A DNA stretch of 64,000 nucleotides, taken from positions 1 through 64,000 of the forward strand of contig NZ_WYDS01000010.1 of the NCBI RefSeq assembly GCF_009914765.1, read 5' to 3'. Shown piece by piece: positions 1-64,000 of this stretch (the first letter of the stretch is position 1; every line of letters starts with the position of its first letter). The notes beneath the pieces are model-generated. The model had not been told where the DNA came from and did no database searches. It saw nothing but the letters and a program-made list of their open reading frames with translations. The DNA is from Halodesulfovibrio sp. MK-HDV (GTDB taxonomy: Bacteria > Desulfobacterota > Desulfovibrionia > Desulfovibrionales > Desulfovibrionaceae). A program made the translations under genes and the position numbers.

Positions 1-1113
1 TTAATTCACAAATTGCTGGCGAAGTTAAAGATTTTGTTGCAGGCAGACCATATTCCGCCAAAACAAGCTCGTCGCATGGATCGTTTCGTACAGTTTGCTG
101 TAGCATGTGCACAACAGCTCATGACAAACTCTGAATACGAAATCACAGACGAAAATGCTAAACGCGTTGGTGTTATGCTCGGCGTTGGTCTTGGTGGTCT
201 TAACACCATCGAAACCTTCCACAGCAAACTCACAAGCGCAGGCCCAAACAAGATCAGCCCATTCTGGATTCCAATGCTGATCTCTAACATGGCACCGGGA
301 CAGGTATCCATTTTCACTGGCGCAAAAGGTGCAAACCTTGTATTCACCAGTGCTTGTGCATCCGGTACCCACGCAATCGGCCATGCATTTGAAGATATTA
401 GATCCGGACGCTGTGATGCTGTAATCACAGGTGGTACAGAATCCACTATCACCCCTATGGGTGTATCCGGCTTTACCGCGCTTAAAGCACTTTGCAGCAA
501 CCGTAACGATGAACCGACTAACGCTTCCCGTCCATTCGACAAGGAACGCTCTGGATTCATCGTCGGCGAAGGCGCAGGCCTTCTCTTGCTGGAATCATAC
601 GATTCTGCAAAAGCTCGCGGTGCAAAAATTTACGCAGAAGTTGTGGGCTTCGGTTCTACTAGTGATGCATTCCATATGACTGCACCACGTGAAGATTCCG
701 AAGGAATGGCTCAGTCAATGATCGACGCTATTGAAGAAGCTGGTATCACGACTGACGCTGTGGACTGCATCAACGCACACGGAACCTCTACTTATCTTAA
801 CGATAAAGCAGAGACCGGAGCGATGAAAAAAGTCTTTGGAGACCATGCGTACAAGCTGCGTATCTCTGCGAACAAGTCTCAGACTGGACACCTTTTAGGT
901 GCTGCTGGTGGCATGGAAGGAGTCTTCTCCTGCCTGACACTCGATAAAGGACTTGTTCCAGGAACAGCTAACCAAGTATCTCCTGACCCTGAATGCGATC
1001 TGAATTACATGGGGAATGGTTCAGAGAAGTATCAAGCTGAGTACGTACTCAGCAACAACTTCGGCTTTGGCGGCACTAACGCAAGTGTGCTGTTCAAGCG
1101 TTTCGACGGGTAA
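1..1113 (+). CDS. fabF: Beta-ketoacyl-ACP synthase II (5'-truncated by window)
   Basis: Condensing enzyme of type II fatty acid synthesis: it joins malonyl-ACP to a growing acyl-ACP in the cytoplasm. The frame is open to base 1, so roughly the first 40 residues of the usual ~413 lie outside the window. The thiolase-fold catalytic triad is visible: Cys in the TSACASGTHAIG segment, His in NAHGTST and His in SQTGHLLGAAGG. The C-terminus NNFGFGGTNAS is also typical. A strong terminator follows directly, so fabF probably ends an upstream fab/acp operon. FabB is the only close alternative; the length and motifs fit FabF better. Confidence 0.95.
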   Translation, partial: LIHKLLAKLKILLQADHIPPKQARRMDRFVQFAVACAQQLMTNSEYEITDENAKRVGVMLGVGLGGLNTIETFHSKLTSAGPNKISPFWIPMLISNMAPGQVSIFTGAKGANLVFTSACASGTHAIGHAFEDIRSGRCDAVITGGTESTITPMGVSGFTALKALCSNRNDEPTNASRPFDKERSGFIVGEGAGLLLLESYDSAKARGAKIYAEVVGFGSTSDAFHMTAPREDSEGMAQSMIDAIEEAGITTDAVDCINAHGTSTYLNDKAETGAMKKVFGDHAYKLRISANKSQTGHLLGAAGGMEGVFSCLTLDKGLVPGTANQVSPDPECDLNYMGNGSEKYQAEYVLSNNFGFGGTNASVLFKRFDG

Positions 1114-1119
1114 ATGTGT

Positions 1120-1155
1120 GGGCGTATGCAGCTTGTAGCTGTGTACGCCCTTTTT
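1120..1155 (+). terminator. Rho-independent terminator of fabF
   Basis: A 14-bp stem, with two G-U pairs, starts GGGCGTA and closes with TACGCCC around a 3-nt loop. It is followed by TTTTTCTT. It separates fabF from glyA. Confidence 0.85.
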
Positions 1156-1187
1156 CTTCCTCATTTAAATAGTAAGGGGCATCACTC

Positions 1188-2426
1188 ATGGATGAAGTCT
1201 TTATCCAAGATCCCGAAGTAGGCCGTTCCATTTTTCAAGAGATCGATCGTCAGACCGGTGGTCTTGAATTAATCGCATCAGAAAACTTTGTATCAACAGC
1301 AGTACGCCAGGCTCAGGGTTCCGTACTTACTCATAAGTACGCTGAAGGCTACCCGGGCAAACGTTACTATGGTGGTTGTGAGTACGTAGACGTAACCGAA
1401 ACCATCGCTATTGAACGTGCAAAAGAAATCTTTGGTGCAGAATATGTTAACGTGCAGCCGCATTCCGGCAGCCAGGCTAACATGGCAGCTTACTATGCCA
1501 TCGCCAACGCAGGCGATACTGTACTCGGTATGGATCTCTCTCACGGGGGACATCTTACCCACGGCAGTCCTGTCAACTTCTCCGGTAAGTTCTTTGACGT
1601 TAAAGCTTACGGTGTAAATCGTGAAACTGGTCGTATTGATTACGATAACGTTCTCGAGCTTGCAAAAGAACACAAACCAGCGGTAATCATCGCCGGTGCG
1701 AGTGCATACCCTAGAGAGATTGATTTCGCTAAGTTCCGTGCGATTGCAGATGAAGTAGGTGCTAAACTTTTTGTGGATATGGCTCACATTGCAGGCTTAG
1801 TTGCAGCTGGCTTGCATAACTCTCCAATTCCACATGCGCACGTAACTACTACTACCACCCACAAAACCCTGCGTGGTCCACGCGGCGGTATGATCCTTTC
1901 CACTGAAGATATGGGCAAGAAATTGAACAGCCAGATCTTCCCTGGAATTCAGGGTGGCCCACTCATGCACGTTATTGCTGCTAAAGCTGTTGCTTTTGGC
2001 GAAGCATTACGTCCTGAGTACAAGGTTTATCAGAAGCAGGTTGTTGCTAACGCTGCAACTCTTGGTCAGTCTCTTCTTGATGAAGGTTTTGATCTGGTTT
2101 CCGGCGGTACAGACAACCACCTCCTTCTCATCGACCTCACCAACAAAGACATTACCGGTAAAGATGCGCAGCTTGCTCTTGATAAAGCTGGCATTACTAC
2201 CAACAAAAACACTGTTCCTTTTGAAACCCGCAGCCCGTTCGTAACTTCCGGTATCCGTATTGGTACACCGGCGCTTACCAGCCGCGGTATGAAAGAAGCA
2301 GACATGCAGCGAGTAGGTGCATGGATGGTTGATGCGCTTAAGCACATCGACGACGATGCATACCTTGCTGAGATTCATAAGCAGGTTACGGCGTTTACGC
2401 GTCAATTCCCGCTTTTTGCTTGGTAA
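1188..2426 (+). CDS. glyA: Serine hydroxymethyltransferase
   Basis: PLP enzyme converting serine and tetrahydrofolate to glycine and 5,10-methylene-THF, the main cytoplasmic source of one-carbon units. The 412-residue length is normal for the family. The PLP-binding lysine is K226 in [14 protein letters not shown], and the N-terminal [10 protein letters not shown] and [13 protein letters not shown] signatures are present. ATG 1188 is preceded by a purine-rich AGTAAGGGG. The gene stands alone between two terminators, upstream of the dCMP deaminase-riboflavin operon. Nothing unusual is seen. Confidence 0.97.
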
Positions 2427-2434
2427 AAGCACGG

Positions 2435-2466
2435 GGCCGGGGATAACATCCCCGGCCTTTTTTTTA
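2435..2466 (+). terminator. Rho-independent terminator of glyA
   Basis: Perfect 10-bp stem GGCCGGGGAT/ATCCCCGGCC with an AAC loop, followed by eight T. Confidence 0.92.
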
Positions 2467-2528
2467 TCCAAATTTCAGACTTGTAAGCTTTTATACTTTG
2501 GGCGTATTTCTAAATTCTATATGGTGCC

Positions 2529-2557
2529 TTGACTGCGGCATGTCACACACATATCCT
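2529..2557 (+). promoter_or_regulatory. Sigma-70-like promoter of the dCMP deaminase-riboflavin operon
   Basis: TTGACT (2529-2534), a 17-nt spacer and TATCCT (2552-2557) lie 69 nt before the first ATG of the operon, in the only sizeable gap after the glyA terminator. No FMN riboswitch motif was found between here and ribD. Confidence 0.55.
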
Positions 2558-2625
2558 ATATGTTCCTAAAAATTTTTTGTTAAATACCATTACATTAGAA
2601 ACACCACCGGTTGGAGTTAATATCA

Positions 2626-3102
2626 ATGCAACAGAGACTTCCTTGGCCTCAATATTTTATGGATATCACCTATATGGTTGCTGAGCGCTCCACCTGCATT
2701 CGCCGTAAAGTCGGCGCAATTGCAGTTAAAGATAAGCGCATCCTTGCAACCGGCTATAACGGTGCACCTGCTAACACATCTCATTGTCTCGATATTGGGT
2801 GTCTTCGTGAAGAACTTGGCATTCCTTCCGGTCAACGACATGAAATGTGTCGAGGTCTCCATGCAGAGCAGAATGTAATTATTCAGGCAGCTGTCCACGG
2901 AGTATCACTCGATGGAGCAGAAATTTACTGCACCACCATGCCGTGCCTCATCTGTACAAAAATGCTCCTCAACTGCGGCATCAAAGCCGTTTACTATGTT
3001 GAGGGATACAATGATGAACTTGCCGCAGGTATGGTAAAAGAAGCCGGTGTGCCATTCATTAAAATTGACCACGTAGTTCGAGGCGTCAATGCAGCATCCT
3101 AA
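2626..3102 (+). CDS. Deoxycytidylate (dCMP) deaminase family protein
   Basis: Zinc deaminase that probably converts dCMP to dUMP for dTTP synthesis (ComEB/dCMP deaminase family). The 158-residue protein has the zinc site H79-A-E81 (general base Glu) and P-C107-L-I-C110. I start at ATG 2626 because GGAG (2613-2616) sits 9 nt upstream; an in-frame TTG at 2611 lies inside that Shine-Dalgarno and is rejected. The 3' end overlaps ribD by 14 nt, so the two are translationally coupled. ComEB-like deaminases can also have looser specificity. Confidence 0.88.
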
Positions 3103-4204
3103 CGCCCATTTTATGCGTCGGGCAATTGCCCTTGCAGAAAACGGACGCGGCGCAGCAGCACCTAACCCGACGGTAGGTGCTGTGTTGGTTCAGCACGGAC
3201 AAATTGTTGCTGAAGGGTACCATACTGCTTGTGGACAACCACATGCAGAAATTGAATGCCTCAGGGACGCTGTAGAAAAAGGCATTTCTCCCCAAAACTG
3301 CTCAATGTACGTAACGCTTGAACCGTGTAACCACTACGGTAAAACACCACCTTGCTCTAAAGCCATTTTAGAAGCCGGTATTAAGCGTGTTGTTATCGGA
3401 CTTCTGGATCCGAATCCGAAAGCTAAAGGTGGTGCAGAGTTCTTACGCGAAAACGGGGTTTATGTTGAAACCGGAATGCTGGAAGAAGAATGCCGCGAAC
3501 TCGTGTCAGACTTCCTCACATGGGTTCAGACCCCCTTCCCGTTTACTACATTGAAACTCGCTTCAACATTAGACGGCAAAATTGCCACCCGCACGGGACA
3601 CTCCCAGTGGATAAGTGGTGAAGAATCTCGCAAACGAGTTCATGAGCTAAGAAAAAAAGTTGATGCAGTAATCGTGGGCGGAGGAACCTTCTACGCAGAC
3701 AATCCTCAGCTGACCTGTCGTCTTGAAGGCGTTGAGCAACAGCCGTTCGCAGTAATAGTCACGAAGCGTCTGCCCGAAAACCCTGCGCAATTCACCCTTC
3801 TGCAAGATCGCCCAGAGCAAGTTATTTTCTGGACAAACGAAAAATCAGCCTTATCTGAAGCAGCAAGCAAGTTGCAATCGTTAGGCTGTTCTGTGAAAGG
3901 TTTACCCGAACAAGACGGCAAACTCGACCTTGCTGCGGGGCTCGCTTGGCTGCGTCAGGAAAAAAACTGCCACTACACCCTTTGCGAAGGCGGGGGAAAA
4001 TTGGCATTATCGCTTCTTGAGAACAATCTCGTAAACGAATTTCAGTTGCATATGGCTCCAAAAATTGTCGGAGATCACAGCGCACCCGATATATTTTCTG
4101 GTAGAACCATAGCAACCATGGATGAAGCGCTCCGCTTACGAATTATAAATACGGAACTTAGCGGCGAAGATGTTATACTGACATTACGCCGACAGGAAAT
4201 TTAG
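3089..4204 (+). CDS. ribD: Bifunctional pyrimidine deaminase/reductase of riboflavin synthesis
   Basis: Catalyses the second and third steps of riboflavin synthesis, deaminating then reducing the GTP-derived pyrimidine. The N-terminal deaminase has H52-A-E54 and C80/C89 ([11 protein letters not shown]). The C-terminal reductase starts near residue 150 ([13 protein letters not shown], then [11 protein letters not shown]). The 371-residue length is typical. The start overlaps the dCMP deaminase gene, with GAGGCG just upstream. The stop is one nucleotide from the ribE start, so ribD and ribE form a tight operon. Confidence 0.96.
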
Positions 4205-4205
4205 T

Positions 4206-4868
4206 ATGTTCACAGGAATCATTCTTGGACAGGGCGAAATCCGTTCTATTCAGAATATGGGCAAGGAAACTCGCCTTACAATCAAGCCACGCTGCACATT
4301 AACCGACTTTGTACTCGGTGAATCTATAGCGACAAACGGCGTGTGTCTGACCGTTGAAGATTTCGGTGCGGACTGGTTCACTGTTTATGCATCCGCAGAA
4401 ACAATGGGGCTTACCAACCTTGGTAAACTCAAAACCGGTAGCAATGTTAACCTTGAACGCGCTCTTGCAATGGGGGATCGCCTTGGCGGTCACATCGTAA
4501 GTGGACACGTTGACTGTATCGGCACTGTGGATTCGGTTCGTCCGGCAGGACTTTCCAAAATCTACAGAATTTCTTTCCCGCAGGAGTTTGATACACAGGT
4601 TATCCCTAAAGGTTCAGTGACTCTGGACGGGATTAGCCTCACAGTTAATGCTTGTGGAAACAGTTTTCTGGAAGTAAACATAATCCCTGAAACTCAGAAA
4701 ATTACCACAATAGCCCAGTGGAAATCGGGTTACAGTGTTAATATAGAGACGGACGTTATTGGAAAATACGTTCAGCGTATGCTTGGTGCATGGCAGCCCA
4801 ATGCAACGCAGGAGAAATCTGCTCCCAGCTCTATTACTGAAGAGTTTCTCAGAAAGAATGGATTCTAA
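4206..4868 (+). CDS. ribE: Riboflavin synthase alpha chain
   Basis: Dismutates two 6,7-dimethyl-8-ribityllumazine molecules to riboflavin. It begins with the family-typical MFTGII and contains the two duplicated lumazine-binding barrels (about residues 1-90 and 95-190), including SIATNGVCLTV and GSVTLDGISLTVN. The 220-residue length is normal. It starts 1 nt after the ribD stop. Confidence 0.96.
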   Translation: MFTGIILGQGEIRSIQNMGKETRLTIKPRCTLTDFVLGESIATNGVCLTVEDFGADWFTVYASAETMGLTNLGKLKTGSNVNLERALAMGDRLGGHIVSGHVDCIGTVDSVRPAGLSKIYRISFPQEFDTQVIPKGSVTLDGISLTVNACGNSFLEVNIIPETQKITTIAQWKSGYSVNIETDVIGKYVQRMLGAWQPNATQEKSAPSSITEEFLRKNGF

Positions 4869-4932
4869 TTTTTGCATTCATTAATCTGCTTCGTGGGACA
4901 TGCAGTTTAAGAAAATACAACGAGGTGCGCCA

Positions 4933-6138
4933 ATGCCAATGTGTACGGCCGAAGAGGCCATTGAAGAGATTAAAAAAGGTCGGATGGTTATTCTCGTAGA
5001 TGACGAGGACCGCGAGAACGAAGGTGATCTTACTATTGCTGCTGAGCATGTAACACCTGAAGTTATTAACTTTATGGCAACGCACGGTCGCGGACTTATT
5101 TGTCTCGCACTCGCACCGGAATGGGTAGACAAACTCAATTTGCCTATGATGACCCAGCGCAACGGTTCCAAATTCGGCACCAACTTTACAGTTTCTATTG
5201 AAGCTCGTACTGGCGTAACAACCGGCATCTCTGCTAAAGACCGCGCAACTACTATTCTTGCAGCTATTGAAGACGACGTACAACCGGATGACATTGTCAC
5301 CCCGGGTCATATTTTCCCATTGCGTGCCCAGAGAGGCGGCGTACTCGTTCGTGCAGGTCAGACAGAAGGTTCTGTAGATCTCGCGAAACTTGGCGGCCTT
5401 AAAGGTGCAGCAGTTATTTGCGAAATCATGAAAGACGACGGTGAAATGGCACGTATGCCTGATCTCGTTGAATTTGCTGAAAAGCATGACATGAAAATCG
5501 CAACCATTCGCGATCTTATCCGCTACCGCATGCGCCCTGACGAACTTTCCGTCACACGCGTAGCTGAAGCAGAAATGCCGACCAAGTACGGTGAATTTAA
5601 AGTCATCGCATACGAAAATGAACTCGAGCCGGAAACTCATATTGCCCTTGTAAAAGGTCCTATTGATTCCAGCAAACCAGTACTTGTGCGCGTTCACAGC
5701 GAATGCCTCACTGGTGACGTGCTCGGCTCCATGCGTTGTGATTGTGGCGACCAGCTTGCAAATGCAATGTGTAAAATTCAGGCAGAAGATCAGGGCATCA
5801 TCCTGTACATGCGTCAAGAAGGACGCGGTATCGGTCTTGCCAACAAAATTAAAGCGTACAACCTTCAGGATCAGGGCTACGACACCGTAGAAGCAAACGA
5901 AAAACTCGGCTTTAAAGCTGACCTTCGTGACTACGGCATCGGCGCACAGATGCTGGTAGACCTTGGCGTACGCCAGATGCGTATGATGACCAACAACCCT
6001 AAAAAAATTGTAGGCATCGAAGGCTACGGAATTGAAGTAGTTGAACGCGTTCCTATTGAAATGAACGCCTGCGAATTCAATGTAGATTATCTGCGCACTA
6101 AAAAAAGAAAAAATGGGACACATGCTCGAACATCTTAA
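4933..6138 (+). CDS. ribBA: Bifunctional DHBP synthase / GTP cyclohydrolase II
   Basis: Supplies both precursors of the lumazine ring. The N-terminal RibB domain makes dihydroxybutanone phosphate from ribulose 5-phosphate (acidic motif [10 protein letters not shown]). The C-terminal RibA domain opens GTP, with the zinc cysteines in [20 protein letters not shown] and the RQEGRGIGL motif. I favour ATG 4933 ([10 protein letters not shown]) because GAGGTG lies 5 nt upstream; ATG 4939 is also possible, and ATG 4900 would add 11 atypical residues. This gives 401 residues. A GC-rich hairpin follows before ribH. Confidence 0.93.
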
Positions 6139-6176
6139 CGATTCTGAGTAGTTACCATTATTTGAATTAACAATAC

Positions 6177-6224
6177 GCTCCCTAGCCCTAAAAATAGTTC
6201 TTTTCAGGGCTAGGGAGCTTGTTC
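6177..6224 (+). terminator. Long hairpin between ribBA and ribH
   Basis: Perfect 13-bp stem GCTCCCTAGCCCT/AGGGCTAGGGAGC with a 16-nt A/T-rich loop, followed only by TTGTTCTAT. It is probably a terminator, or a leaky one that lowers flow into ribH-nusB. Confidence 0.6.
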
Positions 6225-6286
6225 TATACTTACCGACCCGCTTTTGCTGCTGGAGTAAAAGTCGGTCTCAAGAAGGAGATTATACT

Positions 6287-6757
6287 ATGCATCATATCAA
6301 AACTATCGAAGGTCAGTTCGACGCTAAAGGTCTTAAAATTGCAATCATTGCAACACGTTTCAACGATTTCGTTGTTGATCGTCTTGTCGGTGGCGCAGTA
6401 GATTACTTAGCTCGCAACGGCGGTAGCCGCGAAGACATGACTATTGTTAAACTTCCTGGCGCATTTGAAATGCCAATCGCTGCTAAAAAACTGGCTGCTA
6501 GTGGTAAATATGACGGCATCGTAGCACTTGGCGCGGTTATTCGCGGCGCTACTCCTCACTTTGATTTTGTATGTAATGAATGTGCGAAGGGTCTTGCTCA
6601 AGTTAGCCTTGATTCCGACACTCCTGTTGGTTTCGGCCTGCTCACTTGTGATTCCCTCGAACAAGCAATCGAACGCGCTGGCTCCAAAGGCGGCAACAAA
6701 GGCGTTGAAGCCGCATCCGCCATGCTTGAAACATACCGTGTTCTGGAGCAATTGTAA
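6287..6757 (+). CDS. ribH: 6,7-dimethyl-8-ribityllumazine synthase
   Basis: Condenses the RibD-pathway pyrimidine with dihydroxybutanone phosphate to give the substrate of RibE; the family forms icosahedral shells. The 156-residue protein has the usual motifs: [13 protein letters not shown] near the N-terminus, [10 protein letters not shown] and [19 protein letters not shown] 6287 has a strong AAGGAGAT eight bases upstream. nusB follows after 3 nt. Confidence 0.96.
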
Positions 6758-6760
6758 TAT

Positions 6761-7229
6761 ATGGCTAATAAACCAAAAAAAAACACCTCGCAAGTTGGCT
6801 CGTTCACAGGCATTTCAGTTTCTGTACGGCTTGAATTTTTCTCCTGCTATGACCATCGAGTCCTTGCAGGAAGCGTACATGATCTCGCCTGACAATGCCG
6901 ACAAGCCAGATGCTCAGTGTCAGCCGGAAGGCTTCACTTGGGAGCTTATCGAAGGCGTGTGGAGTAACTACCGCGCTCTCGACGAAGTGGTCGCTCAGTT
7001 CTCCCGCCACTGGAAAGTGGAACGTATCGGTAAAATTGAAATCACCCTGCTCCGCCTTGCAATTTTTGAAATGCTCTACCGCGAAGACATTCCACCTAAA
7101 GTTGCAATCAACGAAGCTATCGAACTTGCAAAACAGTTTGGTGACGACCGTTCCCGTCCTTTTGTTAACGGTCTCCTAGACGCTGCTGCAAAAGCTCTGG
7201 ATGATGGCACACTGGAACTTAAGTACTAA
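6761..7229 (+). CDS. nusB: Transcription antitermination protein NusB, apparent +1 frameshift near start
   Basis: RNA-binding NusB assists rRNA antitermination with NusE/S10. The body is intact: RSQAFQFLYGL at the start, then FVNGLLDA near the C-terminus. The natural ATG at 6761, 3 nt after ribH, reads MANKPKK and then leaves the NusB frame at an A9 run (6775-6783). With eight A the reading would be MANKPKKTPRKLARSQ, a normal NusB start. Otherwise translation would need TTG 6795 (no Shine-Dalgarno seen) or slippage. The frame is open far upstream inside ribH, but that part is a shadow. Confidence 0.85.
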
Positions 7230-7360
7230 AAGTTACGATATATTAAAGACGCCTGCGCGGGCAGATTCTGCCTTGCATCCGTAAGGGGATACCCCTTGAT
7301 CACGATTCCGGCTTCTTTACCTATCGCTTTTCAGTCGCCTTCATATATAGCGTTTTTTTG

Positions 7361-7392
7361 TGCCCGGACTCCTTAAAAAAGGAGCCCGGGCA
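7361..7392. other. GC-rich hairpin downstream of nusB
   Basis: TGCCCGGACTCC pairs with GGAGCCCGGGCA (one mismatch) around an A-rich loop. A T7 run lies before it rather than after it, so it is not a textbook terminator on either strand. It may still end the ribH-nusB transcript. The surrounding gap 7230-7750 holds no credible gene. Confidence 0.45.
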
Positions 7393-7633
7393 TATCCCGT
7401 TAAAAATGACATTTTTGCGTAAAACAAAGCTCCTTCTCTTGCCGAAGAACAGGTTGTTTTGTATTGCAAGACATTAAAAATAAATATGATGTTCCAGACA
7501 GTTCAAATTGCTCGTAATGAGCAGATACTTTCTGTGTAACTACGTACATTTTATAAAGAATCAAAAAACTGTTGTTTACATACGTATGGTCATCCCCACT
7601 GCGACTCGCACAGGAACCTTTCGTAGGCGCGGT

Positions 7634-7684
7634 CAAGGGGGCGTCCCCCTTGCGGGTGAAGGGCAGAGCCCTCCCGCCGGAGGC
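7634..7684. repeat. REP-like intergenic palindromic element, copy 1
   Basis: Two adjacent hairpins, CAAGGGGG/CCCCCTTG (7634-7652) and AGGGC/GCCCT (7660-7672), are followed by CCGCCGGAGGC (7674-7684) and then ATCTCTCC. The 11-mer recurs inverted at 10280-10290. I associate this GCCTCCGGCGG signature with Desulfovibrio intergenic repeats. Confidence 0.5.
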
Positions 7685-7750
7685 ATCTCTCCATGACTCT
7701 TTTTTACAACAGACCTTTTTAATGAGCGAAAGATTAAAGGAACTGTCGGA

Positions 7751-10240
7751 ATGAAATACGATCCGCAAGCCATAGAAACTAAGTGGCAGCAAACTTGGGC
7801 TACCAACGGCGATTTCCACACCGATCATACTTCGGACAAACCTAAACACTATGTGTTGGAAATGTTCCCGTACCCTTCCGGCAACATCCACATGGGTCAT
7901 GTTCGTAACTACTCCCTCGGTGATGTTGTAGCACGTTTCATGCGTATGAAAGGCAAAAACGTAATGCACCCTATGGGCTGGGATGCTTTCGGTCTTCCTG
8001 CAGAAAACGCAGCTATCAAAAACAACATCCACCCTGCAAAGTGGACTCACTCCAACATCGACAACATGCGTACCCAGCTTTCACGCCTTGGTTACTCATT
8101 CGACTGGCGCCGTGAGCTTGCTACCTGCGACAAAGAATACTACCGCTGGGAACAAGTATTCTTCCTCAAATTTCTTGAAAAAGGTCTGCTCTACCGTAAG
8201 CGTCAGGCTCAGAACTGGTGTCCTACTTGTAACACCGTTCTTGCTAACGAACAGGTAGAAGACGGCCTTTGCTGGCGTTGTGACACTGTTGTTGAACAGC
8301 GTGACCTCGCACAGTGGTTCCTTAGAATTACTGACTACGCCGAAGAACTGCTTGCCGACCTTGAAAAGCTTAAAGGCGGCTGGCCTGATCGCGTTATTTC
8401 CATGCAGGAAAACTGGATCGGCAAATCTATCGGTGCTGAAATTACGTTCACCGTTGAAGATTCTGAAGAAACTATTCCAGTCTTCACCACCCGTCCGGAT
8501 ACCGTTTTCGGTGTTTCTTTCATGAGTCTTGCACCAGAACACCCAATGGTGGAAAAGCTCATTGAAGGTAAAGAACAGGCTGATGATGTACGAGCATTCG
8601 TAAAACGCATCACCAGCATGGATCGCATCGAACGTACCTCTGACAACCTCGAAAAAGAAGGTATCTTCACCGGCGCTTACTGCATCAACCCAGTAAACGG
8701 CGCTAAAGTTCCTGTATACGTTGCTAACTTTGTTCTCGTTGATTACGGCACAGGCGCTGTTATGGCTGTACCTGCACACGATCAGCGTGACTTTGAATTT
8801 GCTCGCAAATACGACCTTCCACTTCAGGTAGTTATTCAGCCAGAAGGTGAAGAGCTTGATCCTGCCACCATGACCGAAGCAATCTCTGCACCGGGCATGA
8901 TGGTAAACTCCGGTGAGTTCACAGGCATTACCAACGAAGAAGGTAAAGACAAGGTTGCGGTTTGGTTGCAGGAAAACAACTGCGGCGAAAAAACTATCAA
9001 CTACCGTCTGCGTGACTGGAATATCTCCCGTCAGCGTTACTGGGGTGCTCCAATCCCTGTGGTATACTGTGATGCATGTGGCATTGTTCCTGAAAAAGAA
9101 GAGAATCTTCCTATCGAACTGCCATTGAACGTACAGACTCGTGAAGATGGTCGCTCCCCGCTTCCTGACACTCCAGAGTTTGTAAACTGCACCTGCCCTA
9201 AATGTGGCCTGCCAGCACGTCGCGAAACAGACACCATGGATACTTTCGTAGAATCCTCATGGTACTTTGCACGCTACACTGACGCACAGAACCACGATGC
9301 TCCGTTTACTCCGGAAGCTCTCGAATACTGGGCACCAGTTGATCAGTACATCGGCGGTGTTGAGCACGCAATTCTTCACCTTCTCTACGCACGCTTCTTC
9401 ACAAAAGCACTGCGTGACTGCGGTTACCTGACCTTTGACGAACCATTTGCAAACCTGCTCACTCAGGGCATGGTACTTATGGATGGTTCTAAAATGTCCA
9501 AGTCTAAAGGCAACGTAGTTGACCCGACTGACATGATCGCACGTTACGGCGCAGATACTGTTCGTCTGTTCTGCCTCTTCGCAGCACCACCAGAACGTGA
9601 CTTCGAATGGTCTGAAACCGGCATTGACGGTTCTTACCGCTTCGTAAACCGCATTTGGCGTCTTATTGAAGAACTCGAAGGCGAATTGATCACTGTTGCA
9701 CCTTGTTCTTCCACTGCTGACGATTGCACAAGCAAAGAAGCAAAAGGCATTCGTCTCAAAGAGCACGAGACCGTTAAAAAAGCTGGCGATGATATCGAAC
9801 AGCGCTTCCAGTTCAACACCGCCATCTCAGCAGTTATGGAACTGGTTAACGAACTCTACCTCGCTAAAGACGCACTGAAAGGCGACGAAAAAGGCCGTAA
9901 AGTTCTTTCTTCTGCGATCAGCACCGTTATCAACCTTATGTCCCCGTTCACTCCGCACCTTTGTGAAGAAATCTGGGAACAGCTTGGACACAAGGAACGT
10001 CTCGTGCACGCTCTCTGGCCAACCTACAGCGAAGAAGCAATGGTTAAAGACGTGCTCACAGTTGTAGTACAGGTAAATGGTAAAGTTCGTGCTCGTCTCG
10101 AAGTACCTGCATCCGCAGGTAAGGACGAAGTAGAAGAACTCGCTAAAAATGATGTTAACGTTCAAAAACACGTTGAAGGAAAAACTATCCGCAAAGTGAT
10201 CGTTATTCCTGGCAAGCTTGTTAATATCGTAGCAAACTAG
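7751..10240 (+). CDS. leuS: Leucyl-tRNA synthetase
   Basis: Class I synthetase charging tRNA-Leu. The 829-residue length is usual. HIGH appears as HMGH (47-50) in PYPSGNIHMGHVRNY and KMSKS at 581-585. The CP1 editing domain lies between, with the threonine-rich FTTRPDT and a conserved VPAHDQRD. A zinc-type cluster WCPTCNTVLANEQV is also present. AAAGGAA lies about 8 nt before ATG 7751. It stands apart from nusB by a 520-nt gap containing hairpins. Confidence 0.97.
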   Translation: MKYDPQAIETKWQQTWATNGDFHTDHTSDKPKHYVLEMFPYPSGNIHMGHVRNYSLGDVVARFMRMKGKNVMHPMGWDAFGLPAENAAIKNNIHPAKWTHSNIDNMRTQLSRLGYSFDWRRELATCDKEYYRWEQVFFLKFLEKGLLYRKRQAQNWCPTCNTVLANEQVEDGLCWRCDTVVEQRDLAQWFLRITDYAEELLADLEKLKGGWPDRVISMQENWIGKSIGAEITFTVEDSEETIPVFTTRPDTVFGVSFMSLAPEHPMVEKLIEGKEQADDVRAFVKRITSMDRIERTSDNLEKEGIFTGAYCINPVNGAKVPVYVANFVLVDYGTGAVMAVPAHDQRDFEFARKYDLPLQVVIQPEGEELDPATMTEAISAPGMMVNSGEFTGITNEEGKDKVAVWLQENNCGEKTINYRLRDWNISRQRYWGAPIPVVYCDACGIVPEKEENLPIELPLNVQTREDGRSPLPDTPEFVNCTCPKCGLPARRETDTMDTFVESSWYFARYTDAQNHDAPFTPEALEYWAPVDQYIGGVEHAILHLLYARFFTKALRDCGYLTFDEPFANLLTQGMVLMDGSKMSKSKGNVVDPTDMIARYGADTVRLFCLFAAPPERDFEWSETGIDGSYRFVNRIWRLIEELEGELITVAPCSSTADDCTSKEAKGIRLKEHETVKKAGDDIEQRFQFNTAISAVMELVNELYLAKDALKGDEKGRKVLSSAISTVINLMSPFTPHLCEEIWEQLGHKERLVHALWPTYSEEAMVKDVLTVVVQVNGKVRARLEVPASAGKDEVEELAKNDVNVQKHVEGKTIRKVIVIPGKLVNIVAN

Positions 10241-10279
10241 TTTTTGATAGGATGTTTGCTTCCGGTGGGTCTTCGACGA

Positions 10280-10335
10280 GCCTCCGGCGGCCTAAGAACC
10301 TTTCTAAGTAGAAAGTTCTTAGGAATCTCCAAAGA
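10280..10335. repeat. REP-like intergenic palindromic element, copy 2
   Basis: GCCTCCGGCGG (10280-10290) is followed by a hairpin CCTAAGAACCTTTCT/AGAAAGTTCTTAGG (10291-10323, one bulged C) and then AATCTCC. The 11-mer is the reverse complement of the one in copy 1, and both copies share a similar ATCTCC...GACT tail. It lies in the gap 10241-10639, which otherwise holds the leuS terminator and no gene. Confidence 0.5.
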
Positions 10336-10410
10336 CTTTTTACTGCGAGCTCAGCACGTTGCTTATAATGCCTCGCGGCTTACGCTCCATGACCTTTCGT
10401 AATACACAAA

Positions 10411-10446
10411 AAGGCTGTCCTATTTATTTAGGACAGCCTTTTTTTA
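10411..10446 (+). terminator. Rho-independent terminator downstream of leuS
   Basis: Perfect 12-bp stem AAGGCTGTCCTA/TAGGACAGCCTT, 6-nt loop, then a run of T. Confidence 0.9.
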
Positions 10447-10639
10447 TTGGTAGAGTCTGCAAAGGTAGGCAGCGAAACATGCTATTGAGTCCCCAGAAAA
10501 TCTTTTCAAGCTTGCAGTACTCACAAAAATCTTACAAAAAAATAACTTCACTTTCTGAAAGCAATGCGCGAGAAATTAGGTATAGAACGCGCAACTTCAT
10601 CTCCGTGCATTGGCACACGGACTTTTTTTCTGGATTCAA

Positions 10640-12190
10640 ATGCATTCAAAAATCAAAATTATTCTCATCATTCTTTGCGGTGTAATTTCCATCGCCCTTG
10701 GTTCTTTGTTGCTTTCCGGCATCCGTGCTATCGCTGACATTTTTGCATACATCGACCCAGCATATGTGCCATTTGTATTCTGGTCACTAACCGTACTTGG
10801 GCTGGGATTACTTGGCTACGCAGGTCTGTCTTTATTTGTCTTTCCCAAACCACTTATTATTCCACAAGACCCGACGGAAGATCAAATTCAAGAATATCGC
10901 CGTGCGTATGTTGAACGCTTACAGCGCAACCCGTTTCTTAAAACACAGTTAGCCCCATGTAAAACAGAGCAGGAAATTAAAGACGGTATTGCGGCACTTG
11001 AAACTGAGGCAAACCGCTTAATTGAAGAAACGTCTAAACGAGTCTTTATCGGCACTGCAACAGCACAAAACGGCAAGCTTGACACACTTATTGTGTTCGC
11101 GCTCATCACACATCTAATCTATAAAATTACAAAGTTATATGCGCAGCGTCCGCATATGAGCGACCTTGTAACACTTTATAAAAATGTTGCCGCTACCGCC
11201 TTCTTTGCTGGTGCAATAGAAGATATTGTTGTGGAAGAATATACACAGCAAATAGTTGGACCACTTGTCGCGACATCAGTGATGGGAAGTGTTCCGGGAG
11301 CACAGGCCGTCGCTTCCGTTGTAACTGCATCAATTCTTGATGGCTCCATGAACTCACTGTTGACCATACGTTGCGGTATTATCGCCCGTGATTTTATGAG
11401 CATTTACACAGACGACGATGTACTGAGCAAAAAAGAAATACGTAAATCGGCCACGCGGGAAGCCGCAGCAATGTTTATGCGCACTTCTGGCGACACAATC
11501 TCCACTGTTGCACAGTTACTTATTTCCGGCGCGTCCAAAACTGTAAAACGAAGTATGGCAAAAGCATGGGATGCTGTCCGTAACATCGGCTCTTCTTCTA
11601 AATCATCTGCTGATGAAAACACAGAAGAATGCCGCGACACATCTGAACCAACTAAAGAAAAAAAACTGATCCTTCGTTCAGCTCGTGAATGTGTTTCAAA
11701 CACGACTGATAAGATTGTGTCTGGAGCATCTTCCACAGGAAAAACGATTACGCAGGCATCAAAGAGTGCTGCATGTGGTGTGGCAACAGGCGTTACAACT
11801 GTAACATCCACTGCCGCACGAGGTGTTACCGCCGCTGCAAGTACAGCAACCAAAGGGGTTTCTACTGCCGCAGGTTGTGCAGGCAAAGGCATATCTGCCA
11901 CAGCAAATACCGTAACCGGTGGAATCTCAATAGTAGCGTCAGCTGCGACTTCTGCTGCTAGCTCCGCAACAAGCGGAATCAGCTCTGCGGCATCATCGAC
12001 AGCAAACGGGCTACAATCTGTTGGTAAAAAAACAGTCAGTGCTGTTACAAATGCTGACGCAACCGTGAAACGCGGTGTAAAAAAATCCGGTGCCAAAATT
12101 TCTTCTGCTGCCGGAAAGACGAAAAAGGTGCTCACCAGCCCCTTCGCAAAGAAAAAGCGAAAAAAAAATAACTCATCATCTTCTGAATAA
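10640..12190 (+). CDS. DUF697/YcjF-like membrane protein with hendecad-repeat tail
   Basis: Unknown function; 516 residues from ATG 10640. The N-terminus has two hydrophobic spans (about residues 5-30 and 40-65). A region at about 150-265 resembles DUF697: a vy-x-nv helix, then PGAQAVASV, then a G-S-x-N-S-L-L-T-I-R-x-G stretch. The C-terminal third is low-complexity Ala/Ser/Thr/Gly. From residue 384 it runs in 11-residue units starting G(V/I)(S/T), for example GVTAAASTATK and GVSTAAGCAGK, and ends in a Lys-rich tail. Such hendecads suggest a long amphipathic helix. A TTG at 10610 is a less likely start. Confidence 0.7.
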   Translation: MHSKIKIILIILCGVISIALGSLLLSGIRAIADIFAYIDPAYVPFVFWSLTVLGLGLLGYAGLSLFVFPKPLIIPQDPTEDQIQEYRRAYVERLQRNPFLKTQLAPCKTEQEIKDGIAALETEANRLIEETSKRVFIGTATAQNGKLDTLIVFALITHLIYKITKLYAQRPHMSDLVTLYKNVAATAFFAGAIEDIVVEEYTQQIVGPLVATSVMGSVPGAQAVASVVTASILDGSMNSLLTIRCGIIARDFMSIYTDDDVLSKKEIRKSATREAAAMFMRTSGDTISTVAQLLISGASKTVKRSMAKAWDAVRNIGSSSKSSADENTEECRDTSEPTKEKKLILRSARECVSNTTDKIVSGASSTGKTITQASKSAACGVATGVTTVTSTAARGVTAAASTATKGVSTAAGCAGKGISATANTVTGGISIVASAATSAASSATSGISSAASSTANGLQSVGKKTVSAVTNADATVKRGVKKSGAKISSAAGKTKKVLTSPFAKKKRKKNNSSSSE

Positions 12191-12230
12191 ACAAAACGCT
12201 CCCAGAGATACTTCTCTTGGAGCGTTTTGT
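12191..12230. terminator. Bidirectional terminator
   Basis: 18-bp stem (one mismatch) starting ACAAAACGCTCC with a TACT loop, rich in A on one side and T on the other. It ends the DUF697-like gene and can serve the convergent yaiI gene. Confidence 0.8.
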
Positions 12231-12319
12231 ATTTTCTTAAAATGAACTTCAAAAGCTGTCAGGGAAACAAGGTCCGACTCATTGCAAGGTCGTTTTTATT
12301 GTTATCCCAACATCAAAAG

Positions 12320-12778
12320 CTACTCTTCTTCTTTCAATCTTCGAGTCACAAACTTATCCAACTGGTTGGTAAAATCCTGCTTATCACGGGCACCCAGTGG
12401 TGCTGGACCGCCGGAAACCATGCCGCCGCTTCTAAGTTCTTCCATAAGATGACGCATACGAAGCAAACCTTTAATGTTCTCTTCCGTATACAGCTGGCCT
12501 CGTGGGTTCAGGGCGGTTGCACCCTTTTCAACAATTTTATCAGCAAGGGGGATATCGGCGGTAATGACTAGGTCACCTGAATTTGCAAGCTCCACAATTT
12601 CATTATCCGCCACATCAAACCCCGCACCCACGCGGATAAAATCAAGATACGGTGAAGAGGGAACTGACAAATGGCTATTTGCAACAAGCGTGGTCTTAAC
12701 CTTACGTCGCACAGCAACCGTAAAAAGAACTTCTTTTATCACCTTGGGGCACGCATCTGCATCTACCCATATTTGCAT
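12320..12778 (-). CDS. YaiI/YqxD family protein (DUF188)
   Basis: A 152-residue protein with the family start MQIWVDADACPKV and the motifs VANSHLSVP, VGAGFDVADNEIV and LVITADIPLA; the conserved acidic residues suggest a PIN-like nuclease fold. Biochemical function is not established. I start at ATG 12778, which has GGAG 5 nt upstream; a start ten codons earlier is rejected. It is convergent with the DUF697-like gene. Confidence 0.88.
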   Translation of the reverse strand: MQIWVDADACPKVIKEVLFTVAVRRKVKTTLVANSHLSVPSSPYLDFIRVGAGFDVADNEIVELANSGDLVITADIPLADKIVEKGATALNPRGQLYTEENIKGLLRMRHLMEELRSGGMVSGGPAPLGARDKQDFTNQLDKFVTRRLKEEE

Positions 12779-12993
12779 ATCTACTCCGGAATTATTCTTA
12801 AAACACAATTACGTGCATACATTTATATAAATAACTTTTGAGGCATCTATTTACCCGTTAAGCGTATACGAAGCTAGACGTAATCACACTTCATCTGCTA
12901 TCAATTATCGCGTTGGTATCACATTGCTTATACATGTCCGAGCCAACAAGCTTTTTCTTTTTTTGACACAAACAACAACACAGGAACCTTGGT

Positions 12994-13509
12994 ATGACGT
13001 TTCCTACATTATCTTCTGCATCCCGCATCTTTGCCGTTCTTTGCTTACTTGCATCTCTTTCCCTTACGGGTTGCGGATACTCCCTAACAAACAACCAGCC
13101 AAGCCTTTTTGGCTCTGGCTCTTCAACCATGCGTATCAGAGAAGTTAAAAACTCTACAATTTACCCATGGATCAATCAGGTTGTTCGTTCCTGCATGTAT
13201 GACGAAATTACCGATAGAAATATCGCTGTGATGACCGCTTCAGAGTCCTCTGATTACAGCATGGTTATTGATATCGAAAGATTCACTATCAATAGCCGAG
13301 TTCTTGGTACTAAAGAAGAAACTCTTGAATACACAATCACTCTGACATTCAGTGCTACTGTGTATGACTCTAAAAACGAAGAAATCTGGACATCGAACAG
13401 TACATCACTTTCCCGTTCATACCCGACATCTGATGCCCGTTTTGCTGGCACACAAATTACAAATTTAGTTGTTCAGGCTATGGTCGATAAAATGCGTAAT
13501 ACATTCTAG
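12994..13509 (+). CDS. lptE: LptE-family outer-membrane LPS-assembly lipoprotein
   Basis: Probably the plug lipoprotein of the LptD LPS translocon in the outer membrane. The 171-residue protein has a signal peptide with lipobox LSLTGC and predicted lipidated C27 followed by GYS, as in LptE/RlpB. The rest is a beta-rich domain whose central part reads as a beta sandwich. AGGA lies 8 nt before ATG 12994. It precedes holA, the usual leuS-lptE-holA neighbourhood. Sequence divergence in the family keeps the call below certain. Confidence 0.8.
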   Translation: MTFPTLSSASRIFAVLCLLASLSLTGCGYSLTNNQPSLFGSGSSTMRIREVKNSTIYPWINQVVRSCMYDEITDRNIAVMTASESSDYSMVIDIERFTINSRVLGTKEETLEYTITLTFSATVYDSKNEEIWTSNSTSLSRSYPTSDARFAGTQITNLVVQAMVDKMRNTF

Positions 13510-13556
13510 CAGTACGGTACATACCGTAGACCAACGCGATACCATTGTATATAAAG

Positions 13557-13585
13557 AGGCTCGGAGTTATTACTTCGAGCCTTTT
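13557..13585 (+). terminator. Terminator of lptE
   Basis: 11-bp stem AGGCTCGGAGT/ACTTCGAGCCT (one G-U) with a TATT loop and a short T run. It separates lptE from holA. Confidence 0.75.
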
Positions 13586-13689
13586 ATGTTGGCAACACTA
13601 CGCCACCTCATAAATATCATTTTTATCCAAAGCAAAGCTTACTACTAGTGCTTGCTGTCCCTTTTGAACAAGAGAAAACAGGACTAACC

Positions 13690-14661
13690 ATGCCAAGACC
13701 CGGATTTTCCATTTGCGTCTGCCCAGATATTCAGCTGACGAAGAACTACATTGACACTCTGTTGCAAGACAACCCTGCTCCTGAAGGAGCATGGGCAAAA
13801 CACGTCTACTGGAGTGACGAAGGATTACCGCCTGTTTTCTGGGAAAATCTCACATTGCAAGGGTTGTTCGCATCGCCCAAGGTACTTATAATTCGCAACG
13901 CACAGAACCTTCCTATTGATGCGTGGCGCAAGTTAAGTACAGCCTTAGGACAATTTAATCCTCTGGCATGGGTCATCATTTGTCTGGAAGCACCATACGA
14001 CAGAGGTAAGCCAAAAATTCCTGCCGCTGTTAAAAAACTTCCATGCTGGCAACTTGCAGAAACGAAAGCATGGGTGTGGCAGTCTGCCGGACTTACAGAG
14101 CGCGCCATGCGCGGCTTTATTGAGCAATGGGCAGCGAAAAATGAAATATTCATTGATACAAAAATCGTGAATGCCCTTTCGCATGTGTTACCGCAGGATG
14201 CTTCCGCGGCAAAGAACGAGCTGGATAAGCTTGCATTGGCTGCCGGAGATTCCCGCACTATCACGGACGAGCATATTAAAGATATTTCGCATGATGCTGA
14301 TATGGACATATTCGCGTTCATTAACGCATTGCAATCCGGTAGCGCTCCTGAAAAAGTATGGAAAAAAGTTATCTCCAGCCAAGCTGCCGGTGATGCTATG
14401 ATCTTTTCATTCCTTGCAATGCTCCTGCGTGAAGCACGTATACTATGGCAGCTGTATGCAGGAGAAAACGTACGGTTACCATCCAATATTGCGCAACAAA
14501 AAAAGCGTCTCGCCACCAATCTTGGTCCTGTACGTCTTTCAAAGATATGGGACTTAGCTCTTGAAGCCGAAATGGGAATCAAAACTGGAGAGCGCAAACC
14601 AGAGCAGGCAATGGAAATATTAGTTGCCGGTCTTCTTGCACTTTTCACTTCCCAAAAATAG
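13690..14661 (+). CDS. holA: DNA polymerase III subunit delta
   Basis: Clamp-loader delta subunit, which opens the beta clamp. The 323-residue protein has the HolA architecture: an N-terminal RecA-like domain with PKVLIIRNAQNLP, a lid domain, and a helical collar with FSFLAMLLREARILWQLY near the C-terminus; as usual for delta there is no Walker A. ATG 13690 is preferred because AGGA lies 6 nt upstream; an earlier in-frame TTG-type start would add 14 residues. Confidence 0.88.
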   Translation: MPRPGFSICVCPDIQLTKNYIDTLLQDNPAPEGAWAKHVYWSDEGLPPVFWENLTLQGLFASPKVLIIRNAQNLPIDAWRKLSTALGQFNPLAWVIICLEAPYDRGKPKIPAAVKKLPCWQLAETKAWVWQSAGLTERAMRGFIEQWAAKNEIFIDTKIVNALSHVLPQDASAAKNELDKLALAAGDSRTITDEHIKDISHDADMDIFAFINALQSGSAPEKVWKKVISSQAAGDAMIFSFLAMLLREARILWQLYAGENVRLPSNIAQQKKRLATNLGPVRLSKIWDLALEAEMGIKTGERKPEQAMEILVAGLLALFTSQK

Positions 14662-14779
14662 CTTTTTTGCATTTTTTCTTCGTTTCTCATCTATTTTTTT
14701 CGTCTCGATGCCCTTTTTTTGTTGAAATATAATTAAAATTCACCTGTTACCGCTTGCCACAGCGAAATTCCTGTTTATT

Positions 14780-15457
14780 ATGACAGAAAAAGCTCACTAT
14801 CATGGACACAGAAAGCGTCTGCGCGAAAAATTAAACAAAGACGAGCAGGCGCTGGCGGATTACGAAATTCTTGAACTTGTACTTGGTACGGTAATTTTAC
14901 GTTCTGATACAAAGCCACTTGCAAAAGAATTATTGAACCGCTTTGGCACCCTACGAGGCGTACTTGATGCGCAGGACGAAGACCTGCGTCAACTTAAAGG
15001 CTTCGGTGACTCTCTTGTAAGCCATTGGAAACTGTTGCGGGAACTTTTCTCCCGATACATGGAATCTGGTATTTCAGAAAAAAAACAGCTTTCCAGCCCT
15101 GCCGAAGTGGCAGAAATGGCGCGCATTAGATTAGGCCGAAAAGAAAAAGAAGAGTTCTGGGCTGCTTTTTTAGACAACCAGAACAGACTTATCTCGTGGG
15201 AACGAATTTCAACCGGGACAGTTAATACCACCATGATCTACCCAAGGGAGCTCATGGAGCAGGCATTGCAGCGCAAAGCCAGTTCATTGGTAATTGTCCA
15301 CAACCATCCGGGCGGGAACCTAACACCTTCTTCTCCGGATATAGAAATAACACGGCATATTGTTCAGGCTGGACGCATATTAGGAATCAGACTGCTCGAC
15401 CATCTCATTATTACTGCGGACACGTACTACAGCCTAAAAGACGAGGGACACATGTAA
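14780..15457 (+). CDS. radC: RadC family (JAB/MPN) protein
   Basis: A 225-residue RadC/YicR-type protein. It has an N-terminal helix-hairpin-helix-like region (LRQLKGFGDSLVSHW) and a C-terminal JAMM metal site H174-N-H176, S184, D187 in HNHPGGNLTPSSPD. The family was linked to DNA repair but its activity is unresolved. The first 20 residues (HYHGHRKRLREKL) match the usual RadC start. acyP follows after 22 nt. Confidence 0.92.
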   Translation: MTEKAHYHGHRKRLREKLNKDEQALADYEILELVLGTVILRSDTKPLAKELLNRFGTLRGVLDAQDEDLRQLKGFGDSLVSHWKLLRELFSRYMESGISEKKQLSSPAEVAEMARIRLGRKEKEEFWAAFLDNQNRLISWERISTGTVNTTMIYPRELMEQALQRKASSLVIVHNHPGGNLTPSSPDIEITRHIVQAGRILGIRLLDHLIITADTYYSLKDEGHM

Positions 15458-15479
15458 AACCTTCCAAAGGAGGCGTATC

Positions 15480-15749
15480 ATGGCCAGACAGCGCTATATA
15501 GTAACGGGGAAAGTGCAAGGGGTAGGTTTCCGATATTGGACACACCACACAGCTTTTTCGTTAGGCCTGCATGGCTGGGTACGTAATCTTCCTGACGGGA
15601 GTATTGAGTTGGTTGCAGACGGTGACATTTCCACCCTGCAACAGTTTGAAGAAGAACTTTGGCAAGGGCCCATAAAGGGTCAGGTTGCCACGGTTACACC
15701 GTGTGATACAAATTTACGGGAACCACTCTCAGGGTTTTCCATGCATTAA
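15480..15749 (+). CDS. acyP: Acylphosphatase
   Basis: Small (89 residues) hydrolase of carboxyl-phosphate bonds. The catalytic Arg (R18 in GKVQGVGFRYW) and Asn (N36 in WVRNLPDGS) are present. A near-perfect AAAGGAGG precedes ATG 15480. It lies between radC and lon. Confidence 0.95.
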   Translation: MARQRYIVTGKVQGVGFRYWTHHTAFSLGLHGWVRNLPDGSIELVADGDISTLQQFEEELWQGPIKGQVATVTPCDTNLREPLSGFSMH

Positions 15750-15819
15750 TTGGATTTTACTGCCAGGGCTATGGCAGAAGAAAATATAACACCGTTTCTG
15801 CCCAGCTTGGAGGGCACCG

Positions 15820-18225
15820 ATGACCGAAGATATGATGAACAGCACACCGATCATAACTGAAGAAGAAGTTCTTTCCGGAGCGTTAGAGCACGACATGGAT
15901 GGCACCTTACCGGAATTTCCAGCGGAACTTCCAGTACTGCCGGTTCGAGATATTGTCGTCTTCAACTATATGATACTTCCGCTCTTTGTCGGGCGTGAAA
16001 AATCTATTCAGGCTGTAGACGCTGCCCTTAACGGTAGCCGTTACATGATGATTACAACACAGAAGGACGAGGCCACAGAAGATCCTTCTCCTGAAGATCT
16101 GCACACTACAGGCACAGTTGTAATGATCATGCGTATGCTTAAAATGCCTGACGGGCGCCTTAAGGTTCTCGTGCAGGGTGTAAGCCGCGCAAAAATTGAA
16201 CGTTTCACCAGCACAGATCCGTACCTTGTGGCTGAAGTAAACGGTCTGGAAGAAATCGAAATTGAAGAGATTTCCGTTGAAACAGAAGCAATGATGCGTG
16301 CTGTCCGTGAACAGAGTGAAGAAATTCTCTCTCTGCGCGGTGTGGCAACATCTGAAATTATGTCTGTTCTCAACACAGTACATGATCCGGGCCGTCTTGC
16401 AGATTTGATTGCAGCAAATCTGCGTTTGAAAGTACCGGACGCACAAGTAATTCTCGAATGCAACGATCCTATTGAACGCCTTGACCGCGTAAATCAGCAG
16501 CTCCAGAAAGAATCTGAAGTGGCTAATGTACAGGCACGCATTCAGTCCATGGCTCGTGAAGGTATGGATAAAGCACAGCGCGACTATTACCTGCGTGAAC
16601 AGCTTAAAGCTATCCGCACCGAACTCGGTGAAGGTGAAAGCGCTGAAGAAGAAGCTGAAGAGCTTGCAGAAGCACTGAACAAAGCAGGTCTTCCTAAAGA
16701 CGTTCGTAAAGAAGCAACTAAGCAGTTACGCCGTCTAACCGCTATGCATCCAGAATCTTCTGAAGCAAGTGTTGTGCGCAGCTACCTTGAGTGGCTTTCT
16801 GAACTGCCTTGGAAAAAAATGTCTCGTGATCGCCTTGATATCCTCAAAGCGCAGGAAATTCTCGACGAAGATCACTATGGACTGGAAAAAGTTAAAGACC
16901 GTATTCTTGAATACCTTTCCGTCCGTAAACTCAATCCAAAATCCAAAGGACCTATCCTTTGTTTCGCGGGCCCTCCGGGTGTTGGTAAAACGTCTCTCGG
17001 ACGTTCCATTGCCCGTTCTCTTGGCCGCAAATTCCAGCGCATCTCCCTTGGCGGTATGCGTGACGAAGCAGAAATCCGAGGCCATCGCCGCACCTACGTT
17101 GGCGCTATGCCGGGTCGTATCATTCAGACTATGAAACTTATGGGTACACGTAACCCTGTTATCATGCTGGATGAAATTGACAAGCTCGGCTCCGACTTCA
17201 GAGGCGACCCTTCTTCTGCTTTGCTCGAAGTGCTTGATCCGGAACAGAACAACAATTTCTCAGATCACTACTTAAACGTACCTTTTGATCTGTCCAAAGT
17301 TATGTTCATCTGCACCGCAAACCAGTTGGATACAATCCCTGGCCCATTGCGTGACCGCATGGAAATTATCCAGATTCCTGGATACACCATGCAGGAAAAA
17401 ACTCGTATTGCACGTCGTTACCTGCTGCCTCGTCAGGCAGAAGAAAACGGCTTGGGTAAAGATGAAGTTTCTATTCCAGACAACGTGCTGTCCAAAATTG
17501 TTCAGGAATACACACGCGAAGCCGGTCTGCGTAACCTTGAACGCGAAATTGGCTCTGTATGCCGCAAGCTTGCACGTCAAAAAGCAGAAGGCACCGCTGG
17601 TCCTTACAAAGTAACAGCAAAAACTCTTCAGAAACTTCTCGGTATCCCACGCTTCATTGATGAAGAAAAAGATGCTGTGATGATTCCGGGTGTTGCGCAA
17701 GGCCTTGCATGGACTCCATACGGCGGCGTAATTCTTAACATCGAAGTTACCCTTATGAAGGGTAAAGGCAAACTGACACTTACAGGTCAGCTTGGCGATG
17801 TTATGAAAGAATCTGCTCAGGCAGCTCTCAGCTACGCCCGTGCAAACGCAGCAGAACTGACTATTGATGCAGACTTCCTTGAGAAGCATGACATCCATAT
17901 TCACGTTCCTGCCGGTGCGACACCTAAAGATGGTCCATCTGCCGGTGTAACACTTCTTATTGCACTTATCTCTGCGCTTACAGGCAAGCCTGTGAATCAG
18001 AACCTGTGTATGACTGGTGAGATTACATTACGCGGACGCGTTCTGCCTGTTGGCGGCATCAAAGAAAAAATTCTTGCCGGTGTTGCTCGCGGATTGGAAC
18101 AAGTATGCATTCCTAAACAGAATGAAAAAGACCTTGAAGATGTTCCAGCTGATCTACTCAAAAAAATTGAAGTACACACAGCTTCACACATTCAGGATAT
18201 CATCCCGTTAGCTTTCACTAAATAA
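15820..18225 (+). CDS. lon: ATP-dependent protease Lon
   Basis: Cytoplasmic AAA+ serine protease for misfolded and regulatory proteins; 801 residues, full length. Order of parts: N-terminal substrate domain ([12 protein letters not shown]), coiled-coil, AAA+ module with GPPGVGKT at about 384-391 and a Walker B IMLDEIDK, then the protease domain with Ser707 in KDGPSAG and the Lys of GGIKEK about 43 residues on. TTGGAGGGCACCG precedes ATG 15820. No sigma-32-like promoter was obvious. Confidence 0.97.
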
Positions 18226-18322
18226 TGCAGTAACATTTGCATAAAGGTCAGTGCTACCTTGATATCTTGCTGGACTCTCTTTGCTACTTTTGTTAGCCAA
18301 AACGTCCACTGATCACATAATT

Positions 18323-18360
18323 AATAGAGGCGGTGAATAACAATTCACCGCCTCTATTTT
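18323..18360 (+). terminator. Terminator of lon
   Basis: Perfect 15-bp stem AATAGAGGCGGTGAA/TTCACCGCCTCTATT, 6-nt loop, then T. It lies only 4 nt before the Shine-Dalgarno of the next gene, which may therefore depend on read-through or on a promoter inside this stretch. Confidence 0.88.
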
Positions 18361-18377
18361 ATTAAAGGATATCCTTC

Positions 18378-18863
18378 ATGCAAACTGACGATGCAACACT
18401 TTCCAATCTCCACCCCCTCTTCACCCGCCTTTCAGGTCAGGTTATCTGGCTGCTTATGGAAGAGCACGATGCATCCTCGGAAGATGTTAATGCCTTTATG
18501 GATAACGTCATGGCATGGAAAACAGCTCACCTGCATACCATGCGACGTGTACTTGAAGACAACAGTTTGTATGTCCAGATTACAGTGGATCATATCGGCG
18601 ATATCCCGACAAATCAGGAAGCATGCATGACATGCGAAAATCTGAGCAATAAAATTATTCCTGCGTCACATCCTGACCTTATTTCCATGCTCCCGCCATA
18701 CTCACTTGGGTGCCGATGCCGTGGAAAAATAATTACAGAAGCAGAGCTTCCAAAAAAGCCTGAGTTTCTGACTCCTGAAGATTGTCCAAAACATTCCTTT
18801 ATGTGTGAAACGGGCTGGTTTCTTAACTACCCGTGGGCAGACTCACTCAGTAAAAAGAAGTAG
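18378..18863 (+). CDS. Unknown protein with CxxC...GCRC cysteine motif
   Basis: A 161-residue protein that I do not recognise with confidence. AAAGGAT lies 8 nt before ATG 18378. The first half is helical. The second half has ACMTCENL, then ASHPD, LPPYSLGCRCRGKI and a late C..H....C set, suggesting a structural metal site. The spacing CxxC ... HP ... P ... GCRC is reminiscent of phage Mu F-like/SPP1 gp7-like minor head proteins, but no phage genes are nearby. It lies between lon and recQ. Confidence 0.6.
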   Translation: MQTDDATLSNLHPLFTRLSGQVIWLLMEEHDASSEDVNAFMDNVMAWKTAHLHTMRRVLEDNSLYVQITVDHIGDIPTNQEACMTCENLSNKIIPASHPDLISMLPPYSLGCRCRGKIITEAELPKKPEFLTPEDCPKHSFMCETGWFLNYPWADSLSKKK

Positions 18864-18968
18864 TCTTCAATAGAGGTTGTACCCCGTTACAGAGGTACTA
18901 CGATCATTCCTCAAAAGCTTTGCTAACCATACGTTCCTGCGCTATCTTCCCGCACACAAGAGGGAACA

Positions 18969-21185
18969 ATGAACCAGACTCCATTAGATATTCTTCGGAC
19001 TACATACGGCTTTCGAGATTTTAGAGGCAAGCAGGAAGAAATCATCAATCATATGATTGATGGTGGCGATGCGCTTGTCATTATGCCTACAGGCAGCGGC
19101 AAGTCACTTTGCTATCAGTTACCTTCCATCGTTCGTAACGGTACAGGCATTATCGTTTCACCACTGATTGCTCTTATGCAGGATCAGGTGAACGAGTTAG
19201 TGCAAATGGGTGTACGGGCGGCTTTTCTAAACTCGACCCAAAGTCCGCAAGAACAGAGCATGGTGGAGCAGCAGCTACGCAACGGCGAGCTGGACATGGT
19301 ATACGTTGCTCCTGAACGTCTTGTTACTCCTGTATTCCTCGCAATGCTGGATGTAATCAAACCGGCACTGTTTACCATTGATGAAGCCCACTGTGTTTCC
19401 CAATGGGGTCACGACTTCAGACCGGAGTACACACGCCTTTCTATTCTACGTGAACGCTTCCCGCAGGTACCGCTTATCGCTCTCACGGCGACGGCTGATG
19501 ACCCTACCCGTAAAGACATTGCAGAACAGCTGCATCTTCAGAAAGCTCCTGCCTTTGCAACAGGGTTTGACCGTCCTAACATTACCTATTCTATTCAGAA
19601 CCGTGAGCGCGGACTTGATCAACTTTTCGGCTTTATCCGCACCAACTACAAAGATGAGTCCGGCATTGTATATTGCCAATCCCGTAAAAAAGTTGAAGAT
19701 ATCGCTTCCAAGCTCGTTGATGCCGGATTTAATGCTCTGCCATACCACGCGGGCATGAGTGCTATCCAGCGTAACCACAACCAGTCTAAATTCATGATGG
19801 AAGAAAACGTCATCATGGTTGCAACCATTGCTTTCGGCATGGGGGTCAACAAACCGAACGTACGTTTCGTAGTACATCTTGGACTACCTAAAAGTCTCGA
19901 AGCATACCATCAGGAGACTGGACGTGCAGGTCGTGACGGTCTTCCGGCAGACGCGCTGCTTCTATACAACCTGCAAGATATTGTACTTGCACGTCGTATG
20001 ATCTCACGCTCTGCGCCCAATCGCGCCATCATTGAGCAACACAAATTTAGTTCCCTACTCGGATTCGTTGAAACCACCGAATGCCGCCGCAACGTTATCC
20101 TTTCCTACTTCGGGGAACACCGCGAAGAAAAATGCGGAAACTGTGACACCTGTCTGTATCCGGTTGAAACGTGGGACGGCACAATCGTGGCACAAAAAGC
20201 ACTGTCCTGCGTCTACAGAACCGGTCAACGGTTTGGTGCAACACACCTCACAGATATCTTAATCGGTAACCTCACCAAACGTGTTACCGAGCACGAGCAC
20301 AACCACATTAAGACATTCGCCTGTGGTAAAGAGCTTGGGAAAGAAACATGGAAAGGTGTGTTCAGGCAGCTTGTCGCTTCCCAGATGCTTGAATCTGATC
20401 CGGAAAACGGCAGCCTGAGACTTAATGAAGCAAGCTGGCAAATTTTACGTAGTGAGAAAACAATTTCGCTACGCCGCGAATCTCTTTCCGCCACAGCTGT
20501 AAAGCACGTGGACAAAAAAGAGACAGACGCGGCTATGCAGGATGCCCTGCGTCTCCCTGATGCAAACCAACTCTTGGACTTGCTCAAAATGGAACGTACA
20601 CGGGTCTCTCGTGAACAAAACATCCCACCGTACTCTGTGCTGCCGGATAAGACTCTTATTGAGCTTGTAGCGTACCGTCCTACGCAAAAAGACGACCTCT
20701 GCAATATCCACGGTATCGGTCAAACAAAGCTTGCCATGTATGGTGACCTTATGTTGACCGTACTTATCAACTTTGAAGCAGAATACGGTAGACCGGAGGC
20801 GCTTCCACCACTGCCGCAGCGAGCTGCTGCAAAGCAGAAAAAGAAAGACGCCGGAAAAACAATTACCGACACCGTGCAAAAATCGATTGATCTGTTCAAA
20901 CAGTTTGGAGATGTCCACCAAGTTGCTGCCGAGCGTAGTCTTGTTGAAGGAACTGTCTACGGACACATTGCACGAGCAGTTGAGTTGGGCGAAATTGAAT
21001 TAGCAGCGGTCACAGCGCAACTTGCAGCCGAAGAAATTGAATCTATCCGGTCAGAGGTTGCTGCGGCTATCGGTACCGGAACTGGCATTAAAGGGGCGCA
21101 TACCGCCTTACAGGGAAAATATGACTATGGTCTGCTTCGTTGTATCGCCGTTGATCTAAAAAACGCCGGTTCTGAAGAATGGTAA
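18969..21185 (+). CDS. recQ: ATP-dependent DNA helicase RecQ with C-terminal HTH extension
   Basis: 3'-5' SF2 helicase of recombination and repair. It has Walker A PTGSGKS (40-46), DEAHC (about 138-142), motif VI QETGRAGRDG, a zinc-binding cysteine set CRRN...CGNCDTC (about 372-395), the RQC winged helix, and an HRDC-like segment (about 525-600). It runs to 738 residues, longer than E. coli RecQ. The tail holds an HTH_40-like domain (DVHQVAAERSLVEGTVYGHI). Shine-Dalgarno AGAGGGA precedes ATG 18969. Confidence 0.96.
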   Translation: MNQTPLDILRTTYGFRDFRGKQEEIINHMIDGGDALVIMPTGSGKSLCYQLPSIVRNGTGIIVSPLIALMQDQVNELVQMGVRAAFLNSTQSPQEQSMVEQQLRNGELDMVYVAPERLVTPVFLAMLDVIKPALFTIDEAHCVSQWGHDFRPEYTRLSILRERFPQVPLIALTATADDPTRKDIAEQLHLQKAPAFATGFDRPNITYSIQNRERGLDQLFGFIRTNYKDESGIVYCQSRKKVEDIASKLVDAGFNALPYHAGMSAIQRNHNQSKFMMEENVIMVATIAFGMGVNKPNVRFVVHLGLPKSLEAYHQETGRAGRDGLPADALLLYNLQDIVLARRMISRSAPNRAIIEQHKFSSLLGFVETTECRRNVILSYFGEHREEKCGNCDTCLYPVETWDGTIVAQKALSCVYRTGQRFGATHLTDILIGNLTKRVTEHEHNHIKTFACGKELGKETWKGVFRQLVASQMLESDPENGSLRLNEASWQILRSEKTISLRRESLSATAVKHVDKKETDAAMQDALRLPDANQLLDLLKMERTRVSREQNIPPYSVLPDKTLIELVAYRPTQKDDLCNIHGIGQTKLAMYGDLMLTVLINFEAEYGRPEALPPLPQRAAAKQKKKDAGKTITDTVQKSIDLFKQFGDVHQVAAERSLVEGTVYGHIARAVELGEIELAAVTAQLAAEEIESIRSEVAAAIGTGTGIKGAHTALQGKYDYGLLRCIAVDLKNAGSEEW

Positions 21186-21193
21186 ATAAAAAC

Positions 21194-21229
21194 GCCCTCA
21201 ACTACATACGTAATTGAGGGCATTTTTTT
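21194..21229. terminator. Terminator of recQ, probably bidirectional
   Basis: GCCCTCAA/TTGAGGGC stem with A/T-rich loop followed by T7. A-rich sequence on the left gives T5 on the other strand, so it can also stop the convergent MoaD-like gene. Confidence 0.85.
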
Positions 21230-21245
21230 GTCATAAACAAAGCTG

Positions 21246-21470
21246 TTAACCGCCACCAACGGCAGGGAAAAGACCAAGTCGATCTCCTTCCTTCAACACG
21301 CTTTCAAGTGATTCGTGCTTTCCGTTAATGAACATAATCTTCACATCTTCTACTGTAATACCGAGAGTATCTATAACCTGCTGGATGGTTGCACCATCAT
21401 CAACAGCCAGAGCATTTCCTTCCGGTGTAAAATCAGAAAGTGTGGCGAAGCATTTAATTTCTATCTGCAT
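21246..21470 (-). CDS. MoaD/ThiS-family sulfur carrier-like protein
   Basis: A 74-residue beta-grasp protein ending in FPAVGGG, the C-terminal Gly-Gly that is thiocarboxylated in MoaD/ThiS. Other family traits are IMFINGKH and LKEGDRLGLFP. The likely role is sulfur donation in molybdopterin or another cofactor pathway, but no partner E1 or moaE gene is next to it, so the pathway is open. ATG 21470 is supported by AAGGGA upstream; a start 12 codons earlier is rejected. Confidence 0.8.
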   Translation of the reverse strand: MQIEIKCFATLSDFTPEGNALAVDDGATIQQVIDTLGITVEDVKIMFINGKHESLESVLKEGDRLGLFPAVGGG

Positions 21471-21581
21471 ACTGTGTCCCTTTATTTGCACATCAAGTGT
21501 AAACAATAAGAAAAAAGAAAGCGGAATACAAGATAGAGGTTCCCATCAAAGCTACAGACATAATGCCTATCCCTTCAGGTA

Positions 21582-22556
21582 CTACATTCCCTCTACCAGT
21601 TCTGACCCCGTATGCATTTCGTCTGCTGGTGCCAATACTCCTCGCAACACAATACTGCCGTTCCGTTGTAACGGGGTAATGTGAAGACTTACAACCTTCT
21701 GCCCCTCAACAGTCTCAAGTACTGTCTGGGTACGCATGGTGCTTTGAGGTTTGGCGAGTGTTTCTGTTTGATATTCTAAAGCAGGCACACCAAAAGCGAA
21801 GCAACTGATGAGTAGCGACGCTATGCGATCCCGCTCTTCGGGAATTAGAAAATCTATGAAATGACTTTTTTCCGGCGTAGCAACACTGCCCAGTAACTTT
21901 CCAGCAATTTTGTTTGCAAAAAGAATGCGTCCGCATTCGTCTATGTCAAGTACCCCTGCCGGAAGAGAGTCTGAGAAAGCAACGACATCTTCGCCACCGC
22001 TTCTAAAACATTTGTAAAGCTCAAAGACCTCAACAGCATAGGCACAGTTTTTACATACTATAGAAAGTAATGCCATTTCTATAGCTGTAAGGTTTTTTGC
22101 CCCTTCAGGAAAAATCCCAACAAACATTCCCCGCACACGGGAAGATGTTTCCAGAACATGAAGCAGTACTCTGCGCTCTAAATCCGCAGCATGTACTACA
22201 ACCGGACGTCCCTCTTTAAGGGCGAAAGAAAACATGCCGCTATCAATAAATGAATTGGTAGCAGCCTCAATTTTTTCTTTCCAGTACTGCTGGTCTGAAT
22301 AGGCCAAATAAAAGTCAGAAGTGCCCTCATCAACCAGATACACAGCAGAGACAGTAAAAGGTGTAATAGTTGCCGCACGCGATGCCACCTCATGCAACAA
22401 CAGTGTGGGTTCATGCAGCGAACTGATACTCACCTGAAAATCACCAAGTGATGCAGCTAACTCCAGCGCATCCAGAGTAAATCGCGCCTGATCTTCCAGT
22501 CGCGCGACTCGATCTTCAAGATACTCGACACCGGAAGGTGCTGTTTTATTCTCCAT
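21582..22556 (-). CDS. GAF-PAS sensory protein without output domain
   Basis: A 324-residue cytoplasmic protein: a short coiled-coil start (LEDRVARLEDQARFTLD), a GAF-like domain (about 30-185) and a PAS domain (about 190-310) with LPAGVLDIDECGRILFANK. No kinase, GGDEF or HTH output follows, so it may act as a partner of the upstream HDOD gene, with which it overlaps by 11 nt. The ligand is unknown. Confidence 0.75.
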   Translation of the reverse strand: MENKTAPSGVEYLEDRVARLEDQARFTLDALELAASLGDFQVSISSLHEPTLLLHEVASRAATITPFTVSAVYLVDEGTSDFYLAYSDQQYWKEKIEAATNSFIDSGMFSFALKEGRPVVVHAADLERRVLLHVLETSSRVRGMFVGIFPEGAKNLTAIEMALLSIVCKNCAYAVEVFELYKCFRSGGEDVVAFSDSLPAGVLDIDECGRILFANKIAGKLLGSVATPEKSHFIDFLIPEERDRIASLLISCFAFGVPALEYQTETLAKPQSTMRTQTVLETVEGQKVVSLHITPLQRNGSIVLRGVLAPADEMHTGSELVEGM

Positions 22557-23778
22557 ATGCCAACCGTATAATTTCTTTAGACTTCAGATAAATAATATTC
22601 ACAAGTTCAGAAAGAGTTGCTTCCGTAATATTCAACATTTTCCACGCATCTAAATCTACAGACGGTAGAGGAACATCGTAAACGGGATCAAATGTAAGTG
22701 CCTTTGCAATCACCTCTGCGACATGCATTACAGCGTATTCTTTAGTATTCACTTCACTGAATGAAATATGGTGCTCACGCACACTTTTTTCCATAGAAGC
22801 AGGAAAACCAAGCCGTTTTAGAATATTGCCACCAAGTTCTGCATGGTTCATCCCCATATACAGTTCTTCTACTGCACACAATTCTGCTCCACTGCACAGC
22901 ACTTGATCACGTACTTTATCATATGTAGATGCAAAGCCACGGCTGTAGAATATACAACCTATGTCTCGTAGCAATCCATTAGAGAAAAAACATTCTCTTC
23001 CATATACGCCTACAGCAGCAACAATATAGCGTGCGGCAATACCTGTTGTAATGCTGCATCTACCATGATGCATTATCACTTTTGAGTTATAAGACTCTTG
23101 CACATGATGTATGTATACTAGCATAATTGCCAAATACAATACAGTCCTGTTTCCCAAAAAAGCAGTACAACTATAAATTGATTTAACTTCGCAGTTTGAT
23201 ACATGAATCAAAGCATCACATATCTTAAGCAATTTACACTTTACTTTGTTGTCTTTCTCTATTGCAGATACTACAGCCTCAGATGTTACATAGACATCAT
23301 TTAGCATATTCGTAAATGTGAAAAAGTCTTTAGGAAAGTCGTCATATCCTGAAAAAAAATCGTCTAGGCTAACATGCGATACAAGGTCATTACTGCTAAC
23401 GGTCTGTATTTCGGTCGAATAAGGTGGATACAGATATGCAAAAAAACCGTCACAATTTTTTCCGCAACTATTTGCCAGTCTAATTGAGTCTTTTAGCAAA
23501 CAAGAAACCGGAAATACTTCAGTGTCGATATCACCATACAAGGTTTGTATTCCGCCTGCTGATCTGTCAGCAAGAACGGTACATTCTTCATTGGAAAGCA
23601 TATCCGCAAAATCTTCATCAGAAAGCTCTTCTAGTGGAAGCTCTCTTACACCCCAAATTTTGAGCACACGTAAGGTCTGCTCGGTAATAACATGTCCAGA
23701 TGAAAACAGCCTTCTCCCATTGGCAATATGCACATCACCAGAGAGAGTCTGCCCTACTTCGAGGCTAGAAATCGTCAT
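22546..23778 (-). CDS. HDOD-domain signalling protein
   Basis: A 410-residue protein. Residues 1-45 (VGQTLSGDVHIANGRRLFSSGHVITEQTLRVLK) are the short beta-rich module that often precedes HD-GYP/HDOD domains. An HDOD-like helical domain (about 175-400) follows, containing GLLRDIG, NHAELGGNILKRLGFP and REHH. The metal ligands of a true HD-GYP are not convincingly present, so it is more likely a regulatory HDOD protein. It forms a two-gene operon with the GAF-PAS gene. Confidence 0.75.
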   Translation of the reverse strand: MTISSLEVGQTLSGDVHIANGRRLFSSGHVITEQTLRVLKIWGVRELPLEELSDEDFADMLSNEECTVLADRSAGGIQTLYGDIDTEVFPVSCLLKDSIRLANSCGKNCDGFFAYLYPPYSTEIQTVSSNDLVSHVSLDDFFSGYDDFPKDFFTFTNMLNDVYVTSEAVVSAIEKDNKVKCKLLKICDALIHVSNCEVKSIYSCTAFLGNRTVLYLAIMLVYIHHVQESYNSKVIMHHGRCSITTGIAARYIVAAVGVYGRECFFSNGLLRDIGCIFYSRGFASTYDKVRDQVLCSGAELCAVEELYMGMNHAELGGNILKRLGFPASMEKSVREHHISFSEVNTKEYAVMHVAEVIAKALTFDPVYDVPLPSVDLDAWKMLNITEATLSELVNIIYLKSKEIIRLAYGE

Positions 23779-23964
23779 GGTCTTTTATTATCCCCTAATA
23801 ACAACACGCAAATAACAAAGTAGTACAAAACTATTTAGATAATAAGTACCTATAGTTACCGCCAAACGCAATTGCAATTGTGTAAATAGCTGTCTTTTCC
23901 AACGTTTTTTTTTGTGCTACGACATATGGAGATTCAAAACCGATTTACTTTTTGTAGGCACTGC

Positions 23965-24429
23965 ATGAACTATCTTGATCTCATATTTATCGTAATTACT
24001 GGATTTTTCTGTGTTCGCGGATTTTTTCGCGGTCTAATTCTGGAAGCAACATCCATTGGCGGCGTTGTTGGTGGCTTTATTCTAGCCAACAATTATTACG
24101 AACAGCTTACGATCCATCTTGAATCTTTTATTGACCATCAATGGGTCGGCGTTGCAGCATATGCTCTCATCTTTGTTGGTGTGCTACTTGTTGTCGCCAT
24201 TGTTGCGGGCATACTCCGTAAAATCATCGGTGCTGCCGGTGCTGCGTGGCTTGATTACTCTTTCGGTGGTGTACTCGGTGGTGCTAAGGGTTTGCTGCTT
24301 TGCTGCATTATTCTTGCGTTCACCTTACATTTCTTCCCTAATGCACAGGTCGTACAGACCTCTATTATCGTACCCCATCTAAGCTTAGTAACAGATATGC
24401 TACGGCAGTTTATTCCCGCTACGTTATAA
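23965..24429 (+). CDS. CvpA family membrane protein
   Basis: A 154-residue inner-membrane protein with about four hydrophobic helices. It starts MNYLDLIFIVITGFFCVRGFFRGL, matching the CvpA/colicin V production family start, and has SFGGVLGGAKGLLLC. I use ATG 23965 because the hydrophobic helix begins there; 17 extra upstream codons look non-coding. A clear terminator follows. Confidence 0.85.
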   Translation: MNYLDLIFIVITGFFCVRGFFRGLILEATSIGGVVGGFILANNYYEQLTIHLESFIDHQWVGVAAYALIFVGVLLVVAIVAGILRKIIGAAGAAWLDYSFGGVLGGAKGLLLCCIILAFTLHFFPNAQVVQTSIIVPHLSLVTDMLRQFIPATL

Positions 24430-24449
24430 ACACAACTTTACGATTAACT

Positions 24450-24475
24450 GCCCTTGCCTAGACAAGGGCTTTTTT
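24450..24475 (+). terminator. Terminator of cvpA-like gene
   Basis: GCCCTTG/CAAGGGC stem with a 6-nt loop followed by T6. Confidence 0.85.
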
Positions 24476-24517
24476 GTGTGTATCTACTATTAAACCATCC
24501 CGTAACCAAAGAAAACG

Positions 24518-25327
24518 ATGAGCAAAACAATGAATAAAAGTACTACTGAATCCCTGCTTGCCCTGCGGAACGTTATTGACGAGCTCCTCGGTGAAAACGG
24601 ATGCCCTTGGGACAAAGAACAGACTCCACAAACTTTATGCGACTACCTGCTGGAAGAAACCTACGAACTGGTAGATGCCATTCGCAGCGGTAAGAATGTA
24701 GATGTACGCGAAGAAATGGGCGATGTCATGTTCCTCGTACTCTTCATCAGCAATATGTACGAAAAAGAAGGCTTCACCCTTGCAGATTCCATGCAGGAAA
24801 ACGCATCCAAAATGATTCGCCGTCACCCGCACGTGTTCGGTGAAATGGACGTACAGAACGTTGAAGAGATTTGGGCTAACTGGGAAAAGATTAAACGTGC
24901 AGAAAAGAAAGGAAGCGACGAAGACAAGCCAAAGGGCACCTTTGACAGCCTTCCTAAAGGACTTCCTTCCCTGCTCAAAGCCTACCGTTTGAACTCCAAA
25001 GCTGCTCGCGTCGGGTTTACTTGGAATGAGTACACCGACGTAGAAAAACAGTATGAGTCCGAATGGAAAGAATTTGCTGCGGCTATTGAGTCCGGCGACA
25101 CCGAAGCTATTGAAGCAGAATTCGGCGATGTGCTCTTTACGCTGGTAGAGCTTGGCAGACGTAAAGGCATTAAAGCAAACACCGCTCTTGATAGAACCAA
25201 CTTAAAATTCCTTGATCGATTCGAAAAAATGGAAGCTCTCGCCCATGAACGCGACTTAGTTTTTTCAGACCTCTCTTTTGAAGAAAAAGATGCGCTCTGG
25301 GATGATGTAAAAAAGCAGAACGATTAA
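24518..25327 (+). CDS. mazG: Nucleoside triphosphate pyrophosphohydrolase MazG
   Basis: Hydrolyses (d)NTPs to monophosphates and PPi, as a house-cleaning and alarmone-linked enzyme. The 269-residue length matches tandem MazG. The N-terminal domain has CPWDKEQT, EETYELVDAI and EEMGDVMF (ExxE...ExxD metal motif); the second repeat has EAEFGDVLF. ATG 24530 is an alternative start four codons in. The next unknown gene begins 24 nt downstream and is probably co-transcribed. Confidence 0.95.
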   Translation: MSKTMNKSTTESLLALRNVIDELLGENGCPWDKEQTPQTLCDYLLEETYELVDAIRSGKNVDVREEMGDVMFLVLFISNMYEKEGFTLADSMQENASKMIRRHPHVFGEMDVQNVEEIWANWEKIKRAEKKGSDEDKPKGTFDSLPKGLPSLLKAYRLNSKAARVGFTWNEYTDVEKQYESEWKEFAAAIESGDTEAIEAEFGDVLFTLVELGRRKGIKANTALDRTNLKFLDRFEKMEALAHERDLVFSDLSFEEKDALWDDVKKQND

Positions 25328-25351
25328 TTTCCGGGAACTAGATTGCATTCC

Positions 25352-26266
25352 ATGCAAACCACTATCGAAACGATCTACTCCATACTCAGTCACTGGCTGA
25401 TGAATGGGCAGAAATTCACAGCAGACGTCAAGGAATATGCTGAAGTAGTCCTTGGCGTCTGCACTCTTTCTGAGCTTGAACCACTTGTCGCTGAGTGCGA
25501 CAATCCAGACGTTGAGCCTTTTTTCGAATACATAATTTTTCCGGATAAAAAACTGCTTCATGCACTGGAGCCTGTTCTTACAACGCCACTTTCCAGTGAA
25601 GATGTAGCCCAACTTGTTTCTCGCCTTATAACAGGCACGCCTTGTATGGTTCTTCACGAAGCAGAGCATTCATGCACATTCCCTATACCGGAATGGATGT
25701 GGAATGACTTCATTACACGCCTACACCTTAAAGATACAACTGTTTCGTTTCTTATGGAGTCTATGCCTGACAGTGCTGAGTCGGTATCTATAGCGACACG
25801 TAGCTATCTACGCACTGCAAACATACCGGATTCACCGTTCCTGTATTCTGCGCTCTTACAATTTTTCATGGCAACCATGCCGCATGACCCACTGTTCCAC
25901 TCTATGCTCGCCACATGGGTTAGCATTCTGACTTCACTTTCCCCAAGTCTGGACCAAACGAACACATCACTTCTGGAACACCTTGAAAAGCGCAGGCGTC
26001 GTCTCTACAAAGCCATTTTCGATGCAAACGAGTTCACAATAAAACTCCAACGCTTCAATATGGAAACGCTCATGATGTCCGGTGACCTTCCGCCTGCCAT
26101 TCATGTCGATGATGCACGTATGCAGATTCGCATTATTGACCGCATAGCAATCGCCCTTTTTCAAAAAAATGTGGGAGCCATTGAAGAGTTGGAAGACAGA
26201 ACATGGGGAGACTACAACGAGTATCGTCTGCAACTCATGCCACTTCCCACTCTGAACGAAAACTAA
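25352..26266 (+). CDS. Unknown alpha-helical protein downstream of mazG
   Basis: A 304-residue protein of unrecognised family with no signal peptide or membrane helix; it is rich in Leu and acidic residues. I see no catalytic motif. The start is ATG 25352; TTG 25343 has better spacing from GGGAA and cannot be excluded. It is probably in an operon with mazG. Confidence 0.6.
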   Translation: MQTTIETIYSILSHWLMNGQKFTADVKEYAEVVLGVCTLSELEPLVAECDNPDVEPFFEYIIFPDKKLLHALEPVLTTPLSSEDVAQLVSRLITGTPCMVLHEAEHSCTFPIPEWMWNDFITRLHLKDTTVSFLMESMPDSAESVSIATRSYLRTANIPDSPFLYSALLQFFMATMPHDPLFHSMLATWVSILTSLSPSLDQTNTSLLEHLEKRRRRLYKAIFDANEFTIKLQRFNMETLMMSGDLPPAIHVDDARMQIRIIDRIAIALFQKNVGAIEELEDRTWGDYNEYRLQLMPLPTLNEN

Positions 26267-26420
26267 TCAGATAATAAGTTACCTGTAACAAAGTATAACT
26301 CAGCATTTTTCATTGGCGGTTACTCTATATTACGGCTACTATATCCCACAACTTGACTTGAAAAACGCACAGGTATCCTGTCTTTGCGTATGAACCTATA
26401 TATGGATAAAACCCCTGATT

Positions 26421-27563
26421 ATGACTGAAGAAACAAAAAAAAATATTTCGCCCTGTAAGCCCGATCACATAGGGCCTATCCTTAAATTTCCTCGTAACAA
26501 CCTGTTCCGTTACTTCACCATTCTCTTACTCGTGTTCTCCTTGTATCTGGTATACCTCATTGCTGCGCCTTTTCTACACACAATAATTTTGTCTATTGTC
26601 GTCGCAGCCTGCTGTTATCCTATCTACAAGCGCATTCTGAACTTAGTGAATGGCCGTGAAATATGGGCATCCACCATTGCTATGCTTCTTCTTATTCTTT
26701 GCATAGCGATACCAATGAGCTTCTTCATTGCCAGCCTTATTCCTCAGGCTGTTGACAGTGTACACGCAGTCACAATATGGCTCCAGCAATCACAGTCAGA
26801 CTCATTCCTTTCTGACATTCAACACAACCCGGCGCTACAGTGGTTCCACGAACAACTGCCATTCTTTGATATAAACGAAACTGCAATAAAATCGTATCTT
26901 GCAACCATTTCCAAGACAGTCGGCCAGTATCTTGTATCCTTCGGCACATCAGCTCTGGGTGATACTTTGAACTTTGTTGCAAAATTCCTTCTTATGCTGT
27001 TGATCGTCTTTTTCTTACTCAAAGACGGAAGCAGAATGATTGCAGGACTCAAATATTTATGGCCTATGCGTGAGTCTCAGGAAGATGCATTGATTAATAC
27101 ATTACGCTCCACTTCCCGCTCCGTGCTGGTTGGTGGTCTACTCGTAGCAATCATTCAGGGCATTGTTGGCGGCATCGGGCTTGCCTTTGTCGGTATTACC
27201 CCACTGTTCTGGGGAACCGTGATGAGTTTTTGCTCACTGATCCCTATTGCCGGTACTGGTATTGTCTGGATTCCGGCAAGCCTCTACTTGCTTGTCACTT
27301 CCGGCTGGCAGCCAGCATTATTTATGGTGCTTTGGGGCGCAATTCCCGTTGCAGCAATCGACAGCTTTTTACGTCCATACTTCATGCGTGAAAGCGCCGG
27401 TGTATCCGTATTTTTCATCTTCCTGTCTATCCTTGGCGGATTGAAAGCTTTCGGCATGCTCGGCATTCTGTACGGCCCGCTTATCCTGAGTTTTGTAATG
27501 GTTATGCTTAAAATTTACGGTGAAGAATATCACCACGTATTATCCGAAAATTCCCGCCATTAA
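26421..27563 (+). CDS. AI-2E family transporter (PerM/YdiK-like permease)
   Basis: A 380-residue inner-membrane protein with the AI-2E exporter layout: two N-terminal helices, a soluble middle part (about 110-165), then about five helices. It includes LLGGLLVAIIQGIVGGIG-type and LFWGTVMSFCSLIPIAGTGIVW segments and a C-terminal ILGGLKAFGMLGILYGP. The substrate is unknown, as for most of the family. It is followed after 30 nt by an unknown gene. Confidence 0.88.
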   Translation: MTEETKKNISPCKPDHIGPILKFPRNNLFRYFTILLLVFSLYLVYLIAAPFLHTIILSIVVAACCYPIYKRILNLVNGREIWASTIAMLLLILCIAIPMSFFIASLIPQAVDSVHAVTIWLQQSQSDSFLSDIQHNPALQWFHEQLPFFDINETAIKSYLATISKTVGQYLVSFGTSALGDTLNFVAKFLLMLLIVFFLLKDGSRMIAGLKYLWPMRESQEDALINTLRSTSRSVLVGGLLVAIIQGIVGGIGLAFVGITPLFWGTVMSFCSLIPIAGTGIVWIPASLYLLVTSGWQPALFMVLWGAIPVAAIDSFLRPYFMRESAGVSVFFIFLSILGGLKAFGMLGILYGPLILSFVMVMLKIYGEEYHHVLSENSRH

Positions 27564-27593
27564 CATCGGGCGAGGCTGCGCAAAGGTGCAACA

Positions 27594-28184
27594 ATGACGC
27601 AACTGAATCTTACAATTGAAAATACACCTCTGGCGCACGCCACTTGGCGATATCTTACGCAGTCACCTTCAGAGGTGACTGCTGATATTGGCGATAGCAT
27701 GATGAACTTTTTGACACAGCGCCTTGAGTTTGATGCGGAGTACATTGACGCACAGGTTAAAACCATTTTTATTAATGGCAAACCTGTGGATGATCTGGAC
27801 ACAGCTAGTGTTCCTGCTGATGCCCGTATTGCGCTTGGTGCTGTGGCACCGGGCGTTGCAGGAATGACAATGGTCCGCAACAGCCCTATTTCCGGAATGC
27901 GCAGCGGCATTACCTATCAGAACACGGAACCAGTTCAAAAAATAACTGAAGGCACAGTAACGCTCTTACTTTTCAATGCTATTATGGAAGATAAGGGATT
28001 ACAGATACTGAAAAAAGGCATCACCATTTCTGCTGGAAAGCTGGAACGTGCTGTTGAGGAAGTGCCTGAATCAATTTCCACAGCGTATCTGGATGATACA
28101 TCCATATCTGCTGCGCAATTGCTTGAGTGGATACGAAAAAACCCGCAGTTACATGTGCAACTACGGGTTAATTCAAATTCATAA
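27594..28184 (+). CDS. Unknown protein with possible beta-grasp-like region
   Basis: A 196-residue protein not recognised. AAAGGTG lies 7 nt before ATG 27594. The central KTIFINGKPVDDLDTASVP is reminiscent of ubiquitin-like sulfur-carrier folds (compare IMFINGKH in the 21.2-kb MoaD-like gene), but there is no C-terminal GG. The part from residue 85 (GVAGMTMVRNSPISGMRSGI) is Gly/Met-rich. Its 3' end doubles as a terminator for the convergent gene. Confidence 0.55.
   Translation: MTQLNLTIENTPLAHATWRYLTQSPSEVTADIGDSMMNFLTQRLEFDAEYIDAQVKTIFINGKPVDDLDTASVPADARIALGAVAPGVAGMTMVRNSPISGMRSGITYQNTEPVQKITEGTVTLLLFNAIMEDKGLQILKKGITISAGKLERAVEEVPESISTAYLDDTSISAAQLLEWIRKNPQLHVQLRVNSNS
28135..28169 (-). 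terminator. Terminator of the 28.2-28.8 kb gene, inside the convergent CDS
   Basis: On the minus strand AACCCGTAGTT/AACTGCGGGTT (one mismatch) is followed by T6. It lies within the last codons of the plus-strand gene. Confidence 0.65.
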
Positions 28185-28196
28185 TACTTCGTACTG

Positions 28197-28760
28197 TTAC
28201 TTAGAGTCGGATTCGAAACCAGGAATGGTAAGACTACCGCTTCCCTGATCTTGCCCGTTCCCTTTAGGGCAGTCCGGCTGCAGGTAACAAATGTCACATG
28301 CACCCTTGAATGGGTAAAAAGTAAGTACTGCGTAACGGCGTGAAAGTGCGGAAGCGTTGTCGTTGTATGGACAACCGATATCTTCCATAGCGTCCACAAG
28401 GCCGTCAGTCGGTCTTGGTGCCGGAGCACAACCTGCATTTTCAACGTCTGGAAGAATGGAGTGGATGCTACCCATCACAAACGCCTGCGCAAGGTTGGTA
28501 ATCATAAACGCATCAGATGGTGATTCATCCCATGCGCCGTCAGTATCTTTTTCCACTTCCTCATCAAGCCAGATGGCGAGGTACTGGATTTTTCCTACTT
28601 TAATTTTCTTTACGGTAAGGTGGTTAAGCCACTTTTCCCATAAAGCAGACATCTTATCCATCAGCTCACCGTCTACACGAGTCTCCTGACTCAACTTCAA
28701 CAATAATTCAATATCAAAATACGGTTTTGCTTCAAGATTTTCGCTTGTATATTCAGCCAT
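28197..28760 (-). CDS. Unknown protein with C-terminal cysteine cluster
   Basis: A 187-residue protein. GAGAGGATC precedes ATG 28760. The C-terminal third has cysteines in NAGCAP, IGCPYND, GACDICYLQPDCPKG, which could hold zinc or an Fe-S cluster. No family is recognised; the body is helical with no signal peptide. It is monocistronic. Confidence 0.65.
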   Translation of the reverse strand: MAEYTSENLEAKPYFDIELLLKLSQETRVDGELMDKMSALWEKWLNHLTVKKIKVGKIQYLAIWLDEEVEKDTDGAWDESPSDAFMITNLAQAFVMGSIHSILPDVENAGCAPAPRPTDGLVDAMEDIGCPYNDNASALSRRYAVLTFYPFKGACDICYLQPDCPKGNGQDQGSGSLTIPGFESDSK

Positions 28761-28957
28761 GATCCTCTCCCGAGATGGTTGATTTCGTAAGCCGTGACTG
28801 TGCTGTATAACAGCAAATCAGTCAAGCCCCACAGCCCGGAGAAGCCTTTGCTAACAATGATACACCTGTGTATATTGCTTAACATCTTAACATGCTATTT
28901 CTCGCGTAGTTACCAAAGGTAGCTGCAATAAAAAACAATCACGTGCAGGAGAATATA

Positions 28958-29341
28958 ATGCCCCGCAATTTTAAACTTCCATCAAAAATTCGTTTCGAAT
29001 ATGACATCCGCGAAGGCATTAAACAACAATACACGCATGGTGTATGGGGCGGAGTGAACTCGCAGGGCGAAATAGAAATGAACTTCTATACAGAATCTGA
29101 CAAGCTCCCCTCTTTCTCTGAACGGAACATAAATCCAGATGGAACATTAGGGCCGGAGCTCATCGTTCAGACAGATCAAAAGACTCTTGTACGAGATGTT
29201 CACTCACGCATTGTCATGAATTACCACACCGCACAGGCGTTGCGACAATGGCTTGATGAAAAATTAACAACGATTGAAACAGAAGAAACTGATCTCACCG
29301 AAACTTTCTTCGCTGAGCCTGAAGGCGGACTTGAACAATAG
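28958..29341 (+). CDS. Small protein resembling DUF3467
   Basis: A 127-residue protein started at ATG 28958 with AGGAGA 6 nt upstream (GTG 28943 rejected). The pattern of a short beta-strand set (GVNSQGEIEMNFYTESD), then SRIVMNYHTAQALRQWLDEKL, resembles the DUF3467 layout. Function is unknown. It is followed by a terminator. Confidence 0.6.
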   Translation: MPRNFKLPSKIRFEYDIREGIKQQYTHGVWGGVNSQGEIEMNFYTESDKLPSFSERNINPDGTLGPELIVQTDQKTLVRDVHSRIVMNYHTAQALRQWLDEKLTTIETEETDLTETFFAEPEGGLEQ

Positions 29342-29434
29342 CCTGGCTACACGAACAGATGCCAAGTACGGCATGTTCAATAAAAATCAATACTGCTGAA
29401 GATATCCTTCTTCCACAGAGATACAATCACACAT

Positions 29435-29464
29435 AAAGACCGGTCTAATAGCCGGTCTTTTTTT
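29435..29464 (+). terminator. Terminator of the DUF3467-like gene
   Basis: Perfect 9-bp stem AAAGACCGG/CCGGTCTTT and T7. The convergent efflux adaptor gene stops inside this hairpin. Confidence 0.85.
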
Positions 29465-30389
29465 GTCTGACGCTTTGGCGAACCTCACCATCTTCCCTAT
29501 ACACCTCACCGCGTGCGTCAGTGTCTATCAGAATAGATGCTGTTGTCCCCACACGGAGTCGAACATTAGGCGGGATATGGGTTAGGTAAATTCTGATCGG
29601 AATACGCTGGGCAAGGCGAATCCACTCAAACGTTGCGTTAACTTCCGGCAGTAAGTTTTGCCCTAAGCTACTGTTTGATTGGTATATGCCCCACCCCAAG
29701 CTTTGAACCACTCCCAGAATTGGCGTTTCAGGATACCCCATAAGTGTAACCTCTGCCTTATCCCCTTTACGAATATTCCGAATCTCAGTCTCTCTGAAAT
29801 ACGCATAAATCCAATACGTAGAGGCATCGACAATAGAAACTAAAGGAACATCTGCCACAGACATTGTGCCTTTATATAAACTATAGTTCGTTATGTATCC
29901 GGACACGGGTGCATATACGTCCGTGAAATTCAAATCCAACTGTGCTGTTTCCAGTAATGCTTTTGATTCGTTAACTTTTGCATCTGCTGCCTGCCAGGCA
30001 TATTCATACTGAACAAGTGCCTGACGAGCGATTGCGTCAACATCTTCCTCAACAAGCTTACGGGAACGCATAAGTACATCCAATGCTTCCGCAGCATTCG
30101 CTTCATCCACTTTCAACTGCGCTTTAGCCTGATTTACAGTCGCAATAAACGTACTCTTATCTACAGTGAACAACAGCTCACCTTTTTTCACATACTGATT
30201 GTCTCTAAATCCTACAAAAACAATAGGCCCCGTCACACGTGAAGCGATTGTAATGATGTCTGCCTGCACCTGCCCATCACGCGTCCACGGCTTAATCAAA
30301 AAATCCTCATAGCGCACCAAAAGAACAACAATTGCTGTTGCTACAAAAGCACATGTGAGAAACCATTGAAAAAGACGCCTCATACTCAT
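29445..30389 (-). CDS. HlyD/AaeA-type efflux periplasmic adaptor
   Basis: A 314-residue membrane-fusion protein. It has one N-terminal membrane anchor (about 8-26), WTRDGQVQADIITIASRVTG as the first lipoyl-like half, a short coiled-coil hairpin (about 75-145), then the second lipoyl half APVSGYI and beta-barrel domains. It is closest in layout to AaeA, the p-hydroxybenzoate efflux adaptor. It ends the operon FUSC-DUF1656-adaptor, the aaeB-aaeX-aaeA set in reverse gene order. Confidence 0.85.
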   Translation of the reverse strand: MSMRRLFQWFLTCAFVATAIVVLLVRYEDFLIKPWTRDGQVQADIITIASRVTGPIVFVGFRDNQYVKKGELLFTVDKSTFIATVNQAKAQLKVDEANAAEALDVLMRSRKLVEEDVDAIARQALVQYEYAWQAADAKVNESKALLETAQLDLNFTDVYAPVSGYITNYSLYKGTMSVADVPLVSIVDASTYWIYAYFRETEIRNIRKGDKAEVTLMGYPETPILGVVQSLGWGIYQSNSSLGQNLLPEVNATFEWIRLAQRIPIRIYLTHIPPNVRLRVGTTASILIDTDARGEVYREDGEVRQSVRQKKTGY

Positions 30390-30398
30390 AACCCTCTG

Positions 30399-30602
30399 TT
30401 ATGCAGGAATTACATACTTACTTAACAAGCATGTGTAGAGCACTACCAATGAAATAAACACAAGTGGTGGGTAGCCGACATACTGAGAAATCCGAAAATA
30501 GTTTAAGACAAATGCCGTACCCAAAGCACACGTTACCCCTAAAATAAAATTTGCCAGTAATGGTGAAAAATAGATCCCTATAAAGGATAATTCATGTGGC
30601 AT
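30399..30602 (-). CDS. DUF1656/AaeX-like small membrane protein
   Basis: A 67-residue protein with two hydrophobic helices, starting MPHELSFIGIYFSPLL, typical of AaeX. AGGAGG lies 4-5 nt before ATG 30602, so longer upstream starts are rejected. It lies 8 nt after the FUSC gene and 9 nt before the adaptor gene. The role in the efflux complex is unknown. Confidence 0.82.
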   Translation of the reverse strand: MPHELSFIGIYFSPLLANFILGVTCALGTAFVLNYFRISQYVGYPPLVFISLVVLYTCLLSKYVIPA

Positions 30603-30610
30603 AGATCCTC

Positions 30611-32846
30611 CTAAAAACGCGGTTGTACCCATTTGTTCCAACCAATAGCCTTTGAGGCAACCATGTATTCGATCATCGCATTTGATAAACCGCGATTACG
30701 CCCAAGCAACAGGTAAAAAAATTCATTTCCCTGCTGGCTAACAGCCTGCCCTTCCATATCTGCCTGCTTATTTAAACGCTCTATTGCGTGCTCAAGCCCT
30801 TGCAATCGCCGCCGGACACTTTTCTGAATCTTGTCCGGATCAAAACTCGGTGAAAAAACTTTGTGTTCCAACAATTCAAATGTAGCAATCTTTGCATGGC
30901 GCCAATCATTCAACATATCCAACAACTCGTCCGGTATCGGAAAATTCCGTTCTTTTTTGTGGGTCAGGTACAAAGAAAAAAGTGCTTCCCCCAACAACTC
31001 AAAGGAAAAGATTACCTCGCCTATGCGCTTTCGTGGAATACCTATACGCTTTTCATCCATCAGCTCTGCAATACTCAGCATGGCCTGCGGAATACGGACA
31101 AAGTTCTGTAAACATGCTCTTAGCCGCACACGTTCAAGAAAAGTTATCTCGCCCGAAAGCGCTCTTGGCATTATGTCTAACAAATATATTGCACTTGAAA
31201 AAAAAACGCCTTCTCGCTTGCATAAAACGCCGTTCCGGAATGGGGTATGATGTAATATACAAACCAATACTCACCAAAATACCGGCAACCGCCATTGCCA
31301 TCCCACTATTGAGAATCATCGTAAAATCGTAAGTCTGCACATTGGAAAATCTAGGAAGCGAAAGCCATGCAAGCATCATCGCCAACTTAAATAGTGCCTG
31401 ATTCGCTTTTATACACACAAAATAGACCACAAAAGTCATGCAAAAAATAAGCGTTCCCAACTCGTAATATGTTGTCATATGCTGGAGTGTCAGCACATAC
31501 ACCACAATGGCAATTATGGCAGCTGATACATAATAAATTCCATCCCGCAACGGAGCATTAGTCTTCACAAATACCGAGATCAGCGAAAACGCCCCACCAA
31601 GCATTAAAAACTGCGCGTTATCCAACCCCGGAGGATACAAGAAAAACCAAATAATTACAGTCATAGAAAAAAGCACAGCACTTCGGAATGCATACATTAC
31701 GTATTCATAATTCAAAGGAAATTCCCACGTATTTTTTACTATAAACGGCTTGGGTCGTTCCAAGGAATTATCGTGAAAAAAACAGTGATAATGCATTATC
31801 GCGTGAACCAGATTTCCCATCTCATTAAACGCCTCCTGTACAACTAGCACCTGAGCTTGCAAATAATGCGGAAGCTTCTGAAAGGCTGATTCATCACGCT
31901 TTAAGGAGATTGCCTCAGGAAAATTTAATAAATGCTCTGCATGTGACCCTTGCTTCATCGCGATAAGTCTTGTCTCCATCTGTCCCACTTTTGAGGCCAA
32001 ATCCGGCAGAGAATCCTGCATGTAGTCCTTACGTAGCTCAGGAACAACCCACCCCCATCGCAACTGTGCCCGAACAAGTTCACGGGAATGAACAATAAAA
32101 GAGTGCCAATCATCGCGGTTTTCCCAAACGTTATAGGAATCTGCAATCGCAAATCCGACAAGCTCTTCAGTTTTATCTAAAGCTCGAAATGCCTTTCTCT
32201 GTAAAGCAAACACCTCTTTTTTACTCTTAGTCTGAACTCTTCTCATTTGTTCTTTAAACAATTCAGCATGAAGACTGGTCATTATACCGACTTGTTCTTG
32301 AAGAATCGGCCACGCACTGCGACGCCATAAAAGCAGTGTAACCGCTGTGTACACGGTCATTCCCAGACAGGTTTCTTCAAGCCGCGCCAAAGCATATACA
32401 AAAACTTTATCACTTTGAGGAATTGCGGTCGTAATAACCACGAGACACACAAAAGAGATGGTGAAGAAAAAATACCCGTTAACCTTACACGCCTGCAAAA
32501 AGTACATGCAAATACCACAGTAAATTATCAGTATCGGAAACAGGAAAATTGGCTGTTGAGGAAAAATGGAAAAAATAGCCAATGCAACCGTTCCACCGAT
32601 GAGAGTACCGGGGATTCCCACAAGAGCTCGGCGATAAGCCTGCCCTGTTGTTGAAAAACTCATCATAAGTACGGCGAATGCTGCCCAGTATGGTTGCTTA
32701 AAATCGAGATAAAAAGCCAGTGCAACAACAATACTCATTGAGAGAGCAGGCTTAATGGCATCAATGACACGCAGTTGAAAATCATGCGACAAGGATCCCT
32801 CGCCCCATGCTTCAAGTTTATGTTTTAATGCGGACAATGATTCCAT
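30611..32846 (-). pseudogene. FUSC/AaeB-like efflux transporter, apparent frameshift at a T9 run
   Basis: Large inner-membrane component of the aromatic-acid-type efflux system. Start ATG 32846 (MESLSALKHK) has AGAGGTG just upstream. The first frame holds two blocks of hydrophobic helices (about residues 30-180 and 360-520) and reads to QARRRFFFKCNIF, then stops at 31134. The C-terminal cytoplasmic part (SAIYLLDIMPRALSGEITF onward) is in the next frame and ends at 30611. The switch lies at a run of nine T on the coding strand (plus-strand A9, 31198-31206); eight would join the parts into about 744 residues. Lesion or artefact cannot be decided here. Confidence 0.8.
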
Positions 32847-33116
32847 TTGCACCTCTAGTTGCAGCCATAAAAAAACCTGCACGATGACCTTAAACTCTCC
32901 TGATTCAATCTCGAAAACATTTGCGCCTAGCGTGGATATGTTGCACATCCCTGCCATCCTAGTACTGCTGCTTGTCTATGAATGATCATCAGAAAACAGC
33001 GATGGCATAACCATCTATGTTCTTAGTAATAGTTAAACACACCTGACTCGGCTTACATGTTATTTGTGGAGTATCATTAAGAAATTGTCATCTCGCGCAT
33101 TGCTACAAAGAGCATA

Positions 33117-33150
33117 AAAAAAATCCCTTCGTTAATACGAAGGGATTTTT
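33117..33150 (-). terminator. Terminator of murJ
   Basis: On the minus strand a 14-bp perfect stem (AAAAATCCCTTCGT with a 4-nt loop) is followed by a T run. It lies between murJ and the efflux operon; the rest of 32847-33247 holds no gene and presumably contains the efflux promoter. Confidence 0.85.
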
Positions 33151-33247
33151 GAGGTTTAGAACTTTAGTCAGCTGATTATTACGAAACGATACCACATCAT
33201 GCCCGATAACTAATCAAGAGGCATAGTGCCTTGATGATTTTTAAACC

Positions 33248-34810
33248 CTATGCACGTCGCAATATACGCTTACGAACAAAGGTCACAATCGGCTCAATCG
33301 CTTTAGGTGCAAGCAACATTGATGTGCACATGTACAGTACACAGAAAAGGGTTCCGCTTACGGCCAATGACACAAAGGCTCCGGTTAACGGCCTTCCGTC
33401 CAACAAGAGAGGAATCTGCTGCACTACATAAACTGATGCCACCATTGCAGGCACACACAGCACTGCTGAAAGCAAAAACATGCGCACCACGCCCTTAAAG
33501 GCGTCGCCACCAAATCTACGCTTCCAGACGGCAGAAAGAGCCAAAGTATAGAGTACAACAGACATGGTGCCTGCCATTGCAACACCCATTACACCAATTG
33601 TTTTTCCAAGGTACCAATACACAGGAATTGCAATAAGAGAAATGACTGTCCCCACTACCGCAGGGGTAATGGTATCTTTATGGGCGTAGAAAGCGCGCCC
33701 TATCATTTGCTGCACTCCCCAGAAAGCCACGGAAGCAAGCATAATTTGCAGAAGCGGTGTCGCGCCAAGAGTTTGCTCTACACCAAAACTTCCCTGCTGG
33801 AAGATAAGACGGAGCGTTGGCTCTGCGGCGCTGATCATCCAAAATGAAAGAGGCACAATAAAGAGCATCGTATTACGTAATGCTCTGCTGAGTGTGGTGT
33901 TGAACGCCTCTGTATCTCCCTTGGCAACTAATGCCGCAAGGAAAGGATATGAGGCTACACCTGCGGCTTGCGCAACAACGCCTACCGGCACGAGCATAAT
34001 TCGACGGGAATAGTTCAGCAGGCTCACAGCACCGTCGCCAGTGAGTGAACCGAAGATCCGGACAAACTGCTCATCAAGAACAACAACAGATTGGCCAATC
34101 ATAAGCGGCAACGCAAGTAACACGAACTTTTTTAGTCCCGGATGACGCAGGGTGAAGTGCCACTGAAATCCTCCGTTGCGAACAGCTAAATATGGCAACA
34201 TAAAGCTACCTGTTGCTGCACCGAAGAGCACACCCCAGCAGAAACCTTCCATGCCGTAATCGATCATGAAAAGGCCGCCAATAATGATGCTCGCGTTGTA
34301 CACAAGGGGAACAAGTGCCGGAACCACAAATTGCTTACGCATATACAGCACACCGGAAAAACATGACCCAAGTAAAAAAAAGATCTGCGCCGGTAAGATA
34401 ATACGCAGGAAATAAGTAAGACGCGCAATTGAAGGGGCATCAAATCCCGGTGCGGCAATCTTGGCTAAATACGGTGCCCCGACCCATGCCACGCAGGTAC
34501 CGGCCGTGATTACGATACACACCCAGAACAGCACAGAGGAAAGAAACTTCCAGCCGTCCTCTTCGCTATTGTTAAAATATTCTGCAAGTAACGGGATAAG
34601 TGTAATGGAAAAATACCCGCCCGCGAGCAGGTAATTGAGAAAATCCGGAATAACAAATGAGGCAAAATAAATATCAGACTCTATGGACGCACCGTAATAA
34701 AAAGAAATAACTTTATCACGAATAAGCCCCATAAATCGCGACAGGAAGATGCTGACAGCCATAATAACTGCCGCAACGCCCATGTGCTGTCTGCCTGTTA
34801 AAAACGCCAT
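33248..34810 (-). CDS. murJ: Lipid II flippase MurJ (MviN)
   Basis: A 520-residue MOP-superfamily membrane protein that flips lipid II across the inner membrane for peptidoglycan synthesis. It has about 14 hydrophobic helices, the N-terminal motif FLSRFMGLIRDKVIS and a GRAFYAHKDTITP segment typical of MurJ. Start is ATG 34810, with GGAG about 11 nt upstream. It is transcribed alone, away from the riboswitch gene. Confidence 0.93.
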   Translation of the reverse strand: MAFLTGRQHMGVAAVIMAVSIFLSRFMGLIRDKVISFYYGASIESDIYFASFVIPDFLNYLLAGGYFSITLIPLLAEYFNNSEEDGWKFLSSVLFWVCIVITAGTCVAWVGAPYLAKIAAPGFDAPSIARLTYFLRIILPAQIFFLLGSCFSGVLYMRKQFVVPALVPLVYNASIIIGGLFMIDYGMEGFCWGVLFGAATGSFMLPYLAVRNGGFQWHFTLRHPGLKKFVLLALPLMIGQSVVVLDEQFVRIFGSLTGDGAVSLLNYSRRIMLVPVGVVAQAAGVASYPFLAALVAKGDTEAFNTTLSRALRNTMLFIVPLSFWMISAAEPTLRLIFQQGSFGVEQTLGATPLLQIMLASVAFWGVQQMIGRAFYAHKDTITPAVVGTVISLIAIPVYWYLGKTIGVMGVAMAGTMSVVLYTLALSAVWKRRFGGDAFKGVVRMFLLSAVLCVPAMVASVYVVQQIPLLLDGRPLTGAFVSLAVSGTLFCVLYMCTSMLLAPKAIEPIVTFVRKRILRRA

Positions 34811-35065
34811 ATGTGCGTTCGCTCCTTACATAAAAACCCATAAATAGTATGGCATACTGCGAATACTATCTGCTCATACAACAATTAACGTTACCTACCT
34901 TATCGAAGTCTGAAACACCACTTATGGTTTCTCCGGCATTTTGTCGAAAGATACAATTGTGTTAAGAATAGAAAAAACAACAATCTGTTTTTCTTGCTAT
35001 AGCTTTCATATATAGCATATAACCATCCACAATAACAGCAATATCAGCTTTCGCACATTTACTGC

Positions 35066-35093
35066 TTGACTTTATTAAAAGTTGGATCATACT
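35066..35093 (+). promoter_or_regulatory. Promoter of the SAM riboswitch transcript
   Basis: TTGACT (35066-35071), 16 nt, CATACT (35088-35093). The predicted start near 35100 falls just before the riboswitch P1 helix, which supports the call. Confidence 0.65.
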
Positions 35094-35102
35094 AAGTTCA
35101 TA

Positions 35103-35206
35103 CTCATGCAGAGGACACGAGGGATTTGGCCCATCGACTGTCCGGCAACCTGTACTACTAAATAGTGCAAGGTGCTAAGCCAACCGCACACTGCGGAAAC
35201 CATGAG
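35103..35206 (+). promoter_or_regulatory. SAM-I (S-box) riboswitch aptamer
   Basis: P1 is CTCATG (35103-35108) with CATGAG (35201-35206). Between them lie the S-box core elements in order: GAGGGATTTGGCCC, then TCCGGCAACC, then AAGGTGCTAAGCC. These match the conserved S-box positions I know (GAGGGA..GGCCC, CCGGCAACC, AGGTGCTAA). GAGGCTG (35204-35210) overlaps the 3' side of P1 and can pair instead with CAGCCTC (35223-35229), the classic antiterminator. High SAM should therefore switch transcription off. Confidence 0.85.
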
Positions 35207-35223
35207 GCTGTTTGTACACGTTC

Positions 35224-35252
35224 AGCCTCTCATTTTTGAGAGGCTTTTTTTT
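35224..35252 (+). terminator. Riboswitch-controlled attenuator
   Basis: AGCCTCTC/GAGAGGCT stem with a 6-nt loop, then T8. Its left arm is the sequence used by the antiterminator, so the two structures exclude each other. Confidence 0.85.
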
Positions 35253-35338
35253 ATTACTTCGGGCGGATTTATAGCGATTGCGCGCCCGGTCAAAAATACA
35301 GCTAATAGCTTTCCGGATTCCGGATAAGGAGATTGTTT

Positions 35339-35608
35339 ATGTTAGCCTTCTTAACACAATTTGCAGAAGCCCCAAAAGCAAATATAGTGTTTTTGTACCA
35401 TGATTCCACCGTGCAACCTGCCCCTGCGCAGTACGCCGACCCATTGGAACTCTTAGGCGACATACGAATGCTTCATCTTACGCAGGCACAAAAAAACGAA
35501 CTGCGGGAATTACTTCGTAGCGATCTCGTCACAAGTGACGAGCGTGAAATATGGCGCCACAGAGCGCTAAGGAAAAACTTGATCCATTCTCTTGGTCGAA
35601 TAGTTTAA
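35339..35608 (+). CDS. SAM-riboswitch-controlled small protein of unknown function
   Basis: An 89-residue soluble protein of unrecognised family. AAGGAG (35326-35331) lies 7 nt before ATG 35339. It has no cysteine and only two methionines. The first 20 residues are hydrophobic and mixed (MLAFLTQF..IVFLY); the second half is helical and charged (LTQAQKNELRELLRSD). It is the only gene between the riboswitch attenuator and the next terminator, so it is probably tied to sulfur-amino-acid or SAM status. A further hairpin CGGGCG/CGCCCG (35260-35288) lies in its leader. Confidence 0.65.
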   Translation: MLAFLTQFAEAPKANIVFLYHDSTVQPAPAQYADPLELLGDIRMLHLTQAQKNELRELLRSDLVTSDEREIWRHRALRKNLIHSLGRIV

Positions 35609-35620
35609 CCTCCCAATGAG

Positions 35621-35653
35621 AAAGCCAAAGGAAGTGGTCCTTTGGCTTTTTTT
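35621..35653 (+). terminator. Terminator of the SAM-controlled gene
   Basis: Perfect 12-bp stem AAAGCCAAAGGA/TCCTTTGGCTTT with a 5-nt loop and T7. Confidence 0.9.
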
Positions 35654-35699
35654 ATGACAAATCATCATGAAATTCGCTTCAGCATATTTCCAACTTCAA

Positions 35700-36197
35700 C
35701 TAGAATCCTAACGAGGCCAGAGCATCATCCAGTTCTGCGTATGAATGAATAGTGCGCATCCGAGCTTTTTCTTTTCGCTCATCACTATGCAAGTTGAACC
35801 AGATGCCGTTCATTCCCACTTCTGTTGCGCCCCAAATGTCATCCATATAGCTGTCGCCTATCATCACAACCCGTTCAGCAGGAAGTTGTAGGTCCTTAAG
35901 AGCATATCTCCAAAATTCTGCCCACGGTTTTGGGCGTCCTGCTCTGCCAAAACTATATACCGATGAAAAACAATCACTGATTCCCAACGGTTTAAATGCC
36001 GCAAGCATTGCATCATCACTGGATTCAGAAGCATTTGTAGCCAACGCTACACGCCAGCTTTTGCTTGCGTGTTTAACTGCTTCAACAGCCCCGTCCACAG
36101 CAGGTTCTTTTGACCAACCTCTCTCTTCACCAAGGTAGACTGGCATGGTCTGCATCAGTGTTCCACCCCAGTCAAAAAGCAACGCTCTATCAAACAT
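35700..36197 (-). CDS. HAD-superfamily hydrolase
   Basis: A 165-residue single-domain HAD protein: motif I LLFDWGGTL (nucleophile D9), motif II ATNAS, motif III K in GRPKPW and motif IV GDSYMDD. The usual second Asp of motif I (DxD) is Gly here (DWGGT), as in some HAD subgroups, so the activity may be weak or specialised. AAAGGG lies 6 nt before ATG 36197. It lies just outside the left end of the mobile island, separated from it by a terminator. Confidence 0.85.
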   Translation of the reverse strand: MFDRALLFDWGGTLMQTMPVYLGEERGWSKEPAVDGAVEAVKHASKSWRVALATNASESSDDAMLAAFKPLGISDCFSSVYSFGRAGRPKPWAEFWRYALKDLQLPAERVVMIGDSYMDDIWGATEVGMNGIWFNLHSDERKEKARMRTIHSYAELDDALASLGF

Positions 36198-36226
36198 GAT
36201 TATCCCTTTTGTATCTTCGTACTATA

Positions 36227-36260
36227 CAAAAAAACCCGAAGGCGAAAAACGCCTTCGGGT
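36227..36260 (-). terminator. Terminator at left flank of the island
   Basis: On the minus strand ACCCGAAGGCG/CGCCTTCGGGT (11 bp perfect) is followed by T7. It can stop the hamAB transcript before it reaches the HAD gene. Confidence 0.85.
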
Positions 36261-36305
36261 AAATATATAGATGAAACGGCGACGACCTAGAAGGGTTATA
36301 TACGG

Positions 36306-36320
36306 AAAAAAGTGTAAATA
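36306..36320 (+). repeat. Island-end repeat L1
   Basis: AAAAAAGTGTAAATA, direct orientation; outermost copy on the left. Confidence 0.6.
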
Positions 36321-36366
36321 GCATTGTATGTGTAGGTAATATAAAGATTTTTTTTGACAGCTCTAC

Positions 36367-36382
36367 AAAAAGTGTAAATAAA
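36367..36382 (+). repeat. Island-end repeat L2
   Basis: AAAAAGTGTAAATAAA, direct orientation, 61 nt from L1. It is preceded by TTGACA (36354-36359), so TAAATA could also act as a -10 box. Confidence 0.6.
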
Positions 36383-36399
36383 CTTCGCCTATTGACTAC

Positions 36400-36414
36400 T
36401 TTATTTACACTTTT
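36400..36414 (-). repeat. Island-end repeat L3 (inverted)
   Basis: TTTATTTACACTTTT, inverted relative to L2; together they form an interrupted palindrome at the left end. Confidence 0.6.
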
Positions 36415-36460
36415 GAACTAAAAAAACAACCCACGCCACACATCCAAACAACACTGTCAG

Positions 36461-38935
36461 CTAATTTTCTTCCGCTACATTTAATAACACTTCCTGACGA
36501 TGGATATATCCAACACCATCTTCTTCAAGCTTATTATGTAATTCAGGATTAAAACTTAATTGATCATCATCTAAAATTTGAAAGTAGTTTGAATATTCCG
36601 TTAAAAGCATTTCGGCAAACGTTCTACTAAAGCCATTTCTTATCAAAGAAATCACTTTAGGGTCATTAGTCCCGTATTTAGCAAGCAAGTAGAAGTCCTC
36701 ATCAAGCATCTCAAGCTCATTTAAAATTTCAACAAATCTAAACAAGTCATGTTCTAAGAAGTCTTCTTCTTCCTTAATTCTAACAATTGCAAAGTTTACT
36801 TTCTCAACAAAACTACTACTTCCAATTCGTGTAAAATGTTCTAAATATCCCTCCGGCTGTGTTGTATCACCCCATTTCCCTACAAACACTAACGCTGTTG
36901 GAGGAAGTTGGTTCCAATAGTCGATCATCTGTCTAATCATTCTTGCATATGAATACCTTCTGATCTTCCAATCAAGAAACATTGCATAAAACATCTGGGC
37001 TTCTTCTGCTTTTAAGCGCACTAGGTTGCGATTCTTAGATTGGTCTGTCTCTAGGTGAGCAATAAACGCTTGGTAAATTGCCCGCATCAATAGTCTAGAA
37101 TTATCAATCAACCCGAATTCATCAGAAATATTATCCAAGGCGCTCTGAATAGCATTCTCACAATCTAGTGGATCAAGTTCTGAAATATTATTTTCGAGTA
37201 ATTTTAACCCAGCGTCAGTACAAACACGCGGCAAATCAGGGTTGCCTGATATTCCTTCTTCCATATTTTCAAGACGTGTCATCACACGCTCAAATTCATC
37301 TCTATTGTCATCGGTTATCTGAACTGGATCTAATAATATATTTTCCGGTTCATCTTTTATCGTTTTAGTAACGTGCATCACTTCAGTAACAAACGAATTA
37401 AGATTCGCTTTTACTCTTCCATATTGATCACTGCCAACAACATGAATTTGCGGTTGAAGCTTTTCGATAGCTTTAATTTCATTTGACCTAAAAATATCCC
37501 CAAAACGATTTACCCTTCCGATTAAATTCTTAAACTGAGAAGGTGACATCTTACGAATACCTTTACGGATATCTAGCAAAAACATTCTTTCAATAGGAAG
37601 ATTTACCCCTTCTAACAAAGTAGATGTTGATACCAAATACTTAATATCGTCACAGCTTGTATATAAGTATTCGACATAGTTCCGAACAGCCTCAGGCATT
37701 GAGCCATGATGATAAAGAACGCCTTTTTTGAGGCAACGCAAAAGTAAATATTTTTTATGCATTGCTTCACCAATTTCAGAAATTGCCTTTTCTGCAGTTG
37801 ATGAATTTATTTTAGGAAGATTTTTTGCAAGCCGTCGTGCAAAATCTTGAGCATCTTTGGGTTTATTAAGATAAACAATATTTTTATTTTTTGAATAATC
37901 AATTACATGTTCTAGATAATTTTCAGCATCATTATCATGTTCAAAAAAGTGATTAAAAAAATGATCGTAATAAGAAAAAGATTTTTCAAACGCTCTATAG
38001 TCAGCCACAAATATCTTTTCGGACTTAACATATTCACTTATTTTATAGTTTAAAGATTCAAAGTTAGAATCTTTAAATGACAAACTAGAAGGCTCTTGAA
38101 GAAAAGGGGTTAAAAACTTAAATGCTGTATCCGAATTACGATAAGAAAGAATTTTAATAGTCGAAGTCAACAATATCTCACGGTCGCCTGCAGCAAGCAT
38201 GTTGTGCGCTTCATCTACAAAGACCAAGTCAAAAGCCATTTTTTTATCTGCAGTAAGGATTCTACTTAATCTTTCTTGTGTTAAGACATAAACAGATTCG
38301 TAATCATCCACTCTATGCATTTCTGGATGTGAAACAATTCGCTTAACCCAATCGATTTTTTCATCAAGAATTCTTTTTCGTGTCTGTGCTAAAAGTGCCT
38401 TTGAAGGGACAACAATGCAGACCCTACTGCCCCGTGATTGTTTAATCCCAGACACAATTAATTCAGATTTCCCATACGAAGTTGGAGCGACAATGATAGC
38501 TGTATTTCTAATATTTGAATCAAAAAAATTGTTTAAACGGTTCTGTTGCTCAGTAAACACAACCCCTTTTCTTCGATAATTTTCTATAAACCCATCAACT
38601 ACTGTAGGCAAAAAAAGACCTGCTTCCATAGACATAAAGTCTTCAAGGGTCCTAAGTTGATTAGTAACCGGATATAGTCCTAAATTAATCGATAAATCAT
38701 AAAGAGGGGTAAAATCTTGAGTTTTGTTAGAATATTCAAGAGCCATTCTATACCCAATCTGGCGCAAGTGTTGATCTTCTACATTACTAAACAAAGCTAT
38801 TATAGATAAAATTTTTTCCCGGTTAGCTAAGTTTAATTCTTCATTTGAAAATAACTGACTATAAACATCTAGAAATTCAACATATTTATTTTTAAAACTT
38901 TTATGCTTGAGAGAACGTAAGGTCAACTTCGACAT
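36461..38935 (-). CDS. hamB: Hachiman defence helicase HamB
   Basis: An 824-residue superfamily 2 helicase: Q-like FTEQQNRL (128-134), Walker A APTSYGKS (150-157), VFVDEAHN (DEAH 241-244), motif V STSTLLEGVNLP (436-447) and motif VI LIGRVNRFGD (471-480). The C-terminal 350 residues match no domain I recognise. It starts 1 nt after the hamA stop (TGATATG), the standard HamA-HamB pair. In Hachiman, HamB senses DNA structure and releases the HamA nuclease. The A/T-rich codon use differs from the chromosome. Confidence 0.87.
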   Translation of the reverse strand: MSKLTLRSLKHKSFKNKYVEFLDVYSQLFSNEELNLANREKILSIIALFSNVEDQHLRQIGYRMALEYSNKTQDFTPLYDLSINLGLYPVTNQLRTLEDFMSMEAGLFLPTVVDGFIENYRRKGVVFTEQQNRLNNFFDSNIRNTAIIVAPTSYGKSELIVSGIKQSRGSRVCIVVPSKALLAQTRKRILDEKIDWVKRIVSHPEMHRVDDYESVYVLTQERLSRILTADKKMAFDLVFVDEAHNMLAAGDREILLTSTIKILSYRNSDTAFKFLTPFLQEPSSLSFKDSNFESLNYKISEYVKSEKIFVADYRAFEKSFSYYDHFFNHFFEHDNDAENYLEHVIDYSKNKNIVYLNKPKDAQDFARRLAKNLPKINSSTAEKAISEIGEAMHKKYLLLRCLKKGVLYHHGSMPEAVRNYVEYLYTSCDDIKYLVSTSTLLEGVNLPIERMFLLDIRKGIRKMSPSQFKNLIGRVNRFGDIFRSNEIKAIEKLQPQIHVVGSDQYGRVKANLNSFVTEVMHVTKTIKDEPENILLDPVQITDDNRDEFERVMTRLENMEEGISGNPDLPRVCTDAGLKLLENNISELDPLDCENAIQSALDNISDEFGLIDNSRLLMRAIYQAFIAHLETDQSKNRNLVRLKAEEAQMFYAMFLDWKIRRYSYARMIRQMIDYWNQLPPTALVFVGKWGDTTQPEGYLEHFTRIGSSSFVEKVNFAIVRIKEEEDFLEHDLFRFVEILNELEMLDEDFYLLAKYGTNDPKVISLIRNGFSRTFAEMLLTEYSNYFQILDDDQLSFNPELHNKLEEDGVGYIHRQEVLLNVAEEN

Positions 38936-38936
38936 A

Positions 38937-39770
38937 TCAATTCCCTTTCGCTGTTAATTCAGATTGTAAAAAATCTACAACCTTAGAAAAGGTACTTTTC
39001 TGAATATTAACAACAATTGTATCGCTAAATGTTCCTGCTTTTTTCAAATCAGCAAGGCATTTTTTGGCAGGCTTGTTAGTAATTTTGTTTTTCAGTGATT
39101 CAAAAATATTTGAAACAAGAATAACGCAATGATCTTTACTGGTAGCTTGTCCTGTAGTTGTAGCCTTTCCACTATCTTTTAAAATACGTACAAGCGCTTT
39201 TTTGAAATCTTTGTCTTCTGCTACAGCATTACGCACTGAGCTAACGGCATTGTACCAATACATCTTTTCTTGTTCATTAAGACGCTTCTTTAAGTCATTT
39301 TTTGCTAACCCTAAAAATTCGGCAGTTGTCTGATCAACATTTTTATCTTTATGTAAAGTTCCAGACTTTACTTCTGTTATCCAAACAGACCCTGCAGAGG
39401 GTTTGGCCAAAATAAGATCAAACCCTTTCTTAATTGATTTTTCTTCTTGGTTAAAAAAAGCAGAAACGACATCAAAATCACCAAGGACTTCAGTCAAAAT
39501 AATATGAGCTAACAACTCACCGACAATCCCTTTCTGCGTTGCTTCCGACTTCTTGTTATAACGATCCAAAAAAGACTCTATTGTACTGTAATAACTATAA
39601 ATATCACCATAGTCTTCAGGGTCAACATCTTCCACCACAGCTGCCCCGTGACAAATTGAAGAAAAATTTTTTCGTATCAGATCTTTTATTTCATCTGACA
39701 ACTCAACAACATGACATACAGAATAGTCATCTTGTTTTTCTAATGATATACCAGAAAACAATTCTTTCAT
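38937..39770 (-). CDS. hamA: Hachiman defence nuclease HamA (DUF1837)
   Basis: A 277-residue protein with a PD-(D/E)xK nuclease core: E85 in VGELLAHIIL, D118 in KKGFDLIL and E133-V-K135 in VWITEVKSG. This fits DUF1837/HamA, which degrades DNA once HamB is triggered by phage. I start at ATG 39770 with GGGG 5 nt upstream; an in-frame TTG at 39797 has no Shine-Dalgarno. It is the first gene of a two-gene unit. Confidence 0.85.
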   Translation of the reverse strand: MKELFSGISLEKQDDYSVCHVVELSDEIKDLIRKNFSSICHGAAVVEDVDPEDYGDIYSYYSTIESFLDRYNKKSEATQKGIVGELLAHIILTEVLGDFDVVSAFFNQEEKSIKKGFDLILAKPSAGSVWITEVKSGTLHKDKNVDQTTAEFLGLAKNDLKKRLNEQEKMYWYNAVSSVRNAVAEDKDFKKALVRILKDSGKATTTGQATSKDHCVILVSNIFESLKNKITNKPAKKCLADLKKAGTFSDTIVVNIQKSTFSKVVDFLQSELTAKGN

Positions 39771-40245
39771 GGTTGCCCCAAAGTCTATTCTATTCAAGTA
39801 ATTGATCTTTTACTATCACCCCTTAGTGACTACTCACTTCCGCTACTAGAATTTGGCTTAATTGTCTAACATACTTAAATATAGTTTTATTTTGATCAAA
39901 CAGATTTAAATACAACAAAAGTAACCACCTGTTTTTACCAAGGCGGATCATTATTTTACTGCTTATGGCAATCAACTAGGCATAGTAAAAAACGATTGCA
40001 ATACGCCTGACAGAAGTCCTATGTACTTAAATTACAATAGGTAACCCCGTTACTTCCAAAGCTTTTTATATCAAACATTGAATATTCTTTATTTCTACTA
40101 CGCAACCAAGCGCACCAGCCCCCTCTCCATAACCTTGAAATATCATGATATTTTATTCACTACAAATACCACATGAAGATCTCACAGTATTAAGTAAGAT
40201 CATATACAACAGCCGTTAACCGAATTCAGATAATGCCTCGATCGG
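39771..40245. other. Intergenic stretch between hamA and the DUF3644 gene
   Basis: About 475 nt, A/T-rich, with short stop-broken frames only. It must hold the divergent promoters of hamAB and the DUF3644 gene. I see no terminator-like hairpin or repeat of the island-end type. Confidence 0.5.
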
Positions 40246-40274
40246 TTGACTATGAAAATCGGATAGTATCTATT
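40246..40274 (+). promoter_or_regulatory. Candidate promoter of the DUF3644 gene
   Basis: TTGACT (40246-40251), then TATCTA (spacer 15) or TCTATT (spacer 17), ending about 65 nt before ATG 40341. Confidence 0.4.
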
Positions 40275-40340
40275 CGGATTGAAATTTGGATGTGTAAACA
40301 ACATCAATACCCCTAAAATACAGTAGAAGTGAGCACTTGC

Positions 40341-41459
40341 ATGGAAATCGATCTCCCCATTACACTTAGAAAAGGCAAAGCAAAAAGTATTCTTGAGTCA
40401 TCAATTGATTCTGCTCTACTTGCCATCGAAATCTACAACAAGCCGAGAACAGCATTCAGAAGTGAAGGCTATATAACGATGATGGTCATAGCTTGGACAA
40501 AACTGTTTCATGCATACTTTCAAGCTACGATTGGGGATAAATATTACTACAAAGAATCAACTGGAAGATATAAAAAGAAAAATGGTGAAAAACTTGCTTG
40601 GGAACTAACAACCTGCATCAACCAATACGATAAATTAAACGACACAGACAATCTTCCTGAACCTGTTGTTAAGAACATCAAGTTCTTCATTGCAATCCGC
40701 AATAAAATTGAACATCGTCATATCAATAAGAAAGAAGTTGATGTTTCAATTTTTGGAGAATGCCAATCTTTTTTATTCAACTATGAAAGCTTACTCATCA
40801 AATTATTTGGTGAGGATCATGCTCTTCACGAATCATTGGTGTTTGCACTCCAACTGTCACACATCAGACAAGGCAGTCAAATTAAAGCGAACAAATCAGC
40901 ATTGGCAAAAGATGTGCAAGACATCAAAAAATTCATTGATGACTATAGGACATCGCTATCTGAAGAAGTTTTCCATGCACCTGAATTTAGCATTAAACTG
41001 ATGGCAATTCCTAAGGTTAGCAATACCAACAGAGGGGATGTTGCAATTGAATTTATTCCGCTAAGTCAGCTAGCAGAAGAAGATCGCAAAATGTGTGAAT
41101 CAATTGGAGCTTTGATAAAAGATAAACGGGTCACTGTTGAAGGGCGCAACATTGGCAAGTTTAGACCTGGAGCAGTCTGTACCAATGTAAACGAAAAACT
41201 TGGTTCAAACGATTTTAAAGTCCATATTCATACTTGGCTAACAAGAATTTTTAAGATTCGCCCTAAAGCTGGTGCAGAAGACCCTTTTGATACAAATACT
41301 AAGTATTGCCATTACGATGAAGCACATAATGACTATCTATACAATGAAGACTGGGTAGATTTTATTGTAAATTTCTTTGCTGAAAATAAGATGACAGTGG
41401 ATCAGCTACGAGAAACTAATTCTAAAGATGAAGCCCTGCTCATTAAAGATTACATTTAA
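40341..41459 (+). CDS. DUF3644/HEPN-like protein, probable defence gene
   Basis: A 372-residue soluble protein. The N-terminal part ILESSIDSALLAIEIYNKP...EGYITMMVIAWTKLFHA matches my memory of DUF3644. It also has R120-N-K-I-E-H125, an Rx4H motif in a helical context typical of HEPN ribonucleases. The C-terminal part has HIHTWLTRIFKIRP and a His/Cys-rich KYCHYDEAH. ATG 40341 is chosen over GTG 40329 on start strength alone. It is divergent from hamAB and upstream of the structured RNA region. An RNase toxin or abortive-infection role is inferred. Confidence 0.68.
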   Translation: MEIDLPITLRKGKAKSILESSIDSALLAIEIYNKPRTAFRSEGYITMMVIAWTKLFHAYFQATIGDKYYYKESTGRYKKKNGEKLAWELTTCINQYDKLNDTDNLPEPVVKNIKFFIAIRNKIEHRHINKKEVDVSIFGECQSFLFNYESLLIKLFGEDHALHESLVFALQLSHIRQGSQIKANKSALAKDVQDIKKFIDDYRTSLSEEVFHAPEFSIKLMAIPKVSNTNRGDVAIEFIPLSQLAEEDRKMCESIGALIKDKRVTVEGRNIGKFRPGAVCTNVNEKLGSNDFKVHIHTWLTRIFKIRPKAGAEDPFDTNTKYCHYDEAHNDYLYNEDWVDFIVNFFAENKMTVDQLRETNSKDEALLIKDYI

Positions 41460-41530
41460 TGTAAGCTTTCCCGTCGAGCAGACAGTCTCAAATTGAAGTT
41501 TTCATCATTGTCAATTTAAACATATAGCAG

Positions 41531-41557
41531 TTGACATGTTGCCACGATTTTTATAAA
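41531..41557 (+). promoter_or_regulatory. Candidate promoter of the structured RNA
   Basis: Consensus TTGACA (41531-41536), 15-nt spacer, TATAAA (41552-41557), about 70 nt after the DUF3644 stop and just before the first hairpin. Confidence 0.5.
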
Positions 41558-41570
41558 AAAATTTCCCTAC

Positions 41571-42018
41571 TAAAATGATTAGTTACAATCATTTTAAAAC
41601 ATTTTGGGAGGTGCCCCATGTCAACATTTTTGACATCCGCCTCCGTGGCCAGCGAACCTAAAATAGCTGGTATTCGATAAGGTGGGGGAAACAAGAGCAA
41701 CGAATGAAAGTCTGATCAAACTTTCTGTCTTGTGAGCCAACATCATGACTTAGAGGTTGTAGCTAGACTAGCTACACAAAAGCAGCTTGGGAGGAAGGAA
41801 TGACCCCGCCGTTAATAGTTACGGAGAGAGATGGTCGCACCCGCAATGTGACGGGCAAGCCGAGGTTCCGCAGTCAGCCCCAAGCACACCTCAAGAATTG
41901 TATGTTCTCATAAAACAAATTCACCAGTAATTATTAGGACTTGCTGGCCCCGAAGGGGATAGGTCAGGGGTAGCCGTCGAAACACTTTCGAGTGTCACGG
42001 AACTATCTATAATAAAAA
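41571..42018 (+). ncRNA. Candidate large structured noncoding RNA (possibly HEARO/omega-RNA-like)
   Basis: No reading frame of note, but many nested pairings. TAAAATGATT/AATCATTTTA (41571-41596) comes first. ATGTCAA/TTGACAT follows, enclosed by GGAGG/CCTCC. Then come CCAGC/GCTGG, GTAGCTA-GAC-TAGCTAC, and a domain closed by GCTTGGG/CCCAAGC that contains CCGT/ACGG and CCCG/CGGG. Last are CCCC-GAA-GGGG and CACT-TTCG-AGTG within CCGT/ACGG and GATAG/CTATC. Unpaired conserved-looking strings include GGTGGGGGAAACA and GACTTAGAGG. Size and layout remind me of HEARO/omega-RNA, but no IscB-type gene is present. The strand is set by the promoter. Confidence 0.6.
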
Positions 42019-42050
42019 AAAGGGCGGCCATTTGGTCGCCCTTTCCTTTA
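42014..42050. terminator. Bidirectional terminator between structured RNA and mobility operon
   Basis: 11-bp stem AAAGGGCGGCC/GGTCGCCCTTT (one G-U) with an ATTT loop. T8 follows on the minus strand and TTTCCTTTA on the plus strand. It ends the recombinase operon from the right and probably the RNA from the left. The stretch 42051-42237 holds nothing I recognise. Confidence 0.82.
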
Positions 42051-42237
42051 TCCAAAACTACTGCCGCAGCTTTCTGTTTTTTTATGAATCAAATATTGAT
42101 TTACCCTAATAGCCCAAAGAACATAGAAAAGACCTTCTTGCGATTTTTTACAGCAAGGTAGTAGGGGCATTTTTTTAATTAATCTCGTTAAACTTCTGCT
42201 GTGCGATCATCACACCAAACTCAGCGACAGGCTATAT

Positions 42238-42585
42238 CTAGTGTACTTCTTGACGACTAAGCACAAAATCGACAGCGCTGGCACCTGCAGCTTTAGCGCG
42301 TACTGTAATTTTTGCTGTTGGGTCAAATTTTACGAAGTCTGCTAATTTCTTGAAATCAACCAAATCGTAGAATGTTACGCCTTCTTTAACTTTATGATAG
42401 TCCTGAACTCGGTTTCCCGTGTATTCAGATTGATATGTAACCGTAACTGGTTCACTAATGTTCATTTTTTCTATACCGGCATCTTCGGCAGCGCTTATCA
42501 TGGCTGAAAACATCGAAGGGCCGTTGAGTTTGGAAAAATGTATGGAATAAGCTGATTCAATTTTAACAATTCGCGTACTGGACAT
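42238..42585 (-). CDS. Unknown small protein ending the mobility operon
   Basis: A 115-residue soluble protein of unrecognised family. AAGGAGG lies 8 nt before ATG 42585 (GTG 42591 rejected). Mixed alpha/beta content with VTVTYQSEYTGNR and KITVRAKAAGASAVDFVL. It is last in the leftward operon, about 108 nt after the helicase stop, with its own strong ribosome site, so it may be expressed at a higher level. Confidence 0.65.
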   Translation of the reverse strand: MSSTRIVKIESAYSIHFSKLNGPSMFSAMISAAEDAGIEKMNISEPVTVTYQSEYTGNRVQDYHKVKEGVTFYDLVDFKKLADFVKFDPTAKITVRAKAAGASAVDFVLSRQEVH

Positions 42586-42693
42586 ATTCACAACCTCCTT
42601 TATTAAAACGATTTCTTATTTAATATTTTGTTTTACAAAAAACACACACGAGAACAATGTATTAATTTCAAATAGTTACACAAAACTTAGTCA

Positions 42694-44796
42694 TTAAACA
42701 ACAGCTCCCACATGTCGCTGTTGTGTGAATGCAGGTGCTCGTACTGCCGTTTCAAATGCTTCCCGACCCCCGACAAACACGACCTGTTCGACACCACGGG
42801 TCAGTGCGGTGTAGATCAATGCGTGATCCAAAATCCTAGATTGCGTTACAACAACGGCAACCCTATCAAACTGGCTCCCTTGCGCTTTATGTACCGAAAT
42901 TGCGTAGGCTAATTCTAGTCGTTCTGCTGCTTCTGCTGCGGGAATGGCGTGTACTGTCCCTTCAAAATCAACGTGGATTTTACCCTCGTCGACATCAACA
43001 ACACGTCCCAGAGTACCGTTCATCAGCCCCCGTTCATAATCGTTAACGAGATGGATGACCGGTTCGCCTATTGCCACTGGATAGTCAGGTTCATTCTTTG
43101 CACTTGATTCATGAAAAAATGCATTCACAGCATTAATGCCGGCTGTCCCCATTCGGATCGCAGATAACACCTGCCATTCATCACCGTCCCAGTCGTTTGC
43201 CAAACGCTGCAGGACAGATGTTACCCCGTCGTTGTCGCATTCAATAAATGATATTCCCGTCTGTGTTCCTGCATAGGGCGAAATGTCGGGAACTATGTGT
43301 TCACGAATGGATGCGGCAATAAGTGGAATCCCTGTTTCTGCTGCTTGACGGTGTACTTCTGTCAATTCTACACGAGGAACCACAGCACTGGATGCCAGTT
43401 GATGGAAAACTAATCCAAACCCGATTGGCGGCAGCTGTGCTGCATCACCGATTAGTAGAATCCTGACATCCATCGGCGCATGCCGTAATATCTGAAACAT
43501 GGATGTCAGATCCAGCATCGATGCCTCATCAATAACAATCAGACTGCCGGAAGCGACTTCCAGCTGTCCCGTCCGTACAAGATGTAAAAATTTAGCAATG
43601 GTCATAGCATCATGCCCAGACGCTTCACCCATTCGTTTAGCAGCTCTTCCCGCCAATGCCATTTGCACGACGTCAATCCGCATTTTGCTGGCAACAGAAT
43701 GAATTACCCGCAGCACTGTGGTTTTCCCGACCCCAGCACCGCCAGTCAGTACACTGAATGGTGCTTTAAACACCATGTTAACTGCTGCCCGTTGTTGTGC
43801 ATTTAATGCGAAGCCTTGGTGCTGTTCATTTTCAGCAATCGCGGTGCTTATGAACGCATCATGGGCAGATGCGGTTGGGAACAGGCCCCCTTGTGTCATG
43901 CGTTGATCACGTTTATGATTCAGCATGGAATGGATGCGTTCAGAAATGCGTTGTTCCAACGAAGCAGCCCCCACAGGCTGGAATCCATTATCATCGCCTA
44001 CAATAGCGTTTTCAGACGTCGCAAGGGCGATTGCAGTGCGAACGTCGTTATCGGTCACCCAACGTCCCAGAAGGGCTGGTAAACGTTCATGCAGGATTTG
44101 TATGGGGGTCATCGTATGACCATCATGCAGTCGTGAATAGAGCACTGCTTCTACAGCGCCTACCAAACGGCGAGTATCGTCTAATTGCAGTCCCATTTTC
44201 GTAGCAGCGGCATCGGTTCGTGTCCATGATGTAAACGCCAGCATGTAATAGGGATTACGTTCCAACATCTGAATTGCTTGTGTTCCCCAGACACGGCGGA
44301 GCTTGTTTGCCAGCCGGATATCAAATCCGTGCTCGTCCAGAAATGCAACCACTGCGGCTTCCGCTTGATTTTCCGCCCATACACTGACTAGCTGACTAGC
44401 CATGGATGCCGACAATACACTGGATAATCGTTCTGCATCCCCTGCATTCAGCAGATCCACAAGCTGGTCACCGAACGCATCATAGATGGTTTGCGCCTTG
44501 CCTATGCCGATGCCTGAAAAGCTAGGATGGTCTGCCAAATAGCGGACAAGTAACCGCCCCTTGGGCACCACGTAGCGGGCATGCTGCGCATACAACTGCC
44601 ACCCGTACTTGGAATGTTCTCGAAATTTTCCCGCAATATCCCATAGTTCTCCAACAACGGGAGGACGAGGCATGATGTTTTTTCCTGCAACAACACGAAC
44701 GCTGTTCCCATCTGGGCTGCGCCCAGAAAAAATGACAGCGCCATCAGGTGCCAGATACGTTAGCGTGCTGACGGTCAGTGTTGTGGAATCAGGCAT
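42694..44796 (-). CDS. RecD/RecD2-like SF1B helicase
   Basis: A 700-residue protein. The N-terminal part resembles the RecD2 OB and helix-hairpin-helix region (HPSFSGIGIGKAQTIYDAFG). Walker A is GGAGVGKTT, motif II VIDEASMLD, motif III GDAAQLPPIG, and the UvrD-like motif near the end is AISVHKAQGSQFD with ALTRG. It probably processes DNA ends or unwinds DNA during element transfer or repair. Its start ATGCCTGA overlaps the stop of the preceding gene, so translation is coupled to the mobility module. Confidence 0.85.
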   Translation of the reverse strand: MPDSTTLTVSTLTYLAPDGAVIFSGRSPDGNSVRVVAGKNIMPRPPVVGELWDIAGKFREHSKYGWQLYAQHARYVVPKGRLLVRYLADHPSFSGIGIGKAQTIYDAFGDQLVDLLNAGDAERLSSVLSASMASQLVSVWAENQAEAAVVAFLDEHGFDIRLANKLRRVWGTQAIQMLERNPYYMLAFTSWTRTDAAATKMGLQLDDTRRLVGAVEAVLYSRLHDGHTMTPIQILHERLPALLGRWVTDNDVRTAIALATSENAIVGDDNGFQPVGAASLEQRISERIHSMLNHKRDQRMTQGGLFPTASAHDAFISTAIAENEQHQGFALNAQQRAAVNMVFKAPFSVLTGGAGVGKTTVLRVIHSVASKMRIDVVQMALAGRAAKRMGEASGHDAMTIAKFLHLVRTGQLEVASGSLIVIDEASMLDLTSMFQILRHAPMDVRILLIGDAAQLPPIGFGLVFHQLASSAVVPRVELTEVHRQAAETGIPLIAASIREHIVPDISPYAGTQTGISFIECDNDGVTSVLQRLANDWDGDEWQVLSAIRMGTAGINAVNAFFHESSAKNEPDYPVAIGEPVIHLVNDYERGLMNGTLGRVVDVDEGKIHVDFEGTVHAIPAAEAAERLELAYAISVHKAQGSQFDRVAVVVTQSRILDHALIYTALTRGVEQVVFVGGREAFETAVRAPAFTQQRHVGAVV

Positions 44797-45253
44797 GGCG
44801 TGGTGGTTCCGGGATGCGTCGGCCTGTTTGAATTGTCATGTCCTCACGTCCCATTTGCTGACGTAGGGCAACTAACTGTTGTCGAAGTTCTGCGTTTTCA
44901 GCGACCAGTACGGCATTTTTTTGTTCCAGCTGGATGATGCGACGCTCCATTTGGCGCTGTTTGGTCGGATGTTCTGTTGCAGCACCGGATTTGACAGCCC
45001 CAGTAGACGATTTGGATGACGCTGTTTTAACGGCGGGGAGACTGGGGATACCCCGTGATTTTCGGGCGTCCTCCAATAGCGTTTTCATCCGTGGGTTCTT
45101 GTATAACGACTGGCGCGGTACTCCAGCATCAGCAGCAATTTTAGACATGTTAAGCATACCGTTAGAACCGACCGGCAGCTGGGTTGTTTCATTCAGATAC
45201 TGCTGCAATATGTGCATGTATTTTTGTCCGATTTCCTTACCGCTTTGTCCCAT
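44789..45253 (-). CDS. HTH/coiled-coil accessory protein 2 (TnpC-like by layout)
   Basis: A 154-residue protein. The N-terminal half has an HTH-like segment (SKIAADAGVPRQSLYKNPRMK), a Ser/Thr/Ala linker and a leucine-rich coiled coil (ERRIIQLEQKNAVLVAENAE and on). Size, position after the recombinases and HTH-plus-coil layout recall Tn554 TnpC and GmtX-type accessory proteins. GGAGGG precedes ATG 45253. It overlaps the helicase gene by 8 nt. DNA binding is inferred. Confidence 0.65.
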   Translation of the reverse strand: MGQSGKEIGQKYMHILQQYLNETTQLPVGSNGMLNMSKIAADAGVPRQSLYKNPRMKTLLEDARKSRGIPSLPAVKTASSKSSTGAVKSGAATEHPTKQRQMERRIIQLEQKNAVLVAENAELRQQLVALRQQMGREDMTIQTGRRIPEPPRHA

Positions 45254-45283
45254 TATGCCCTCCGATGATCACATCACGTATTA

Positions 45284-45730
45284 CTATGATGCTTCTGGTG
45301 TAGCATCACGATCAACTTCTGCTAATGAACGATTCAAATATGCTTCATCCAGCCCTTTTATAGACGCATTGGTTGACCAAACTATAAACTGCAATAGCAG
45401 TCGTTCATTTTCTGCCGCCAAACGTTCATTTTCTGCAGTCAAGTTCTTATTACGATCTATTAAAGCCTGCACTTCTTTGGGCGTAAAACTTTCAGGACTT
45501 CGTTCTGTACGTGGTCGTGTTCTGGTTAATTGGTTTCTTCGATCTTGATACGCTTTTTGTATACGGAGATGGTTGCTTAAAGTTTGGCGGGAGTAGACCC
45601 GTCCCGTTCGTTTTTCTATTTTTTCTGCAAACAAAGCCCACGTTATTTTTCCTTGCCATCCATCTAATATTTGAACGATTTCTTCTATCATTTCATCGTC
45701 TAAATTTCGTCCTCTTTTCTTCCTTCGCAT
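45284..45730 (-). CDS. HTH/coiled-coil accessory protein 1
   Basis: A 148-residue protein with a basic start (MRRKKRGRN), a putative HTH (ALFAEKIEKRTGRVYSRQTLSNHL) and a coiled coil (LIDRNKNLTAENERLAAENE and on). It has the same architecture as the next gene, suggesting a paralogous or heterodimer pair. It lies 15 nt after the third recombinase. DNA binding at the element ends is inferred. Confidence 0.65.
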   Translation of the reverse strand: MRRKKRGRNLDDEMIEEIVQILDGWQGKITWALFAEKIEKRTGRVYSRQTLSNHLRIQKAYQDRRNQLTRTRPRTERSPESFTPKEVQALIDRNKNLTAENERLAAENERLLLQFIVWSTNASIKGLDEAYLNRSLAEVDRDATPEAS

Positions 45731-45745
45731 CTGCGCATTCCCCTC

Positions 45746-47833
45746 TTACATTGCTAGTGATCGTCTAAGCGCTTTTTCTTCTTTTTTTTTCTTTTTTCTT
45801 TTTGCAGTCAATTTTTCATTAGCAGCTTGCCCAATTCGTGACGCTGGTCTGATATCGCGCAACTGAATTACACTACCTGTAGGGATATTAGGGTCATCCA
45901 TTATATCACAAAGTTTACGCAAAAGGTTGGTAGTATGTGCATGATGTTCATACCAGCGATCAATTTTATCGTTACGCTTTTTGGAGTCACTTTTTCGTCG
46001 TTCTACTTCTGCAGTTACCTGCTCTAGCAGTGCTTCTTGTTCTTCCAACTGTTGTCGAATACGTGCTGTTTTTGTACTATCCCCTTTAAGGCAAACATGT
46101 TCATTACAATTAATACAATCCAGATACTTATCACATGTTGACATAGTGTAATCATGAACGCAGTACCCAAAGTCTGTCGTATGTGCTGTCGTGATTTGCA
46201 GCTGTGCAAAATCGTCACGCTTTATCAAGTTTTTCTGCTTTGGTGCTGCAGTAATAGGGGCTAAACCGGTATCTGTGTTCCCTACAGTATTTCTAACCAT
46301 TTTTACAATATCTTTTGATGTGCTATGATCGTAATCATCATTTTGGCGCAAATCGACCCGCCCGCTCCATTTGGCAATATCCAGTTCACCCACACCAGCT
46401 TGTTGCGATTTCGTATTCAAATAATGTCGAAATTCGTGAGTATGGACAGTCATTGGACTACCATCTATTTCTGTTAATCCGAATTCCTTAAAAATGGAGA
46501 TCACACTGGTTTTTTTTGCCCCTGTGCGTCCTGCAAGCCCATCATCCATTTGCCCCATGGTTATCGGTTCTATTAAGCAGCTATAGTTCTGGTACTTTTT
46601 AGCAAACATATCTTTGGGAGCAACCATTAATGCGTCGTGCAAAAGCAGGTTTTTCGTGTTGTCAGCATACGGGAAATGTATAGGGAGCATTTTTAGAACT
46701 GCCTGTTCAATACTAGAAAAAGAAAAATGATGTGCGTTACCTACTTTTTTATAAGGTATCTTTCTAGTTTTACACCACTCTTGGGCTGATTTTGCTTTTT
46801 TTCGCCCCCCCCATAGCACTAAATTTATTTCTGCCGATGACAGCCATTCCTGATTGCGTAAATAAGCAAGATCCGCTGGAAGAAAAATTTCGTTGGGGTT
46901 TTCATAATACCACTTGGCTATATCACGGGCAGGCTGGGTGATTCTTCGGATTCTTTTCATCGCCTCACGTGCTACATCAACCAGTACAGTAACACGCCAT
47001 TTAATCATAGGTCTGGCACCCTTTGACGGCACCCACCTATGTCCGTAGGCTTCATCTTCGCCGTCAGAAAAAGTGACCTCGCAATCTTGATGCAGCGTCA
47101 AAACCTCACTAATGCGATCAGGTGCACTACACATGAGGACAGCAATTGATGCGATTAAAATGTGCCTGTCTTCTGTTGCCGTTCGAAAAATATGTGGCAA
47201 TGCGCCTAATAACAATTCTTGAGACGGCATTTTTTCTTGACGCCGTTTTTCCGCTTCTGCACCACACCGACCCATTGGATCCTTTTGTCGATTAATAGGA
47301 TTTTTCCAGTTTAATGATACCATCACTAACCATTTTTCATCTAAAAAATCGGCAATTTTTTGTAGTTGTCCCCCCGTTTTGTACGCCACACTTTTGCTAT
47401 AATGCTGTTTTGTTAACTGTGCAGCCCTATTCAGAATGCCTGCATCAATTTGAATAATGGGGATTTCGATATCATTTTCGGTCAATGCTATTTCTAGCAT
47501 CCGCAATGCTTCCAGTTGGCGTGCTAAATTTTGCACTGGTCTGCGCGTAAAAATGTATCGCAGATATGCTTTGGCAAATGGTTGGAAAAAAACAGGAAAT
47601 GGTTGTTTGTCTTTATTTTTTGTAGCTGCTGTTTGTTTTGTGAAGAAAATTCTATGCCTCTTACTCCCCATCCCTTTTACAGGCAAGAATTCTGTAATAT
47701 CCCACACATAGTCATCGAATTGCAAATCTTCACCAAACGCAGTGAGATCATTACGGGCAAATGCGATAAAATCATTCAGATTTCGTTGTGCGTCTAATTC
47801 GTGCTGGGGCGTGAATATTAGGATTTTAGCCAT
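45746..47833 (-). CDS. Tyrosine recombinase 3 of the trio (large, Cys-rich C-terminus)
   Basis: A 695-residue integrase. Catalytic set: Arg in SAPDRISEVLTL, HEFRH (HxxR), a Trp/His-box equivalent in AKWSGR, and Tyr in NDDYDHST. The C-terminal part has a cysteine cluster (YCVHDYTMSTCDKYLDCINC) that could bind zinc, then a Lys-rich tail. ATG 47833 (GGGAG 6-7 nt upstream) overlaps the stop of recombinase 2 as ATGGCTAA. The size resembles TnpB/GmtZ-type large recombinases. Confidence 0.85.
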   Translation of the reverse strand: MAKILIFTPQHELDAQRNLNDFIAFARNDLTAFGEDLQFDDYVWDITEFLPVKGMGSKRHRIFFTKQTAATKNKDKQPFPVFFQPFAKAYLRYIFTRRPVQNLARQLEALRMLEIALTENDIEIPIIQIDAGILNRAAQLTKQHYSKSVAYKTGGQLQKIADFLDEKWLVMVSLNWKNPINRQKDPMGRCGAEAEKRRQEKMPSQELLLGALPHIFRTATEDRHILIASIAVLMCSAPDRISEVLTLHQDCEVTFSDGEDEAYGHRWVPSKGARPMIKWRVTVLVDVAREAMKRIRRITQPARDIAKWYYENPNEIFLPADLAYLRNQEWLSSAEINLVLWGGRKKAKSAQEWCKTRKIPYKKVGNAHHFSFSSIEQAVLKMLPIHFPYADNTKNLLLHDALMVAPKDMFAKKYQNYSCLIEPITMGQMDDGLAGRTGAKKTSVISIFKEFGLTEIDGSPMTVHTHEFRHYLNTKSQQAGVGELDIAKWSGRVDLRQNDDYDHSTSKDIVKMVRNTVGNTDTGLAPITAAPKQKNLIKRDDFAQLQITTAHTTDFGYCVHDYTMSTCDKYLDCINCNEHVCLKGDSTKTARIRQQLEEQEALLEQVTAEVERRKSDSKKRNDKIDRWYEHHAHTTNLLRKLCDIMDDPNIPTGSVIQLRDIRPASRIGQAANEKLTAKRKKKKKEEKALRRSLAM

Positions 47834-49379
47834 CAAGTGCTCCCATTTCGTCGTTTTGCTGTTTGCACATGGCGACCACTTCCGCCACCGCTTTTATCGT
47901 TAGATCGTGGACTGACGCAATGCGATTGCCTAGTTCCCCCAATCGTTCACGTTCGGCTATCAATTTTTCTAAAATCTGTTCATGTGGGCCATCTAGCCAC
48001 GCATTAAACAACACACAGGTATAACAACCTAATGGTACTGAAAATGAACAAAAACTATGCTGTCCACATGTTCCAACAACAGCAAAGTCTTGTGTATATT
48101 GAGGGGCGATGATCTGTTGCTTGTCACCACCATCAGGTGTGTTCCGTCCATCAACCAGTTTACCTGCAAATGCCTGCGCAATCGGTGCTAGGTGCAATGC
48201 CAACTTTTTGTCTATCCTTTTAATGATGGCGGGTGTCGCTTCAACATAGATGCCAGCATTTTGCGTATCCGTATGATCTAACAGCTCCGCAATGACCAGC
48301 TCCCCCCACCCTTCATTAGCTGCGACTGTCCCTACGGTACGACGAAAACGGGTAGCTGCTATATGAATAGGGTCACCTGTACGTTCGGAACGTACATTCA
48401 ATGGTTGAAAGATCTTCTGCAGACGTTCTGTTACCCGACTATTTTCCATATGAAAGGCGAATAGACCAGACGTAAGCGTTTTCTTTTGACGTTCTGGAAA
48501 CAACGGTAATTGCTCTACATCGTCAACCAATGAACCAAAATCGTTTTTCACATCTTGTACATAGTTCCATAAAAGTCTGCCAATTTCTGGGTCTTTAAAA
48601 ATTCGTTCGGCAAATTTAGTCCGAGCACGGGTGCGTTTTTTTGCAGACGGGATACGTAACAGATATTCCAGAGAACCATCTGTTTTTTCGATCAATTTAA
48701 CATCGCAGACCTTGAGCATCACGACTTGGGCAGGGCGTAGGCCAAAAAACATAACAATAATGCACAACAAAAAATCTTCGGTCGTTACTTTGCCTGTAGT
48801 ATATCCGCGTTCTAATGTAGACGACAACGCACTGCGTTCAAGATGGGTGAATGGTCCTTCTGTCAGATGATGGGTTGCAACGGCAGTTCCTTTAATATTT
48901 CCAGACAACTTCAATTCGTTTAGAACGGCAATAGCATTATCTGTAATACCTATGCCGCTTAGCTTATACCATCGTTTAAAAAACCCTCTTAATCGCCCCA
49001 GTTGATATTCCTTCTGCCTCGTGAGTGTCGCACGGTAGTTCAATATATGAACATCAGTAATTTCTGATAGCTGTTGCCCGTCGGAAACAGTGGACAAAAA
49101 GTGTTTTAAACTCGAAAAGTTATTACCTAGAGTGCTTGGCGATTGATATTCTGCACACCATACCAGTACGAGCTTTAAACCAAGGACAAAATCTGCGGTC
49201 ACGTCTTTCAAGGAAAGAAAGTTCAAATGTATTTTTTTCCCAGCATCTATATATGACCAAACGTCATTTCGTGGACAAAATAAGGCTCCGTTTTTAGTTG
49301 TCACAATTTCAGGTAACAGTTCGTCAGCATCGTTGATCTGTGTGCTGTCATGCAAAGAGCGTTCACTATTTGTCCTCAT
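47826..49379 (-). CDS. Tyrosine recombinase 2 of the trio (altered HxxR motif)
   Basis: A 517-residue integrase. It has an N-terminal SAM-like DNA-binding region, Arg I in FGLRPAQVVML, AATRFRRTVGT where HxxR is expected (the His is replaced by Thr or Arg), LDHTDTQNAGIY with the candidate Tyr, and a C-terminal cysteine set (CGQHSFC...GCYTC). The altered motif suggests reduced or partner-dependent catalysis. It overlaps recombinase 1 by 14 nt. Confidence 0.82.
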   Translation of the reverse strand: MRTNSERSLHDSTQINDADELLPEIVTTKNGALFCPRNDVWSYIDAGKKIHLNFLSLKDVTADFVLGLKLVLVWCAEYQSPSTLGNNFSSLKHFLSTVSDGQQLSEITDVHILNYRATLTRQKEYQLGRLRGFFKRWYKLSGIGITDNAIAVLNELKLSGNIKGTAVATHHLTEGPFTHLERSALSSTLERGYTTGKVTTEDFLLCIIVMFFGLRPAQVVMLKVCDVKLIEKTDGSLEYLLRIPSAKKRTRARTKFAERIFKDPEIGRLLWNYVQDVKNDFGSLVDDVEQLPLFPERQKKTLTSGLFAFHMENSRVTERLQKIFQPLNVRSERTGDPIHIAATRFRRTVGTVAANEGWGELVIAELLDHTDTQNAGIYVEATPAIIKRIDKKLALHLAPIAQAFAGKLVDGRNTPDGGDKQQIIAPQYTQDFAVVGTCGQHSFCSFSVPLGCYTCVLFNAWLDGPHEQILEKLIAERERLGELGNRIASVHDLTIKAVAEVVAMCKQQNDEMGALDG

Positions 49380-50619
49380 CTTTTACCACCTTGAAGTTAT
49401 ATTGATCCTGAACGGTTAATGAGGCTTCTTTACCTAGCTTCTTCGTTTTTTTTTGTGTGTAGTGTTCCGTCATTTTAGATGAACGCCGCCATCCGTTTTC
49501 TATACACAGCATGCGTTCTATCGTCGCCTCGGAATGACCCTTTTTATACATAATTTCAGCTAGGTTAGTAGAATATGTATGCCTGCAGATATGTCCGGTC
49601 AGTTCTTTGGGTAGCTGATCGATTTTTTTGCGCAAAACTATGAAAATATCGTTATATGAAGTCGCGGCTAACGGTCTGCCTGTTGTAGATGAAATGAATA
49701 TATAAGGGTGGGATTCGGTACCGGCGACCTTATTTCTAATATCTATAACAAAATCATACAGCAACTTGACCAAATCGGTCGTGAGCGCCTTTTCGCGTGC
49801 TTTAGTTTTTGTCTTTGGCTGATGTAGCCTAGGATCTTCGGGATCATCGGGGCGACGTGCAACAAGCAGCGATTCATCTTGAAAATTCAAATCATCAATC
49901 TTTAGCCCCAACAATTCCCCACGTCGTATCCCTGTACGAATTAATACTTGAATTATTACAGCATTTCGCCAGCGCACCACATAGCTCTTCCATGGATTAT
50001 GCGGAGAATCTGGGTCAGTTATATTATACAGAAATTGAATTACATCGGGATCTAACGCCATTTGCGAATCAACTGTACCACGGTCAGTTACCATCGGAAC
50101 TTGCGCTTCTAGATTGTTCAAAACCCTTGTCTGATTTCGTCGCAGCCGATTGCGGATCTTCGCATCCAAATTATGGTTTCTGATGCCTAGTTCAATTGCC
50201 CATCTTAAAAAACGACGAATTGTCTTCAGACGATTAGCAGTTGTTGCAGATTCGACAGTTAGATTAGTGTCCCTATATGTATCTAAAAAATGCACGTTCT
50301 TTTTTCGTGTCTTTTTACGTGTTCCTTTAAATGATTGTTGGCAATATCTGCCCAGACCAGCAATTTCATCAAGGACAAATAGTTTCCCGCTCCAAACACG
50401 TTGCATCACATCAATGTTTGATTCAGAAAAATAATCCAAAAGCAATTTTATTTCACGCAACGCTCTGGCAATACTTTCAGAAGCGTGTCCCCGTTGTCGT
50501 AGCATGGTGACAGCGTATAGATTAGGATAAAATTCAGGTCGTCCTGTAATATGATTTAGCAAAACAGGAAGTCGTTCACCGTTTGGAAACCGTAGCGTCT
50601 TAACTTTTAATTTGCTCAT
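49366..50619 (-). CDS. Tyrosine recombinase 1 of the trio
   Basis: A 417-residue integrase, first gene of the mobility operon. Complete catalytic set: Arg in RTGIRRGELLGL, HICRH (HxxR) and Tyr in MTEHYTQ. The N-terminal core-binding domain is at about 25-160. No Shine-Dalgarno precedes ATG 50619: the island-end repeat (50621-50637) lies directly in front, so initiation may be weak or linked to protein binding at that repeat. Confidence 0.88.
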   Translation of the reverse strand: MSKLKVKTLRFPNGERLPVLLNHITGRPEFYPNLYAVTMLRQRGHASESIARALREIKLLLDYFSESNIDVMQRVWSGKLFVLDEIAGLGRYCQQSFKGTRKKTRKKNVHFLDTYRDTNLTVESATTANRLKTIRRFLRWAIELGIRNHNLDAKIRNRLRRNQTRVLNNLEAQVPMVTDRGTVDSQMALDPDVIQFLYNITDPDSPHNPWKSYVVRWRNAVIIQVLIRTGIRRGELLGLKIDDLNFQDESLLVARRPDDPEDPRLHQPKTKTKAREKALTTDLVKLLYDFVIDIRNKVAGTESHPYIFISSTTGRPLAATSYNDIFIVLRKKIDQLPKELTGHICRHTYSTNLAEIMYKKGHSEATIERMLCIENGWRRSSKMTEHYTQKKTKKLGKEASLTVQDQYNFKVVKDEDK

Positions 50620-50620
50620 A

Positions 50621-50637
50621 TTTATTTACACTTTTTT
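50621..50637 (-). repeat. Island-end repeat R1 (inverted), overlapping recombinase 1 leader
   Basis: TTTATTTACACTTTTTT, inverted relative to L1/L2, immediately upstream of the recombinase start. Confidence 0.6.
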
Positions 50638-50672
50638 TTACGTGCGACTGGCAAGTTGGGGACATTGTGCCC

Positions 50673-50686
50673 AAAAGTGTACATAA
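50673..50686 (+). repeat. Island-end repeat R2 (variant)
   Basis: AAAAGTGTACATAA, direct orientation, one base different from the consensus, next to the ssb terminator. Confidence 0.45.
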
Positions 50687-50688
50687 CA

Positions 50689-50717
50689 AAAAAAGCCAAC
50701 CCGTTCAACGGGTTGGC
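50689..50717 (-). terminator. Terminator of ssb
   Basis: On the minus strand AAGCCAACCCGTT pairs with its complement around a very short loop and is followed by T7. It marks chromosomal sequence at the right flank of the island. Confidence 0.88.
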
Positions 50718-50750
50718 TTATATTTATTTACAGTCTTAACTGTACGTATA

Positions 50751-51263
50751 TCAGAAAGGTACGTCGTCCATTCCACTTGCTTCGGATGGGAATGCCGGAC
50801 CAAGGTCTTCATTACCGGAATCATACTGCTGCTTTTGTTGCTGCGGCTGGAAATTATTGTTGTTGTTCTGCTGCGGACGCGGAGCGTTATTCTGCTGGTA
50901 GGAACGACGTTCGCCGCCGCCCTGCTGCATGGAATCACCCTTGCGATCGAGGAACTGCACTCTCTGTGCTTTAATTTCCGTAGTATACCGGGTCTGACTC
51001 TGCTGATCCTGCCACTGGCGAGTCTGAAGTCCGCCCTCAACATACACAAGGCTTCCTTTGCCAAGGTAGTTAGCGCAGTTTTCAGCCACACGCTGGAAGA
51101 CAACCACTCGGTGCCATTCAGTGCGTTCCTGCTTGTTGCCTTCACGGTCAGTGTAGGATTCGTCTGTCGCTACATTGAAGTTAGCGATAGGCGTACCATT
51201 AGCCGCGTAACGCAACTCAGGGTCTGCACCAAGACGACCGATGATCATCACTTTATTCAGCAT
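50751..51263 (-). CDS. ssb: Single-stranded DNA-binding protein
   Basis: A 170-residue SSB: an OB fold at 1-110 ([39 protein letters not shown]), a disordered Gln/Asn/Gly-rich linker, and the acidic C-terminal tip MDDVPF that binds partner proteins. AAGGAG lies 7 nt before ATG 51263. It follows the carboxylase cluster by 36 nt and may be partly co-transcribed. Confidence 0.96.
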
Positions 51264-51299
51264 TATTGGACTCCTTAAAATTAATCTTATCCACGATTC

Positions 51300-51647
51300 T
51301 TACTCGTTCGGTAAATCTTTTTCAAGGTCTGATAATGCATCTTCTATTTTATCTGTAAGCTGGTTTGCTTTCTGAGGATTCCACTCACTTAATGCTTCTT
51401 CAAGCTCCTGACGGAGCAAAAAAATCGCATCAAGCGGCTCTTTGGCATACGCCTTCAACTCATCAGACCATTCAGCAAAGCGACATGCATCCACCAGTGT
51501 TTCGATCATTTCGACCACACCGCTTTTTGCCATATAGCGTTGCTGTTCTCTAGGAAAGGCCAGCTCGAATAAACGAGGCCATTCCTGCTGAACTTCTTCT
51601 TCTGAGTACGTAGACGCCCAAACGCGAACCTGCAGAACTTTACCCAT
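51300..51647 (-). CDS. Unknown helical protein in the carboxylase cluster
   Basis: A 115-residue acidic protein, not recognised. AGGAG lies 5 nt before ATG 51647, and the preceding stop sits inside that ribosome site (AGGAGTAAGCATG), so it is translationally coupled to the biotin-carrier gene. Residues 60-115 look helical (AIFLLRQELEEALSEW, ALSDLEKDL). It may be an accessory of the carboxylase; this is inference from position. Confidence 0.65.
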   Translation of the reverse strand: MGKVLQVRVWASTYSEEEVQQEWPRLFELAFPREQQRYMAKSGVVEMIETLVDACRFAEWSDELKAYAKEPLDAIFLLRQELEEALSEWNPQKANQLTDKIEDALSDLEKDLPNE

Positions 51648-51649
51648 GC

Positions 51650-52300
51650 TTACTCCTGTTCAACCCATTCGGTTTGTACACGGACAACTACGTCTTCAAT
51701 AAGAGAGAGCTGATCCGGAGGACAAACACCAATAAGAGCTGCACCTGCATCAACGTTTTCATTATGCTGGAAATAAACGGAGTAAATTGCGCCGTCCGGT
51801 CCAGAATAGTTAAGCGGTGCTTCTCGTTTCATACGGGACATAATGAACAGTTCCATACCATCGTGCACAGTGACACTCTGGGAACCGGAACTTTTAATCT
51901 TGCTATCAACCTCTGGTGCAAAGTAGTACTTCGCACGCTCAGGAGCTTCAAACAAGTATAATGCTTTTTTAAGAATGATGCTGAGAACTTCATCTTTAGA
52001 GAGGAAGTGACGCAGGCGCACAAGTTCAGTGCCTGCATCTACAAATGTGCCTTCAAGCTCAGTGTAGATTTTTTCAACAACACCTTTCTGGGTTGCACGG
52101 ATTATTTTGTCGTTGCGCTCGCGCTGCAAGGTTGCAAGTGCAGTACCGGGAATTTCGTTCCAAGTACCTGTTGCACCAATAACGCGATCACCCTCTTTGA
52201 TAGAACCAAAGGATACTACGCCGGTATGAGGAGCGGTAATAACCAGCTCTTCGTACGGAGAAGCTTTAATCTCTTCAAGAAGTTTGGAAATGTCGAGCAT
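51650..52300 (-). CDS. Biotin/lipoyl attachment domain protein (carboxylase carrier)
   Basis: A 216-residue protein. Near residues 18-85 there is one barrel-sandwich-like half (VITAPHTGVVSFGSIKEGDRV). Near 150-200 lies a BCCP-like segment, FIMSRMKREAPLNYSGPDGAI, aligned with the usual ESMKMENP box, with K158 as the candidate biotinylated lysine. It lies between the carboxyltransferase gene and a small unknown, completing a BC-CT-carrier cluster. The second Met of MKM is Arg here. Confidence 0.72.
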   Translation of the reverse strand: MLDISKLLEEIKASPYEELVITAPHTGVVSFGSIKEGDRVIGATGTWNEIPGTALATLQRERNDKIIRATQKGVVEKIYTELEGTFVDAGTELVRLRHFLSKDEVLSIILKKALYLFEAPERAKYYFAPEVDSKIKSSGSQSVTVHDGMELFIMSRMKREAPLNYSGPDGAIYSVYFQHNENVDAGAALIGVCPPDQLSLIEDVVVRVQTEWVEQE

Positions 52301-52312
52301 ATAAAGCCTCCA

Positions 52313-54574
52313 CTATCTGTAGTAAAGGTTACGGCCGCCCATAGTCATAAGCGCCTGAGATAAATTGTGTCGCGCATCACGACGGTCCCAGATACCCTGA
52401 ATGTGACCACGGCTGAGAGCCTTCTGGGCACGATGGTAATCTGGCGGAATATCCATACCGGTTGTTTCTTTAATTACACCAGGACCCGCAAAACCGATGT
52501 TAGAAGAACGGATTGCGAACTGGTAAGGAGAACAACCAAGGAAACTAGCAAGCGGGCCTGCGTAAGAGTTGGTATCGTACAGAACGAGGTACAGACCACC
52601 AGCGTCGATGTAACGGCGAACAGCCATTGTACAACGAGGCATCTGAATTACGCCGTTAACACCTTCCTGAATACGAATGCCTGCAGTGCCATGAACATAA
52701 CTGATGAACGGGAAACGTTTTTTCTTCGCACGTTCGGCAGCCTGAATGAACTTTTCACCTTCTGCAGCACCAACAGTACCACCGCGGAACGGTGCGATAA
52801 GGGTTGCAACAACAACTTTTACGTTGTTAATGCGAGCCTCAAAGGTGGTGCAGGAAGATTTAAGACCAGTCTTATTCTTAGCCTGCTCAAGCTTAAGGTC
52901 AAAGCCTTCAAAGCCGAGCGGGTTAGCAGATTCAACTTCAGTGTTAAACTCAAAGATAGAGCCCGGATCAAAGATGTTGTGCATGTACCACTGGTATTCC
53001 ATAGGGAAATGGTGGCCACAGCTGTTACACACGCCAGCATACTCACCGAAAAGGTCAGGAGCCCAAAGGTCCTGACAACCATGAGTATCTGAGTTTGGAC
53101 ATGTAATAGCACGGTCATCTTTAGCACGTGGAGAAATATAGCTCCACTGGCCTTTGCCCTGATCTTCCTCGTCCCACTGAGAAAGCATAGTAAGCTCTTT
53201 CTCTTTGTCGGCTTTGGAGCTGCTGGCCGGAATAGCTTTAGTAAGCTTTTTCCAAGGGCCTTTCACTTTGTCCATCAGAACACGGGCTTCCGCGTCTACT
53301 TCTTCCACTGCGTACATCAGTTTTTTCTGATGTGAACGCCACAGATCGTATTTAAAGTAGGAATATGTATCCCAACCTTTTTCTACGAACCATGCTGCCA
53401 CGCGACGATGAATCGGGCGACGGTCGATGAATGCAGACTTGGAGAGTTTATTAAACTTAGCATGGCGCTTGGCGATAAGACGATTGCGAGCCTTTCTGCT
53501 CAAGCTCCAGCGTACATGGATGTTTTCAAGATCAAGATCTTCAATAGATTTACCTTTACGACGACGCAGTGCCATAGCACGGAAAGGAGAAAATCCTTTT
53601 ACGTTCAGAACAACTTCGTCAGTTGCGCGGATAACTTCCTGACGCAAAGTACGGAAGAAATCGTAATGGTAAGGACGAGCACCAAGTGCCGGTTCCTGAA
53701 TTTTATGATCAATGTATCCCATGCGCACGTTATCATCAGCAGTAATTTTAAGCTGATGTGCGCATTTTTCAACAAGCTCCGGTCCAGCACGTTTCCCATC
53801 ACGAAGACGGCCTTCAATAGCTGCCGCACCTTCAGGGGAAATAACAGAATAGTACCCGTGTGAGAGCATCAGACGACTATCAGCAAGACCGATAGCTTCT
53901 GCACCACCGGAGCCACCTTCGGAGAAGACTGCTACAACTGGTACACTGAGTGCTGCCATTTCATACAGGTTTTTTGCAATCTGCTGTGCTGCGCCAGGTG
54001 CTTCTTCAACAGGGAAAGAACCCGGAGTGAATACAAAAGTATGCACAGGAATGTTCTCGGTTTCTGCAACCTTCATGTAGTGCAACGCCTTTGCGTTACC
54101 CCAAGGCTTTACAGAGCCACCGTTACGAAACTCTTCGCCGTGCCCTTTTTCCTGACCAATAACCATAACCGGCTGATGGTAAACACGCTTGCCGCTGCGA
54201 CGAGTAATGTACGCACGAGCAATCAACATTGATGGATCAATGCTGTTTTCGTCTTTACCACCGATTTCGGTGTAGTTATCGTATACGTTTTCTAAAATAT
54301 CACGAAGACAAATACGCTGGGAATGTCGTACAATGCGTACCTTGTCCATCGCGGTAAGTTCGTTTTCAAGATTGCGTTCGACAAAACCAAAAAGATCTTC
54401 AAGCGTCGCGAGTGCTGCGAACTTGTCTTCAGTAGACAAGCCGTTCTCGCGCTGAATGAATTCTTCAAGTTTTGACTCAAGCAGACGGATATTTTCCTGC
54501 TGCTTATTACCGAAAACGTCTTTGATGTACGTAAGACGCTCGGTTAAATGCTGTGTTCTCTTTTCGGTATCCAT
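52313..54574 (-). CDS. Fused acetyl-CoA carboxylase carboxyltransferase (AccA-AccD)
   Basis: A 753-residue fusion. The N-terminal AccA-like part (1-350) has IPVHTFVFTPGSFP, FSEGGSGGAEAIGLADS and YSVISPEGAAAI. The C-terminal AccD-like part starts with a four-Cys zinc ribbon from C491 (CPNSDTHGC...CNSCGHH) and continues with APFRGGTVGAAEGEK and VHGTAGIRIQEG. It transfers carboxyl from carboxybiotin to acetyl-CoA (or another acyl-CoA). GGGGGAG precedes ATG 54574. It lies in an operon with the biotin carboxylase upstream and the carrier downstream. Confidence 0.88.
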   Translation of the reverse strand: MDTEKRTQHLTERLTYIKDVFGNKQQENIRLLESKLEEFIQRENGLSTEDKFAALATLEDLFGFVERNLENELTAMDKVRIVRHSQRICLRDILENVYDNYTEIGGKDENSIDPSMLIARAYITRRSGKRVYHQPVMVIGQEKGHGEEFRNGGSVKPWGNAKALHYMKVAETENIPVHTFVFTPGSFPVEEAPGAAQQIAKNLYEMAALSVPVVAVFSEGGSGGAEAIGLADSRLMLSHGYYSVISPEGAAAIEGRLRDGKRAGPELVEKCAHQLKITADDNVRMGYIDHKIQEPALGARPYHYDFFRTLRQEVIRATDEVVLNVKGFSPFRAMALRRRKGKSIEDLDLENIHVRWSLSRKARNRLIAKRHAKFNKLSKSAFIDRRPIHRRVAAWFVEKGWDTYSYFKYDLWRSHQKKLMYAVEEVDAEARVLMDKVKGPWKKLTKAIPASSSKADKEKELTMLSQWDEEDQGKGQWSYISPRAKDDRAITCPNSDTHGCQDLWAPDLFGEYAGVCNSCGHHFPMEYQWYMHNIFDPGSIFEFNTEVESANPLGFEGFDLKLEQAKNKTGLKSSCTTFEARINNVKVVVATLIAPFRGGTVGAAEGEKFIQAAERAKKKRFPFISYVHGTAGIRIQEGVNGVIQMPRCTMAVRRYIDAGGLYLVLYDTNSYAGPLASFLGCSPYQFAIRSSNIGFAGPGVIKETTGMDIPPDYHRAQKALSRGHIQGIWDRRDARHNLSQALMTMGGRNLYYR

Positions 54575-54636
54575 ATAGTCTCCCCCGCGCCGCTAGGCGG
54601 GGTTGATAATGCTTTACTGAGAGTTCCGGCGAGGTG

Positions 54637-56055
54637 CTAAAACTTAAGAATGATGTCAGTTTTAGTACGCAGGAAATTAACGTTGGACTTGAGTGACTCG
54701 CCACCCAGATTGCGGCCTGTGAGACGCAATTCATCCAAGAATTTCTTACCGTTTTTCTTTACCTCAGACAGATCTTTACCCCAGATAATGGCAAGGGCAA
54801 GGTTCGGGTCGAACTCAGTTGGAATGTCATACGCAACGTCCGTAGGAACGTGAGAATGCATTTCAAGCCATTCGTGTTTATCCCAACCAAAACCCTCAAT
54901 GCAGCCAACCCACGGAGTGAATTTAATCTCCGGATTTTCTGCAATGAGACGGTACTCAATGCCAACACCTTCGAAGGTGATGTCATCCTGACCATATCCC
55001 AGAGGTTCCCCTAAACCGACTCGAATCTGCTCTGCAATAAGGTCAACACCGGCTTTGCCTTTAACGCGGGAAATCATGGCAGACACACCGTTTTCAACCT
55101 GAATACGTGTGTTAACTTCCATGAGAAACGGACGACCGTCGCGGGTCACGATCCATTCCCAGGTTCCAACGTTATCATAGCCGACCTTGCGCGCCATAGC
55201 GAGGGAGTATTCGGTAATATCGTCCAGAACTTTCTGGGCGTCGAATGTGTAGTTAATGGAGCTTGGGTCAAAACCCGGCGCAATTTCAAGGCGTTTCTGA
55301 AGACCAGTTGACTGGATAGAGCAGTTACGTGTGCCAAAATGTACTGGATTTTTACCAGTACGGTCGGACACAACCTGTACTTCCAAGTGGTTGAAGTCTT
55401 TGATGCGCTGTTCGATAAGCACACCTTCGTCGCTGAAGTGACGAAGAGAATAGCTGCGGATACGACGGTATACGGATTTAAAGAGGTCAATATCGTATAC
55501 CTCTTCAATACCCATGCCGCCACCACCTGCGGATGCTTTTACGAGTACCATAGGGCGTTCAATGCCCTGTTCTTCCTGAAACTCGAAAAGTTGACGAGCA
55601 ATCTTTTCAGCTTCAAGTTCGTCGTACACTGGGCGGTCAGAGCCCGGTACGGTTGGTACCTGCAAGCTTCGCGCAAGGCGTTTTGTATTAATTTTATCGC
55701 CCAGTTCACGGATAAGTCTCCATGAAGGACCGATAAAAATAAGCTTATTTTCACGCTGTGTTACACGGCGCGCAAAACGATAGTCTTCTGCAAAAAAGCC
55801 ATAGCCTGGATGAATAGCAGTCGCACCTGACTCATCCGCCACAGCCAACAGTTCGTTTGCATCCTGATAGGAAGAAACACGATAGAGGCTTTTTTCGCCT
55901 CCATGCTCCTTAGCCATGCGAACATGACCAGAAGCACTATCTTCTGCAGTGTAAACACAGACAAAACCCAATCCAAGCTTTTGACAAGCCTGCATGATAC
56001 GGATGGCAATTTCCCCTCGATTCGCCACCAGCACCTTGTGGTTTGTATTCTGCAC
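54637..56055 (-). CDS. accC: Biotin carboxylase subunit
   Basis: A 472-residue ATP-grasp enzyme that carboxylates the biotin carrier. It has the N-terminal KVLVANRGEIAIRIM, HPGYGFFAED, the glycine-rich ATP loop VKASAGGGGMGIE, and EVNTRIQVENGV with catalytic residues. GTG start at 56055 with GAGGG 6 nt upstream. It is the first gene of the carboxylase cluster. PilZ-motB-motA upstream on the same strand are probably a separate unit. Confidence 0.9.
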   Translation of the reverse strand: MQNTNHKVLVANRGEIAIRIMQACQKLGLGFVCVYTAEDSASGHVRMAKEHGGEKSLYRVSSYQDANELLAVADESGATAIHPGYGFFAEDYRFARRVTQRENKLIFIGPSWRLIRELGDKINTKRLARSLQVPTVPGSDRPVYDELEAEKIARQLFEFQEEQGIERPMVLVKASAGGGGMGIEEVYDIDLFKSVYRRIRSYSLRHFSDEGVLIEQRIKDFNHLEVQVVSDRTGKNPVHFGTRNCSIQSTGLQKRLEIAPGFDPSSINYTFDAQKVLDDITEYSLAMARKVGYDNVGTWEWIVTRDGRPFLMEVNTRIQVENGVSAMISRVKGKAGVDLIAEQIRVGLGEPLGYGQDDITFEGVGIEYRLIAENPEIKFTPWVGCIEGFGWDKHEWLEMHSHVPTDVAYDIPTEFDPNLALAIIWGKDLSEVKKNGKKFLDELRLTGRNLGGESLKSNVNFLRTKTDIILKF

Positions 56056-56079
56056 GTATTACCCTCGATTTTTTGCAGC

Positions 56080-56460
56080 CTATTCAGCTGCAGATTGTTC
56101 TCTTTTCTTAGCGATCATCCGCTTTTGCAGCTCAAGCACAAGCCTATCGAGCCGTGCTTCCTGCCTGCGATCAAGAGTGCGGAAATCGCAGCCAATTATT
56201 CCATTATCGAGTATTCTGACCACTCTGCAAGTGAGATCGGAAAGGTAAGCCTTTCCCGCAACAAGAATAGAAACAGAGTATTCAGCGCCCTCTTTTATGG
56301 ATACTAACTCATTTTTTATCGCGAACCCTGTTACACTGACGTCCAGAATATCGCAAGTCACATTTTGCTCTTCAAAGGTAACCGCAATACCGTAAGCCTT
56401 TGCTCTAAAAGCTCTACGACGCTCATTACCCGTTGGCATAGTAAATTCGAGATTACTCAT
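56080..56460 (-). CDS. PilZ domain protein
   Basis: A 126-residue single-domain PilZ protein with the c-di-GMP motifs RRAFR (RxxxR type) and DVSVTGFAI (D/NxSxxG). It lies 2 nt after motB in the motA-motB operon, so it probably adjusts flagellar motor output in response to c-di-GMP, in the manner of YcgR. Confidence 0.88.
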   Translation of the reverse strand: MSNLEFTMPTGNERRRAFRAKAYGIAVTFEEQNVTCDILDVSVTGFAIKNELVSIKEGAEYSVSILVAGKAYLSDLTCRVVRILDNGIIGCDFRTLDRRQEARLDRLVLELQKRMIAKKREQSAAE

Positions 56461-56462
56461 GG

Positions 56463-57203
56463 CTACTTGCCCACCCGTCTTTCAAAAACAAATTCAACTC
56501 TTCTATTCTGCGATCTATTTGCCTCATTAGTATTAGGCATGAGCGGGTCAAGATCACCAAGTCCTGTAGCTGTTAATCGCTGAGACTCGATGCCGTGCTC
56601 AATATAGTAACGCAGAACATTGACCGCACGCAATGCTGATATTTCCCAGTTGTCCCGATAACGGCTGGAAGAACTCGGTTTCAAATCATCGGTATACCCT
56701 TTGATATTGATAGTCTGAGCTTTGTTCTTCACAAACAACTGACGCATTTCCTCTAACAATTTGTAGCCGTTAGGGCTAACAGTCACCTTGCCGTTTTCAA
56801 ACATGGCAGCAGATGGAAGTCGCAGTGTAATCACACCTTCATCAAAAACAGAGCCAATCTGCCCTTCCAAACCTTTTTGATTAAGGTAGGTTCGCATATC
56901 TGAATACACTTTACGTTGTGCTTCAATTAACTGCTTCTGTAAACGGACGGACTCTAAAATTGCGGTGTCGTCCTGTCGTACAGGTGATGTAAGTAAATTT
57001 TCGTTATCGCCGCCGAACACCTGACGAACTGTTAAAAACGAGTCCGTAAACTGTTTCTGGTCAATAACTGACATGGAAAAAAGGAGCACGAAAAAGGCCA
57101 GCAACAACGTTACCATATCTGCAAAGGTTGTTAGCCAAGTACCTTCATCGGAGGAATCCCCGACATCGTCCACGAATGCGTAGTCGTCTCTATCTTCGAA
57201 CAT
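56463..57203 (-). CDS. motB: Flagellar motor stator protein MotB
   Basis: A 246-residue stator protein: one N-terminal transmembrane helix with the proton-carrying Asp29 (TTFADMVTLLLAFFVLLFS), a linker, and a C-terminal OmpA-like peptidoglycan-binding domain (NIKGYTDDLKPS, NRRVEFVFE). It overlaps motA by 14 nt and is followed by a PilZ gene. Confidence 0.94.
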   Translation of the reverse strand: MFEDRDDYAFVDDVGDSSDEGTWLTTFADMVTLLLAFFVLLFSMSVIDQKQFTDSFLTVRQVFGGDNENLLTSPVRQDDTAILESVRLQKQLIEAQRKVYSDMRTYLNQKGLEGQIGSVFDEGVITLRLPSAAMFENGKVTVSPNGYKLLEEMRQLFVKNKAQTINIKGYTDDLKPSSSSRYRDNWEISALRAVNVLRYYIEHGIESQRLTATGLGDLDPLMPNTNEANRSQNRRVEFVFERRVGK

Positions 57204-57948
57204 CTTTTCTGTCCTCTGGAGAGATGAATGAACTCAGTTTTTCATATACTAAGCGAGGGTTGTTGTTTTCCAGAATACACTTGGCGCCTTCAAAAATAAT
57301 ATTGAGCTGAACCTCTTCCTGAAGAGTTCTCGCCTTCAGCTTACCAGCCATAGGCAGGAACAAAAGGTTAGCAAGCAGTGCACCATAGAATGTTGTGAGC
57401 AACGCAATAGCCATTGCAGGGCCGATGCTGGAAGGGTCATCCAAATGTGCAAGCATCTGAACCAGACCGATAAGAGTACCGATCATTCCGAACGCCGGAG
57501 CTACTGCGCCGAGTCTGTTGAAAACAGCAATCGCAATATTCTGCCTACGCTTCATGGACAAAATTTCAATTTTTAATGTGTCATGGATAATATCTGGATC
57601 AGCATTATCTGCAATAAGCTGACATGCTTTTTTTAACAACGGGCTTTCGGTTTTAATATTTTCCAGAGCAACCAAACCTTCACGACGGCTGATTTCTGCA
57701 ATACGAACCATTGTATTAACAACTTCTGGAATCTTAGTACGGCGGGAAGCAAAAACCTTTACAACGCTTGCAACAGCAAACGCCACTTCCTCTAAAGGAA
57801 ACGTTACAAAAATAGCGGCACCGGAACCACCAAATACAATCATAGCACCCGGTACGTTAATAAAATCGCCAACACTCCCCCCCATAAAAATGGCGCCAGC
57901 AACAAGAGCAAAACCAACAACGACCCCGAGAAGAGTTGCAATATCCAT
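57190..57948 (-). CDS. motA: Flagellar motor stator protein MotA
   Basis: A 252-residue inner-membrane stator component with four helices: ATLLGVVVGFALVAGAIFMGG at the start, VPGAMIVFGGSG, and the conserved pair GMIGTLIGLVQML and AIALLTTFYGALLAN. The cytoplasmic loop contacts FliG. It leads the motA-motB-PilZ operon. Confidence 0.94.
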   Translation of the reverse strand: MDIATLLGVVVGFALVAGAIFMGGSVGDFINVPGAMIVFGGSGAAIFVTFPLEEVAFAVASVVKVFASRRTKIPEVVNTMVRIAEISRREGLVALENIKTESPLLKKACQLIADNADPDIIHDTLKIEILSMKRRQNIAIAVFNRLGAVAPAFGMIGTLIGLVQMLAHLDDPSSIGPAMAIALLTTFYGALLANLLFLPMAGKLKARTLQEEVQLNIIFEGAKCILENNNPRLVYEKLSSFISPEDRKDVRR

Positions 57949-58069
57949 ATATTAAACCTATGTAACAGGCGGGTTCGTATAATTTATCACAACATGTGAC
58001 TGCATCATGCTCCGTCAAACCCATTACGGGGCATGTTTCCCTACAATCTATCAATAGGTATAGCAGGTT

Positions 58070-58897
58070 ATGCAAAGTTTGAATAAAGTACATAACGCCG
58101 TACAGTCAATCAAAGAGCTTGCAAAAAACGATCTTTCTCCAAAAATCGGCATTGCACTCGGTACTGGCCTCGGTGATTTTGTAAACGCGGTTACTGTAAC
58201 CGAGACCATTTCTTACAACGACATCATCGATTTTCCACATTCAACAGTGGAATCACATGCAGGACAGTTTGTTTTCGGCACCATTGCCGATGTTCCTGTA
58301 GTAATCCAACAGGGAAGAAATCACCTTTACGAAGGTTACTCTCCTGCTGAAGTAAGCATGGGTGTCCGCGTAATGGCCACGCTTGGCATTGATACATATA
58401 TTGCTACCAACGCCGCAGGCTGCCTTGTCCCCCAGTGGGATGCAGGCACTCTTATGGCAATTACCGACCACATAAACTTTACAGGCCGCACACCTCTTTC
58501 CGGATGCAATGTCGACGACTGGGGCCCGCGTTTTCCTGACATGAGTCAGGCATACGATCCTCAGCTCATCACCTGCGCAATGGAAGAAGCAGCCAGACTC
58601 GGCATCCGGCTCGAACGCGGAATTTATGCAGGCGTACATGGCCCGCAGATGGAAACACCTGCTGAAACCCGTATGTACAAACGCCTTGGCGCTGATGCTG
58701 TTGGCATGTCTACCGTTATGGAAGTCATTGCCGCGCGCCATTGCGGGTTAAAAGTTCTTGGTGTGTCCTGCCTGACAAACAAAAACCTTCCCGACTGCAT
58801 GACAGATGTTCCACTTGATGAAATTATCCGGACAGCAAACAAAGCCGGTGCCAGCCTCTCTGCTCTGCTGCAGGCAATTATCACCAAACAGTGCTAA
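58070..58897 (+). CDS. Purine nucleoside phosphorylase
   Basis: A 275-residue trimeric-type PNP that cleaves purine (deoxy)nucleosides with phosphate. It has LGTGLGDF, QGRNHLYEGY, TNAAGCLVPQWDAG with NxAG, FTGRTPLSG and VGMSTVMEVIAARHCG, all typical of the PNP/MTAP family; the GMST segment and length favour PNP over MTA phosphorylase. AGG-rich sequence precedes ATG 58070. It is monocistronic and ends at a terminator. Confidence 0.92.
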   Translation: MQSLNKVHNAVQSIKELAKNDLSPKIGIALGTGLGDFVNAVTVTETISYNDIIDFPHSTVESHAGQFVFGTIADVPVVIQQGRNHLYEGYSPAEVSMGVRVMATLGIDTYIATNAAGCLVPQWDAGTLMAITDHINFTGRTPLSGCNVDDWGPRFPDMSQAYDPQLITCAMEEAARLGIRLERGIYAGVHGPQMETPAETRMYKRLGADAVGMSTVMEVIAARHCGLKVLGVSCLTNKNLPDCMTDVPLDEIIRTANKAGASLSALLQAIITKQC

Positions 58898-59017
58898 CAC
58901 TTGTTATCCCCACCCTGAAAATTTTCGATAACGCAATGTGCACAGGAAGCATCTGAGTCTTCACTGCCCTTATCGGAACATTGACGTTTTTCATTAGACT
59001 GATGTCTTTGAGGTACA

Positions 59018-59065
59018 AAAACACCGTGAGTTTTCTTTTAAAAGAAAGCCCGCGGTGTTCTATTT
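59018..59065 (+). terminator. Terminator between purine nucleoside phosphorylase and typA
   Basis: A long imperfect hairpin from ACACCG to CGGTGT with a paired T/A-rich centre, followed by TCTATTTAT. The rest of the 58898-59239 gap holds no gene; the upstream extension of the typA frame lacks a start signal. Confidence 0.65.
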
Positions 59066-59239
59066 ATCATGCCTTTAACCGTCTTGCGTGCTACATTGCC
59101 AGCAAAACGCTCACCTGAGAGCTTGCCCTTTCTCGCACTTAGGTATATGCCACCGACACAACGCATAACCGCGAAAGTTTACCCTGCCGCCACAAGCAGC
59201 AGCAACGAAAGAACTTTTGCATTTTATAAGGAATTATTT

Positions 59240-61087
59240 GTGACTCAGACTATTCATAACGATGCAATTCGTAACGTTGCGATTATCGCGCACGTTGACC
59301 ACGGTAAAACAACTCTTGTTGATGCTATGTTTAAACAGGGCGGTATCTTCCGCGCTAACCAGGAAGTTGATGACCGTGTAATGGACAGCATGGACCTCGA
59401 ACGCGAACGTGGTATTACCATCGCGGCGAAAAACTGTGCTGTTTCTTGGCAGGGAACAAAAATTAACATCATCGACACCCCTGGTCACGCCGACTTCGGT
59501 GGTGAAGTTGAACGTTCTCTCACAATGGCTGATGGTGCTATTCTGCTCGTTGACGCATCTGAAGGCCCACTTCCTCAGACTCGTTTCGTACTCAAGAAAA
59601 CTCTTGAAGCCGGTCTTAAAGTTATTGTTGTTATCAACAAAATTGACCGTCCGGATGCACGTATTGATGAAGTGCTTGACGAAGTATACGACCTGTTCAT
59701 CGACCTCGAAGCAACCGACAAGCAGCTTGAATTCCCTGTTATGTACGCAGTTGGTCGTGACGGCGTTGCTATGAATTCTCCTGAAGAAGAACAGAAAGAC
59801 CTTGCACCACTCTTCAAAGTAATCCTTTCTGAAGTTCCTGGTCCTGTATACGACCCAGAACAGCCTTTCCAGATGCTCGTAGCTGATCTTTCCTACTCAG
59901 ACTACCTTGGTCGTCTCGCAATCGGCCGTGTATTCCACGGTACTATTCACAACAACGACCAGCTTGCTTGCATCGGCATTGACGATCAGCCTCGCGGCCT
60001 TCGCGTTTCCAAAATTCAGACCTATCAGGGCTTGAAACTTGCTGAAGCTGCCGAAGCAACTCCTGGTGACATCGTAGTTATTTCCGGTATCGACAACGTA
60101 AACATTGGCGACACCATTTGTACTAAAGAAGCACCAAAAGCACTGACACGCATCAACGTTGACGAACCAACCGTTTCCATGCGTTTCAGCATTAACTCTT
60201 CCCCGCTTGCAGGTACTGAAGGTAAACACGTTCAGTCCAGCAGAATCCGCGAACGTCTTACACGTGAGACCATGCTTAACGTAGCAATCCGTGTTGAAGA
60301 CAGTGAAGAGCGCGACAGCTTCATCGTTAAAGGCCGTGGTGAATTCCAGATGGCTATTCTCGTTGAACAGATGCGTCGTGAGGGCTTCGAACTGACCATC
60401 GGTCGTCCTGAAGTTATCTTCAAAGAGATCGACGGCGTGCTTTCCGAACCTATGGAAAAACTGTTTATCGATTGTGATGACGTATTCATGGGCGTTGTGA
60501 CTGAAAAACTTTCAGCACGTAAAGGCCGTATGACCAACCTCGTGAACAACGGCACCGGCCGTGTTCGCATGGAATTCACTATTCCTTCCCGTGGTCTTAT
60601 CGGTTACCGTGATGAGTTCCTCACCGATACCAAAGGTACCGGCATCATGAACTCACTCTTCGACGGTTACGAAGACTACCGTGGCGAGTTCCCAACCCGT
60701 CACACTGGTTCTCTCGTTTGTGACCGCACCGGCCAGTCCGTTGCATACGCTCTCTTTAACTTAGAGCCACGCGGCGAAATCTTCATCGATGCAGGCTTAC
60801 CTGTATACGAAGGTATGGTTATCGGCGAACACAACCGTGACAACGACCTCGACATCAACCCTTGTAAGGGTAAAAAACTCACTAACGTTCGTGCTTCCGG
60901 TAAAGATGACGCTGTTACTCTTACCCCGGTACGTCCTATGACCCTCGAGCGCGCTATCCACTTCATTACTGAAGATGAGTGTGTTGAGGTTACTCCAGAA
61001 TCTATCCGTCTGCGTAAAAACATTCTTTCTGGACAGAACCGTCACCGCCTCGCTGGTCGTAAAAAGAAAGCAACAGAAACCAAATAA
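59240..61087 (+). CDS. typA: Ribosome-associated GTPase TypA/BipA
   Basis: A 615-residue translational GTPase for stress and low-temperature ribosome assembly. G1 is AHVDHGKTTLVD, G2 is in ERGITIAAK, G3 is DTPGHADFGGEVER, G4 is NKIDRPDAR; the C-terminal domains carry RGEFQMAILVEQMRREG and SRGLIGYRDEFLTDT. Start is GTG 59240 with AAGGAA 7 nt upstream; an open extension to 59069 is not supported. Confidence 0.96.
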   Translation: MTQTIHNDAIRNVAIIAHVDHGKTTLVDAMFKQGGIFRANQEVDDRVMDSMDLERERGITIAAKNCAVSWQGTKINIIDTPGHADFGGEVERSLTMADGAILLVDASEGPLPQTRFVLKKTLEAGLKVIVVINKIDRPDARIDEVLDEVYDLFIDLEATDKQLEFPVMYAVGRDGVAMNSPEEEQKDLAPLFKVILSEVPGPVYDPEQPFQMLVADLSYSDYLGRLAIGRVFHGTIHNNDQLACIGIDDQPRGLRVSKIQTYQGLKLAEAAEATPGDIVVISGIDNVNIGDTICTKEAPKALTRINVDEPTVSMRFSINSSPLAGTEGKHVQSSRIRERLTRETMLNVAIRVEDSEERDSFIVKGRGEFQMAILVEQMRREGFELTIGRPEVIFKEIDGVLSEPMEKLFIDCDDVFMGVVTEKLSARKGRMTNLVNNGTGRVRMEFTIPSRGLIGYRDEFLTDTKGTGIMNSLFDGYEDYRGEFPTRHTGSLVCDRTGQSVAYALFNLEPRGEIFIDAGLPVYEGMVIGEHNRDNDLDINPCKGKKLTNVRASGKDDAVTLTPVRPMTLERAIHFITEDECVEVTPESIRLRKNILSGQNRHRLAGRKKKATETK

Positions 61088-61149
61088 TATTTCTGCATAC
61101 GAGTAGCGTCGCGTATTAATAGCGCACCTATTCATCTTTCTTTGTAAGA

Positions 61150-61206
61150 AAAAAATAGCCGCGAAGTAATCTGAGTTTCAGATTACTTCGCGGCTTTATT
61201 TTTTAT
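61150..61206. terminator. Bidirectional terminator between typA and the YheT-like gene
   Basis: Perfect 17-bp stem starting AGCCGCGAAG (61157-61173 with 61179-61195), a 5-nt loop, and T-rich flanks on both strands. Confidence 0.93.
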
Positions 61207-61249
61207 AAACTTAAAAATCCTTGGAGACGTATTTCAGATTACACCAACC

Positions 61250-62230
61250 TTACCCCATGACTTGTCCTATAAACTCCACAGCGCGAATTTCTGACCAGTA
61301 GTAATCGTCATCAGCTAACCGGACAAAACCGATATGTCCGCCATCAGCCGGAGTCTCTAGATAGAGATACTTACTACGGTGCGCGTGCCCTGTCGGGTAA
61401 CAGGTCGGCCATAGAAACGGGTCATTTCGGGCACTAATCATCAAAGTAGGCACTCTAACTCTATCCAGGAACTGAACACTGGAACTCTTTTCCCAATATT
61501 CAAGAGCGTCCTTGAATCCGTACCACGGAGCAGTGTATTCTTCGTCAAAATCTTTAAATGTTTTCAATTCATTCAAGTTCGCTATATTCACCAAACCTGG
61601 AAACGCATCATGCTTCTGTACAATTTTATCTTTTAGCGTGCGCATAAAATTTTTCAAGTAAATAGCATTTGAAGGCTTATCCATCGCCTTCGCCGCCCCT
61701 ACAAGATCGCACGGTACAGAAAAAACCACAGCAGCCTGAACGCAGGGATGAACAAATGTTGCTGGGTCACCCAAATATTTTAAAATTTGGTTTCCACCCA
61801 TGCTGAAGCCCACAAGGACTATTTCCTCGTACCCTTTCCTTGCACAAAAGCTTACAACAGAGTGCAAGTCTTCGGTTGAACCGCTATGATACATATGGAG
61901 CTTTCTGTTAGGTGCACCGCTACACCCTCTAAAGTTCCACGCGGCAGCATCCCATCCTGCCCGTATAAGCGCTCTAACCATCCCTTTCACATATGAACGC
62001 TTCGAATTGCCTTCCAGTCCATGAGAGATCACGACAAGCCGCTTTTTAGGGGTGTCAGGATTTGCATAGTGGAAGTCTACATCTAAAAAATCATTATCAG
62101 GCGTAGTTATTCGTTGAACAGTGCAAGCAGGCAAATCCAATGCTCTGAACAGTGCAGGATATAGCGTTTGTGCATGACCACCCGGTAGAAAAAACGGAGC
62201 CGGATACAGTGTGTTTTCATAAATCGGCAT
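61250..62230 (-). CDS. YheT-family alpha/beta hydrolase
   Basis: A 326-residue esterase-like protein. It starts with the family motif PFFLPGGHAQTLYPAL and has VISHGLEGNSKR, the nucleophile elbow GFSMGGN, and the final His in GGHIGF. It is related to YheT and eukaryotic ABHD1/3; the physiological substrate is unknown. GAGGTG lies 6 nt before ATG 62230, preferred over GTG 62239. Confidence 0.88.
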   Translation of the reverse strand: MPIYENTLYPAPFFLPGGHAQTLYPALFRALDLPACTVQRITTPDNDFLDVDFHYANPDTPKKRLVVISHGLEGNSKRSYVKGMVRALIRAGWDAAAWNFRGCSGAPNRKLHMYHSGSTEDLHSVVSFCARKGYEEIVLVGFSMGGNQILKYLGDPATFVHPCVQAAVVFSVPCDLVGAAKAMDKPSNAIYLKNFMRTLKDKIVQKHDAFPGLVNIANLNELKTFKDFDEEYTAPWYGFKDALEYWEKSSSVQFLDRVRVPTLMISARNDPFLWPTCYPTGHAHRSKYLYLETPADGGHIGFVRLADDDYYWSEIRAVEFIGQVMG

Positions 62231-62329
62231 AGTGCTCACCTCAGAGGATAACGTGACAATTACACCATAACAGTATACGTCCCTTTGGCTTCATGTAAGC
62301 AGGAACGACACATATTTTCAGGAGCACGC

Positions 62330-63493
62330 ATGAATCAACATGACGTTATTATCTTAGGCGCAGGCGCTTCAGGCCTCTGGGCTGCACTCACAGCTGCCAA
62401 AAGAGGCCGCAAAGTTCTGGTCGTTGACCATGCTCGCAAAGCCGGACGCAAGATCCTGATTGCTGGTGGTGGCAAATGTAACTTTACAAATATAGACTTA
62501 AGTCCAGCGAACTACCATTGTAAAAATGCTCACTTTTGCAAATCAGCCCTTGCACGTTTTACGCCCTGGCACATGGTTGAATATCTGTCTCTTCATGATA
62601 TCTCTTGGGAAGAGCGTGAGCACAGCCAATTATTCTGCACTCACAGTGCTGCGGATGTTACAGAGGCACTCTACAACGATTGTCTTGAGCATAATGTACA
62701 CTTTCTTTTTTCCGAACAAATCACGGATGTGCAGAAAAAAGGTGAACTCTTTGACGTTGGGTTAACGGATTCGCAACATTTTGCTCCGTCACTTATAGTT
62801 GCCCTTGGTGGCAGCGCATGGCCACAAGCGGGAGCAACTGATGCAGGGTACAAACTTGCCCGACAGTTCGGTCATAAAATCATCCCTACTTTTCCAGCGT
62901 TGGTACCACTTATGATGCCTTCCAACTGGAAACTCAAAAATTTATCCGGTATCGCGCTGCCGGTAACTATTCGGTGTAATAATAAGCAATTCACAGAAAA
63001 CATGCTCTTCACCCATAAAGGGATTAGCGGGCCTGTAGTTCTGCAAATTTCTGCTCATTGGAAGAAAGGTGATGCTATTGAAATCGACCTGCTTCCTTCT
63101 GCATCTCTTACTGACATCCTCGAAGAAGCAGGCTCCAAGCCGTTATTAAAAAACGTGTTGAGCCGAAAATTTCCGGAACGTCTTGCTGCTGCTCTTATTC
63201 CTAAAGAGCTTCGTGAAAAACAAATTGCCCAGCTTAGTAAAAAGGATATGCAGGTACTGCATTCCAGCATTCATGCATTTACAGTTACACCGACTGGCAC
63301 TGAAGGTATGAAAAAAGCTGAAGCCACAGGCGGCGGCGTTGATACAAGCTCCGTTTCATCAAAAACCATGGAAAGCAAACTCTGCTCCGGCCTGTATTTG
63401 ACAGGAGAGGTTCTTGATGTTCTCGGCGATCTTGGCGGATTCAATCTGCACTGGGCATGGGCATCCGGCAATGCTGCCGGAGAGGTTGTCTAA
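62330..63493 (+). CDS. HI0933/BaiN-family FAD-dependent oxidoreductase
   Basis: A 387-residue flavoprotein: N-terminal dinucleotide site IILGAGASGLWAALTAA, then KILIAGGGKCNFTN, ALGGSAWPQAGATDAGY in the middle, and the C-terminal FAD-contact segment LTGEVLDVLGDLGGFNLHWAWASG. CAGGAG lies 6 nt before ATG 62330. The reaction is unknown in most members of this family. It is followed by a strong terminator. Confidence 0.9.
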   Translation: MNQHDVIILGAGASGLWAALTAAKRGRKVLVVDHARKAGRKILIAGGGKCNFTNIDLSPANYHCKNAHFCKSALARFTPWHMVEYLSLHDISWEEREHSQLFCTHSAADVTEALYNDCLEHNVHFLFSEQITDVQKKGELFDVGLTDSQHFAPSLIVALGGSAWPQAGATDAGYKLARQFGHKIIPTFPALVPLMMPSNWKLKNLSGIALPVTIRCNNKQFTENMLFTHKGISGPVVLQISAHWKKGDAIEIDLLPSASLTDILEEAGSKPLLKNVLSRKFPERLAAALIPKELREKQIAQLSKKDMQVLHSSIHAFTVTPTGTEGMKKAEATGGGVDTSSVSSKTMESKLCSGLYLTGEVLDVLGDLGGFNLHWAWASGNAAGEVV

Positions 63494-63524
63494 CCAGAGC
63501 CTTTACTCAGCATTTATTTCACAT

Positions 63525-63565
63525 AAAAAAAGGCTGCCCATATTTTGGGCAGCCTTTTTTTTTAT
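63525..63565. terminator. Terminator after the flavoprotein gene
   Basis: AGGCTGCCCA/TGGGCAGCCT stem with a TATTT loop, T9 on the right and A7 on the left, so probably bidirectional with the convergent cbiB gene. Confidence 0.92.
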
Positions 63566-63736
63566 TGATAACTAACAATTGTCCATTACGAGGAAAGCTT
63601 CACTCTAAGATCACTTATTTCCGTTCGGCTCAATCTTTTGCTTACAGCCAACTAAGTTTTCCGCAAAAAACACATCAACCTCACCCTCGAATCAAGGGAA
63701 AAAGGATAGTCATTTTTGCTTCGCTAATAAACGTCG

Positions 63737-64000
63737 TTAAAAAACTAAACGCAATAATGAAACCGCAAGCCAAAGCAGTCCACAGCCAAAAATTGCTGCG
63801 AGACGAATGTGTTTAATCAACTGGATCAAAGTGGCTTTATCCCATGCTTCATCACCGACACCCAGCACAGGCTTTTCTTTTACTTTTCCAAAGTACACGG
63901 CACTGCCGCCCATTGGTCTACCGTAAAGATGTGCAGCCATCGCCATTGGCCAACCAGCGTTCGGACTTTCCATTTTAGCTGCATCACGCGCAACACTATC
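63737..64000 (-). CDS. cbiB: Adenosylcobinamide-phosphate synthase, C-terminal part (cut by window)
   Basis: The frame is open to base 64000, giving the last 87 residues. The segment ARDAAKMESPNAGWPMAMAA and then GRPMGGSAVYFGKV match the conserved C-terminal core of CbiB/CobD, the membrane enzyme that attaches aminopropanol phosphate to cobyric acid in cobalamin synthesis. A final hydrophobic helix (IRLAAIFGCGLLWLAVSLL) ends the protein. The name differs by nomenclature (cbiB or cobD). Confidence 0.88.
   Translation of the reverse strand, partial: DSVARDAAKMESPNAGWPMAMAAHLYGRPMGGSAVYFGKVKEKPVLGVGDEAWDKATLIQLIKHIRLAAIFGCGLLWLAVSLLRLVF

Follow-up and report, generated by a model that had tools for sequence, protein, structure and literature searches.

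A candidate large structured RNA among the cargo of a defence-gene transposon in Halodesulfovibrio sp. MK-HDV

Introduction

Large orphan RNAs of bacteria such as GOLLD, ROOL and OLE are long and heavily paired, and their function is poorly understood. According to PMC12286853, ROOL RNAs are often phage- or prophage-borne. HEARO or omega-RNAs, which belong to IscB and IsrB, are likewise large folded RNAs. Among mobile elements, the Gamma-Mobile-Trio elements are described in PMC12715929 as carriers of defence cargo.

Here, we analysed a block at positions 41531-42050 of a 64,000-nt stretch of the Halodesulfovibrio sp. MK-HDV genome (the window), which plausibly represents a large structured non-coding RNA, as supported by its predicted long-range fold and its elevated GC content. 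The candidate resembles GOLLD, ROOL and OLE in being long, heavily paired and of poorly understood function. It differs from them in that Rfam yields nothing for it up to E 10 and our searches gave no homologue, hence no conserved structure, and it is shorter than the ROOL example of 659 nt in PMC12286853. With HEARO/omega-RNA it shares a similar size range, judged by the 343-nt example given there (PMC12286853); unlike these RNAs, it has no Rfam match, no IscB was found in the genome, and the ten neighbouring proteins scanned include none with an HNH or RuvC family.

Results

A gene-free, GC-rich block between convergent genes

The block lies in a 778-bp gap (41460-42237) bordered on the left by a rightward DUF3644 gene and on the right by a leftward gene for a protein of 117 amino acids.

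40329..41459, plus strand: DUF3644 HEPN-family gene (PADLOC PDC-S19; PF12358 E 5.5e-55, PDLC04950 E 3.3e-139)
41563..42050, plus strand: candidate structured RNA, with long-range pairing and no coding match; both ends putative
42238..42585, minus strand: convergent orphan gene, 115-117 aa, with a good ribosome-binding site

An earlier, sequence-only reading had described about 0.5 kb without genes, and this description held: among 16 ORFs of at least 20 aa overlapping 41470-42200, the longest has 49 aa. The longest stop-free runs within 41563-42050 (52 codons on the plus and 51 on the minus strand) were equalled or exceeded in 248 and 269 of 300 shuffles, respectively, and are shorter than the shuffle means, and therefore give no hint of coding. 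A six-frame Pfam scan of the translated gap (stops written as X), covering most of 41460-42237 with some frame ends trimmed, returned nothing above a family cut-off. Its sole row was PF14807 (E 0.066, under its cut-off), which also appeared under cut-off when a 47-aa ORF of the gap was scanned alone (E 0.0052). A decayed gene as the origin of the block was dropped on the basis of the six-frame scan.

Two small ORFs lie within the candidate RNA (41618-41680, 20 aa; 41800-41913, 37 aa), each following a GGGAGG-type ribosome-binding site, and could give it a coding role. Neither matched Pfam, and the 37-aa peptide had plasmid matches only, at E 6-8; as an explanation of the block they were dropped.

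The GC content of the core (41600-41990) is 49.1%, compared with 30.0% and 36.9% in the flanks (41460-41599 and 42051-42237), 34.1% in the Hachiman genes and 36.3% in the DUF3644 gene. One other intergenic gap of the window, 15458-15819, is equally GC-rich (0.492).

Predicted fold and its comparison with chance

The following helices were predicted.

41607..41644, plus strand: 5' hairpin GGAGGTG...CGCCTCC capped by ATGTCAA/TTGACAT (z -3.95 for 41600-41645)
41612-41617/41967-41972, plus strand: outermost long-range helix, mean pair probability 0.95
41647-41655/41941-41949, plus strand: core-closing helix 1, mean pair probability 0.99
41657-41661/41934-41938, plus strand: core-closing helix 2, mean pair probability 0.98
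41666-41671/41923-41928, plus strand: core-closing helix 3, mean pair probability 0.98
41753-41757/41888-41892, plus strand: junction helix enclosing a hairpin and the GCTTGGG domain, mean pair probability 0.97
41758-41765/41769-41776, plus strand: hairpin within the junction, mean pair probability 0.94
41785-41791/41879-41885, plus strand: GCTTGGG/CCCAAGC helix closing the domain 41785-41885, pair probability 0.98

The domain closed by GCTTGGG/CCCAAGC had already been proposed from the sequence and reappears here as a confident prediction; folded alone, it has a z of +0.54. The purine-rich string GACTTAGAGG, thought to be unpaired, fared worse, since half of it (GAGGT, 41753-41757) is predicted to pair with ACCTC with a probability of 0.97. 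The 5' hairpin and the outermost long-range helix compete with each other. CCAGC and GCTGG are repeated on either side of the core, so that a pair of local hairpins might form at the expense of the long helix, in the manner of a putative switch.

A perfect dyad, ATGTCAA-N5-TTGACAT, occupies 41618-41636, and a further TTGACAT occurs at the -35 box described below; on this strand, the 64 kb contain TTGACAT three times and ATGTCAA twice. The dyad may serve as an operator.

Compared with shuffles, the block 41531-42050, terminator included, has fold z-scores of -5.15 (plus strand) and -4.64 (minus strand); for 41563-42012, without the terminator, they are -4.21 and -4.16. The folding energy of the block by itself is not exceptional: among 182 stretches of 450 nt from the same window, each compared with 10 shuffles, seven (~4%) matched its energy excess on the plus strand and four on the minus strand. 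Scanned in windows of 150 nt, the block is conspicuous at its two ends only, and the inner windows are no outliers.

What is exceptional is confident long-range pairing. On its plus strand, the core 41596-41992 has 37 pairs with a probability >0.9 and a span >100 nt, a number equalled in none of 626 background windows and in one of 60 shuffles; these bounds were picked once the fold was known, and the regular grid window at 41601 likewise has 37. Confident pairs (>0.9) of any span number 60, which 92 of the 626 windows equal. On the minus strand, the core shows 27 confident long-range pairs (equalled by 20/626 windows), and this strand is the richer one over 41563-42050 (31 versus 25) and over the entire gap (55 versus 44), so that folding leaves the strand undecided.

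Promoter, terminator and strand

Candidate promoter elements were read directly from the sequence, and a terminator-like hairpin was located at the right end of the block.

41531..41536, plus strand: TTGACA, perfect -35 box
41552-41557, plus strand: TATAAA, weak -10 candidate (15-nt spacer)
41554-41559, plus strand: TAAAAA, weak -10 candidate (17-nt spacer)
42019..42044, either strand: bidirectional terminator-like hairpin (-21.7 kcal/mol on the plus and -20.6 kcal/mol on the minus strand, over ~50 nt)

The consensus TTGACA promoter and the strong terminator of the sequence-only reading were each found in part. The -35 box is perfect, whereas the -10 box is poor in both versions, and a sigma-70 scan of 40100-42800 listed no plus-strand promoter; each of its three sites is on the minus strand, to the left of 41387. 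The terminator stem is strong, yet it folds on both strands and was listed on neither in a terminator scan of the same region. Because the T run following it is longer on the minus strand, it may serve the convergent 117-aa gene. Within the block, that scan placed a terminator-like site at 41618-41605 on the minus strand. Two points make us prefer the plus strand: the -35 box, and the lack of any minus-strand promoter-like site right of 41387 in the sigma-70 scan.

Searches for homologues

In a DNA search of its own genome the block matched only itself. Among 149 genomes, own genome included, five others matched, four of them on the terminator and one on the 27 nt immediately left of the -35 box. 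Plasmids yielded nothing but the terminator at E 0.01 and one 26-nt match at E 5, whose locus scored 7.7 bits; phages gave no match at E 0.01 and one at E 5, and E. coli genomes none at E 1. An exact 20-mer of the block occurred in none of 84,980 genomes.

We also searched with a covariance model built from this one sequence (R1). Its two genome sets overlap, include the own genome and were run under stricter filters; besides the own genome, two matched at E up to 1 among 297 genomes and four at E up to 0.1 among 395. The E-values of this model are unreliable, as 17 kb gave 142 matches up to E 10 with filters off. The best match (17.4 bits, G044) was rejected because it falls within a long ORF whose product, on reading, resembles a sensory protein, and two others were rejected as antisense to an ORF (L107) and, by reading, to a tRNA synthetase gene (L103); a fourth (L109) lies over two small ORFs only.

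Pattern scans of viral contigs produced sets of 66, 21, 0, 1, 40 and 1 stretches. The 66 stretches had no nhmmer match at E 1, and the best BLAST value among the matches listed was E 0.018. R1 was run on nine of these 66 and on the sets of 21, 1, 40 and 1; its best matches, at 14.0 bits in L087 and L076, were rejected because they derive from 18 identical nucleotides around the pattern used for the scan. Thus, no convincing homologue was found in the own genome, the 149 genomes searched by DNA, the 297 and 395 searched with R1, plasmids, phages, E. coli or the viral pattern scans.

An orphan RNA gene or a spacer

The best reading of these results, which we hold tentatively, is an orphan gene for a structured RNA that stands alone and forms part of the cargo. 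It is favoured by the long-range pairs, found both in the chosen core and in the grid window at 41601, by the step in GC from flanks to core and by the lack of a coding signal. A related element in a congener, described below, carries different cargo at the equivalent place and lacks a match to the RNA, and DUF3644 relatives exist without the block. Against this stand the absence of a homologue, and so of covariation, the weak -10 box and a terminator that perhaps belongs to the opposite gene. Further points against it are the energy excess, matched by other stretches of the window, the total of confident pairs, matched by background windows, the minus strand's greater wealth of long-range pairs over 41563-42050 and the entire gap, the equally GC-rich gap at 15458-15819 and the choice of core bounds after folding.

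The main rival, which we regard as rather unlikely, is an ordinary spacer between convergent genes that folds by accident and consists of the DUF3644 3' region and a bidirectional terminator, perhaps together with decayed sequence from an unspecified source. The unexceptional energy, the inconspicuous inner windows, the poor -10 box, a terminator usable by the 117-aa gene and the lack of a homologue all suit a spacer. Long-range pairing above that of all 626 background windows, the sharp GC block and the absence of a protein remnant above a family cut-off do not.

The neighbouring genes as possible partners

The DUF3644 protein encoded here and its two closest relatives share RNKIEH, which we take to be the HEPN motif. 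The RNA might regulate this protein or be its substrate, restraining the predicted RNase, either on the same transcript or from its own promoter. This explanation draws on the same orientation of the two, on the position of the block directly downstream and on a domain that carries this motif and is assigned to the HEPN superfamily in PMC3710099. The sequence-only reading had considered an RNA partner of DUF3644; to look for a fixed pair of the two, we searched 15 other DUF3644 loci with R1: L027-L034 from eight genomes, L134 from Thalassobacillus pellis, and L180-L185, which represent six of 29 plasmid and phage records with DUF3644. None had a convincing match (top scores 7.2 bits at L028 and, with filters off, 9.0 bits at L134), including the loci with the 70% (L027) and 53% (L134) identical proteins. 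Most of the other proteins are only 25-38% identical, so a rapidly changing RNA might escape and the test is a moderate one. The gene for the 70% identical protein is flanked by a tRNA gene on one side and an incomplete copy of it on the other, with no such block. From these loci, a fixed pair appears unlikely, and we rate a role in DUF3644 control as improbable. A scan of viral contigs with the DUF3644 protein gave nothing. The lone DUF3644 gene of L027 (5170-6810) resembles a very small tRNA-targeted island.

A single module of the RNA and the convergent 117-aa gene, with 3' ends overlapping at the shared terminator, is less probable still. The two are neighbours and both orphans in the searches made: searches of Pfam, PADLOC and NCBIfam placed the protein in no family over the E 0.01 threshold, and it has only its own copy in 149 genomes and no relative in plasmids, phages or viral contigs. 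However, they lie on opposite strands, neither has a second copy, and the predicted structure of the protein, with a mean pLDDT of 59.9 and its best fold match at E 0.018, is of too low quality to interpret.

Comparison with known RNA families

An Rfam search of 41560-42012 yielded no family at E up to 10, including HEARO (RF02033), GOLLD, ROOL and group I/II introns, all suggested by the sequence-only reading, as well as OLE. With the terminator included, 20 sub-threshold matches appeared, all over the terminator hairpin, the best being MicX at 33.5 of 75 bits. The only gathering-level Rfam match in the window is a SAM riboswitch (35101-35208, plus strand); the next plus-strand ORF of at least 80 aa after it has 91 aa and a TTG start (35333-35608).

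The idea, likewise raised from the sequence, of an omega-RNA working in trans with an IscB encoded at another place in the genome has next to no probability left. It offers only a comparable size, that of the 343-nt HEARO in PMC12286853, set against the empty Rfam search and the lack of an IscB (NF040563) match in the own genome, a draft 97.29% complete. In the same search, eight of 395 genomes exceeded the NF040563 cut-off and 293 matched at E <=0.001, most of the matches listed being short stretches under the cut-off. Among the ten neighbouring proteins, Pfam detected no HNH or RuvC family, in agreement with the sequence-only reading. Own-genome searches for RRXRR and HEARO were also empty, yet the controls of both were silent too, and we give them no weight.

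Type III toxin-antitoxin RNAs consist of tandem repeats upstream of a toxin gene; we found no tandem repeat in 41460-42237, and the block lies downstream of the DUF3644 gene. As to retron RNA (msr-msd), no reverse transcriptase gene lies beside the block, and the single PF00078 match of the genome falls on contig C22, not on C10, which holds the window. That sole match (L110, G000 contig C22, 64626-65171) is a 485-aa ORF next to a 192-aa ORF that reads as deoxyribosyltransferase-like, and the locus is probably a retron, judged by its sequence. Two further ideas were dropped: a tRNA-like domain with a 7-bp stem, because ARAGORN finds no tRNA or tmRNA, and a reading of the 3' hairpin as domain V of a group II intron, because its bulge is on the wrong side by eye and Rfam gives no match.

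The host mobile element and its cargo

The block is cargo of a tyrosine-recombinase transposon that carries defence genes and adjoins ssb.

36290..50650, no strand assigned: host mobile element, ends approximate, placed by AAAGTGTAAATA repeats and the sister element

AAAGTGTAAATA or its complement occurs at 36309, 36369, 36402 and 50623. The defence genes are those for Hachiman HamB and HamA and the DUF3644 gene. Other ORFs are RecD2-like (a helicase) and VPA1267-like, both under cut-off, and HTH-like, and a 696-aa ORF has no clear family. Of two tyrosine recombinases, one is above the NF041502 cut-off. The element resembles Gamma-Mobile-Trio elements, whose cargo is described in PMC12715929, in its tyrosine recombinases, VPA1267-like ORF and defence cargo; its scores for GmtY (29.7 of 340 bits) and VPA1267 (46.1 of 90 bits) fall short of the curated cut-offs.

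A congener (G002) has a related element at the same ssb gene (L022, 2610-16891), and the two match at their left ends, on the ssb side and in their recombination genes. Its cargo, by eye, comprises a reverse transcriptase, a phosphoribosyltransferase-like ORF and a pair of an ATPase and an HNH-like ORF; the reverse transcriptase-like ORF lies at 15688-16728, preceded by a 242-bp gap. This element contains no match to the candidate RNA or to the 117-aa gene. This comparison of one pair of elements suggests that units of cargo may be swapped. The 3' end of ssb (50747-50812 in the window) is matched at 84-86% in three further genomes (L023, L025, L026), each of which also has, close by, a gene related to that of the 696-aa element protein, and may be a preferred insertion site.

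Discussion

Under the orphan-gene reading, for which we infer transcription, strand, ends and function, an RNA of ~450-490 nt would be transcribed from left to right, from near 41563 to the shared terminator. Its core domain would be closed by pairing of about 41612-41671 with 41923-41972, the junction and the GCTTGGG domain lying inside. The folded RNA would then act in trans, binding or titrating a phage or host factor, and would not be a guide for a neighbouring nuclease; action in trans is suggested by the fact that no dedicated protein gene was found travelling with the block. That it works as a decoy is in itself doubtful. Even less probable, in our estimate, is a new class of stand-alone antiphage RNA acting as decoy or sensor in infection. 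In such a module a folded RNA gene without a protein would itself be a unit of cargo, just as retrons and Hachiman systems are in elements of this type. Large orphan RNAs are a known kind in bacteria; a protein-free antiphage RNA module would be new.

If the block is a spacer only, it conveys a caution, because the energy-based sign of a structured RNA was matched by about one in 25 stretches of this window. The cargo of defence islands has, in our view, been searched mostly for proteins, and a protein-free RNA module would be missed in this way. The locus described here is a small, testable candidate for such protein-free RNA cargo.
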